From assembly GCA_023101725.1 (NCBI GenBank), contig JALJCO010010453.1, positions 344,501 to 408,500 of the forward strand: 64,000 nucleotides of DNA, written 5' to 3'. Position 1 is the first letter of the stretch, and each line of letters begins with the position of its first letter. Made by a program: the position numbers and the translations under genes. This document shows positions 1-64,000 of this stretch, in pieces. Under the pieces are notes generated by a model that worked only from the letters and a program-made list of their open reading frames with translations, did no database searches and was not told where the DNA came from. The DNA is from Atherinomorus stipes (Eukaryota > Chordata > Actinopteri > Atheriniformes > Atherinidae).

Positions 1-219
1 TCAAATGAAACCGCAGGTATTTATTGAGAAAACTGTGCTTAAAAATGTATTACTAAGTTGCAGAATCATAAAATCATATTAGTCCCGGAGGGAAATTTAA
101 CTTTTGTAGCAGCAAAAACAGACCAAGAACTGAAAAGTGTTTGCATATATGTCGTGTGTAATGCCATGACTTTGCTGTTTAAAAAAAAAAAAAAAAAAGT
201 AATCTTGTGTTCTTTGAAG

Positions 220-3200
220 AGTTCGGCTTTTGCCTTGGATGAAGATCCACAGAAGTTTTCTGTCAGTAGTGTAAAAACAACAACAGAGGCCTTTAAAGTA
301 AGTACTTACTGGTGTTTTGGAACAAAGTTTGGAATTGACCATCCTGGAGACAAAGTTCAGATATTTAATTGTACTTTTTTTCCTTTCCTAGGTGGTTGGA
401 AGTGTTTTATACTTTACTTCTTTCAGTGTTGACACGCTTGGACAGCCACTTGTAAATGAAAACCCCCAGCTGACAGATGGATGGGATGTTCCAACGTATC
501 TTTAACATAGATTGTCACATTGTCAAAAACATTTTGGGCCTTTGGAACTGTAAAGTGTGTCAAAAAAAAAAAAGATGGATTTTTATTGCACAGATCTTGA
601 TTTTTAAATGGAAATGCTCATTTTAAAATTAAAAACACTTTTAAGATTTAAGCACACAGTACAACTACATAGGTTCAGTATGATGATTGTAATAGAATTC
701 CTGAATATATACAAAGGTACCAGCAGGTTTTTAACCAGGTCATTGGAACTGATGGTCAGGAAATAGAAATGAAAGACAAAAGGTATGATAGGGTTATTGA
801 ATCTTTAATTTTCATACTCTCATATTAACTTGCTTTGTTTATTTAATGAGGCTATCATTGATCTCCTCTTCCTAGACCCAAGTCTATGTGTTTCAACTGC
901 GGCTCCGTCAGCCATCAAATTAGAGACTGTCCCAAGGTATCGTTCTTGAGTTATTAGTATGGCATAAGTACACAGAGAAGAGCCAGAACTTGATTAACAA
1001 CATTGTTACTATTCTAGCCTAAAGACATGGCTGCAATTAATGAGAGAAGAAAGGAGTTTAATCAGAACAACCAGGCCATGCAGAGTAACCAGCGATACCA
1101 TGCAGATGAAGTAGAGGAGCGCTTCGCCAAATACAAGCCTGGAGTCATGAGGCAGGATTTTTATTTTTTTGCACACACCAGAAACAAATCTGATTCAAAT
1201 GCAACATCTAATGAAATAGTTGACTCTTGATCATAAAATCTTTTTTTTTTCTTCCTGCTGAATTGTGCTTTTGAAAAGTGAGGAGCTGTTGGCAGCACTG
1301 GGAATTGATGGCAACACCCTACCTCCTCTGATTTATCGCATGAGGCAGCTAGGCTATCCACCAGGCTGGCTCAAAGAGGCAGAGATGGAGAACTCAGGTT
1401 TATCCCTATATGATGGAAATGGTAGGTTATTTTCCCTGAAAAAAATGAAAATGATAAACATGTTGCAATTTTAGTAACATGCAGGGAAGCTTGGTTTTGA
1501 AATTCATAGAATCTGGATCCTTGTTCTTTTTTCCCTTAATCTTCACTTTTTTCTTTTCTTTTTTTTTTTTTTTAGTATCTAATGATGGCAGTGCAACAGA
1601 TGGCAGCAACACACAAAACATCTCTTATGATGTTTCCAAACTGGTAGATTTCCCAGGCTTTAATGTAGCTGTGCCATACAAAATGAAAGATGTAAGTCCT
1701 ACAACACCTTCTATATAATATATACTGACATGCATATCTTATGGTTGTTATATTTTATTTTATTTTTTTACTTAATTATATACATTTCTAACTTTAAGGA
1801 ATCCATCACTTTCTGTAAAGTTTTGGAGGCACATCTGGTTTTCTTGTGCAAATCGTGCTTGTTCTTTGTTTTAATGACTTTTAGGAATTCATGCAGTATG
1901 GTTCCATTCCAATACAAAGCAGTCACATGAAGCAAAACTATGCAGCCTACCTGTCCAGCAACTTTCCTCTGGTATTTGTCTTTTTGTTTAAAAGCATTTG
2001 ATTTTATTCTGCTGACACCTGCCAACTATTAAGACCTGAACAATGCTTTTTAGCTTTGTGTACACTTTTTAATATCACAGGGCAATACTTTTGCAAAAGC
2101 TGCAGGTTTTATTTGTGTAATTATTAATCGACCCAGTGTAGGTTAGTTGTTATAGCATTGTTCTAAAGCTAAACCTAAATTGACACTGGTGGAGATGAGA
2201 GGCAATGACAGTTCATGCTGATCAGTGCATGATGTGGTCTCATAGCAAGTTCTTTTGTTTTTGGCAACAGCCTGGTGCCACCAGCAACAAAAGACGACAA
2301 GAATTCGACTCGTACCCACAGCAAAGGAAGAAGAATAAGTCTAGCCCCGATCGGATCTCAGACAGGAGCTCAGATATGGATATTGAATCAGGTCATTCTT
2401 AATCTTTTTTTAAGCATCATAGAATCTTTGAACTATAACAAATGCATGAGCTTGTAGTAGTTGTGCAATTTTCTTCATATTAGCTTCTATCCTTTTTTTT
2501 TTTGTAACTGAATCACCTTTTTCTTTGTTTGAATCAACTTCTCTTTTTAAGCTTTGAGTGATCTGTTTGATAACTTTTTTATTTAAATCTTTTCTACAGA
2601 TCCAGGAACAGCTTACTGTCCTGGCTCTGGCGACTTTCATTTCCAACCTCCACTGCCTCCTGGTTCTCCTTGCTTCAGCTCACCACCTCCTTTACCCCAG
2701 GGCACTCCTCCGGCTACACCCACTCCTCCACCTCTTCCCAAAGGTACACCTCCGCTAACACCCACCAACGGCTCGCCAGCTCTGTCAGGGCGTAACTGGA
2801 CAGTAGTTGATGAGACTGTGGAGGGAACAGAGGATGAGCTTACTCTTGAGGAACTGGAGGAGCAACAGAGGCTGATCTGGGCAGCTCTTGAAAATGCTGA
2901 CACTGCCACAAACAGTGACTGTGAGACACCTGCATTGGGAACACCCGCACCCAGCTCACCAAGTGTGTCCACACCTGCACATGTAGACACAGAGACGGAA
3001 GAGGCTGAGGACGTAATGGATGTAGTGGGACCTGCAGAGCTTTGCCATACCAGTGAAAATCATAAGAAACCAGAGATGCAAGACATTGTCACTCCAAGTC
3101 CTGCATCTATTAAAGTTGAAGATGACAGTCCTCAGAGCCCAGAGCCTGTCAGATCCCAAGATGATAGCCCACAGAGTCCTGGTTCAATCAAATCCCAAGA

Positions 3201-3552
3201 TGATACCCCACAAAGTCCTGGTCCAGTCAAATCCCAAGATGATACCCCACAAAGTCCTGGTCCAGTCAAATCCCAAGATGATACCCCACAAAGTCCTGGT
3301 CCAGTCAAATCCCAAGATGACAGTCCACAGAGTCCTGTTCCAGATTTTTCTCATGTGGGATCTGGGGGCCGTGCTTCTCCTGAGCTTGTGGAGAAGGTTA
3401 CAGCTGTCCCTCATCGAAGCAGGTTTGCAGCTGGCATTGTTCCATTTGAAGAAACACCTGAATTCACAGAAGTAGCAGAAGCCACAGGAACGTACCTTAG
3501 GATCAGAGACTTGCTCAAAAGCTCTCCACGAAGTTTGTCAAAGAAGAAATAA
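220..3552 (+). CDS. zcchc8: ZCCHC8, zinc-finger CCHC protein 8 (5' partial)
   Basis: Ten exons are readable, all phase-consistent: 220-297, 392-495, 717-782, 876-936, 1018-1151, 1279-1421, 1576-1691, 1885-1971, 2271-2391 and 2600-3552 (TAA). Exons encoding the N-terminus lie before the window. The exon at 876-936 carries the CCHC knuckle CFNCGSVSHQIRDC. Exons 1018-1691 hold the PSP proline-rich domain (RYHADEVEERF, YRMRQLGYPPGWLKEAE, DFPGFN). The exon at 2271-2391 is basic (KRRQEF, QRKKNK), like a nuclear localisation signal. The last exon has PPLPPG/PLPKGTPP proline runs, the conserved LTLEELEEQQRLIWAALE helix and the C-terminal YLRIRDLLKSSPR motif. Known role of the family: nuclear scaffold of the NEXT complex with MTR4 and RBM7, feeding RNAs to the exosome. 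The intron after 1151 uses a GC donor. A 39-bp repeat expands the last exon. Confidence 0.95.
3121..3354 (+). repeat. Six-copy 39-bp coding tandem repeat in ZCCHC8
   Basis: Six consecutive 39-bp units each encode 13 residues of the type DDTPQSPGPVKSQ. Units 3-5 (3199-3315) are nearly identical at DNA level, while units 1, 2 and 6 are diverged. Every unit keeps an S/T-P-Q-S-P core, so the array multiplies candidate proline-directed phosphorylation sites in a disordered region. I do not recall this array in human ZCCHC8. Confidence 0.9.
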
Positions 3553-4558
3553 AATGTAACATCTTGGTTCAAATACCACTATATGAACATTTTTTTAAAT
3601 CAAAAGATTCTGTTTTCTTCTCCATTGAGCATAATTTTTTAGCCTTTTTTTTTGTCTGTGATGTACATACATTTGATCTGTAAAATGTCATGAGGGAGAG
3701 CTTCTTAGAGATGCTACAAAAAATGGTTTCTACCAGTTTTACATTTTTGTAGTAATCTTTGAGTGTTTATTTTAATGTAAAATTTGTTTAATTAATGATC
3801 TGTATTCATCTGATGTTTAGATGGCTCTTTTTTTTTTATCCCAATTGAATTGCTTAAAAAGCATAGAGTAAACATGCGTGTATTTGCTTCAGTTCTTTAT
3901 TTTGTCCGTCAAGCCTTTTTTTTTTCTCTCTCCATTTGCCTACACCAGAGATCCTCATTCCAGCTCCTCAAGAGCCGTTGTCCTGTAGGTTTTGGAATTT
4001 ACCTTGCCGCAACACTCATGACAGGCTCGGTTAAGCTTCATGTCAAGCTCAGCACAAGTTGGCTAATTACCTGTTTATTTAAATCAGGTGTGTTGCAGCA
4101 AGGTAAATTCAAAAACCTGCAGAACACTGGCCCTGGAGGACCTGCAATGAGGATCACTGGCCTACACATTGATGGTCTGAATAAGTGAACAGACGAAATG
4201 TAACTGATTGTCAGGTTTTACTTATTTGTCATTAAAAATAGCTACCACACCCATTTCAAATGTTTATAAAGTACTCGCACGTATGCTCACAAAATATGCG
4301 CACACACATGCACTTGCGTGCATTCTGTTAACTATATAGGGGGGGGGGGCTTCAAGAACATTTTTAGTCTCACAAAATCATATTTGATAAACTATTGTTG
4401 GAATCATTCTACAATTTTCGACTCCTCTACGTTTATGTTTACAGTTGTTTTTAATATCACGCCTCCTCATAGTTTTGTAATATTAATGTAGGATCTTATC
4501 GTGATTACCAGCGTATATACAGTAAATCTATGCTTTCTTAATTGTAGAATTTACTTTT
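3553..4558 (+). other. ZCCHC8 3' UTR and short ZCCHC8-CLIP1 spacer
   Basis: This is AT-rich non-coding sequence after the ZCCHC8 stop. An AATAAA overlaps the stop codon at 3548-3553 but is too close to be convincing as the only poly(A) signal, and I see no other canonical signal before the hAT MITE at 3938-4167. A CA/CG-rich simple stretch (about 4275-4320) and a G10 run (about 4341-4350) follow. No gene is visible here. Confidence 0.6.
3938..4167. mobile_element. hAT-type MITE with perfect 8-bp TSD
   Basis: The element at 3946-4159 has imperfect terminal inverted repeats (CAGAGATCCTCATTCCAG against CAGTGATCCTCATTGCAG on the opposite strand). Inner halves also pair: the reverse complement of the right half restores the TTTGGAATTTACCTTGC-type left arm. 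It is flanked by identical GCCTACAC duplications at 3938-3945 and 4160-4167, the 8-bp signature of hAT insertion. No transposase is present. Confidence 0.88.
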
Positions 4559-4801
4559 TTTTTTGTCCTGAAATGAAAGTGCTGTCTCTGTAATGAGTGC
4601 TGCATCTTGCTGAACATAACATCTTTGTTAAGCACCCACCCCTGACGTTCCTGTCAGCCGTTGGGCAGGCGTCTCGTGCTCGTGCGCTGGGCTGTGCCTG
4701 GTTCCCCGTGCGTGATCCGGGCAGTCGCGTTTTTGTACTTAGCTCGCTAGCTTCATCATCTTTCTCCTTAGAAGACGGAGCTTGTACAGGGAACATACCA
4801 G
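4559..4801 (+). promoter_or_regulatory. Probable CLIP1 promoter and non-coding first exon
   Basis: Base composition turns sharply GC- and CpG-rich at about 4635-4735 compared with AT-rich flanks, and the stretch ends in a good donor (ACCAG then gtcagt at 4802). No long ORF continues across it. This fits a CpG-rich housekeeping promoter and a 5' UTR exon spliced to the start-codon exon near 8.8 kb. The transcription start cannot be fixed from sequence. Confidence 0.55.
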
Positions 4802-8815
<4,014 letters not shown>

Positions 8816-8900
8816 AGGTGGACAGTTGTGTTGATGGTCTGGGGTCATTCTGTACCCACCGACAGACACAAGCCTTGTGGGTCAGGTCACTGTTGAAAAT

Positions 8901-11900
8901 ATGAGCACAGCAAAGCCCACTGGCATCAAAGTGCCTAGCAAGATAGCTTGGCCACCTGGACCTGGAGCCCCTAAGACCAACCCAAGCACAGGTGAGAATC
9001 TCTGTACAGTATGTGAAGGTTCTTCTGCATTTGGTGGACCTGGCATCATAGTTTATGCCATCTAATGTTTCATAGCTGTGGATGACATTGACAATTATAC
9101 TGCAAGACCAAGTCGATTTATTTCCAGCTCTTTTATTATAAGGCTTGTAGTGTTACACATTTTATATATCTCTGTTGTTATAAAGTTGTTATGAGAGGAA
9201 ATAATCAAATGTATCAGTGGTCTGATGAGCAATGAAGAAAACAGAATTTCTTAATCTGCTTAATTTGAGTCCATTTCTTAGTGGATAAACTTTTCTCTTT
9301 CTGAACTCAGCTAAAGTTGCTGTGGCTGACAAATCAACTACAAGTGCTGGTGGAGAAGATGGCAAGAATGCTGAGGAGAGCTTTCAGATTGGAGAGCGAG
9401 TATGGGTGAATGGAAATAAGCCTGGCTACATACAGTTTTTAGGAGAGACGCAGTTTGCCCCAGGACAGTGGGCAGGCATTGTCCTCGATGAGCCAATTGG
9501 GAAGAATGACGGGTCGGTGGCGGGTGTGCGCTACTTTCAGTGTGAAGCTCTTCGAGGGATATTTACCCGCCCTTCTAAGTTGTCCCGCACAGAGGGGGAA
9601 GCTAATGGAACTCAAACTGCACCCCCATCCCGTGCCGCATCACCGACTCCTTCAGTTGGAAGTGTAGCCTCGCATACTCCCGCAACAAAATCAGCCTTAC
9701 CCTCAAGCGCTGCAGCAGCCAAGAAGGCTTCTTCCACTACAACAGCTATACCGTCCTCTAACCTCGTACGCACCAACAGTGAATCCGTCTCCAACCTCTC
9801 AGAGACTGGATCGGTCAAGAAGGGAGAAAGGGAACTGAAGATGGGTGACCGTGTATTGGTAAAGTTTGTGAAAGTATTTTTAAATCACATGACCCATGGA
9901 GCCTCTCTCTTTAAGTGTAAAGAAATTAACATAGGAAAGTTTTATTTAATTTCACTAACCTCAATCATGTGAGGCAGTGGATGTGCTTGTATTTTAAGCC
10001 ACCATCTTTGCTCAGTTCTGTAGTTCTGCTTATAAGCAGATGAGAACTTTCCTTCCTCCTATAAATTCCCTTTTTTGTCCCTTTCTTTAGCCTAAAGAAT
10101 GTGCAGCATAACATGCTAGAAGGAAGTATCTCTCATTCCAGAGGGGCTGTGAAGGAAATCTGCTCAACAAATTTAGTATCATGTAAACCTCTCAGCTGTT
10201 CATTTTAAATGATCACGAGAGAAACAGTGTTTCTAATGTTGTTAATTTGACCTTATTCTGTTCAAAGCTGCACATTTTGGTTTCTGTTGCATTTATGGAA
10301 TTATCTCACTCAGGGTTTTTAGCAAGCAAAGCTGATTACTTTTTAGGCCTCTTTTATCTGTTAAGAGGATTAAATGTGGGCCAATGTTTGGCGTTTCCTT
10401 CTCAGGTTGGTGGTACAAAGGCCGGAGTGGTACGTTTCCTTGGAGAAACCGATTTTGCCAAAGGCGAGTGGTGTGGTGTGGAACTGGATGAACCTCTAGG
10501 AAAGAATGATGGGGCAGTGGCAGGCACAAGGTACAGAAGTCGAGTGATAATTAAAAGAAATCTTTTCTTTTTAAACCACACTTCTTGCATTATTGTAGTT
10601 TTTTATTATTGTTATGATTTTTAACCAATATTTCAAGAGTTAAGAGCAGGGGTGGGCAACTCCGGTCTTCAAGGGCCAGTATCCTGTAGATATTAGGGGT
10701 TTCCCTGCTGCAACACACCTGACTTGCATCAGTGAGTAATTAGCAAGCTTGCATAGATTTTACCCCAGCTTTACACCGGGTCCGTGAGTGCAGTGCAACG
10801 GCTTTGCTCCAACCTCCATGGCGCGAGCATTTACACCGTGCACTGAGCGCCCGTAAGCAGAACAGCTGTTGCTAGATCGGTGACATCATGGAATCACGGG
10901 GGGGGGGGGGTTGCAAGATCGCTTGTGATTCTCATACAAATGGTTGATTTTTTTCCACTTGTTGGTGTGTCATTGTTTCTTATTTCACTGAAACCTTGTG
11001 TACACAGAAATGATGTCATGTTCAGATAGTTCAGCAGCAGTTTAAAATCTGCAGTGGCTTTTGTTTAGGAAGTTACCGGATGTTTTACACTGAATCCCGT
11101 GTCTGATTTCCTGTCTGGTCTGATCCGAAATACTAAAAATTAACATGCTGTCAGTGCGTGCTCCGTCAAAAATAGAGCCGACACGTATCTTTAGCGTAGC
11201 TTTGCAACATGCCGGAGCAACGACGGACCGCTCACGTGCTGTGGTGTGCTCGCAATAAATCAAAACATTGACTACAACAGGTGCAATTCGGTGCACTGCG
11301 CTCACAGACCTGGTGTAAAGCTGCGGTTAGTCTGAGTCAGGTGTGTTGCAGCAGGGAAACTCCTAATATCTGCAGGGTTCCTGTCCTTGAGGACCAGATT
11401 TGTCCTCCCTTGGTTAAGAGTCTGGGTGTCATCCTCGGCAGTGCTCTTATCATTCCAGTCCCAATATGTCACTCATTCAGCTTGCTTCCACCTACATCAC
11501 ATCTCCCACCTATGTCCATCTCTCACACCCAGTAGTTCTGCTATTCTGTTCCAATCCCTGGCAAGTCCCTCCATTAACTTCAACTGGCTCAAAACTCTTC
11601 TGTCATATTATACCTGTCCTGCAGCAACTCCACTGGCTTCCAATTAAATTCCATATCATCAATAAAATCTTAATTCTCACGTTCAAGGCCATCAACAGCC
11701 TCACCCCTCTTTCTCTCTGAGCTCTTCCATATTAACATACCCGGCTGTACTCTCAGATCTTCCTCCTCCATCAAACTTATCCTCCCACCCGCTGGCGTAT
11801 TCCCCATGGGGTCAAGAACCTTAAGCAGTTCGCCCCTCCCATCTTTGGGATTCTCTGCCACTGAATGTACAACAGTCTGATTCGCCTTATACAACAGCGT

Positions 11901-14900
11901 ATTCCCTTTAATTATGGGACTGGAATGACCCCACTGTCTCGCTGTTGCCCTTTATTGCTTTATTGCTTTTACATATTTTGTGTGTCTTTAGGTTTGTACT
12001 TTCCTGTATTTTAATCTTATTTTGAACAGTGACCTTGAGTGTCCTATAAGGTTCCTATAAATAAAATGTGTTATTATGATAATTATCTGTTTCCAGATAT
12101 TTTCAGTGCCAGCCCAAATATGGCTTGTTTGCTCCAGTTCACAAAGTCACACGGATTGGCTTCCCCTCCACAACGCCAGCCAAAGCAAAAACAACGGTTC
12201 GGAAAGTAGTGGCCACACCATCAGGGCTGAAAAGAAGCCCCAGTGCCTCATCCATCAGTACCATGAGCTCCGTGGCATCTTCTGTCAGTGCTAAGCCAAG
12301 CCGAACAGGCCTGGTGAGGCACAAACATGTTCAGTAGCAGCAATATTGAGAAATTATTTGCACATGTTTTAATCTGTACTCATTCAACATGTTATGCTTA
12401 CTGAATTATTACAGCTAACAGAGACATCGTCAAGGTATAATCGAAAGATTTCAGGCACCACAGCTCTGCAGGAGGCCCTGAAAGAGAAGCAACAGCATAT
12501 TGAGCAGCTAATGGCTGAGAGGGACATGGAAAGAGCTGAAGTTGCAAAGGCCACTAGCCATGCTGGAGAGATGGAACAAGAGATTACCTTGCTCAGGGAT
12601 GATCAAGAGCAGGTCAGTTTACTCACTGATCCATAAATACTGTTAAATTTCAAGTTTCTGAAAATTGGGGCTGCACGGTGGCATGGTGGTTGGCACCACA
12701 GCCTCACAGTAAGAAGGTCGATAGTTTGATTCCTAGCTGGGGAGGGGGTTCGAACAATTCCCACAGTGGCCCTCCTGTGTGGAGTTTGCATGTTCTGTCC
12801 GGGTACTCCGGCTTCCTCCCACCGTCCAAAGACATGTATGTTAGGTTAATTGGTCACTCTAAATTGTCCCTTGGAATGAATGTGAGAGTGAATGGTTGTC
12901 TGTCTCTCTGTGTTGGCCCTGCGACAGACTGGCAACCTGTCCGGGGTGTACCCCGCCTCTCGCCTGATAATGGCTGGGATAGGCTCCAGCAACCCCCGCA
13001 ACCCTGAACTGGATAAGCGGTACAGAAAATGACTGACTGATGACTGAAAATTGCATTGTCATCAGAGTTAATTTTTGTTTTGAAGATGGAGTCGAAAATG
13101 GATCAGTTGCGTGCCTTGGTAGAAGCTGCAGACAAAGAGAAAGTGGAGCTGCTGAATCAACTAGAGGAGGAGCGCAGGTAAAAATTCCCCAGCAATTTGA
13201 TTAGTCAAAGACATGCATAACCCAGGACATTTGTTAACATTAGTTGTTTTCATATGAAGGGGTCACTTTTGTTCAGAGAGGAGAAAGGCGACTAATCACG
13301 TTAGGTTGTTATACATTTATAATCTTAAGAAGTCATCAGGTCTGCTTAGCCTTGCTCTCTCAATGTAGTTTTTTTGCCTCTGTTAAATTTTATGTTTCTG
13401 GGGGGAATGTTTGTTTTCTTTTTGTTAAATAGGAAAGTGGAAGACCTCCAGTTTCGTGTAGAGGAAGCCTGTATTACCAAAGGAGACCTGGAGGTAATTC
13501 TACAAAAGACAGAAATTTCTGCAAGCTACTTTGCAACATTGCTGAATGGGGGAAAAAAACAAATGGAGAAAGAAGGGAAAAAAAGAAAACGTAGTAGAAA
13601 CATTTAATCTAAAGCTCATCTTGCTGGTTCAGAATCTTAATATTAGTTAAGAGGCAGCACATGCTCCTATCAGCTTGTTCTGGTTCTCAGCATTCAAGTT
13701 TGCCTAAACCTTACTCCACTTCCATTTAAGTCCTTTTTTTCCCTTTTGTACCTCAGTCATTCTTCATGTGTATATTCAAATTAAGTTGGCATGAAATCGG
13801 CTGGTATCATTTGTCACATAGCTTCAGTCAAGTCTATTCAGGCCATTTGCATTATCTCTCTACGGCTGAATTCACAAGGACAGTTTGATGCTCACTTCAT
13901 CTTGTATTTGGCGATGTGCCTTCAAATTCACCCAGTGGCGAAAACATGCTCTGACTTTGATGTCAAAAATTTCCAAAACCAGAAATAAAATCAGTCAGAC
14001 TTGATATCTATAAGTCACTGAGTCTGTGACTTGCTAACAGTGATCTTAATATTGTTATACAAGTGTTGGCCGGGTGAGAGTGAGAGGTAAATTGTACAAA
14101 TAATGTAATACTCACTAGATAAGTTTAATCATTAATAACTCTTATTTTCCTGCATATTTTTTACCTGTTCTAAGAGAAATATTTAAAATTAAATTATTTC
14201 CTAATTGTTTGGAATTTATTAATTATAAAAGGCTCTGCAATTTGCTTTTACATTCTAATTATTATCTATAAACTGGGTTCTTCTTCCTGGGTTTATTTAT
14301 CCCCCCCCCCCCCCCCTTTTTTGGGGGTCATATTTACGCCGCAGATTACACTGTCTAGAGTTTTGGAGCCCAGTGGTATCTCAGTCTATATCTGATCAAA
14401 TAATATATTTTGTTCCACAGTGCTGCAAAGGAACCATCTCAGTTATCCTGAAGGCATCCAAGCTCAAATGAGTTGTTTCAAATGAGGGCAACGGGGTTGG
14501 AAAACCCCTTTTATCTTCTCTTACAATTGAGCACTAACAGTTGCGCACAGCCATGAATATTATAAAAAAAAAATGCATGCAGCTTCAAATAAGAAAGGAA
14601 AAGTAATGTAACCAGGCCAGACTAAGAAAAAATGCTTTAACCTCAAGCTGTTGAAGTTGTACTAATGTTCAGCTGTAATTTTCCATGACTCCCTGTTCAG
14701 TGATGTGATCTTATTACTTGTTTTTCCCTCTCACCCTCGTCTTTCATGTTGGTCCAGTGCTCAGCATGAAACCACTGGAAATGCTCCCTTGTTATACCAC
14801 CTCCCAGTCACAGACCTGAATTCAGTTTGCACACTACAGCCAAAGGGGAATAACTCTTATCTCAAGAATTCAAATGTAGTGTTTGCAAAGAGGTCGATTG

Positions 14901-17900
14901 TGAGTGTTAACCATAGATTATAAGTCCAGTAAAAAAAAAAAAATGTAACAATCATTGAAAGTACCCTAAGAAAATAAGCAAGGAAAATAATGCGCATTTC
15001 TTAATCACATCCACCCTACTTCCTTGTCATTGTGTGGATGTATTATTTAAGTTAAATAGTTATATTTAAGTTTATTAGGTCCTTAACAGACCAGAGGTTT
15101 CATTTATAAAACTGCACAGGATCCTTGCTAAGTTTGTACATACCCCCAAAACCCAAAGTGTGCATATGCCAATCATCACTTTCTGCCAGTCTTCAGCAGT
15201 CCATTCGCCGTGTTCTTTGGCCCACTTCAGCCGTTTCTCCATTTGTTTCTTGTTCGGCATATATAAGCTGTGAGTGCGGAAACTTGCGACAAGCTGGTCA
15301 AATCGATGTCGCGGAGACTTCAGGCAGTCATACGAGCCAAGGGGGCAGCCACAAAATACTGAGAAAGTGATGATTCTAATTATAATAAAAATTATTCTGA
15401 TTCAATGAAACGGTTTCTCCATTATTCTAATTCAATAAAACAACAGTGTCACAGTTAAATGGCCTAAATGGGCCTTTTGGAAAGCTCAGCTGAGCAAATT
15501 TTTTACAGGTAATGAGTTCTGTGATTAGTCTAACGAGTAGGACAGGTGCGGTGAACACCTGATTTGCTTTCTGCACAAAAAATGCATTCGAAGAATTTAA
15601 TGATTGCACTATTTCAAATTATTCCAATTCGTTGACCAGCACCTGTAAATATTCAGATTTATAAAACCGTGTCTGCACACAGATTCAAGCAATCTCCTCT
15701 GTATGAATCGTACTCTTCCTGGAAGTTTGCACAGGTGAATTTGACTCATATCCCACCCCCTACACACCCACATCTACACACCCACATACCATAAATGGTC
15801 AGTGCAAAGTACCTTATGGATGTTTCTGCTTGTAGATAAACCAACTGATCTGTGGCATTTTAAACCTAATTGTGTCAAATGAGAAGACAAGAAAACACTA
15901 TTTCTCAGTGACTGGAGGCGAGGTGCTGGTTGATGAGGGGGAGGCTCGCAAAAACATATTATGTGGAATCACAAAGTAAAGTCTGCTAAGTGGCAGCACA
16001 TTGCTGCGTCGGCGAGTGATGCGAGTGTGACGGAGAGGTCTGTTCCAGAAGTCGGAAAGAAGTGTTCCAATCTGAACGGCATTCCTCAGTGCAATTTTGT
16101 GTAGGACACCACACGCCATGATTATTCCACACACCTTTTTTGATTGATACAGCAGCCTGCCCCTCAAAGCATCTTTGAAGTTTAAGGAGGCCGATGGCTC
16201 ACTCCACAACAAGGTGCTTTGGTCAACAGGTGCAGTTGCAGCGGGATTGCACGATTTTGGCGGGTCGGTCGAGTTCAGCATACAGATCTAGGAGCGCTAC
16301 TCTAGGAATTCTAAATCTGCATATTACCCAGTCATTATCATGGGCAAGGTAAAACGTGTTCCCTCCCAATTCTCCCATTTGAAAGATCTTCCACCAGTGC
16401 CAATGCATCCATCGCGCAGCATTACAAATGAGCCCCCACATTATTCTAACGTTCATAACAGTCAGTATTGCCTCGCACTTTCGCACAATCTGTGTTAATT
16501 CGTAGTGAATGTATCACCCTGGCGATCATTGGGGAGAGGAAATTGATGATTCGAAAACTTTGATGAAATGTTGATTTAAAGGGCCCATATTATAAGCTTT
16601 TCTCCCCATCTGAAGCAATTCTTTGATATTTTGATGTAATGGAGGAGTCATGGTTTGGTCAAATCCGACCCCAGTTAGAGCGCTTCTGCCGCACCGCGCA
16701 CCCTCTTTTTTCCTCTCTCAAACGTCTTGCTGTTGAGAAAGCGAGCAGCCACAGCTTTCATTGTTTCTGTCTCTACCAGTGTTGTGCAGGACGGCATGCT
16801 CAGTGGAGTCGTCTTGGAAGCGAGAGCGTATCTCGGTCTCAGAAGCGGAGTGGCGCTAGTAAATCAGGTTTGGAAGTGGATAGTGTTTAAGGCTGGAGTG
16901 ACCAGCCAGTTACTGACTTTACGTTCAGACCAAAAGAGGAAAAGACGCCCGAGGCTGGGCGACAAACAGGACAGCTTCCAAAGCAGCAAGATTTTGTTGC
17001 TGCTTTGGTTGCTCATCACGTGACTGACGTCAAAGTTAAATGGCACAGGTCATTTAAAGGAGCCGCACAGCGGACTTCTTGACAGCATTGTTGCTGTTGC
17101 TCACCTCCCACTCAGTTAAAGCAGAGCAGAGCTGCAGGACGTTTTGTGTGGTCATTAAATACAGGAAAAAAAATCAGCACATGAACATAAATTAAAATCA
17201 TTTTCTAATTAGTCACAAGCAGATTGAGTTGTTTTCTGCAGTATTGAGCAGAAAACAACTAACAACAAGTGGCGTTATGATTTATCCACCACAGGATCAT
17301 CAAACTTTTACAACTTTGAAAGTCACTAAAATATGTCTGAAACAAAAAAAACAGTGATGATAATAAACTCAGAATACAGCTTCAAACTTTGCAATAGAGA
17401 AAAGACGAGTCAGCACTGCGCGAGCAGCTGTTTCTGTGATCTTTGTTTAGACAACAGAAGAAACGGAAGAATCTCCGCGCATCGCCCAGCCCGTTTGTCC
17501 CAGTAGAATTAATCCAGCCACAGTTCGCCTGCTAGTTTGGTGAAGCGGCTTCATTTAATGTAGAACAACTTCACATTATTCTCCACGCTGCCCAACACTG
17601 ACATTTAAACTCGCTGCACACACAAACTCAACACAAATTCTCAAGCTGTGCGCAATATGAGCAGAGCGTGCGTCTGGTCATTTTCTCACAATTATGCAGA
17701 GCCGATGCGTTTTCACACGTTGACACTGATTTCAGATATTTTTAGTTCATAGGTTTATCACAGAAGTGCACAAAACACTGCGCAGGAACGAAGTCCTGTA
17801 TCACACGAAACAAAAAAGCAGAGAACACGGCAGCGCAGCCAAGACAAAGTGAGGAGAGCGCGCGTGCATGCATGCTGTGTTTGTGTTCTAAAGAAAAATA

Positions 17901-20550
17901 CCCAGGAGCAGGAGGCGGAAAACTTTTTGGAAGAACGGGGAAAGGGGTGAGGCGGTCAGTAAATGACATCAATTCCTGTTCATAATTGTTATTTTATCAT
18001 CAACATGGTCTGCCATGGCTATAAATATGCGCATTTAACCCTTAAAATCATCTGGACTCATCATGGATGTGGATGACATCGCTGTGATGTGTGCTGCTGC
18101 TGTACACCTGAAGAAGACGCCATCACCGGGTTGGTTCCTCTCTCCGGGTTTTTTTGTCGCTCTGGACGCGCAGATGCTCTTGTTGCTCAGGACACCTGAC
18201 TCTCATTGAAAATGTATTAACTTCCGGCGTCTTTTGTCCCTTTTGGTCTGAACGTACAGTTATGAATGAAGTCAGGCCAATTTGTAAAAATTGCTTAATT
18301 TAAAAGTTTTAAAGACTCAGTAACTACAAAGTTGTTTTATGGGAGTTGTTGGTGTCTTTATAAGTTGAAACATCCTTAAAAAAACATTTCAAGCACTTAG
18401 AAAAGTCAATTTTATATGGTCCCTTAAATATATAAGTTTGCTTACAGGCAAGCCCTTTATTTAATTGAAAGGTTCTTGTGTATAGTTATAGCTCACAGCG
18501 GAAGCATTAACAACACTGCTATTTTGAATCTTTATGATAAAGTCAATCTACGGATAAAGTTGAATATGAAGTGGAATTAAATGTCTGAGAGGAATCATGA
18601 TGCAGTGTAGTTTCATTTCCCCTCATGGCGACATCATCTGTGTCGCCAGTTTGACTTGTCTCCAAAAAGAGCATATGCATGGGTCAGAGTTTGCGTGAGA
18701 GATTACACCATTCTCCAAACAAGTTAGTTTTGCATAAATCTCAACCTTGTAGTGCATCACTTTCCATGCAAGAGTTTCAGCCCTCACTTTATCTGTAAGC
18801 CGCTTTTATAAATGAAACCCCTGAACTGGTTCTTGCATCTTTTAGTGGGTATTGGTTGGTACTATTAAAGTTTAAAAGTTTATGGCATAAAACACAAAAT
18901 TGCCAAGAAAATGCAGCTTTAAGATTTCATTAAATGAAACAATTTAATCCAATACCAAGAATTCAAATTCGTGATTATATTTTATGAGTCCTGCATATTT
19001 TGATTAGTTACATTTCCAACACTATAACTGGTGGTTTTTTTTTTTTTTTTTTTTTTTAAATAACACACTCACTATTTGCAGTGTGAGCAATGGCGTTGTC
19101 ACTAATGAGAGAAAGCAGTGTAGGTACTGATAATGCTATGAGTTTATTCTTATATCAGTTTAAAACTGAGAGAGATCACCTTTTTTTTAACTAGTGTGCC
19201 ACTTGTACAACAGTGGGTAACCTTTCATGTAACAGTAACAGAAAATAACTAGCACTACTTTGTCTCTATGCTGTGATGAAGCCATTTAAACTGGGTTTTT
19301 GTGTTGGTATTACACACATCAAATTTTCAGTGTTTCATAACAATCTGTGTGCTTTGTTCATGAGGGGTCAGTTCTGCATGGTTATTTTTCCAAACTGCTC
19401 CCATCTACATACTCACCCTGCACATCCATAATATGTGTACATGTTTCCTTCTTTTGCTGCCTGTCTTGAATTCCTCACCACTCATCCACAAGAATCCCAC
19501 TTTGCAGATGTTTATGGCACAGCCTGAAATTTCTGCATGGAGGTGTCTTCTAATTTCCATTCATCTACCATTCACTACACCCACCCAGTACCCTTTTCCC
19601 CTCAACCTTTTAAATACGCGTACAAAAACACACGCGTGCACACACGCACACACTCACTATCTCTCCTGTCTCCCTCCCTCTCTGTCTGCGTTGGGCTGGC
19701 ATGTGATGGTGGCACTGGTGTGTTCTCTTCCTCTCCCCCTTGTTTACTAACAGACGCAGACCAGACTGGAGCATGCCCACATTAAGGAGCTTGAACAGAG
19801 CCTGCTCTTTGAAAAGACCAAAGCTGAGAAACTCCAAAGAGAGTTAGAAGACACTAGGGTAATGAATTCTGCTCTGGGTTGTGCTGCGTTGGGAAAGAGG
19901 GCCTGAGCCAGGTATAGGCCAAAAGAATTGCAAGGTTCACAGGGAGGTGCCAGTCAGTAATCAGAGTTCTGATTTTTATGAGCTTGTGGTGACTGTTCTT
20001 CACATGCAGTTGTGTTTATTTATCTATTAATTGTTTTCCCTCAATTTCCCACAAGAAAATGACCAGTCTTTCTTTTATTGAAACATAAATCAGGTAATTA
20101 ATCTTTACAGATCTTTAGATTGATTAAATGCTTAAATTATCTTGCATTGAATAAACATTCTTGTACTTAAGTTAGATCTACTCTAAATTCTAATACATTA
20201 ACACATGCTTTTTTTTAAATATCTTATTTTCAAATATCAAAACGGCATCTCTCATAATGTTTTTCAATGAGTTGTCCAGCCTGGACTTGCCCTTGCTTTA
20301 TTGGTCTCGCTGCTTAACCAGACAGACAATCTTCCCCTTTGTCCCCCCAAAAAATCATTTAAGTTGTCCTATGTTCTACTTCCCTAGTCCCCCCTGGCAT
20401 CCATTTGTCCTGCTTATTTGGTGTCCTTGCGTTTTGCTAGTGTAAAAACCTGCTCCACCTCCCAGATTACGCATCCCGGTGTTCCTCCATGGTATTACAG
20501 TCACAAGGATTATGCATAGAATTTTTTTTTTTTGTATATATATTAGTAGT

Positions 20551-20590
<40 letters not shown>

Positions 20591-23500
20591 GAAGATATGT
20601 GTTTGATAAAACAATTGGCCTTTTATCACCAAACTCCAACAGCATGTAGTAGTACCAAAGACAATTGAAATTTTAACCAAATCATAGAGTCAACAGTCAA
20701 TGATGGAAGTAATTTGGTGATTTCTTGTGCACTGCTGTAGTTCCAAACTTACTTTTTGTGTTCTGTTATTTGGGCCATGCTATTGATAACTTCAAGAGGT
20801 CAGTGTAATGTCTTCTTTTGGCTCAAAGTTATTATACAAAGGTTTATTAATATTTAGGCTTATTTCACTTTTAGACTCATTTGTTCAGTAAGTGATTAGT
20901 GATCTCAGTATGTGCTAATGCAATTTTAACTGTAAATAATGCTAAAGTTTGTGGACTTGAAAACATTTTTTTTAAACACAAGATCTCTGCTTTTAAAGGT
21001 TGCTACTGTGTCCGAAAGATCCCGTATTATGGAGCTTGAGAAGGACCTTTCACTGCGAGCAAGAGAGGTAGCTGACCTGCAGCTGCGTCTTGGTGTCCAG
21101 CAGAGTTCTGAGGATTCAAACTCTACAATTTCTCCACTACTGGAAGAGATAAACTCTCTTAGGGATCAGTTGGCATCTCAAAAACTGAATTGGCAAGAAG
21201 AAGTGGGTAAATGCAAAGAGAAGCTTGATGCTCAAGAAAAAGTCCACAGTGAGGCACTTGCCCAGCTTCAGGCTACATCTGTGAGGCTGTCTAGTGATAA
21301 AGAACAGTTGCAGATGCACCTAAGCCAGGCTGAGAAGGAGAACGCTGACACTGTTGAACTCTGGCGTTCCAAGCTGGAGTCTGCCATCGCCTCTCACCAG
21401 CAAGCTATGGAGGAGCTGAAAGTGTCCTTCAGCAAAGGAGCTGGTGCCCAAACAGAAGAGCTCATAGAAACCAAAAGTGCACTAGAAAAACTTAAGGTGG
21501 ATCACAAATTGGCTCAAGAGGATGCTGCAGCCAAACACAAAGCTGATGCCTCAGCCTGGACTCAGGAGATACATGCACTGAAGGCACAGCTGTTGTCCTT
21601 GACTGAGGACAAGGAACGACTGGAGGAGTCGCTACGGTCCGGTATAGAAAAAGCAGAGGAGCAACACCTTGTGGAAATGGAGGATGTACTTGGAAAGCTT
21701 CATGCTGCTGAAATTAGGGTGAAGGAGCTTGAGGAAAAAGAAGCAAATCTAGCACAACAGACTCAAGACAGGGACAAAGAAACCAAAGAGCAATTAGCAG
21801 AAGTGGTGGCTCTACGCAGCCAACTCGCACAAGGTAATCAGGAGCTTGCGGTTCTGAAGAGTCAGTTAGAGGACGCCCAGAATCAAGGAAACCACCAGGG
21901 CGCAAAGGTGAGTTCTTGAACACCTCACAACCAAGTATTTACTGAGTTTAACCAAATGGTATTTGTTTCTTGTATCAGGTTAGAGTTAAACTCTTGTTAC
22001 AGCAAACTAAACATTTTGAACTTTATTTTTGATCATGTTGCAGGTTAGTGAACTGAGCTCTCAGCTTGAGGATAAAAAGCAGGAAGTCATCTCTCTTCAG
22101 GAGAATCTGACTACTATAAAGCAGCAGAAGGGCACCATGGAACAGGAGCTTGGAAGCCTGGTGAGGTTCATGCTATACCATACCATACAATAACATTTTA
22201 AAGCACTTTAAATAGATGCCTAATTAGGAAAACAAGCATCTTCATTTTAACAATCATTCATATAACACATTTAGTTGTGTGGAGATATATTCGTCCAATT
22301 TCAAGCATCACTGAAGTTTAAAAAATAAAATAAAAAAGAATAGTTGATAATAAACTAATAAACAGAATAACACCAATAACGGAGTAAAACTTTTTTTTTT
22401 TCCCGTTTTCAGTTGTCAGAGGAGGGGATTTAACAGGCAAACCACATTACTTGCTGTTATTTTTTAGCAGTAATTGACAAATGTTGCATTATTTAATGTT
22501 TTAAACATGTTCACACTTTGCAGGCTTACAGAAAGGTAGAGGCTGCAATCGTTTAACAATGATGTGTTCACACTGCACAAGAATGTTTGGATAAATATTA
22601 TTGTTTATTTTTGGGTTCACTTCGTGATGATATAGGCGTAACCATCTTTGGTTGGAGAAGTCGGAGCAGGTGAGACTACCCCGAGTTTCTGAGTAGGAAA
22701 TCTGACTTCGACGGGTGTTCGGGTTGTATTTCCAACTGGGAAGTCGGATTTTCCGACTTCCCAGTTCAAATCGAATGCACCATAAGAGACAAAAAAAAAA
22801 ATGTGAATGGAAGTCGGTGGCGAGAAAATCATTTTCTGGTCCGCGTCATTCTCTCCCCTGGATTCCAGAAGTGGTTCTGGATATAAATGCCTATTTTTTT
22901 CCGTGCAAAGAAAAAATAAAATACCTAGTGTGTCCTTTCTCCACTTTCACTCATTACTCCTGCTCTCCTGTCTAATGGCTCGGGTATGGTCACTTAACCA
23001 GGGGTCCAATCTGGGCTTTTACCTCCTGGAATTAACTGGGGCCATAGATTTCTTTGACAGTATGCCACAAATAATTAAAATATATAGATAGCTTTTCAGT
23101 GCACACAAACACTGAAAAGAAAACCCGAAGAGCTGCAAATCTTTATGATTAAAAACAGCGGGGAAATGGGCAGCAGGGGAAGGATTAAAAGCACAATGCT
23201 GAGCAGGAGCGCTGGGTTTAACCTGTTGAACATCACCGATTTCCTAGTTAGAAATGGATAAACCATAAGGTGAAACTCTCCACCAGCTAAGTGAGGCCAA
23301 AAGCATCCACGAAGTCTAAAAAAGTCTTTCACAGTAGGCTTCTCAGAACAACACACATAAATATTGAAGTCCCCAACAATTTAAACTTGCTCATGTCTTG
23401 ACGTATTTTTTTTTCCCCCCAAGAAGTCAGAAAAGTCCCATAGAAAATCTTTTTAATACGTTGGTGGACAATAAATCAATGCGGAGAAACAGAAGAAAGT

Positions 23501-26500
23501 GGCCCAGCTCGAAAAGGCTCAGTTCAAAGCTGAAGTAAAACTATTGGAAGGGACAGCTGTTGATAGCTAAAACTTGATTTATAAACAGGCAGAAATTCTA
23601 CCTTTAGAATTTTATCTCTGGTCTTTTACTAGTTCACTGCTCTTATTACACATAATTTTTCATATTATTTTGACTTCTTTATCACTTGCAGTCTCTGTTT
23701 ACTAATTTCTGATATTGGTAAACCAGCATATATTAGTATCAGTTGATTTATTTAAATTTCAAAACTGAAACATAACGACATCTTAATTGATAGAGTAATT
23801 TTTTTTTTTTTTTTCAGAAACAAAAGTTTGCAGAAAGCACTGAGGAGCAGATGAAATCTGCCAAAACTTTGCAAGGTAAATTATTTAATCAGTTATTTCT
23901 TGAACTAAACTTGAACTAACCAAATATTTTTACCTCATCTGCAAGCTGTTTTTTTTTTTGTAACTTTTTTTTTCTACCTTTTTTCTATGCAGAAACAATT
24001 GAGAAGCTTAATGCAAAGGAAGAGATGTTTACATCCTTAACCACAGAATCTGAGTCTCTAAGAAGTCAGTTTGCTGGTAAGCACATTGGAAGTTTGTTGT
24101 CTTCTGTCTATTTAATAAAAAAGCATTCAGTGTTGCTCTGTTCTAGTATGCTTTCCTTCTTGAATGAAAACATCAAGACCTTGTTTGCCAAACTTGCCTT
24201 GTTTTTAATCAGGGATGGAGAGAAAACTGAAGGCTGCAGATGAAAAACTTGAGCAACTTTCAAAGGACAAAAGCAAGCTGGAAAATGATATTTCAGACAT
24301 GATGAAGGCATCTGGTGATAGTTCAGTACAGCTGACAAAAATGAACGAAGACCTCATACAAAAAGAAAGGTACCAAATTTGATTATCCTCAACTTGGATT
24401 TTACATGTCATGGGAATATATTTTGCTGTAAATTGTAATCAATATGAGTTTGTTTTATTTCATGTTTTAGTAGATTAATTTCCCAGTTATGTAACCTGTG
24501 ACTGCACCTCCTTCTCTTATCGTTATGCAGAAGGCTTGAGGTCCTACAGAATCAACTAGCTGAGGAGAAGGAGAAGGTGGCACATTTGAATGAACAGCTC
24601 CAGCAAGAACAATCAAGCAAACTGCAGGAGTTGAAAGACACCAGAGATTCTCATCAGACTCAAATAAGTGGTCTTCAAGAGAAGATTGCCACCTTGGTCA
24701 GTATTTTGAGATGGCTACAAAAGATGTGTTTTGGTTTTTTAAAATTCTGGATATTTAACTTTGGAACTGGCTCTGAAAGAAGTCTGGAGTGAATGGTACT
24801 GACATTTGCTTAGTCACACGTTATCTCAGAAAATCACTGTGAAAGTCTTTAGTCGATGGCAAAAGATAGATGCTGTGATGCTGTATTATTGACTTTGTTG
24901 TTTCTTCTATTCTAGGAGAAGACTGTTAAACAGAGCGAAACCCTTGTTGAGGAGCTGAAGGCCTCACAAGAGAAATCTCTCTCTCAGGCTTCGGAACTCC
25001 ACGTGAAGGAATTAGCAGCACTGCAGACTCAGGTTGACCAACTGAAGCAGGAGCTCTCGTTTTCCAAGGATAAAACCCAGGAGTTGGAAAAGACAGTTTC
25101 TGAACTGCAGCCATACAAAGAACAGGCTCAGGTAAGAACAAGCTCAGAGGATCATTATTTGAATTTTTTGATGTTATACTTCATCATTGTCAAAAATAAT
25201 CTGGAATATTCGTTAGATATAGCTTCAGTTTTTTAAATTTTAGGTATTATTACAGAAATATAAAAAAAAAATAAAAAACATATCAGTTAAAACAAACGAG
25301 CAAAAGATGAAATGCCATTGCAAAAACAGAATGGGAGACTGCATCTACTGTTTTCGTTTTGCATCAGTGATTGTTACTGATCATTATTCTCCCAATTTTT
25401 TTTTCGTCATTCCCCCCACATTTACACCCATGATTGGCCCCTTCATTAGTTTTTGCCCTTTAGTATAAACTAAAGGGTGGTTTATTTATCTATCTGATGT
25501 TTTTATAGACAAAATATGAATGTAGTGAAATTGTATTTGTGGATTCAATTGCATTTCTGTCCATTTTCAATCTAATTGAAAATACTCTTTTCATTAATTC
25601 AGAATGTATTCAGACCCCTTCAGTCTTTGCACACATCGGACCTCAACATGCTTGAGCTCAAAGGAGTCCCCTCTTGTAGCACAAGAAGTCATTGTATAGC
25701 CTGAAGTTGTGGGCAGTAAAGAACAGAATAAGCCTCTGATAGAGGACTGTTGTGTTCCTAGGATACTGTGAAGCAGCTTGAGCAGCATTCTCCTTTCCAC
25801 GGTGCATTCCAGCACAGAGCCAGCCTGCCATTTTCCGTATTTTACCGTCACCGTGAGGACGTTTTGTCTTCATGGGGACATTTTCCTGGTCCCCACGGGT
25901 CCAAGCCCCGTTTTAAGGGTTAAGATTAGGCTTTAGAGATTAAGTTACAATTAGGTTATGGGTAGGATTAGGGCAAGGGTTAGGTTTAGGCAATCAGTTA
26001 TGGGCGTTAGGTTTAGGGTAAGGGGCTAGGGAATGCACTATGTCAATGGATGTATCCCACGGGGATAGAAAACCAGACATATGTGTGATTTTTAGACCTT
26101 TTGAGATTTCGATAAGAGCACACTTTTTGATATTTGGAAATCACAGTAACAAAACGTAAGACTAGAACCCATTGGCCACATGGAGTAACCAAGAAAGTAC
26201 AGTGTGCACCAAGTTGGATCTACTGACCAAACCAGCACTCTCTTAAATGAACCTTATAAATTCCCTACAGAGATAAAATTAGATATTTACCTTTCAAGAT
26301 AAGCTCCACACCAATCTGTTCATCATCAAAATTGATCAATTTCAGTGTGATCAACTAAAAAAGTCAATCTGCAAATTGGAGTGTGCAGAAGAGTGATGGG
26401 GTTTGATACTTTCTGGATCCACTGAACTGTGTGTTCAGCTTTTGATTTGACCTCTGGTATCTATTCTTCCAAGCATTGTTCAGAAGCCTGCTTTTTAACT

Positions 26501-29500
26501 GGAGCATTTTCACTTTCTTACATAATGACAGCCACTCAGTGACAACATTGGCTTTAACATTACACAATGTCTATTTATTTTTCTTCTCTTAAAAGAAAAA
26601 AAGGAAAGTGCAGCTGGATTGTTAGATTGTTTCCTGATTTAAATACAGTTTTTAATACTAAGTCATTTTTTATCATTGTTTCATATAACAATACACTCTG
26701 GCAATCACATTATTTTGTTCATGTTCAGATTTGACATGTTCATTAAATCATTTATTCAAAGTAACAAGTGGCTAAAGTGAAAATGTTCCACATTTTACAT
26801 TTTTAAAAAGCAAAATATTGTTTTGTAAGTTTTGGTGTGATTTTCCATTTTTGATGCTTCTGCAGCTTAACCTTTCCATTTGCATATCACTTATCTTCAT
26901 ATCTGGTTGGTTTATTTTGTATTCATTCATGCTTTACCCTGGATGTATATCCCCCTCCTCTTTTTTTTCTTTCACCTTTTATTTTCCCAGTGTCTTTCCG
27001 CTGAACTTGACTCCTCCAAGCATGACGTTGAACATTTGTCGCAGAAACTGGAAAAGCAGAACCTAGACCTGGAAAAAATGTGTGAAGGAAATGAGAACAT
27101 GAAAGCTGATAAAGGCAAACTGGAGAAACAGCTGTCAGAAATGCAAAATAAGCTTTCTGCTGTTGAGATTAGCTTCAAGGAGCTTTCAGTGCAGAATGAA
27201 GAGCTGCTGATAAGCAGAGATAAGCTTTCAAAACATCAAGAGGAGTTACTCACCAAAAACAAGTATTTAGATGAAGAAAGGATTTCAATAAAGAATGAAC
27301 TGGGGAAACTCAAACAGCTTCTTCAGGAAGTGCAGGCTGAAAACAGAGAACTGCAACATGGTAGAGGTGAATGCTTGGCTCAGATTGAGGACCTTCAAAG
27401 GCAAAATGCAGAGAAGAATGACTGTGTCCTCAAGCATCAACAGGACATCCAACAAATTGAGGCGAAAAAGAAGCAACTACTTATTGATTATGAAAGTGTA
27501 TGCAAAGAGAGGAACCAGCTGAAGGAAGACCTAAATGAAAGCAGGTCAAAGCTCACATGTGAGCAAGACAACCTAACACTAGAGAGGGATGCTGCGAAAA
27601 ATGCCCGTAAATCTCTTGATACTAAGAATGCTGAACTACAGGCAAAACTTAAGTCACTGAACTTAGAAAAAGAAGATCTAACAATGCGGAATACTCAGCT
27701 CCAAGCCCTGACAGAAACACTGACAAAAGAAAAAGAGGAGATGTCTTCTGAAATCAGCATCACTGCACTGGACAAAAAAAAACTCGAGGCAGAGAAGCAG
27801 GAACTTCAAAATAAGCTCGGTCTTACAAAGAAAGACTTGGAGAACTATGTCCGAGAATGCGAAGAGCTTACAGCCTGTAAAACAAGCCTGGCCCAGATGC
27901 TGGAAGAATTCAAGACAAGCAGTCAAGTGACAGATTCTGAAAGGCTTCAGCTTCTGCAGGAGAAAGAAGACCTGCTTACAATCCAGAGAAAAGTCTCTAA
28001 TGAAAAGGAACAGCTTCTCAGAGAGATAAAAGAAGTGAGGGAAAAGCTTCAGGTCTCAACAGAGCAGTTATCTCATTCTAAAGAGAAACTTCAAGAAGCA
28101 TCATCTTCTTTTGAGCATGAGAGGCAGGCATTGCGCACTCAGAACTCTGAAACTGAGATAGCTTTACATGAACTGCGCAAAGAAAAGATGAGTCTTGATT
28201 CAGCTTTAGAGCAGCAAAAAATGGATTATGAGCGTTTGAGTGAGGAGAAGGCAGAGTTTGAAAAGAAACACACCAAGGCAGTTTCTGAGAAAAATGCTCT
28301 CTCTCTTGAACGTGAGAAGCTAGTTGGTGATCTCCGAACAGTTGGAGACCAGCTAGATGGTTTCACCAGAACAAATGCTGACCTGACTCAAGACAAAGCT
28401 CATTTAACAGCATTGTTGGAGGAAACCAAACGGCAGAAAGATGAAATTGAGGTTCAGATGACCGTGTTGAAACAAGAAAAGACTGACTTAAAGAATGAAC
28501 TGCAAAAGCATCATGCTGCTATTGAAACGCTAGAAAAGGACAAAGCTGAACTTGTTGAAGAGCATAATAAAGTAAAAGTAGATTATGAGAAGTCCGGTGT
28601 AAATCTTGGTCAACAGCTGGAAAATCTTACAAAAGATAATAATCACCTTCGGTTACAGCATACTGAAGCTGAAAAACAAACCCGGTCTTTGCAAATAGAG
28701 AACCAGGAACTGCTTCAGGAGGCCCAAGAAATTAAAAGTCAGATTAAATCAGTGTCAGAGGCAAAAATCTTCTTGCAACCCAGCTTCAAGCTGAATCCAG
28801 TGAACGGAAGAAAGCAATCTCTGATAAAGATGGCCTTTCCAAAAATATCGAGGAACTGCAAAAAGCTTTGTCTAAAGTCACAAAGGAAAATGAAGAGATT
28901 CTCTCCAATTTTAAGAATGTTGATGAACAAAAGAAATCCTTTATGTTGGAGATGGGTTCCTTGCAAACAAAGCTGCAGCAGCAAGAGCAAGAAAATAATC
29001 AGCTGACATGCGATAAAGAGCAGCTATTGTCGAAGCTTGAGAAGATGGACAAACAAGTGACTTCTTTGACCTCAGCAACAGAGGACTTGTCAGCAAGCAA
29101 GTCTAAATTGCAGCAAGAGATTTTCTCTTTCCAGACAAGCCAAGAAAAGTGGCTTGCTGAACGTTCAAAGCTTCTTGAAGAGGTCAAGTGCTTGCAAGCC
29201 AGCAAGAAACAGCTCGAGATTGATGTCAAGGCCCAACAAACTGAAAAAGAGTTCTTGGAAAAACAATACGAGAAAGAGGTGTCCGCTTCGGCTGTTGTGA
29301 AAGAAGAAATTTCCTCCAGCATCTCACAGCTCACAGCTCAGAAGAGTGCCGTGGAGGTGGAGAGGGATGAGGCCACCCAGCGAGTCAGGGAGCTCGAGTC
29401 ACAACTAAAAAATGCCATTTCTAAGCAGCTTGAGGTATTTTTCCCCACAGTAGTAATCACTGACTTTCACAGCTTATTTTGGCTGGGGCTATGTTGGCCT

Positions 29501-32500
29501 CTCACTGCATGCTCGCTGGTTTGTCTCCCTCTGCTTCTTTATTTTTGTGTCTTACTTTCATCCTCCATTCACTAATCCCTGTTAACTGCACTTAGCTCCC
29601 AGCCTTTTCCTGTGGGCTTATAACGCGATCTAATCTTTGGCAAAATGCCTCTGGGTTACTTTATTTATGCAGGTTTGACCTGATCTTAATAAGAATCAAC
29701 CATTTGTTTTGAATTCTTACAAAGTCTACCAGACCACCTGTTAAAGGAATACCCTGTTTTAATTGGCTTGTCCCATATCCAACTTCTGACACAGGCTAAT
29801 TGGTTTTCAGTCTCCGTTCTGAGGCCACAGGTTGTAGAAACAGTTTTTTTTATACTATAAGCCAATTGCTTGTCACCTTATTGTAGTATTCATGATGTTA
29901 ATTGTTAATCAGAATCAACTTGAAACTAATGTTATTATATAACATTATTTGTATTTTCTGAATTGGTGAATTAAGATGCATAGGAATGTAATTCTTTAAT
30001 TCTACTGAAATAACAATATTATAACTTCATGAAATTATTGACACATTCTTAATTCTGGCAGATTGAGATAATTTGGTGTTTATATCAATGATCTGTGTGC
30101 TGTGTGTTCAATTGTAAATTGCTGATCTTTGCAAATATCCTGCTCATGTTTAGGCGACAGAGGCCTCTGGCAAAACTGCTGAGGCTTTTGAACAGCTGAC
30201 AAAAGAAAAAGCTGTTTTGATGAAGAAAGAGAGCAAAGCCCAATCTTTGCTGGGAGAACTCCAGAGCTCCAAGCAGGAGTTGCTGACACAGGTGAGAGAT
30301 GAGTTTTGGCAGAGAAAATGCAGATATAGTAATCTTTTGGAATGAATTGACTTCTGTCATACAGTAGTGCTCTGAGTGTCTGAGAAATGCAGTCAAATGA
30401 CATCTGCTATTTATGTCTTGTATTTTTGAACATGTTGTTATTGTTTTAGCTGGAAACTCTGAGGAAAGAGAATTCCAAGTATCAAGAAGACCTGAATCTT
30501 TCCAAAGAGCAGCTTTGCACAGAAACACAGAAGACCAAGAGTCTTTCCCAAGAAATGTGAGTACATCTTTAAGTTATTCTGTAGATATATTCAAGTCTAT
30601 ATTTTATGATACAATGAGCAATTAAGTGAATGTATAGATATGGAAGTAGGTCCTCTCTGCAATCAAGCATGTATTTTACCTTAAGTGAGTAATGTTTATG
30701 TGTACTCAGAGAGGAACTTAAGGAAGCAGTGTCTGTGAAGTCGCAGTCTCTGCAGATGCTGCAAGATGAAAACAACAAGCTAAGTCAGAAACTTGATAAT
30801 GATCACAAAGACCAGAGTGATTTTGTGAAGGTAAGACATTTTATTATATTTGACATTTATCAAAGGACTGTGTTCAAACTTAAATTTTAATTCCTTCTCT
30901 CCAGGTAAAGGATGACTACACAAAAGTAAAAAAACAACTAGAAGAGTTGAAGCAGAGGTAAGGGAATGTCGAATGTTATTTATTCATTATCATTTAGGTG
31001 TTTTGCCCAAAAACTATATTTTCCGAATTACCATGGTAATAATTGAACCCTGCCGAAAGGATTCTTCTGATTAGTATGCGCTAAGATGCAGAGCATTTGT
31101 GATTTAAGTAACTGGCATTTCATACTGTTCTTTTTCTTCAAAGCTTGCCAAATAATACCTTCAGGTCCATGATGGTCATATATCTGTTTTGCCATCATTA
31201 TGTCATACCACGTTATTCCCTTGGAAAAATACAGCCTTATTTCCTCGCCTTTTCTTCATGCTGATGTTGCTGTCTGGTAAAAACTGGCACTGCAGTCAAT
31301 GATAAAAATGAGCATCTTTATTTGTCCTTAAATTGATTAATTATCTGTTGTGGCCAAAGGGCTGGGTAACTAGTTTAAGCTCCAAAGTTGGGGATGCGTC
31401 ATAAAGACATTTGGTAAAATAAGGTCAGTTTTTTCTCATTCTACAGTGATTTTATGTTGCACCTCTGACTTTTAACCGGTAATGTGTGTTAAACAGTGAA
31501 AGCGCTTTGAAGGAGCAATTAAACAAGGAGAAGGCCACCCTCCAACAAACCATCCATAAAAACAGTGCCTTAATCTCAGAAAAAGACCAGCAGGTGGAAA
31601 ACCTGAAGAGCGAGGTAAGATTATTGACAGAGCTGTGAAGTGTGCGGCCCATAAAATGAATTCATGTCTGGCATCTTCAAATGAGACACAGGCAGAAACT
31701 TTCCATAGATGTCCAAGTTAAGTGGGTGAGAGTAAAGATTGTATCAAATAAGGGCTTCTATGTTATCATGTAACTTGATCTCTAAAAACATTTTTCCGAT
31801 TTGCTCTTAGCAAAAAATTTGACAGGTGTTCGTTTTCAGTTTTTTTTTTTTTTTTATAACTTCTTTAATTATTTTGAAACTGTCATGCAGGAACCCAGGA
31901 AGGCGAGCTGACATGTTAGCATCCGCCAATTGGGATCCTTATAAATAAACAAACAAATATGGAATAATTTGCAACACTGTAAATTATTGGTTGGCAAAAG
32001 ATGCTGTTTTCATCGTTAGTAGTTTTATTCAATATAATCCAGATTTGATGTATAATTTCATTTTTGATTAATTATTCTCTTTCATTCACAGTGATTATTT
32101 CGGAGAAATGGACAAAACCGCATGTCCATAATTAATTAGAACATAGTGTGTGTAGGTTTTGGTGTCGTTGACCTATTAGTCTTTTTAAAAGAATAAAAAA
32201 AAATCAAACATCAAAAACTAAATCAAATTGACCTCAAAGGGATATTTGTTGCAGAATGTCCCTTCTGAGATCAAATAATGTCTGACTTTGATGTTTGTCT
32301 TTACAAATGATCTCAGACCTTTGTACCTTTGGAGATAGTGAGCAGAAAAACTGCTGCATGTCAAGTTCTACTCTGCAGTCGGATTTCATCAGTAATGTGC
32401 TTATCCATTAAAGTCTAGTTTTGAACTTGTGCTTGTAGGAGACTGTAAACTGACGTCCAGACCTGTTAAGTGAATTGGCACTCAAATTAAAACCGTTTGT

Positions 32501-34830
32501 AATAATATAGTAATATGAACCTCTGTTGTCCTTCCTAAACTGTTGTCATAAGCAGGATGTTATTTCAAAGTAGGGCAGCGTATCACTGCTAATTTCCTGA
32601 TTTGATTTTTAAGAGTCTGCTTTGATTAGACTGAGTTTAAATCCAATTTGGTTTTGATAAACATTAATTTACAGACACCAATTTTTTGTGAATATTAAAG
32701 ATAACTATTATTATAAAACACTGAGCCTGTTAACATGACCATCAAAAAACAATATCTGGGAGTAATAAGACAATTGCAATAATCTGATATGCACTGCATG
32801 CACTTCTACACCTACATCTACCAGTCCATTATTGGATTTAGTCCAGCTCAATCATTTTTATTAGAACAGCTTATTTCTTTCCTTTTTTTCTAGCTGGCTG
32901 TACTGCGTGTAGAAAGTGCCTCAGCTAAGACACTGCAGAGTACGATTCAGGCTTTGGAGCAGGACAAAGTTAAACTACAAGAGCGTGTTCAGAGACTGGA
33001 GAAGGAGCTGGCAGCTGGATCTGATGACATCGACAAGCCCTCAGGTAACACTGGAATTAACTCGGGACCACAGCTGGTGTTTCTTTTAGCACCAAGACCA
33101 GCTGTAGGTAAACTGAAGAAAAAAAAAAGTGATAATCTGGTTTGCTTCTGTTCTGTTTCCAGGCAATACAATTTTGGACCAGATGAGGGAGGATAGAGAG
33201 ACTGCGGAAAGTCAGGTAAGTACCGTCTGCGTTGTCCTAAATAGAACAAATGTTGGGCCTGAATTTTTTCTTTAATTTTCCATTTTCCTTTTATCGCCAT
33301 ATACATTCAGCGTAATGATGCTTTCCTACCCTGCCCGTTTAATCTTCTGTCAATAATTCGGTCTCCTAGCATTTGTGTTACTTTCCTATGTGGCAGCTGT
33401 ATGGAAACAGTCTTACTGAATGTTGTGAATGTGAACTGTGAATGACTATACTAATGACTCAAATACAACTGTACACTCCTTTTTGTAGCAAAAGACTATA
33501 GTTTACAGTTCTGTGTGGACTCATGTTACAGTATAATATTTTGCAGAGGTAAAAAGGGTCTAAATTGATTTGAAATTATGCAAAAGCTCCTCTCACAATT
33601 GGGAGTGTTTCAACCACACTCATGGGATGAGCGTACCATCAGCGTGTCGGCTTTCACCTCCTTCCTCTGTCGTTGGGAAAGTGTTATACTGTACTACCTG
33701 TGTCTGTGATAACATGAGTGTATTGTCTAGTAGAAGGTGGGTCCTAATTTGAAATTTTTTTCTCCCCCTTCTCTTTTTAATAAATCCAACTCTCCTCCTC
33801 TGCCCTGTTTCTGATGTTGGCAATGCTACACCACCATCAGGCAGCGGTTTGTTAATGTTTTTCATCTGCTTCACTTGTGCATGTTTGTCACTGTGGCTCT
33901 TGTCTCATCCAGTTGGTGTGGAAACTAGAAACTGTCAAAGATGAATCAAGCTTGATTTATTAATGCATTCAGCTTTCACTCCATTCCCAGCTAAAATTTT
34001 CAGAAAATTCTCAGTTGTCACTTCAAAATATCAAATCTGTGACGTTACTGAGCAGATGCTCATAAGTAAGACTCTTTGACTCATTTCAAGCTTTGATTTC
34101 TCTTCGGCTGACGACTCACAGTGGCATTACACCACTAATCAAGACTGGGGTCATTTCTGGAGGGATATGGCGAGACAGTTACTTTTACTGTTGCAAACAC
34201 TCTTGCCCCTGTCAAAGGAGGAAAATACTTGGCATATACTGTACAGTAACTGGGGAGGGACTTATTTGAGGACCCCATGTACATTTGTGAATAACTAATA
34301 TGTAAGAACATTTGTTAGTCTATGAAAATAATCACCACTGGCTGAGTTGATGGTACAATTGTTTCTCCTTCACAGATTGAATTCCTGAACTCGGTCATTG
34401 TTGACCTCCAGAGGAAGAATGAAGAGCTTAAAGACAAATTAGAGAAAATGGCAGCCGCGGCTCTTAATGGGAATAATCAAGGTGAACTGGATAACTGTGA
34501 TAGGTAAGTCTCAATAAAGCAGCTTTTTTATCCTAAAGTTTGTGTGAATGTAAATTGGTGGACAGTAAGTTTTAACATACAGCTGCTCATTCTCTCTACA
34601 GCAGTGATAAGCAGCCCGCAAAGAAGAAGCCTCCCCCAAGACTGTTCTGCGACATCTGTGACTGCTTCGATCTCCATGACACCGAGGATTGTCCCACGCA
34701 AATGCAGATGCCTGACTCCCCTCCACACACCACCTACCATGGCAATAAGGGTGAAGAACGGCCCTACTGCGACATCTGTGAGGTCTTCGGACACTGGACT
34801 GAATCCTGTAACGATGACCAGACCTTTTAA
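8901..34830 (+). CDS. clip1: CLIP1 / CLIP-170, CAP-Gly microtubule plus-end tracking protein
   Basis: Coding exons: 8901-8991, 9311-9858, 10406-10530, 12097-12313, 12415-12612, 13086-13177, 13433-13493, 19754-19858, 20999-21907, 22044-22160, 23818-23875, 23993-24076, 24213-24369, 24531-24696, 24916-25131, 26991-29434, 30154-30291, 30450-30556, 30710-30830, 30905-30957, 31497-31614, 32894-33044, 33163-33215, 34376-34503 and 34602-34830. The start ATG ([10 protein letters not shown]) aligns with the human N-terminus. Two CAP-Gly domains, each with GKNDG, lie at about residues 56-120 and 207-276 and bind tubulin/EB C-termini. A Ser-rich linker and the conserved [20 protein letters not shown] segment follow, then a very long coiled coil. 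Two zinc knuckles (CDIC...C and [14 protein letters not shown]) end at ...DDQTF, the tail that in CLIP-170 contacts CAP-Gly domains and dynactin/LIS1. Length is about 2,228 residues against about 1,440 in human, mostly from the 2.4-kb exon. One base appears missing at 28763-28767, which breaks the frame. Confidence 0.95.
10639..11420. mobile_element. hAT MITE carrying a nested insertion, 8-bp TSD
   Basis: The element spans 10647-11412. Its left end is CAGGGGTGGGCAACTCCGGT, and the matching inner arms read CCCTGCTGCAACACACCTGA on the left and TCAGGTGTGTTGCAGCAGGG on the right. Identical GTTAAGAG duplications flank it at 10639-10646 and 11413-11420. Removing the nested element at 10763-11326 leaves about 200 bp, the same size as the related copy near 60.97 kb. 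Confidence 0.9.
10760..11329. mobile_element. Harbinger-like MITE nested in the hAT MITE, TTA TSD
   Basis: The 564-bp element at 10763-11326 has terminal inverted repeats CCCCAGCTTTACACCGGGTC and, from the other end, CCGCAGCTTTACACCAGGTC. The pairing continues into GTGAG(T/C)GCAGTGCA. TTA occurs directly on both sides (10760-10762 and 11327-11329), as expected for PIF/Harbinger elements. A G-run lies inside. There is no coding capacity. Confidence 0.8.
11413..12078 (+). mobile_element. 3' end of a LINE (L2/Rex1-like), degenerate
   Basis: Broken + strand frames encode the C-terminal part of a non-LTR reverse transcriptase: [11 protein letters not shown] near 11415, then [15 protein letters not shown] and [14 protein letters not shown] near 11600-11720, then [12 protein letters not shown] and a GSRT motif. 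A non-coding tail ends in CTATAAATAAAATGTGTTATTATGAT just before the CLIP1 exon at 12097. The LINE is truncated at its 5' end and contains frameshifts. Clade assignment is from memory of similar fish elements. Confidence 0.75.
12666..13045 (+). repeat. Common teleost interspersed repeat with tRNA-like head
   Basis: The element starts GGCTGCACGGTGGCATGGTG (A-box-like) with a B-box-like GATAGTTTGATTCC about 40 bp on. It continues through GAGTTTGCATGTTCTGTCCG, CTCCGGCTTCCTCCCACC and GGCTGGGATAGGCTCCAGC, and ends in a short GACTGACTGATGACTGA tail. I recognise this as a very abundant fish repeat. Its class (SINE or DNA) is not settled here. Confidence 0.8.
15120..15372. mobile_element. Two oppositely oriented Tc1/mariner transposase scraps
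   Basis: The minus strand at about 15170-15260 encodes [21 protein letters not shown], which matches the Tc1 region before the first catalytic Asp. The plus strand at about 15294-15372 encodes [17 protein letters not shown] followed by a stop, the standard Tc1 C-terminus. The two pieces point away from each other, so an inversion or two insertions must have occurred. Both are dead fragments. Confidence 0.7.
15898..16486 (-). pseudogene. Harbinger (HARBI1-like) transposase remnant
   Basis: Two overlapping minus-strand frames (16223-16486 and 15898-16281) encode pieces of a HARBI1-type nuclease. The N-terminal part is [18 protein letters not shown]; the C-terminal part is [10 protein letters not shown]...[20 protein letters not shown]. 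The central region that should hold the DDE catalytic residues is missing, and the two parts are out of frame. It is a non-functional, internally deleted copy. Confidence 0.72.
16574..18426. mobile_element. Non-autonomous DNA element with TTAA-like ends
   Basis: TTAAAGGGCCCATATTATAA at the left matches, inverted, TTTAAGGGACCATATAAAAT at the right, with TTAA at each border as in piggyBac-type insertion. A second inverted pair lies inside: ACGTTCAGACCAAAAG at 16921-16936 and its complement near 18240-18254, each followed inwards by AAAAGACGCC. This suggests either long subterminal repeats or another nested element. No transposase was recognised in the 1.8 kb. Confidence 0.5.
20552..20586. repeat. 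(AT)n microsatellite in CLIP1 intron
   Basis: About 35 bp of uninterrupted AT dinucleotides follow a T-rich tract. The surrounding intron (19859-20998) shows nothing else recognisable. Confidence 0.9.
22734..22766. repeat. Perfect 14-bp hairpin in CLIP1 intron
   Basis: AACTGGGAAGTCGG, a five-base loop ATTTT, then CCGACTTCCCAGTT. Partial copies of the same words (GTCGGAGCAGG, CTGACTTCGACGGG) lie within 100 bp upstream, which suggests part of a DNA-transposon-derived repeat. The rest of the intron (22161-23817) has no other feature I can name. Confidence 0.7.
25840..26100 (+). repeat. Fish interspersed repeat with degenerate telomere-like core
   Basis: A GTGAGGACGTTTTGTCTTCA / GGGGACATTTTCCTGGTCCC head is followed by irregular TTAGGG/TTAGGTTTAGGGTA units at about 25915-26030. 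A tail reads CAATGGATGTATCCCACGGG and ACCAGACATATGTGTG. I know this arrangement as a common teleost repeat, so the telomere-like words are not evidence of a telomere. Confidence 0.65.
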
Positions 34831-35665
34831 AGCCTTTTTAACCCTTCGCACAATCAGTATATTTGCACATCATGTTTGTTATGCGGTGTGTTTGGGCTCT
34901 TTGTTTGCGTGTGTGCATTTTGTGCTTGTTTCTGCCAAGCATCTTTGTTGCTCAAACCAGCCCTCAAGCGCTCTTATCGGAGAATGGCCTCCACAGAATC
35001 TTTCCAAAAATTCAAACATTTATTAAAATACTTCACAGAGCTCTTTTTGTTTGTGATTGTAAATGACTGTGGAAGGGAGAACATGCAGTGCTCTGGGTTT
35101 GTACGAGTGAGAGTGTACCGTCGGTGGATGTATCATAATAGTAGAAGCAATGGTCTGCCTCAGATCAGTTAATTTATCAGTATCATAACATTGTTTGCAC
35201 AGCTCGTCAGAGGGTTACAAAGATAATATATCACAAAGGGTGTTTATTTCAACTGTAAAATACTTGATTGAAAAAAATGTCAGTTTGTGCAAAATGAAAA
35301 TGGTGACCTATAGTTTATTTTTTTATGCCTGGAAACTATGTACTCTTGAAAGGTTTAATAATGTGTAACTTTGATGGGGAAGAAACTTACTCGCTCTTGT
35401 CTGGAGATGGGTAGCGAAACCTGGAGCTGTTTGGCTTTAATGAGAACTTTTCTATGGTCTTCAAGGGACTGCTGAAAGATTGGTAAGACAGATCACACTT
35501 ACTGTAATCCTTCGGTTCCAGTTATTATGGCCTTTAAAAAAAAAAAAAAACTTTCTTATAAATTAAAAAAGGACTTCTCTTGCAATCGGTTGAATACTTT
35601 TGGTATTTCTTTGAATATGTTTTGATTATATCTGTATAAAAATAAAGTTTGTGAATGAATTAAAA
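34831..35665 (+). terminator. CLIP1 3' UTR and poly(A) signal
   Basis: Non-coding sequence after the TAA at 34828-34830. AATAAA lies at 35641-35646, with GT-rich sequence following. A 15-A run near 35537 is internal and could misprime oligo-dT. The 3' UTR would be about 0.83 kb. Confidence 0.75.
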
Positions 35666-37730
35666 ATAATCTGACTTCATATCTTGCTTACTCTTCTGCA
35701 TGTAGTCATCTACAGTGATCTTTGTACTTAAACGATCTTTATAATTATGGAGGACCAAAACTGACAGAATCAAACATAAATACAAAAATGGCTCAAAAAA
35801 GAAAGAAATGTGCCAATTGGTCACACAAAGAAATTTTTAAAAATCCCCTGGAGCTTGAGAGACAAACACTTCCTTAGAAGTGTCCAGGCAGTACCCTCTC
35901 TGGCTGCCTCATTTGGCTCTTTTTGATTGTAGAGGTTTCATATATTATTCTGTTCAAGATTTGTTTGCTCTCATTCCAGATTGAAACTTGCTGCTTCTTA
36001 ATTTAAGAATCCTCTGTATTGTATGTTTTACAGAAATGAACACCGCCCTCAGAAAAGACTGATGCAACTTGAGGTGGATTCTTTTTATATTTGCCAATCA
36101 CTCGCTGTTTATTGTTTTAGTGATTTTTAGTGCACATTAATCAAATCTTAAAATAGGTGATTGTGAGTTCTTAACATTTATAAGCAGCACATGAACACTG
36201 AATAAGGTATTTGCTTCATGCTCAAAGCTTGTCCTGCATTAGTAGCTTGAAGATTGATACTTGTTTCATTCTATAACTGGATAATTGATTTCAGTGTTGG
36301 GCAGAAAATAGCTTAAAGTGTACTTTAGCTGACCTGTACACGGTGGCAGATAAAGCATCAGTAATTGGCCTAAATAATGAGTATATTAAGTTATGTTTTC
36401 TCAGTCACGCAGACGTCTGTTTCCCAGTAAAGTTCAGAATGCTGGGAAGCCACCCAGACATTTATTAACTTTAACTTTGTTGTATTTATGCGCCTTTCAT
36501 GAATCAAGTGTTGAGTGGAGTCGCTGGAGCTGATTGTCCAGAGAAAACTGCTGCAGCAGCTGCTTAGCATAAAGGCCAGTTCTTCACATCCTTAGTGCAA
36601 CGCAGGGAAAAAACGACATTTTAGTGGGAGGCTACGTCAAGTTCACTTTAAGACAGAAAGACACAGATCATTCCCGACAGCAGCCATCACTTTCTGGAAT
36701 GAGGCATTATCTTTCCATTAGGTTTTTCATAAGGCGGTGCAAAGGCCCATTGAAATGCAAGCGTTTATTATTGTTATCCGTAAATTTATTGCATTTTTAG
36801 GACCTGAACATGTTCCAAAAACAGGAAATTTTGTGATTTATATTTAAGACCTGAATATCTGAGAAGTATCATCTAAAACAAAGTTTTGGGTAGAAGACAT
36901 GTTTGTTTGTTTGCTTGTAAAAAACAAACAAACAAACAAAAAACATCCTCCCTGTATTGTAGGTTACAGTCTATATCCCTTCTAATTAAGCAACCAGCTT
37001 GACAAATGATCTTAACAGATCCAGTTGAATGCACTAAAGAGAGACAGACTATGTACCCACTGTAGTCTGGTGCATATAAACCAGGGAGGAAAAGTACATG
37101 GTCTAATAAAAACTGTTTTACTTTGCCTTTAGTAAAGAGAAATCCATTGTTTCTACTTTTTTCTTAGTTGTCTTTACCGAGTAGTTTCTTCCCACAGGAC
37201 ATCACAGCACAGCAGAGATGAGCTGCTTTGTGCACAGTGTGGGTCATGGAGGGTCAGGAATGAGTTACTGTATACTGTATGCACGACCCCACAACTTCCT
37301 GAACTTAGTCGTGCGCCTCTGTTAGCTTTCTTTCATTATTGGACACCCTAATCCAGATGTGCCTGATCTCAGTTACCACAATACTAATACTTCCTAATTC
37401 AGGCAGTGATGTGTTTCTTTCAAGTGGTCTTGTGTAAAGGTGGTTTTGAGTGACTATTGATGATAATGAGTTTTACACTAAAATGAACTGAACTTGATTT
37501 TAGAAGCTTTAGAGTTTCTTCACAGAAACATGTCCTGTAGTTACAAATTAGAGTCTGTGCAGACAAAATACAGCCCCACGAATACCAGGAATACCATATG
37601 GTGTCTAAACAAACTGCTGCATAAGGCATAAAAATTCCACATTAAAAATATTTAAAATGCAGTTATACATGGTTTTAATAAAACCCTTTACAGAGGAATC
37701 CTTTAAATATGTCTGTGATAATTGTTAACA
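35666..37730. other. CLIP1-LRRC43 intergenic spacer
   Basis: About 2 kb of AT-rich sequence between two convergent genes. It contains a GTTTGTTTGTTTGCTTG / AAACAAACAAACAAAC foldback at about 36901-36942 and no convincing exon. In human, VPS33A, DIABLO and B3GNT4 lie between the orthologues; I see none of their exons here. Confidence 0.6.
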
Positions 37731-37736
37731 TTTATT
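37731..37736 (-). terminator. Candidate LRRC43 poly(A) signal
   Basis: TTTATT on the + strand gives AATAAA on the minus strand, about 150 bp downstream of the LRRC43 stop. Similar AT-rich words are common here, so this is only the nearest canonical candidate. Confidence 0.45.
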
Positions 37737-37884
37737 AAGAACTTATGTACAACATTATAAGACAGTTTTAAAATCTAGAAACTGGATATATCTGATATAA
37801 TTGTCCATTTGGTGAAAATAGATGTGCATCTGTTTCCAAACTCAAAACTGACATCTAATGTAAACTGAAGTTTGCTGCAAGGCT

Positions 37885-40800
37885 CTATGAATTTTCTTGT
37901 GGTAGTACAAGAAGGTGAGCTTCAGATGCTGACTGCCATTTTTCCAGCTCCACACTCAGCTCCACCACCACAGATTCCACTTGGACAGGTACAGAGTTGT
38001 CTTCGTCTGTATCCACATCTTTTTGCTTACTTCCTTTTTTTGTTGCCTGCTGCACACAACATCAAACAGGGCTCATGAAAAAGCACACAGATGAAAAACT
38101 TACTAATAAACTAACCCAGAATTTTTTTCAATATAACCTCAAAATAATGAGTTGCATTCGATGAAATAAAAATGAAAAATTAAGATGAAAATGACTCCTT
38201 ATCCACCCAAAGCAATCCTGATTCTCAAACTGCTGAATAATGGTGTTCTCTAAAACATTATATAGTTTCTGGTTAATGTTAAAAGTATATTTCGGCTTTT
38301 CTGCAGATCTCATATTGTTTAAGTGTCTAGTTAACCTTTTGAAGTTGCTGTCTTCTTCGGTGCTGGACTACTGCCTCCCCTCTGTTTAGGTTCCTTGTCA
38401 TTCTTCTTCTTGTCCTTCTTTGTTTTGTTTTCCAAATCCTGCAAATGTGTGTAAAACACAGCATATAAAATATGTCCTCATCTCATTTTTACTACTCAGA
38501 ATTCTGCTGATTGTCCCACAAGTTGTACTTGACAGTCACTTTCTAAATATGAACCTGTGTTGTTGCCATGAAGGGTCCATGCCAGCACAAATAAATGGAG
38601 TCGATACTGACAAACAGATAAGTGTTGTTCTGTAACATGTAGCATGTAAACTTGCCTTTTCAAGTGTTCGTGAAGCTTCCACCTCAGAGTCTGTGTGCAG
38701 GATAACAAAGTCACATAGGACATTGATCTTCTGACCTCTTTTAACCAGACTTTGTAGTGGAACATATGCAGAGCCAAGGACTCTTCTGATGGGGGTGTCT
38801 TGGATCAGTTCTGGTACAGATTTCCTCTTTTTGTCTTTAGACTTGTCTTTGGTTGAAGCAGATTTGACCTGAGGCTAAAGAAAAAGCCACAACATTGAAT
38901 TTGATTTTAATACATTTTATCAATCAGGGCAGTAAACTTAATGGCTTTGTTGTATTATATATAAATATTACAAGATGTGTGGAATGTATAGAAAAAATTA
39001 GGACAGTATGTTTAGCACTGTGTTGTCTTGTTAGATGCAAGACCATCCATCCATGCAGCCATACCCTTCCCCAATTAACTTCAATTCACTTAACTTGCAT
39101 GAAAACTTAATATGGAGTATAACTTAAGAGACATACAAACACCAAAGAAGTGTGGTTTTACTAGTAATAAATTAAAGTTACAGCACAGACAATGTTTGTG
39201 CATGCATGGTGTTCGGTCAAACTCTGTGGTAAATCACTGAAATGCATGTATGAGTCAAGGTGGCAGCACATGTTGCTCCAAAACTTGTACTGTATATATA
39301 CACACTCCGGCCACTTTATTAGGTACACCTGTCCAATTGCTCGTTAACGCAAATTTCTTTAAGTGACTTTGAACGTGGCATGGTTGTTGGTGCCAGACGG
39401 GCGGGTCTGAGTATTTCAGAAACTGCTGATCAACTGGAATTTTCAAGCACAACCATCTCACTGCGGTCAAGCCAGACGCCTCTCGAATTTACGTGGTCAA
39501 ACCAGCCGCAACTCCGTTTTAAGTGCGCAATTCATAGCGAAACTATGGTAATTGTAGAAACAACGGGGAAGGGGGTGGGGGGAGGTCTGATCCTTTTGTG
39601 ACAGTGTGGTCCTGTCACTATGCCTCCGACTGATCATGCGCCCTGGCTACTTGGTCACAGGGATGTCCCTTTGGCTGAATGGTTAGCGCACATGACTTTC
39701 ACCCATGAGTCTGGGGATCAAGTCCTGCCTGAGCCCTCTGTTGCGTACCTTGCCATACTTTCTTAAAGTCCTCTGAAAACACCTAAAAAAAGTGTCTTTC
39801 TGGTTATCTTTGCAGAATTATAAAACACTCATTTTATATAAGTAGTCCAAGGCAATGGTACTGCTGAACTCAGTACTTCATGGACTATTACCACAACTAC
39901 TATCAAGTACTTTTACTGTATACTTTCTGAATAATCCCCTCTCAAAGTCCCATGAAAACACCTGGAAATGTGTCCTCTTCCGCATGCAGTGTGTCCCTAG
40001 CGTTAGTAGCCTACCAACGTAGCATGTGTGGCAAGGTATGCAACAGAGGGCCCGGGCGGGATTTGAACCCCAGACTCCCAGGTTAAAGTCATGCACACTG
40101 ACCATTCAGCCAAAGGGACATCCCTGTGGCCAAGTAGCCAGGGCACACGATCAGTCAGAGGCATAGTGACAGGAACGTCAACTGCCACACATGGTTTAAC
40201 CACCACAGCCTACTGTTGCTGACCATGTCCATCCCTTTATGACCACAGTGTAGCATCCTCTGATGGCTACTTCCAGCAGGATAACGTGCCATGTCATAAA
40301 GCATGAATCATCTAAGACTGTTTTTTTGGACATGACAATGAGTTCATTGTACTCAAATGGCCTCCACAGTCACCAGATCTCAATCCAGTATAGCACCTTT
40401 GGGATGTGGTAGAACGGGAGGTTCTCATGATGGATGTGCAGCCGACAAATCTGCAGCAACTGCATGATGCTGTCATGTCAATATGGAGCAAAATCTCTGA
40501 GGATTGTTTCCAGTACCTTGTTGAATCTATGCCGGGAAGGATCAAGGAAGTTCTGAAGGTTCTAGCAAGGTGTACCTAATAAAGTGGCCGGTAAGTGTAT
40601 ATATGTGGCTCAATATTGAAGGTGCGTGCAGATGTGCAAGTTGCTCAAACAATGTGTGTAACCCAGTAGCATCTGTTAGTTTCTGAACTGTCACAAAAGC
40701 AGTCTGATGTGTGTCTGCAGCATAATGAGATTTAGAAAAGAGCTGAGGTAACTTTAGTTCTGAAAACTAGAATAAAAGCAATCATAAAAAACAGTTTCAG

Positions 40801-42020
40801 CGGCCTGTTCATATAAACATCCGACTCAATCTCAGGGTTTGTTTTTGCTCTTTTGTTGCCATAGAAACAGACAAAGTTAACAGACTATGATGGGCTTGAT
40901 AATGGGGAAACAGTTCAGGATTTTCTAATAAACTAGTTGAATGAATTATCAACTCACAGTTTAAGATTTATGAACAACAAGATGCCTTAATTAAACGATA
41001 GACTCACTTCCTTCCCCTTCCCGCCTTTCTTCTCTCTCACTGCTTGGCTAGGTTTGGCCATTGGGGCATCTTTAGGGACCGCAGGCCATGACAAGACCTA
41101 AAATGTAAAATTCTACTTACTGTATGTCCTCTGACATATTTTATTCTGAAAACATCATTTTTTAAATACCTTTTCTTCCTCTAGACTGAGATAAAGTCCT
41201 TCATTGAGGAATTTTTTAAAGTCTCTCAGAGAGTTAACAACATATGTTTGTTTGTCGCTGAAGTCCATGAACTCTGACCACGGCAGTTTTGACGTGCTGT
41301 GTTGTGACTCTGAAAAAAAGAGATACAGTTGTAGAATGAGTCATGGCCTCAAACTGATGTAACAAGTCAGAGATGAAAGGTGAAAATGAGGGCATTTGAA
41401 TAACTGCCAAATGAGAAATGATGAGCGTCATCATCTTCCGTTGATCGCTGGATGTAGCTACTAACTTTAAAGGAACTTGAGTAACATCCACAGGGACTGA
41501 TAAAAAAAAAAAAGAAGTCAATCCCAGTTCATTCCACAGGATATATTACTAAGTAGTAGTCATATAAAAATCCTGCTGATAGCTTTTTCCATCTTTACAC
41601 CCCCTCATTGATATTCTGCAGGTTTCAACGCTTTTTAATCAGCTGAATCAGCTCTGTTGCGTCATGTGTCATCATGCAAGAGTCTGTCAGCCTAAAACTT
41701 GTTCAGCTCAGGTTAAATAAGTATTTTAAGTACTGTATGCTTACGGTGTACTGTATTATTGCAGGTTTCATGAGCACTGAAGACTTCAGTATCCGGTGTA
41801 GACGTCTCTCTTTTACTGTTCTTGTTTGATTCTAAGTCAGTGTCACCGGAGCTGTCCTCTGCAACACGTGCTGTAGACTCTGTGTCTAATTTAGACTCAC
41901 TGTCAGGTTTCTGTGAATGACACCACAAAAAAATTTAAGCTAGTGAAAAATACTACTTCCTCTCTGCCCCTTTCCTGTCACTATACACTGTTGTATAAAG
42001 GCCACTAGTGCCCAAAAATC

Positions 42021-42065
<45 letters not shown>

Positions 42066-45000
42066 TTATACAAGCAACTGTCCAACTGTACTTCCAGTTT
42101 TAATCTCTACATTTTAAGAGACCTTTCAAAGAAGGCCTTCAAGGTATATATGATGCTGAAACTGCCTCAGTATGTCATTTATTTCTATAGAATTTATCTA
42201 GCAAGCAGCAAAACACATTGGAAATCATATCAAAGTACTTGGAAATAATTTCATTCAATCAATATGATTTAATAAGTTAAATGGTAATTATCAGTTAATT
42301 ACTGATAATTTAGTTACTTATTTGCAAATCATACCTAATTTATTGTAATTGTATTCATACAATACTAATTAATTAGACATAACCAATCTCAATTTCTATT
42401 TAAAAAAAACTGCAATGTATTTCATACATAATTTTGATCATGTAGCACTTTTGGTTGCCTTGCATATAATATGGGGTATAATATGGGGTCTTGCTTTGCC
42501 TATGACAAATTTGAGCTCTTTTGGCCAATTTTTGGTTGCAATTACCCAATTTAAACATGTATGTACATAGCCTATATGTACATATATATACATGTATATC
42601 TATTTCATGTTCTGGACTATGTTAAAATTGTGAATCACGCTGGAAACGAAAAGAGAACAACAAAAATATCACCTTGTCATTGGTTGAATGATAACCAAGA
42701 AACTTGTATGTGATAAAATATCTGTAGGTGACAACTGGAAAGTCCGAAGTTTTGTCATCCTCGCTCATCAGTCGTTCTGGCATTCCCGTCATCCTACCCA
42801 CAGTCACTGTGGCTGATGCTATGTTCACAATCACATCTGTACAAATAAAAATAATCTAATTTTGTAAAACTATAAGGTTCCTTTTTGTGTGCATTAAATA
42901 ATACAGCCATACGATAAAAGAGCCCACATTCACAGATATTCAGTCCACATACTCACCACTCATCCTGGCTAAGCCCTTGAAATGATCTCTTTCCTCAGGG
43001 AAGATCCATGAGGTGTCCAGGCAAACAAGCTGTGGGAGACAGTCCACAGTGAAGCCTGGATATCCTGGTGCAAGGGTGAAGGGGTTACCCTCAAGCAACA
43101 GCGTCTTGAGGCAAGGGAGGGTTCTTAAAGCATTCAGTAAGGACTGCTGGTCCTGGAAGTTACAGTCACTGAGGTCCAGACACACCAGCTGAGGCCTGAA
43201 GTCAGAGAAGTCACTGGTATTACAACATGCAGTGTTCTATTGTAACTTTTAATGCAGCAGTGCTAAGAAAAAGGATGTGGCAACTTCTATTCGATGAATC
43301 ATTAAACAAGCAATAATAAATATGTCTCAAGGTGCTTTATTTATTAGGTGCAACTGAAAGAGTCATTTTAAAATTGCTCTCACAATTTTGTATTACACAG
43401 AAGGTAAATGAAATGCAACATAACCACAGAGTGAGTCTAAATAATGCCAAGTATCTGCAAGTTTTACTGCTGGGGATGTAAATATAGTGTCTGTATGGTT
43501 TGGAGGTTGTTAAGTGTCTCTGAGTGTTTTGGTGTTTTGATCCTTGCAGGATGGGTGAGCTAGCCTTGTGAGACCATCCTGATCTCGCGAGCTTCAGGTT
43601 TTCACTCGCAGATCAGTCTGGCTACTTTCCGTTGAAGAGAATTTGGAGCAGTTCACCAAATGAACGTCCAATCAGTGTTGGATTTGAGGCCGGTTGAGCT
43701 GCCTTTTACACATCTGTGCTCAAGGACACAGATTGTGCCACAATGAACACCGATTAACACAGATTAGTTAGTTCATTAATTAGATTTACACAGATTGTGT
43801 TAATCTACCTATACGACTGGCAGATTTTTAGTTATTTCCACAGTTCTGTTTAATTCATATTAAGAATTAGCAGAAAGAAGACATATTATACAAACATTTG
43901 GGTGTCTTAGTTGACATCTACAACAGTCTGATTTAACTCAATTAGCAGTGTAAAGACACATTTAAAAAGAAAGCTATTGTCCTGAATTCTCATTTCAATA
44001 AAAACCCCTGTAAATTGTGTCATCTTGCAGGAAAAAAAGACACATTGTGTCCTTTGATGTGCTTAAGTTTCAATTTAAACCCATGATTTAAGATAAGCTG
44101 TAATTTTGTAAAAGTGGTTACTCTGCTCACAGTAAAATAACGGTCTGGTGTGGGTTTTTTTTTTCAAGTGGAGGATCAAAAGATTACGTACTTATCAGCG
44201 AATTGCAGTCATCACTGTGTCATCATTCACTGATCACTTTGTTCCTCGGTAAGTGTCACCAGTGGAAACTAGTGATAAATCAGCATAATTGTGAAATTCA
44301 GCCTAACACAAAAACTACAGGGACATGTGCTGTCATGGTGTGTTACGCATAGGTGTCATGTCACTAGCTGAAAAGTTCAAATAATCCACATTTGATCTGG
44401 ATTTGGTTTACCTCTTTGAAAACCAGACAGCTTCCTATGTGTATGGGCGTACGGATAACTTAACCAGTAATTTCCTGTGAGATGAAACTCATCGTCATGG
44501 GAACCCAGACTGTTTGAGGCGAGGCTGAGGTATTGCAGCTGACGAGGCGGATGGCTGATGAGGCCTTGTAAAGAAGAAAGCCGGTTTGCACGAAGCTCCA
44601 AAGTCTTTAAAAAACATTTTCATAATTAGTTAATCACAGCCTCATTACAAAATCAGTTTCACACTTTCATTTAAGTTAGTGGTTCCCAAACTGGGGGGCC
44701 AGCTCTCCAGCGGAACCACTGATTTAAGTGCTAAAATTTTCAAGTATAGTGCAGGGGTTGGTCCTGGAGAGCTGCAGTCCTGCAGGTTTAAGATGTTTCC
44801 CTGCTCAGTCAACTCATATGGATCCAACAGCCTATCAAGTTCTCCTCAGTGACTCATTCATTCTCACTCATTCATCCAAATCAGCTGTGTTGAAAGAGGG
44901 AAAACTCCAAAACCTGCAAGACTGCGGCTCTCTTGAACCGAGCTTGCCAAGCCCTGGCCTAGCAGGTACACACCAAACAACGATGTGTTCTAATAAGCAG

Positions 45001-46284
45001 CGGCAACACACTTCTGCCGGACCATGACTTGCCTTTAAGGTATTGGGAAGGTTCTCTCCATTGATTTCTGAAATTAGATTGCCGCTCAGCACCAGCTCCT
45101 CCAGCTGTGAGAATTTTAACAGGCCATCATCAATGACTGATACCTGATGCAACACAGAAATGCCAAGTGCTCAATCATTATGCAATAACTTCTTTGTTCT
45201 GAAGTTGCATTGGACCATTTTAAGAAATCTTATGACACAATGAAACTTGCTCCAACACTGGACTGGAGTTTGAGATTCCTGCTACAGATGATCCCCTCAA
45301 ATCCTCCTTCTAACTGTGAAGTACATGTATTAAAAGGGAATGGCAAATATTTCCCAGAAAAGTTTGCAGTTTATGTGTAAAAATAACTTTTTTCTTGAGA
45401 TGCGCATGATAACCAGGTCGATTATCATGTTAAATGGGTTTTGCAACAAAAAACAAACAAAAAAAAAAACAAGACAAAAGTCCTTGCAATGTTCAGAATT
45501 GGCTAAGCTTTATGTCTTAGAAGAATTAGTAGTATGGTAGAATTAGTGGAATAATTAGCAGTAACAACTGTCTTTCTCTCCACTTTGTTCTCAACATATT
45601 TGGATTATTTCTGTTGCTGAATAGGCTTATTAACTGCATATCACCACTTATTAACAATATCAAACATTTCAGTACATTCTTTCATGAGGCAGAATTTAAA
45701 ATGCCAAGAGATTGCAAAACTATCATTGAAGCAGAAAGTTGCTATTCATTTACTTTATTTTACTAGTTTAACTAGCACTAGTTTTATTAGTTTACGTCAA
45801 GTATTTGGATGGTGAATGGAAAATCTATATACTCACAGCCTTGTCCAGGATATGAAGTGTGATGAAATAGTTGTAAATGAAGTGCGGGTTCAGGCGCTCT
45901 GGTGTGAGCACAGCCAGCTGTCTCAGGGGAGACGCTTGGGGACTCCACTCATTGTTTTGCCACCAAGGAGAGCGAGGGCAGTTCAGCAGATCCAGAAGTT
46001 CATCTGTTGACAGTCTAACTGGTCCTTCTGGTCTTTCTTTGGTCTCTCTCTGAGAAAAAACTCATCGTTTGTGAGTATTTTAGATTTAAAAAAAAAAAAA
46101 GCATGCAAGCAATAATGTGAGTACTACACACTCATCTATACTTTGCTTTTGTTTTGTGTTTTAGTAAGTCTGGAGAAAAGAGCTAAGCCCTTACCCATGA
46201 GCCATTTCCACAAGGGAAGTTATTCAGACCAAGACGATGGATCAGCTTCTCTAACACTGCAGAAAGTAGTGTCTTTGAGCTCAT
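37885..46284 (-). CDS. lrrc43: LRRC43, leucine-rich repeat protein 43
   Basis: Minus-strand exons in order: 46284-46195 (MSSKTLLSAVLEKL), 46049-45837, 45143-45033, 44604-44465, 43195-42957, 42836-42673, 41910-41745, 41309-41170, 41097-41008, 38868-38656, 38438-38336 and 38046-37885 (TAG). Phases agree at every joint except the last. Leucine-rich repeats run from exon 3 to exon 5: FSQLEELVLSGNLIS, LELRANRLSSLQGL, LQYLSLASNSL, LVCLDLSDCNF and LKTLLLEGNPFTL, capped by LVCLDTSWI. The C-terminal half is Lys- and Ser-rich and low in complexity, with a conserved stretch ending VELSVELEKWQSA. About 609 residues are predicted, near the human length. Function is poorly known; it lies beside MLXIP in mammals too. 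Introns after exons 3 and 10 use GC donors. The last exon reads correctly only if the A7 run at 38035-38041 (T on +) has one base fewer. Confidence 0.88.
39611..39755 (+). repeat. tRNA-derived SINE-like arm, + copy
   Basis: The arm contains TGGCTGAATGGTTAGCGCA (A-box-like) and GGGATCAAGTCCTGCC (degenerate B box). It is the inverted counterpart of 40029-40173, and both arms are 145 bp long. It lacks a clean cloverleaf acceptor stem, so I do not call it a tRNA gene. Confidence 0.7.
40029..40173 (-). repeat. tRNA-derived SINE-like arm, - copy
   Basis: On the minus strand this reads CCCTTTGGCTGAATGGTCAG then GGGGTTCAAATCCCGCCCGG, with a near-perfect Pol III B box (GGTTCAAATCC). By eye it matches the 39611-39755 arm at most positions. 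The roughly 270 bp between the arms holds no tRNA-like sequence, but both arms are followed by the similar phrase AAAGTCC..TGAAAACACCT in the same direction. Confidence 0.7.
42024..42062. repeat. Poly(A) tract of about 39 bases
   Basis: Uninterrupted A-run in an LRRC43 intron, followed by AT-rich sequence. No SINE or LINE body adjoins it that I can recognise. Confidence 0.95.
44669..44729. mobile_element. Miniature hAT relic (45 bp) with intact 8-bp TSD
   Basis: The element at 44677-44721 is little more than its termini, TAGTGGTTCC...GGAACCACTG, flanked by identical ATTTAAGT at 44669-44676 and 44722-44729. It lies about 30 bp from a second hAT MITE. Confidence 0.8.
44752..44956. mobile_element. 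hAT-type MITE in LRRC43 intron
   Basis: Left CAGGGGTTGGTCCTGGAGAG pairs with right-end CAGGGCTTGGCAAGCTCGG read from the other strand. Both arms contain the CTGCAGTCCTGCAGGTTT / GCAGTCTTGCAGGTTTTGG motif shared with the other copies in this window. The flanking 8-mers match poorly, so the TSD has decayed. Confidence 0.7.
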
Positions 46285-48166
46285 TATTGTTAACAGTATA
46301 CAACCTTTGACTACAGCATGTATCATATAAAGTAAATATACCCAGTTACTACAGTACAGATATATATGCACAGTTACTACAGTGTATAGCTAAAACGTAC
46401 AGTCTGGTTTGTTTACAAACTTCTGCTTGTTGCCTGGCAACTGTTTGGACTGTCCAGGAACCTTGCAGCAAGTTAGAATTTACAGCCTCTTACTGTTTCA
46501 TTCATCTCTCACACACTGTGTGTGTGTGTTTTTGTGTGTGTGTTTTTTTTTATTGTTTTATCTTGGTTTCTGAGATATTACTGTACAGCACTTTGGTGTA
46601 GCCTGTGTTCATACATGTGCTTTCTCTGGTGTGTGTGGCTACAGTGGGCACGCCTCTCCGTTTCCCCGGCGACCAGGATCTCCCCCTGCACCTCATCTGC
46701 AATCAGAGGCAGTATTCCTACCTGCTTTGCCCTCTAGTCATCACCAGATTGTTGGTCTGCTACTGCCTGCTTGCTTTTCACAATAAACCTTTTTCACTTA
46801 CTCAGCTCTGTGCTCCTGAATCCTGGTCTCACCCAAAACTCACAACAGGTCCAACTTCAAAACTCAGTTCTTATTTATTGAGTTATTCATGCTTTTTTGT
46901 TGCAGAATTTCCCTGTGTCTGTACTTGTGGGTCTAGGTGTATGGATTGTAGCTTTTCACACTTGTTCCCTGTTCTTTATCAACCCATCTGTTTCCATTCT
47001 TTTGATTCCCCCAATGACAGGAGATCATTTTAACCCCAAGGGTAGTTTTAATTTCGATCACTTTAAAAACTTGTAGAAGTTTACCTGACTGAGCCATCTA
47101 TTCTATCTGTATCCAGTTTTTGAACTTTCTGAATTGGCTAGTAAATCTTTTGCCACCCTGCCTCCTCTCTCTCATGCATGCTTTACATTTGGGCTCGTAT
47201 ATCATCATTTTTTCATCCGTTGTGCATATATGCATCCTCAGATTCACAGAAACATTCTATTATTTTCTGCGGTAACCCCCTTTTTTGTCTGTATAAGATA
47301 GGGTCAAGCCCTCCTTCTCAATTGCATTTTACTCCTATTTGATTTTTATTTATTTATTTATTTACTTTTTTTTAGCATCATTTAAAGTTACTTTCTACAG
47401 AATTTGGACCCTGAAGTTTTAAATGTAAGGAAAGGTTTGTGATAACAGCTCTACATAATAAGTTTGCTCATTCACATGGAATGAGGAGAGTCATGAGATA
47501 CAGAATAAATCCCTCAAATATGATCTTTGCTTTACATTTATGACTCTAAAGTGAGTCAAAGACTGATATCCAGTGACATGCATCTAAATGTTGAGATAAA
47601 GATAAATTGTCATCCTTTAAGGGGGAAATTTGTGATCAAATAATTTGGATTATTTTTTTTTATATGTATAATTTTAGTGTTTTCCTTTACTCATTAATCC
47701 ACAAGAGTACCTATCTGCAGTTACAATAGCCGATAAGGACGCCGCCATATATCCAATCCATACAGGAAGTCTCCAGTGGAAGTTAGTTAAATACCACTAA
47801 GAGCATTTATCTGCGGCTTGCAAACTGATGCATTCGGTGTAGTCGGATGGTTAGGGTTAGGAGAAGGGTCAGGGGTAGGGTTAAATTTTAGTAAGTTACA
47901 TGAAGAACAAACTTCCGATTAGGACTTCTGGCGTGGATTGGATATATGGCGATGTTTCGTGACTGCAGTTGGGTCCCTCTCCATTAATAAGCAATACAAG
48001 CATTTAGACTGTCCCTTTTTCTCTTACTTTGATGTGTTGTGTGAAGAATAAGGGAAGGAAATAAAGCCATTCAAAAACAGCAGCATCATTAATTATTTTG
48101 GTTTAAAAGAACCATAAAAATGACTTAGTTTAAAACTCTTTTCAGACACTCTCAGTGCAATTATCA
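46285..48166. other. LRRC43 upstream region to the Tc1 element
   Basis: No supported exon. A stretch at about 46630-46840, with CCTGCACCTCATCTGCAATC and an AATAAACC...CTCCTGAATCCTGGTC end, resembles the 3' end of a fish LTR retrotransposon, but I see no second copy or protease/RT frame. The MITE at 47716-47968 is listed separately. The rest is AT-rich. Confidence 0.45.
47716..47968. mobile_element. MITE with perfect 18-bp inverted repeat and telomere-like core
   Basis: CGCCATATATCCAATCCA at 47743-47760 is perfectly repeated inverted at 47934-47951, and CTGCAGT words extend the pairing outwards at both ends. The centre (about 47850-47882) holds GGTTAGGGTTAGGAGAAGGG-type sequence. No ORF is present. 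Confidence 0.75.
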
Positions 48167-49637
48167 TACAGTTGTGTGGAAAAACTGTTTGCCCCCCTCC
48201 TGATTTCTTATTTTTTTGCATGTTTGTCACAAATAAATGTTTCAGATCATCAAACAAAGTTAAATGTGAGACAAAGATAACACAAGTAAACAGAAAATGC
48301 AGTTTTTAAAAGGTTTTTATTTCTAACAACTGCAATCAAGCGTTTGCGATAACTCGCAATTAGTCTTCTACAGCGCTGTGGAGGAATTTTGGCCCACTCA
48401 TCTTTGCAGAATTGTTGTAAGTCAGCAACATTGGAGGGTTTTCCAGCATGAACCGCCATTTTAAGATCATGCCACAGCATCTCAATCAGATTCAGGTTGG
48501 GACTTTGACTAGGCCACTCCAAAGTCTTCATTTTGTTGTTCTTAAGCCATTCAGAGGTGGACTTGCTGGTGTGTTTTGGATCGTTGTCCTGCTGCAGATC
48601 CCAAGTGTGATTCCGCTTGAGGTCACCAACAGATGGCCGGACATTCTCCTTCAGGATTTCTTGGTAGACAGCAGAATTCATGGTTCCATTTACCACAGCA
48701 AGTCTTCCAGGTCCTGAAGCAGCAAAACGGCCCCAGACCATCACACTACCGCCACCATATTTTACTGTTGGTATATTCCTTTTCTGAAATGCCCTGTTAC
48801 TTTTACGCCAGATGTAATGGGACCTACACCTTCCAAAAAGTTCAACTTTTGTCTCGTCAGTCCACAGAGTATTTTCCCAAAAGTCTTAGGGATCATCAAG
48901 ATGATTTTTGTCTTGGAACTCTGCCATGTAGGCCATTTTTGCCCAGTCTCTTTCTTATGGTGGAGTCATGAACACTGACCTTAATTGAGGCAAGTGAGGC
49001 CTGCACTTCTTTGGATGTTGTTCTGGGGTCTTTTGTGACCTCTTGGATGAGTCGTCGCTGTGCTCTTGGGGTAATTTTGATCGACCAGCCACTCCTTGGA
49101 AGGTTCCACTGTTCCATGTTTTCATCATTTGTGGATAATGGCTCTCACTGTGGTTCGCTTGAGTCCCAAAGCTTTAGAAATGGCTTTGTAAACTTTTCCA
49201 GACTGAAAGATCTCAATTACTTTGTTTCTAATTTTTTCCTGAATTTTTTTTTTTATCGCAGCATGATGTCTAGCTTTTGAGGATCTTTTGGTCTACTTCA
49301 TTTCATCAGGCAGGTCCTATTTAAGTGATTTCTTGATTGAGAACAGGTGTGGCAGTAATTAGGCCTGGGTGTGGCTAGAGAAATTGAACTCAGCTTTCCA
49401 AAGATGTGATAAACCACAGTTTTTTTATGTCTTGAGGGGGCTAACTTTTTCACACAGGGCCGTGGAGGTTTGCCCCCCCCCCCCCCCCCCCCCTTACTTC
49501 ATTTAAAAACTGCATTTTGTGTCACATTTTAATTTGTTTGATGATCTGAAACATATAAGCGTGGCAAACATGCAAAAAAAAAAAAAAAAAAAGAAAAGAA
49601 ATCAGGAAGGGGGCAAACACTTTTTCACACAACTGTA
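48167..49637 (-). mobile_element. Near full-length Tc1 transposon with broken transposase
   Basis: The element at 48169-49635 is flanked by TA on both sides. The termini are CAGTTGTGTGGAAAAACTGT and, inverted, CAGTTGTGTGAAAAAGTGTT. The minus strand encodes a Tc1 transposase in pieces. The HTH part is at 49117-48896 (TTSKEVQASLASIKVSVHDSTIRKRL), the first Asp in LWTDETKVELFG near 48850, the second in QQDNDPKHTSKS and the third catalytic Glu in SPNLNLIEMLWHDLK (48744-48250). Frame breaks near 48750-48900 make it inactive. It ends about 200 bp upstream of the TATA box of the first cytokine-like gene. Confidence 0.92.
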
Positions 49638-49839
49638 TATCTTGATATTTCTGCTGCAGAAAACTCTGTGACATCTTGCATTTGCTTCCAAGAAGTTCTA
49701 CCATTGTGGTCAACAGTGCCCGAAATCAAGTAAAAGGAAAAATTCACAAAGAGATTTTTCTTTAGATAGTAATGCCACAACAGCGTCATCAACCAACCAC
49801 AGATGGCACATGAAAAAAACCGTCCACATTGCAATAGGC

Positions 49840-49847
49840 TATTTAAA
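49840..49847 (+). promoter_or_regulatory. TATA box of first cytokine-like gene
   Basis: TATTTAAA lies 46 bp before the start ATG at 49893, in a short stretch of less AT-rich sequence. The spacing implies a 5' UTR of roughly 15-25 bases. Confidence 0.6.
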
Positions 49848-49892
49848 CAGCCCCTACCAACTCAGGAGCATTAACTCACTCAGAAAGAAACA

Positions 49893-50904
49893 ATGGCCAG
49901 CATATATCAGAGCACAGGTAAGCTGTTATAAAATTATTGATAACTTGGGAGCAATGGATACAATTTTTCATTACCTAGTGAGTGTGAGAGAATTGGAAAA
50001 TGCATAAAGATGGATAAAATGTTAATATTTTATAACTTTACTAACTTAACTTTCTTAAAACAACGCATTCATAGTATCATCATTTTGTCTTGCTGACTCT
50101 CTTTGACTTCAGTTAGCTTTCGATTGACTTGCTATGCAGATGACTACATCATATCTTCTCTGTGTGATTTATTTATTTATTTCTATTTTGCAGTGTTCTT
50201 GTTTTTCCTCCAAATGATGCTGAACATCCTTGTGGCCTCCACACCAGTTTCATTCGGGGCATACTTGTGTAACCTGTTAAAGGCAGAAGAACTTTACGTG
50301 AGTAAACATACTACAAGTCCATGTGATGTTTAGGCTATGTAGTCAAAAAAGAAAAATAATAAAATCTAATGTGGCATCTCATGATTTAAAGTTATGTTTC
50401 AGCCTTATCATAGCTTGCAGAAACCTTTTAATCCATTATTAGTAGATTAAAAGAAATCCTCAACTTTGCCCTTATAAAAAAAATTTAAAAAAATTGCGAT
50501 TTCCTCCACAGATCAAAGATGTCTTTCCAGAAGGATTACCCAGGGCAAACAAGTCAGGACTTTCAGAGCCGCCTGAAGGAATCATTATTCTTTCTAGAAA
50601 CAACACAGAAAAGATTCAAGACTCTATCTGTGCCATCAATGACTACCTCAAAAACCACCTGCCGGCAATCATTAAGTGTGTTGCTGTGAATGACAATAAA
50701 ATCCTCCACAATACTGAAATTTTTCTAGATGGTTTCAAGCAAGACCCTAAAGTGTCACATATATGGAAGAAGATTAACGAGACAGAATGCCAGAGAGTAC
50801 CAACTTCACCGGCTTACGAAATGAAAAGAATTGGCTACCGCATTATTCATTTTGCCAGGAGATGCGTGGAAGGTGTCATAAACAAAACATGCATTCATCC
50901 ATAA
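49893..50904 (+). CDS. Predicted secreted four-helix cytokine, gp130/LIF-IL31 family-like (gene 1)
   Basis: Three coding exons with clean GT-AG borders: 49893-49917 (phase 1), 50194-50297 (phase 0) and 50512-50904 (TAA), giving 173 residues. The N-terminus MASIYQSTVFLFFLQMMLNI is a signal peptide with likely cleavage near residue 24-31. The mature part has six cysteines (34, 83, 99, 136, 161, 170) and four N-glycosylation sequons (56, 73, 132, 167). Its final helix (about 144-168, AYEMKRIGYRIIHFARRCVE) resembles helix D of LIF/CNTF and IL31 (EMKR against ECKR in human IL31). The second intron falls after ...LLKAEELY, the same place as in LIF (after ...FILY). The gene lies between LRRC43 and MLXIP, the IL31 position in mammals, and in IL31's relative orientation. 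Family assignment is inferred from architecture, helix D and synteny. It could be IL31, M17/LIF-like or a lineage-specific paralogue. Confidence 0.72.
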
Positions 50905-51091
50905 TCCTCTCAGACAACACTTAAAACACAGCATATTTATTTATTTATGCAGCGAAGCAGGTTTTCTATACTTACAAATATTTAACAGCCTGTATTTATC
51001 CTATTTATTCTCTACATTGTCTGTGACCTTTGTGCTGCTCTCTTCTCACTGGATAACACAGCCTTTACCATGAGTGTATGGCAAGAATAAA
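50905..51091 (+). promoter_or_regulatory. AU-rich 3' UTR and poly(A) signal of gene 1
   Basis: ATTTATTTATTTA at about 50935-50947 is an overlapping AUUUA cluster, with further TATTTA words near 50985-51005. AATAAA lies at 51086-51091. Clustered AUUUA elements mark short-lived cytokine mRNAs. Confidence 0.75.
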
Positions 51092-51979
51092 AAGATCAAT
51101 TCAAACCAAATGTCTTTTGCTTTCAACTACATTTTGCAAACATCAATTCTACTGCAAAAATTCCATGTGAAGGGTTTTCATTTACATCCACAGTTCACAA
51201 GCAAATGCTATACCCTGATTATGATTAGCAAAACCTGATAAGTCACTTCACTTTAAAGCCACTTTCTCATCCTCAATATTTTGCAGGAGTGGAAATGCAC
51301 AGCATTTGGCCACAACATTAAAATCATCTGGCCAATATGGTGCGAGTCAATGACGCAGATCTGCTTCAACGAGGCATACCACATCTCTGGAGATGTTCAG
51401 TGGTGTCAAGCAGCTGGGTCAAGCGTTTTAATTCCCACAAAGTTGTTGAGACCCACATACTGTAAATAGTGGGTTCCCCCCCCCTTTTTTTTTTTTTTCA
51501 GTTATAGGATCCTTTCCAAGACAGTAAGCTGTGATTGAGAGCGGAACTACCTTTCTGAAGCTTCAGGAGTTGTGCAACTTTTAATTAAATAATCTTAATT
51601 TTAAGGCAAAAGATTCTAGGTTTTACCTCCTATTTCATATTTGATCCTCTTTCCGTTGGGTAACCTGTTTTTCCTGAACATCACACACAAAAATATAGCA
51701 AACCATATCAGAAATATTTCTATTCCTACGTTTACATAAATGTAGTTTAAATTCAAGAAGGCCAATATTACATCAGCTTCTAGTTTAGTCACCTTACTCC
51801 AGGGAAACCCCAGAATATAAAGATGAATCCTGCACTTGTGGTTTTTCCTGTGTCACCCTATACGCAAAGGAACATGTTAATTGATTTTTATCTAAAGAGT
51901 CCTAATAAAAGTGATCATCCAAAGATGGATGACAGAAAGTCAGATCAGAACTTGGTGTTGACTGAAGCCTCCAGCAGTC
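51092..51979 (+). other. Spacer between the two cytokine-like genes
   Basis: About 0.9 kb with no supported exon. An open frame at 51281-51469 begins after a TTTTGCAG but has no family resemblance and no partner exon. A C/T run lies near 51478-51498. TAATAAAA at 51903-51910, 70 bp before the next ATG, is a possible TATA-like element. Confidence 0.5.
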
Positions 51980-52850
51980 ATGGTTTTCCGCGCTGGTAAG
52001 CATCTTGAAAGTTTCTTTCTCCTCTCTACCCCCTTTTCTTTATACCAAACAGTCTCAGAGAACTTATCTACATGCTGGCAATGTTGAGCAACACTGAAAC
52101 TCTCCGGTTGTGGCTGCAGCTTTATCCTTCCTGAGTCAGTGCATCCTTTTCTAATTAATCTCTCATGTGTGGTCTCTGCAGTACTAGTTCTTATCCTCCT
52201 GTGCCTGCGCATTACGCAAAACGCCTGTCGGCCTGTTGAAAACGAAGCGAAAGAAGGAGCCTTGAACATGACCATCGACATGACGCGGGAGAAGATTCAA
52301 GAGGCGCTGGGACATCTTGTAAGATTTATGCTGCTTTATTTAATCTGTATTAGGAATGTCAAGCATCATTTTTATGACTTTCAGGAGCACAGGAACTGCT
52401 ATAGCCTACTTAGATGTCAAATGCAGCCAGTTGTTAGTGCAGCATCCTGTAGGCTAAATGAGCGCCTAAGAGAAATAATGGAGTACTTAAGGGTAGTTTT
52501 TGCTCCTTCTATAACTCTCTGCCCGGCTTTTTCAGACAGTTGAAGGGCTGCTTCCCAACATCTCCTGCGGTTCGCTGGACGTGACGGAGCAGCAGATACG
52601 CAACGTCTCGTCCTATCGTTGCCACATCCAACATCTTTCCAAGCGCATCCCGGAGCTGTCAGAGCAGCTGGACGCATGCGGCCAGTATCTCCTGGACGTG
52701 GAGGAGCTACTCAGCGGCCAGATATCCCATGTGAGCTGCAGCTTGCCCACCTTTCAGGAGGACCACGACAGTTATGTCTATGCCAAGTGCTTGTTGCAAC
52801 TTGTGGATGAACAACTTGTCCATTTAAAAAGTGGTACAATTCCCTTCTAG
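51980..52850 (+). CDS. Predicted secreted four-helix cytokine, gp130/LIF-IL31 family-like (gene 2)
   Basis: Three coding exons: 51980-51995 (phase 1), 52182-52318 (phase 0) and 52536-52850 (TAG), giving 155 residues. MVFRAVLVLILLCLRITQNA is a signal peptide with likely cleavage before Cys21. The mature chain has six cysteines (21, 62, 80, 99, 119, 136) and three sequons (34, 59, 74). Predicted helices lie at about 37-51, 69-100, 100-112 and 129-149. The exon phases and the intron inside the signal peptide are the same as in gene 1, suggesting tandem duplication or shared family origin, although the proteins are barely alignable by eye. The LLPNISC segment and a final helix YAKCLLQLVDEQLVHLKSG are loosely reminiscent of IL31 (TLPCLSP; SECMDLALKSL). 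Not firmly recognised; IL31-like is inferred mainly from position. Confidence 0.68.
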
Positions 52851-53004
52851 CAGCCATAGATTGTTAGTTAAGGTGTTTTTCCTCCTTTTCTTTTTAACTG
52901 TCCAAAGAGCAAACATCTGTCGAAGAGATTGATTTTCTTATGCAATATTTAACGGATATTTATATATTTTTTTTAAGTCGTTATTTATTTAAAAAAAGAA
53001 TAAA
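52851..53004 (+). promoter_or_regulatory. AU-rich 3' UTR and poly(A) signal of gene 2
   Basis: AATATTTAAC, ATATTTATATA and TTATTTATTTAAA lie within about 60 bp before AATAAA at 52999-53004, again the AU-rich pattern of transient cytokine mRNAs. More ATTTA words continue to about 53060, outside the likely transcript. Confidence 0.7.
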
Positions 53005-53103
53005 GTTATAAAGAACTATTTAAATCTTATGCACTAATTTATTTATCTATCTATATTTATTAAAAGAATGCAATAATCAAGCCAATGTTGCATTTGTCTT
53101 GTT

Positions 53104-55534
53104 TTTATTGGGATATAGTCATTTCAGGCATGTTAAAACATGTTGCATCTGAAACCTTGGAGAACACTCATATGCAATATAATAAAATATCTTGTTTTTT
53201 CTTTAAAACAAAACATCAAGTAGAAATATGGGGAGAACCAACATGCAGATTCAATCTGCAATGATACTGTACATTATCAATAAAGAAAAGACTCCCTCAC
53301 AGAAATGGCAAACAAAGATAGGAACCCCAACCTGGTGTGTCACAGAAACACTTGAGGAAAAAGCAAAGCGAAACAAAACATGGGATGTGGGAGGGTAAGA
53401 CCAATAAAGCCCAGGCACAAACAAGGGGAAATTTGGGGCTTGATAATGCTACCATTTCTGTAAGAGAAGACATGATCACAGTAAAGAGAAACATTCTCAT
53501 TTAAAATGAATAGCTGCATTCAGAGGCGCATTCAGTTGCTTAAAATAATAAATTATTTTAGGGTTCAAATAAGGTTTAAATTTCCCATAAAATCACAATT
53601 TGAGGTGGAGTGTTGTTAAATGGTCTTACTTGCACTAGATGTCACTGCTACAGTTACTACACCGGTTTACTTGTGGTTTGTAATTGTATTGAATTTGTCA
53701 TTTCATGGAAAACAAAAATATTGATGACTCATCTTACGCACAAATGGATGCGCAATGACACACTTCCTCCAACTTAGAATTTAGCAGATGCAGAGTGGTG
53801 GGTGGTACCTGATCAAATGACTGGAACAAATCAAACAGAAGAGGTGTTTTTTTTTTATTAAATAGGAAATATGTAATTCTGCAGAAAATAGCAACACTGC
53901 TCACCATCTCACGGGATCTTTAATATACGACTTGAAAAATACTAAATGTGACACAACTGTATACTGTAACAGTGCTAAATTAGACTGCAACTCGCTTTGT
54001 TTACTTTTGTATTTGACACCAGATGAAAAATAAAACCAATCAAAACCTCACAATAAAAGGCTGGGTGGTAAAAGCTGCACATTATTTAAATAAAATGTTG
54101 TCTTTTGCTACTGTAAACTCAGTTCTGCAAAAAAGAGAGAAAAATACATTTCACAAAATCCACGTCTGCCTGAGGAGTGCTGAGCTACAAATGAAAAACA
54201 AAACAAAAAAAAAGACACATCAGTCTACATTGATTAAAGGTAAGGACACTTTGACCTAAAGGACGATGTATGTCAAACATGCCAGCTACATCTGCATGGT
54301 GCTTAACCTCCAACCTGTCAACACAGCAGAGTGCTTCATCATACTGTGCTGGATGGATGGGTCAGCTCTCCGATATGGCTTTTGGTGATAGTCTTTGTGT
54401 TGTGTTTCCACAAGAAAGAGTAGTTTTTTTTCTCTGTGAACTTTTCAAATTAGTGTAACCAAGAGCAGAAAATGAAGAAAAATCAACCTGTACCCTGACT
54501 GACATCCTGTCTTCCTGCTGAGAAGGATCCTGGCTTGATTTGTTCAGATGGACAATAATCTCACACACAAATGTAGCCCTGAGTGACCAACAAAGAATAC
54601 AAAAGACCACTTTTTGTAGACTTGATCCTGCAACACTGTACATGTAAAAAATAGTATATATGTATAATCTGTACTTCTTTGTACTGTCAGTTATGCTCCT
54701 ATGAGGGCAGTAAGCAATATCACTCCATCATGCTGTGAATGTGCCTGTGCACATCCATGTGTGTAACAAATCCAAAATGACTGCTGTCTTGCGTATTTGC
54801 AGTCAAACTCACTAAAAATGGGCAGAACGCACGTAAGGCAGGACGGAGAACCACCAGGAAACCACAAGCCTAAATTAAACATTCACCTGTGTAAATGAGG
54901 GAAGGAAAAATTAAACTAAACTCTCATTGATGTGGTGCTGACCGGACACAGACCAGCCCACAAGTGGCCATATCTCAGGTGATCTCCTACATTCTGGTCT
55001 GAGGCCTTTCTAGGAGAACCTCAGACGGAAAAAAAAAAAAAAAAAGGACAAAACAAACGAGATTTCCATCTTGCAGAGGAAAAATTCCACATTCATCTCA
55101 TCTCCTGGTAAAAAAAAAAAAAAAAAAGCATATCCTTAGTTTTATGCTTCTAAGAGACAACACGCTAACAACATTCACAAAGTTTTTCCCTTTTTAAAAC
55201 ACAATATTGTGTTTTTACACAATTTTTTATTAAATCTATATTGCTGCTCAAGATATAAACCACAAGTACCATTAAGGTATTTAGAAGATTGTCAACTAAA
55301 GCAGATGAAGGTAGTTGAAGTTACTGCATCGTTCCTGTCAATCAATGTCTCAAAGGCCACATGTTCAGTTGTACTGCGTTTAGTATAAACATTACTCAGT
55401 TCAAGGCATCATTCGTTGCTTCATTGACATCTCTGGGAATTTGTGGATCTGAGGAAGACCTTGCTGAATGTCTTACTAGTGAAAAACAACTTCAGGTGAC
55501 TTTTGGATGACCTCAAATCTTCCTGAGAGCGTGG
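53104..55534 (-). other. Probable long 3' UTR of MLXIP
   Basis: No open frame of note between the MLXIP stop and a minus-strand AATAAA (TTTATT at 53104-53109). That signal is only about 100 bp from the poly(A) signal of the opposing cytokine-like gene. A17-A18 runs near 55029 and 55110 lie inside. A second AATAAA candidate occurs near 53855. The UTR length is therefore a maximum estimate. Confidence 0.5.
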
Positions 55535-58500
55535 CTATACATCTGAGGATGTGACGGCCTGAATGGCTTCTTCAGGGAGCATGGAGGGCTCACTCAGGAT
55601 AGATGTGGTTGTGCTCAGCTGACGGAGTGTACTCAGCACCACTGGAAAATAGTGAAACACACATTAGTGACCATAACCTGATAAAAAATCAAATAGACTG
55701 TCATACTACATATTAGTACTGGACTACATGAGCTGCATTTAAGCAGATTCAAATCTTGATTATATTTTTACGCCCCCTAGATTTTTTTTTTTCCCATTTA
55801 CATCCAGCAAAGTACAGCATCTGTTTCAAAACATTAGGAAATGTAGGTTATAACATGTTTGTGCTATTGTTTTTTTCTATATTCCTGAAGAAAGCTTCCC
55901 CTCTAACTGAAAGTAAGGCTGGCAAGAACAGTCAGATAGCACAGTGAAGCCGTGGACTGTGAATCGTAAATGCAAAATAACTTGTGGAATTCTAAAATGA
56001 TCTATAGATGAGTGGGACAACTTAGGAAAATCCCTTTCACATCATTTTTTGAAGTGTTAAGAAATAAGAGTATAAACTTTTAGATCATTTCTTTTTTGTT
56101 AAAGAGCACAAATACACCATTATGGAAATCACTGGGTAATTTTACCAGTGCATTTCTGAGCTGAGAAGTGCATTTCCTCCTATGACTAATCTAAGAAACA
56201 GAATTAATAAATCTATAAGGGAAAATGTGGAAATACACAGAAGCAAAAGTGAGTACAAAGGTACTTCCTGTCATCTGTGTCAGAAAACTCGCTATCACTG
56301 CAGCAGACTTGATGTGATTTCTAATTATACTAGATGGAATTGAATAAAGCTGAGTGCCTTCACTACAGACACAAAATGATGCAGGAAGATCAAACTGACC
56401 GACTGAATGAATAAATAAAACCCACAAAAACATTGTGGTAAAAGATACATATGGGTTTTTCCCATGCCTGTAAATTTATATAAATATTAGCTTCTCATTT
56501 TCCAGAGGCCCAACTGAAATGGGGAATATTTGCAAATTCAAAAGAAGAAAAAAAGGTATAGCTATAATTAAGCCAAACATGTCTCCTCATTTCAATCCTT
56601 TATAAACATTAAAAACAAAATTACAATCCTCTGAGCAAAGATCTGCTAAAACACAAGGTTTCTGAGGAATGGCCTAGACTCTCCCGATGTTAAATAAACA
56701 AATAAAAATCCAGTCTCAGCAATAAAAGACTTAATATTTGTTTAACTGAGTTTCGACTGTTTGGCCAGCCTTTTTATTTAAATAAATAAACTGCGGTACA
56801 CTTCTCATATGAGCGAATACATTGCTGTTTATGTGTTGGGGAAGTGCACCTCCTCTTAGCTGATACAATTTTTATATAGTTTTGTTATTCTATTAAAACT
56901 GCACAGATGTGCATTCATCTTTGTAGCATACTGTTTTAGCCAAAAAATATTCCATTATAATCTATTTGACATTGATTTAAGTTACATGTAGTGTAACCGG
57001 TATTGCAGTGCACTGTTACTTTTCTTTGCTTGGTTCTTTTTAAAATTCCAAAGTTTTGCATCTCATGACTGAGGGACAGCTCAGTTACAACTAATGAGCT
57101 GTTGCATGACACATTAGACGAGGAGGGAGAGATTTATCACCTACAGCAAAACCCAGTCTTCAAGCTGCTGCAAAAACAGTGACTGGATGATCGTCATCTT
57201 TTATTATCAGTGATAAAAGTGAAATAATTACAGTCAGACTTAAACACAATCAAAATATATTATTAGATCAGGGAGATGGTAAAAAATGTTTCTTGTGAAG
57301 TATAATTACAACTGAAATGACTTAATATAAAAGATCATTATCTTCTTAAATTTCCTGTAATGAAACGGTTACCAGGCAGATTCCTTTTGCGCAGGAAAAC
57401 ACAGAGATGGTGGCAGATATAACACAGATCATCTCGAATTATACTCCTCGCACAGCTGGAAAGAAGTCCCGTCATGGGTGCAAATAATCCTCAAATACTG
57501 ACATTTTTGTTTTATATTAATCTCGGGGTGGGTGGGGTGATGACGTTTTCATTTATGCCTGTATGACCGTGTCTGTGTTGGAAATAACTGTTCCTTTACT
57601 TACTGGGTCTAAGGACAGGAAGGGAGCAATGACGATCGAGCCACTGCAGCGTGGTCTGGTACAGCTCTGCTCTGCTTGAGGTTGACACCATTCCATTGAA
57701 AGACTCGAAGAGAGGCTTGATAATGATGCTGAACTGAGATGCATAATAGTCAAGGATGAATTGAAAAACAGAGCAACACTCCTTGACTACAAGTCTGAGT
57801 ACAAAACTATTCATTTTTGTGTTTCTGCTTTGTGTTTTACCTTTTCATTTTTCATTTTTTCATATCCTTTAAATGTAAAGGTACATTACTTATTAAATTG
57901 TTTGACACTTCCAGTATGGATTAAAGGGCTCATATTATTCAAACTGACTTTTTCTTCACTTGGTAATGGACAGCAGAACCATTTCCCTTACAGTCTAAAA
58001 CAGGGTTTCCCAATCCAGTCCTACGAGGGCTGCAATCTTGCAAGTTTTCAATCTGTCCCTGCTCAAACACACCTGACTCAAAATAATGAGTCCTTAGGCT
58101 CGTTCGGATTGACTGCATCCGTCTGCCATCTGACTTCATAGTCAGAGACCTGCGTGAGTCGTCAGAGGTGGGTCAAAAAAGCAACACAGCTCAGCCGGAC
58201 AAGTTTGCCAACGTGAAGACTCCAAGGATGGAGGATCTCGCGGCATTTGCCTTATTTGGCTAAAAGTTACCGAATGCTGTGCAAATCTGATCAACTCATC
58301 TAATTTCAGAGTATTGAGACAGTATTGAGACAGCATTGTTGGTGACGCCAATTACATGAACTTGTACTGTAGTAGAAACATCTTGCCAGACAGAATGCTA
58401 TTTACTTGTTAAGGTGCAACATAAAGGACAGCAATCTGGTAAATGTCCAACTTCAAATATGCAAAACTTTAATGCTTTGCCTTGTTCGGAATTAAAAACA

Positions 58501-61500
58501 AATAAAAGAAAATGGAAACTTTTTTTTTTTTAGATGGGGTACAAATATTGTAATTATGACAACGACCTACCCATTAATGCTGTTCTTCCACAGGACAGGA
58601 GTTGGTTAATTTACACCCACACTGGGTTCTCACTATTTTCAAAATTTTTATTTCTTCTTATTGTTTATTTATGTGTTGAAGGTCTGAAAGGCACCTATGA
58701 ATGGAATGTATTATCATCATTATTATTATTATTTTTATGAGGGGGAAGTGCAAAGGTGGTATGAGGAAAGGTATGGATACACACCAATGAGTTCAGTGTC
58801 AGAATAAAACAAATCCACATTATGAAGAGGATTTGTAAAATTTTTGCCCACGTGTTGGCATAACCAACAGTTATGCTTCATATTTATCTCAGTGTGATAA
58901 CCTGTGGCTACAACACATTTCAGTTTACTTTGTTGAAGCAGTAAATTATTCTGTCCAGGTTTTGTGAGCATAAGCCTAAAGGCAGTATGAAACACCAAGC
59001 CTGTTTGAAAAAAAAAAAAAAAAAAAATGGGAGGGGGGTTGCGTTTTTTTTTGCAGGTTATAATTTTGTAGCCTATTAATATCAAAATGGGTTCATTACT
59101 GGGAGCATCACATGCTGGTCCTGTCAGAAAAATCGGAGCTTGTGTCAGTGAAAGGTTAAACCAATCAGGATCAAGTCCTGTTGTAGGTGGAGGCAGATCC
59201 ACAAGCTGGAGATGATGAGCTCTGGCTGCACACTCCTACTACAGTCGGACAGCTCCAGCAATGTTTTATGATAATGTGATATGGTCACGTTTTCCGGTGC
59301 AGGGCAGGCGCAGTCTGAAGTCGGACATAGGTTCTAACCGGCATGCAATACTCCAGGACCACAATCTCTTGCTTCCAGCTGGGTTACGCTGCAGATAGCC
59401 CCAAACGAGCCCATTGCCCTGAACATCATAGGCTGTTAGATCCATTTAATTTGAGTCAGGTGGACCTTATAGGCCTTATAGGACTGGATTGGGGATCGTG
59501 GTCTAACAGAGTTTCTCAGCTCCAGTCCTCAGGACCCACTGCCCTGCATGTCTTGGATGTGTTCCTTCTCCAACATGCCTGATCCAGATGAATGAACTTC
59601 CTCATCAAGTTTTTTGCAAACCAACCAACAAGCCATTCACTTTATTCAGGTGTGTGAAAGTAAGGTTGTCTAAGACAAGCAGGCCAGTGAGTCCTGAAGA
59701 CCAGAGTTGACAAACACTGGTTTTAAGCATTGCTGGTGAAATTGTGCGAGTGAATTTGTCAACATGTGTCTGGCAAAATGTCCTCATTAGTGATGACATA
59801 AGAAGCTATGTAAACTCACATCCCTTACATTTTTTCATTCTCTTGGTTGTTATTATATAAAGCAGCATAAAGTTAATTTTCATTGAAGGATACAATCCAG
59901 AACTTCCAGTTCTGAAGAGTGCGGCTCTTTACGTATTCATTGAACTTCTCTTGCATGTGGTCTAAACGATGCCGCCTCAAAGGAACACCTGTTGCAGGGA
60001 GCTGCTCCTGACACAAGCTGTGGTTCAGCATTGAGAGGACACAGAAAGAGTTAATTTGCTAAAGGTTTGTGCAACATTTCCATGGTGGTCCATGGTACTC
60101 AATGTTTTGACATACCTAATGGAAGTATTGAGCTCCTCTATCTCCTCTCGTAGTCTCCTGACCTCCTCCAGCACCTGCTGCCTCTCCTGCTGGAGCTTCC
60201 CGATGTGCTCCACAGTTTTCTGCAGAGTGACTGCATTTGTGATCTAAAGGCACAAAGTTAATAATGATAAATACATGTCAGCACAGTAAATATTAGGAGT
60301 AAAATCTGTCCATGTCTACAATCTGTTGCTGAAGTTTTGACTTGCAGACTTACATTTGATTGTGACTTAAGAGTAGGAACCAGGGTGCAGAGTGTCTTAA
60401 AGCCGATGTTTATGTTTGATCGTCTCTTTTGTTCAGTAGATATGTGCGTTGTTCTCCGGCTCTGTCATACGTTAAATAGAAAAACGATACTGATTTTGAT
60501 GTGAAGACAAAAAAATTTTATTTCTTTTTTCATGCACAAAAAGTCCTGTAGAGCCCAAACTCAATACAAACCTGATTGTGCTCATTCTTTATCAAAGCTG
60601 TGCTGCTGCTGCCAATTATTGACTGTGGGCTGGGAACTTGATCTAACCCACAAGGTGACCCTTGACTGGATCCTGGCTGACTGTGAACTGAAAAGGAACA
60701 AAAAAAGCATGAATACTTTTTTTTTTTTTTTTTTTTTTAAGTTAATAAACTTTCCCGTGGACACAGAGTTCTCACCAACACCAGAGGAAGCTTTCTGATT
60801 TTTGCGACTGGAAGAATATGACTTCTCTTTTGGGACAATCGCCTGAGGAGATTTCTGCGTCTGAGGTAATACATGAAATCCAGATGCCTGAGATACATAT
60901 TGAGATGTAAACTGTAATTCAAGGCCCACGGAAACAAAATATATTTTCAATTGAACTGTCACCGTTTAGGCCAGGGGTGGGCAACTCTGGTCTTGGGGGG
61001 CCAGCATCCTGCAGGTATTAGGAGTTTCCTTGTGGCAACTCACCTTGTGACTTGTGCAAAGCTTGACATCAAGCTCTGCACAATCACCCATCGATTGGAA
61101 TCAGGTGTGTGGTAGCACGGAAATTCCTAACATCTGCAGGATGCCGACTCTCGAGGACCGGAGTTGCCCACCACTGATTTAGGCGATAAGACATTTAAAT
61201 GCTGTCACTGATATTTTTGACAAATTAGAAATTGCAAAATGAAAGCATACTGCTCCAAGATGTGAAGGAGTGATGACTACACTGGCATTACTGGAGACGA
61301 CTTCTGCTTTCAGGGGTGTGGGTGTAACAATCACAGCATTCGCGTGACCTGCAAAGGGGGCTGAGAGGATATATGTGCAGTTACACACAAACTGTCACAT
61401 ATGAGTTATCATTTATAATATCTGTTTTTTAAGTTTCTGAATAAAAAAGTAGGTTCAGCTGTAAATATGCATTAAAAAATGTTTGCAAGCTAAATACTGC

Positions 61501-64000
61501 ACTTTATTAATGTCGATAAGAGGAATTTTGCAAACAACTTGTTTCTGTTAGAAATATCTGGATAAATACATCAACATTTTCAAAATGCATCTAAATCCTG
61601 AATTCAGCCCCGCTGCAGGTTACTCTGCAGGTGCTTTCATTTTAATAAACAAAACGTCATTATCAGTAACTTGATGAAGAATATGTACATTACATCATAA
61701 CAGTAAATCAGTAATGACTTAATTGCAAAGGTTTGGGTAGTCTCTTATGCTAACTAAGTTAAAGCAACTCAATTCTAAAACCAGATCAAACAATAAAAAC
61801 ACTCATGTTGATAAGAAACCACACACCTGTGAGGATGAGGTGAGATGGAAGTGTGTTAGCAGGAGCAATTCTTTGCACTGGGCGGACTTTGTTGGTACTG
61901 TTTGACTGATAAGGGCGAGGCAGAGCAAAAGCCTGAGGGGGCTGGAAGGGAGTGGTAGGCAGAGCCAAGGGTTGGAGCTGGGATGGAGGGGGTTGCGATT
62001 GTGCAGGTATAGAGCTATAGTCCGAGATGTGGCTGAAGGTGGTGGCTGTGTCGCTGGGTGTGACAGTTGAGGGAGCTGTGTGTGTAATAACAGAGGGAGC
62101 TACAGTCTCATCCAGCGTCGAGCTGTTGTCCAAGGCTGAGGAAACCATGGGGGCTGGCGAGGGCAGGTTCTGACTTGGAAGGCACTGTTCCAAAGAATCG
62201 CTGGACAACGGCTGAGAGACAGAGGGAACAACTGACTGCTCACTGGGAGCCACATGCCCAGAAAACAGGGGCATATAGTTCTGTCCATAAGTAGATCCAC
62301 CACCTGCTGGTCTGGTCTGACTGGGTGTGGAAGAAGAGATGGGAAGAGAGCCAGACGGGGTGATCTGGTTGGGTGAGAGCTGCAAGGAGGACATTAACTG
62401 GGCCTGGAAAAAAGGAAATGGGATGAGAAAAAAAAAAAGGAAAGAAATTATCTAAAACTTCTTTGCAGTGCAAAATGTTCACAGCTGTGACTGAGCTGCA
62501 CTTGAGTAAAATTTGGTTTTCCATTTATGTGACTCTAAATTAGCCGGTGAGAATCGAGACGGAGGACTGTAGGATGAAAATTTTCAAGCAAGTTGCGATC
62601 ACTTTATTTTTTCCCCAACAGAAAAACCTCACCCTTTCTCCACATTTTTGGAGATAATCACAAAGAGATCACACAGAGGGATGGTGGAGCAGGTGAGTAT
62701 GTGTTGGTGCTGATTCTAATATAATAATATCATCTATTTATATTTTTTTCTCCATTTGTGCAGATATCAGATGCATACCTTTTATACAAACCAGTCAATG
62801 TCAAATAGAGAGGTGCCTTTCCTGTAGGTGATGACATAATCCTCAGCTGAGACTTTTAGGTGTAAAAATCTTCTCTGAGAAAGAGCTATCCCAATATTTT
62901 TGTATATCAAAGTCAAACAAGAATCTACAGTAAAGCATTTATGGACCCAACAAAAACTTAAAACCACACATTTTTCACACAAACATTTTTCTGTAATTTT
63001 GTCTGAATAAAGTATTTCAGGGGAGCACACGGGATTATAGAAGCATGGCAGAGACACTGAACTTTCAGCTATGGTTTTTAATGAGTGATTAATTCTCAGA
63101 GGAATTTAATCGGTTAATCAGCTTGAAAGAGTCATGTACAAAAAGTGCTACATAAAGTGAAGTGATGTTCAATAATCTGTATAAGTGCACTGAGACAGAA
63201 AGATACTAAAAGGCGTCAATGGTTAACCACAAATCTAAAATATGTTTAAGAGAAACTTTAGCCTTGCACGAATTGTCATGGTGGAGTGTGTTAGGGACTG
63301 AGCCTTGGGTCGGTGTTTACCTGTGACTGAGAGCTGCTGCTGGGTAGAGGGGTGACAGATGATGCAGTGGGGTAAACAGAGGGGAAGACAGGCTGACGGA
63401 GGCTGTGAAATAAGTCTGGAACAAGAGTCTCTATGTTAGCTGGAGGTTAGTAAAACCACACTACCTTTTGTGTTAGGCTAAGCCGACTGCTACTGCAGCG
63501 TTACTAGATCATGTGCGCTTGATTCCTACAAAGTGTGTACAATTAGTTGGAGCATAACGCTACTGTAGCTGCGGGTGGTACCCTATTGCTACCTTGAAGG
63601 GGATCAAAGGAGTCCATGAAGTCAAGATTGGGTTGTAAGGGGATGAGCCCTGGTTGGATCATGTCTGCATTCCCTGCATGAGCTGTGGAAGGTGGAGGCA
63701 GAGGAGGGGGGCAAGCATACATACATATTGTTCAGATCCAGTCTCAAGGCAACACTTTGTGCTACAATGTTTAGGAAAGTTTGCTAACAAACTCATATAC
63801 AAAATGCTATGAGCAAAGGCAAAAATAGGCATCAAGACAACATTAATAATAATAATTGTTCCTTTGAATTACTCACCGATTTCCCTTGGATTAGGCCAGG
63901 CCATGGGTTGATGTGAGGCCAGTGTAGAGAACAATGTGTCTGAAAACTCAGACATCAGAACATCCATGTCAAAGATGGGGTCCATCTCCATAGGGGCAGG
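55535..64000 (-). CDS. mlxip: MLXIP / MondoA, bHLH-ZIP glucose-sensing transcription factor (5' partial)
   Basis: Twelve phase-consistent minus-strand exons: 64000-63877 (cut by window), 63682-63593, 63415-63321, 62403-61827, 61348-61251, 60860-60776, 60687-60572, 60461-60354, 60243-60116, 60017-59894, 57733-57604 and 55641-55535 (TAG). About 593 residues are visible. The first exons carry MSEFSDTLFSTL and the NLDFMDSFDPLQDLF segment. The 577-bp exon is Ser/Pro/Thr-rich. The exons at 60461-60116 encode the bHLH (HISTEQKRRSNINIGF, AVTLQKTVEHIGKLQ) and leucine zipper. The last exons give the dimerisation/cytoplasmic-localisation domain (LQNWKFWIFSIIIKPLFESF, LRQLSTTTSILSEPSMLPEE). Known role: pairs with MLX, senses glucose-6-phosphate, shuttles from mitochondria to nucleus and drives TXNIP/ARRDC4. 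The N-terminal Mondo conserved regions lie outside the window. It converges tail-to-tail on the cytokine-like genes. Confidence 0.95.
57993..59508. mobile_element. hAT element with large nested insertion in MLXIP intron
   Basis: The left end CAGGGTTTCCCAATCCAGTC (58001) pairs with the right end near 59480-59500 (complement CACGATCCCCAATCCAGTCC). Flanking 8-mers GTCTAAAA and GTCTAACA differ at one base. Inner arms carry the ACACCTGACTCAAA / TTTGAGTCAGGTG pair typical of the short hAT MITEs here. The 1.5-kb span is mostly the nested element. Confidence 0.72.
58097..59411. mobile_element. Nested non-autonomous DNA element, class unknown
   Basis: Inverted ends GGCTCGTTCGGATTGACTGC and, from the right, GGCTCGTTTGGGGCTATCTG enclose about 1.3 kb. 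A minus-strand frame at 58142-58351 ends ...CCFFDPPLTTHAGL, without a recognisable transposase domain. A (TTA)n stretch near 58720 and an A-run near 59008 lie inside. I could not name the superfamily. Confidence 0.5.
59507..59719. mobile_element. hAT-type MITE abutting the previous element
   Basis: CAGAGTTTCTCAGCTCCAGT pairs with right-end CAGTGTTTGTCAACTCTGGT. Inner motifs CTGCCCTGCATGTCTTGGAT and CTGGCCTGCTTGTCTTAGAC also correspond. It starts within the apparent TSD of the 57993-59508 element, so the two insertions share or nearly share a target. Confidence 0.7.
60964..61184. mobile_element. hAT-type MITE in MLXIP intron
   Basis: The element at 60972-61176 starts CAGGGGTGGGCAACTCTGGT and ends GGAGTTGCCCACCACTG. 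Flanks GTTTAGGC and ATTTAGGC differ at one base. It belongs to the same family as the copy at 10647-11412 and shows its original uninterrupted length, about 205 bp. Confidence 0.88.

Follow-up and report, generated by a model that had tools for sequence, protein, structure and literature searches.

Two putative helical cytokine genes in the IL31 slot between LRRC43 and MLXIP of the fish Atherinomorus stipes

In the fish Atherinomorus stipes, two adjacent small genes lie on the plus strand between LRRC43 and MLXIP, within a stretch of 64,000 nucleotides (contig JALJCO010010453.1, positions 344,501 to 408,500) that is referred to here as the window. Rebuilt from the sequence, each gene comprises three coding exons (Table 1), and the predicted products are 173 amino acids (gene 1) and 155 amino acids (gene 2) long. 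All four introns have GT..AG ends, and in both genes a phase 1 intron is followed by a phase 0 intron, the first of the two interrupting a hydrophobic leader. The best 12-residue Kyte-Doolittle mean within the leader, 2.19 in gene 1 and 3.02 in gene 2, points to a putative secretion leader in each. With leaders assumed to end at residue 23 (gene 1) and residue 19 (gene 2), either mature protein would contain six cysteines, accompanied by four NxS/T N-glycosylation sites in gene 1 and three in gene 2. Both 3' UTRs are rich in the pentamer ATTTA, for which the window mean gives a background of 0.57 per 196 nt, and both carry the nonamer TTATTTA[AT][AT]. Overlapping runs of ATTTA, of the kind that shortens the life of cytokine mRNAs, are present at 50935-50948 and 52981-52990. 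The initial annotation had described this common two-gene design, and its coordinates proved right when introns, leaders, cysteines, glycosylation sites and AU-rich UTRs were re-derived.

Table 1. The cytokine-like gene pair and its surroundings (positions in the window)
Feature	Position	Strand	Remarks
CLIP1 CAP-Gly exon	9292..9969	+	synteny marker beyond LRRC43; top PDB matches restin/CLIP1
LRRC43 exon pieces, 5' half	42943..46061	-	head to head with gene 1
TATA-like TATTTAA upstream of gene 1	49840..49846	+	weak; expectation 0.6 per 290 nt
Gene 1 coding exon 1	49893..49917	+	start of putative leader; phase 1 intron next
Gene 1 coding exon 2	50194..50297	+	remainder of leader, then probable helix A; phase 0 intron next
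Gene 1 coding exon 3, including stop	50512..50904	+	130 aa; [FY]xxK..G motif at protein residues 145-151
Gene 1 3' UTR	50905..51100	+	6 ATTTA in 196 nt; nonamer (50937); poly(A) signal (51086)
Gene 2 coding exon 1	51980..51995	+	phase 1 intron next
Gene 2 coding exon 2	52182..52318	+	putative leader and predicted helix A; phase 0 intron next
Gene 2 coding exon 3, including stop	52536..52850	+	104 aa; predicted helices B-D
Gene 2 3' UTR	52851..53020	+	4 ATTTA in 170 nt; nonamers (52981, 52985); poly(A) signal (52999)
MLXIP C-terminal exons	55544..60458	-	tail to tail with gene 2; tblastn and Pfam HLH match

The case for gene 1 as a real gene rests on its design, that is, on the splice sites, the leader, the AU-rich UTR and an exon 3 of 130 codons without a stop, a run that has a chance of about 2e-4 at the base composition found here. 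Searches for relatives of gene 1 returned 16 candidates from the protein database, none at E <= 1, and a single stretch fitting its pattern in viral contigs, which was not confirmed; a structure model built from exon 3 alone reached a pLDDT of 41.4. The absence of a relative in these two collections and the poor exon 3 model would fit a decayed or chance gene model lying next to a real gene 2. Against this stand the intact frame, four consensus splice sites, the leader, six ATTTA pentamers and a poly(A) signal, and we regard such a reading as highly unlikely.

The identity of the neighbouring genes is clear on both sides. The joined minus-strand exon pieces upstream of gene 1 match the PDB entry 9ijj_5C ("Leucine-rich repeat-containing protein 43") with an E value of 2e-38, and tblastn with a human C-terminal MLXIP piece returned five minus-strand segments of 46-70% identity downstream of gene 2. 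The tail-to-tail arrangement with MLXIP is that of human IL31 as well. A gene list for the corresponding horse interval reads MLXIP, IL31, LRRC43, B3GNT4, DIABLO, CLIP1 (PMC6402180), and a human association table places IL31 9 kb from a variant within LRRC43 (PMC9741635). Since the horse list has IL31 between MLXIP and LRRC43, the fish pair occupies the IL31 slot; the position claimed in the initial annotation thus holds, with both flanking genes confirmed and the mammalian order taken from that list (PMC6402180).

For gene 2, the sole relative at E <= 1 in the protein database was the medaka protein LOC144994591, annotated as "uncharacterized protein", which shares 45% identity with it over 137 aligned positions (E 2e-23). 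A search with a profile of these two sequences added P0005, a metagenome-derived protein of 133 amino acids (E 8e-31). The latter corresponds to a fish-like gene 2 exon 3 on a 2916-base metagenome contig, which presumably stems from fish DNA in the sampled material. Residues 1-19 of P0005 resemble an intron read through in translation; its exon 3 would then begin at the same point and in the same phase. In viral contigs, 32 stretches fit the gene 2 pattern and none was confirmed as a relative. As judged by these alignments, gene 2 is conserved in at least one other fish. Four cysteines are invariant in the three-row alignment (C44, C69, C108 and C125 in medaka numbering). Cysteines 21 and 99 of gene 2 are both missing in the medaka relative, and residue 99 is a serine in P0005 too; their joint absence from medaka hints at mutual pairing and suggests that a Cys21/Cys99 disulfide was gained or lost as a unit.

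The medaka relative was predicted to form a four-helix bundle, with a pLDDT of 79.8 for the best model, obtained from an alignment of only three sequences. Of the connections between its helices (residues 4-32, 60-77, 79-100 and 116-137), the A-B and C-D loops are long and the B-C turn is short, as in long-chain class I cytokines. By way of this relative, the four-helix fold to which the initial annotation had tied its proposal is predicted for gene 2. The top structural matches of the medaka model are helical cytokines, mainly G-CSF, CNTF, IL-11, IL-6, leptin and LIF. From Foldseek rank 28 onward unrelated helical proteins such as phycobiliproteins and PRONE domains are mixed in, and the IL-31 structures 9uk5 (rank 41, E 2.2) and 9vp0 (rank 48, E 2.7) come further down. 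The 50 rows listed by VIA, a second structural comparison, do not include IL31, an absence that excludes nothing; interferon 8irq, prolactin-type hormones and 4j4l, whose title is silent on chain C, are also included there.

That the best structural matches of the medaka model are to G-CSF and not to IL31 might indicate that the two genes are rapidly evolving members of a different class I cytokine branch (G-CSF, IL-11, leptin or IL-3/IL-9 type) which moved in, the agreement with the IL31 slot being coincidental. The best pairwise scores, of gene 1 with IL-3 and of gene 2 with IL-9, point in the same direction and are not significant. The genes for G-CSF, CNTF, IL-11, IL-6 and leptin sit elsewhere in mammalian genomes, and these proteins differ from the medaka model, being 5 to 10% identical to it over the regions aligned. 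We consider an origin in another branch quite improbable: neither gene is tied to such families by a significant sequence score, and mammals have one cytokine in exactly this interval, according to the horse gene list (PMC6402180).

A relationship to IL31 was sought with several kinds of comparison. The Pfam IL31 model (PF15209), which recovered human and mouse IL31 at 4e-57 and 7e-50, gave no match to genes 1 and 2 at E <= 10 and none to the database proteins P0001 and P0005 at E <= 1. NCBIfam and PDB-sequence searches with the two genes yielded nothing significant, nor did pairwise scores of IL31 against either gene when compared with shuffles. When aligned by hhalign against 20 cytokine families, IL31 came fifth for gene 1 and eighth for gene 2, no family being significant. 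Alignment to an IL31 profile under two scorings resulted in z values of 0.1 and 1.5 for gene 1 and of 0.8 and 0.3 for gene 2, and was topped by IL-4 (z 2.6 and 4.4). When scored with four IL31-derived blocks, gene 2 ranked 15th of 24 and gene 1 ranked 18th. With blocks made from human and dog IL31, the left-out mouse IL31 reached a z of 12.3 and gene 1 a z of 2.3 (20 of 1000 shuffles), the level of unrelated cytokines being given by OSM (z 2.0) and IL-4 (z 2.1). A likeness of gene 1 to IL31 along all four helices had been considered and was dropped after this block test. The IL31 identity of either gene is thus not established by sequence: PF15209 misses both, and their profile and block scores for IL31 do not exceed those of unrelated cytokines. 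The pair is classed here as helical cytokines, not as IL31.

What the pair does have in common with mammalian IL31 is the MLXIP-LRRC43 slot, a small secreted product (secretion being predicted for genes 1 and 2) and two short patterns, both of which were drawn up post hoc with the sequences already seen and serve as leads. The helix-D string VPx(3-6)[FYH][ED]xKx(12)C occurs in gene 1 and otherwise, among 24 sequences, only in the IL31 proteins (three of three); among 100,000 shuffled versions of gene 1, 11 contained it. In the AB loop, Cx[ST][LPS][DN] is shared by gene 2, both of its relatives and all three IL31 sequences, as against none of 18 other human cytokines, and is found by chance in 1.6% of gene 2 shuffles. 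However, IL31 is a single gene where two are present here, and it has three mature cysteines (in the human sequence) compared with six per gene in the fish.

The last helix of gene 1 opens with Tyr145-x-x-Lys148-x-x-Gly. The pattern [FY]xxKxxGxx[LIVMF][LIVMF], noticed after the fact and matched by 0.34% of gene 1 shuffles, was found in gene 1, LIF, OSM and CNTF, the 20 other sequences scanned all lacking it, so there is something to the resemblance to helix D of the LIF/IL31 group that had been remarked upon at the outset for gene 1. [FY]xxK is absent from gene 2. The FXXK pair contacts LIFR in CNTF, CLCF1 and LIF (PMC10022904) and both OSMR and LIFR in OSM (PMC11910226). At the matching place in helix D, IL31 reads FECK in dog, YDCK in mouse and HECK in human, and because of this series helix D of gene 1 stands between the LIF/OSM and IL31 groups.

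LIF and OSM form a tandem pair, and the LIF gene has three exons with a phase 1 intron followed by a phase 0 intron, as do genes 1 and 2. This exon plan would agree with one or both genes being the known fish M17 (Lif in zebrafish) or a zebrafish-type Osm, that is, ligands of gp130 and LIFR/OSMR, with IL31 itself coming from LIF/OSM stock. The same reading draws on helix D of gene 1, which bears the FxxK..G mark of LIF, OSM and CNTF, and on hhalign, where OSM ranks second for gene 1 and the gene 1 helix D lies in register with that of LIF, not significantly. Moreover, fish possess M17 according to a review (PMC4929537), and an osm gene is described for zebrafish (PMC11910226). Gene 2 fits less well, being devoid of the FxxK mark and having a medaka relative named "uncharacterized protein" only. 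The Pfam LIF_OSM model (PF01291) detected human LIF and OSM and has no match in gene 1 or gene 2, although it may miss fish M17 too. On balance, we find an M17 or Osm identity somewhat unlikely.

Descent from a common gene at this position is the interpretation that we rank first, with confidence evenly divided for and against: the products of both genes would be helical cytokines of the gp130 type, secreted and glycosylated, and the genes would be positional counterparts of IL31. The pair and mammalian IL31 would have arisen from one or more cytokine genes already located between the ancestral LRRC43 and MLXIP, the fish genes being either tandem duplicates or a pair of long standing. Their mRNAs would probably be induced in stimulated leukocytes or barrier tissue and be short-lived. 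Each protein, once secreted, would join two chains of the gp130/LIFR/OSMR group, a pairing that would activate JAK and STAT3. Gene 1 may act on an OSMR- or LIFR-type chain via the Tyr145-x-x-Lys148 pair that opens its helix D, and gene 2, which has no Tyr-Lys pair, may do so by another surface.

More tentatively, and with some leaning against it, at least one member of the pair might be a true IL31 orthologue. IL31 would then date back to the bony-vertebrate ancestor and would not be a mammalian invention. If orthology is real, gene 1 would keep an older form of helix D in which the IL31 spacing (VP...[FY]ExK...C) and the site III mark of LIF/OSM (FxxK..G) occur together, and would link IL31 to the LIF/OSM stock.

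A review from 2016 gives IL-31 as unknown in fish (PMC4929537), and a survey from May 2026 reports IL31 and OSM from mammals only (PMC13203501). Nevertheless, osm has been described in zebrafish (PMC11910226), and for this reason absences from the IL31/OSM family that are based on sequence searches carry little weight. No report of a fish or other non-mammalian IL-31 was found in the literature searched, a body of work that mostly excludes subscription papers, those on M17 among them. A cytokine pair in the fish IL31 slot provides concrete candidates, with exact exon coordinates, for the origin of IL31. The same pair bears on the question of what OSMR-type receptors bind in fish.

Further observations concern the surroundings of the pair. 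No tandem repeats were found in the interval 47000-56000, and a scan of the window against Rfam gave zero matches. Between LRRC43 and gene 1 lies the remnant of a Tc1-like transposon (48179-49626), with a minus-strand match to the DDE_3 transposase (E 4e-13) and long inverted repeats whose arms span 48179-48310 and 49502-49626. Towards the start of the window, a long plus-strand reading frame (2587-3552) without a Pfam match has an end that we take to be ZCCHC8-like; as ZCCHC8 presumably adjoins CLIP1 in human, the gene order common to both genomes may reach further.
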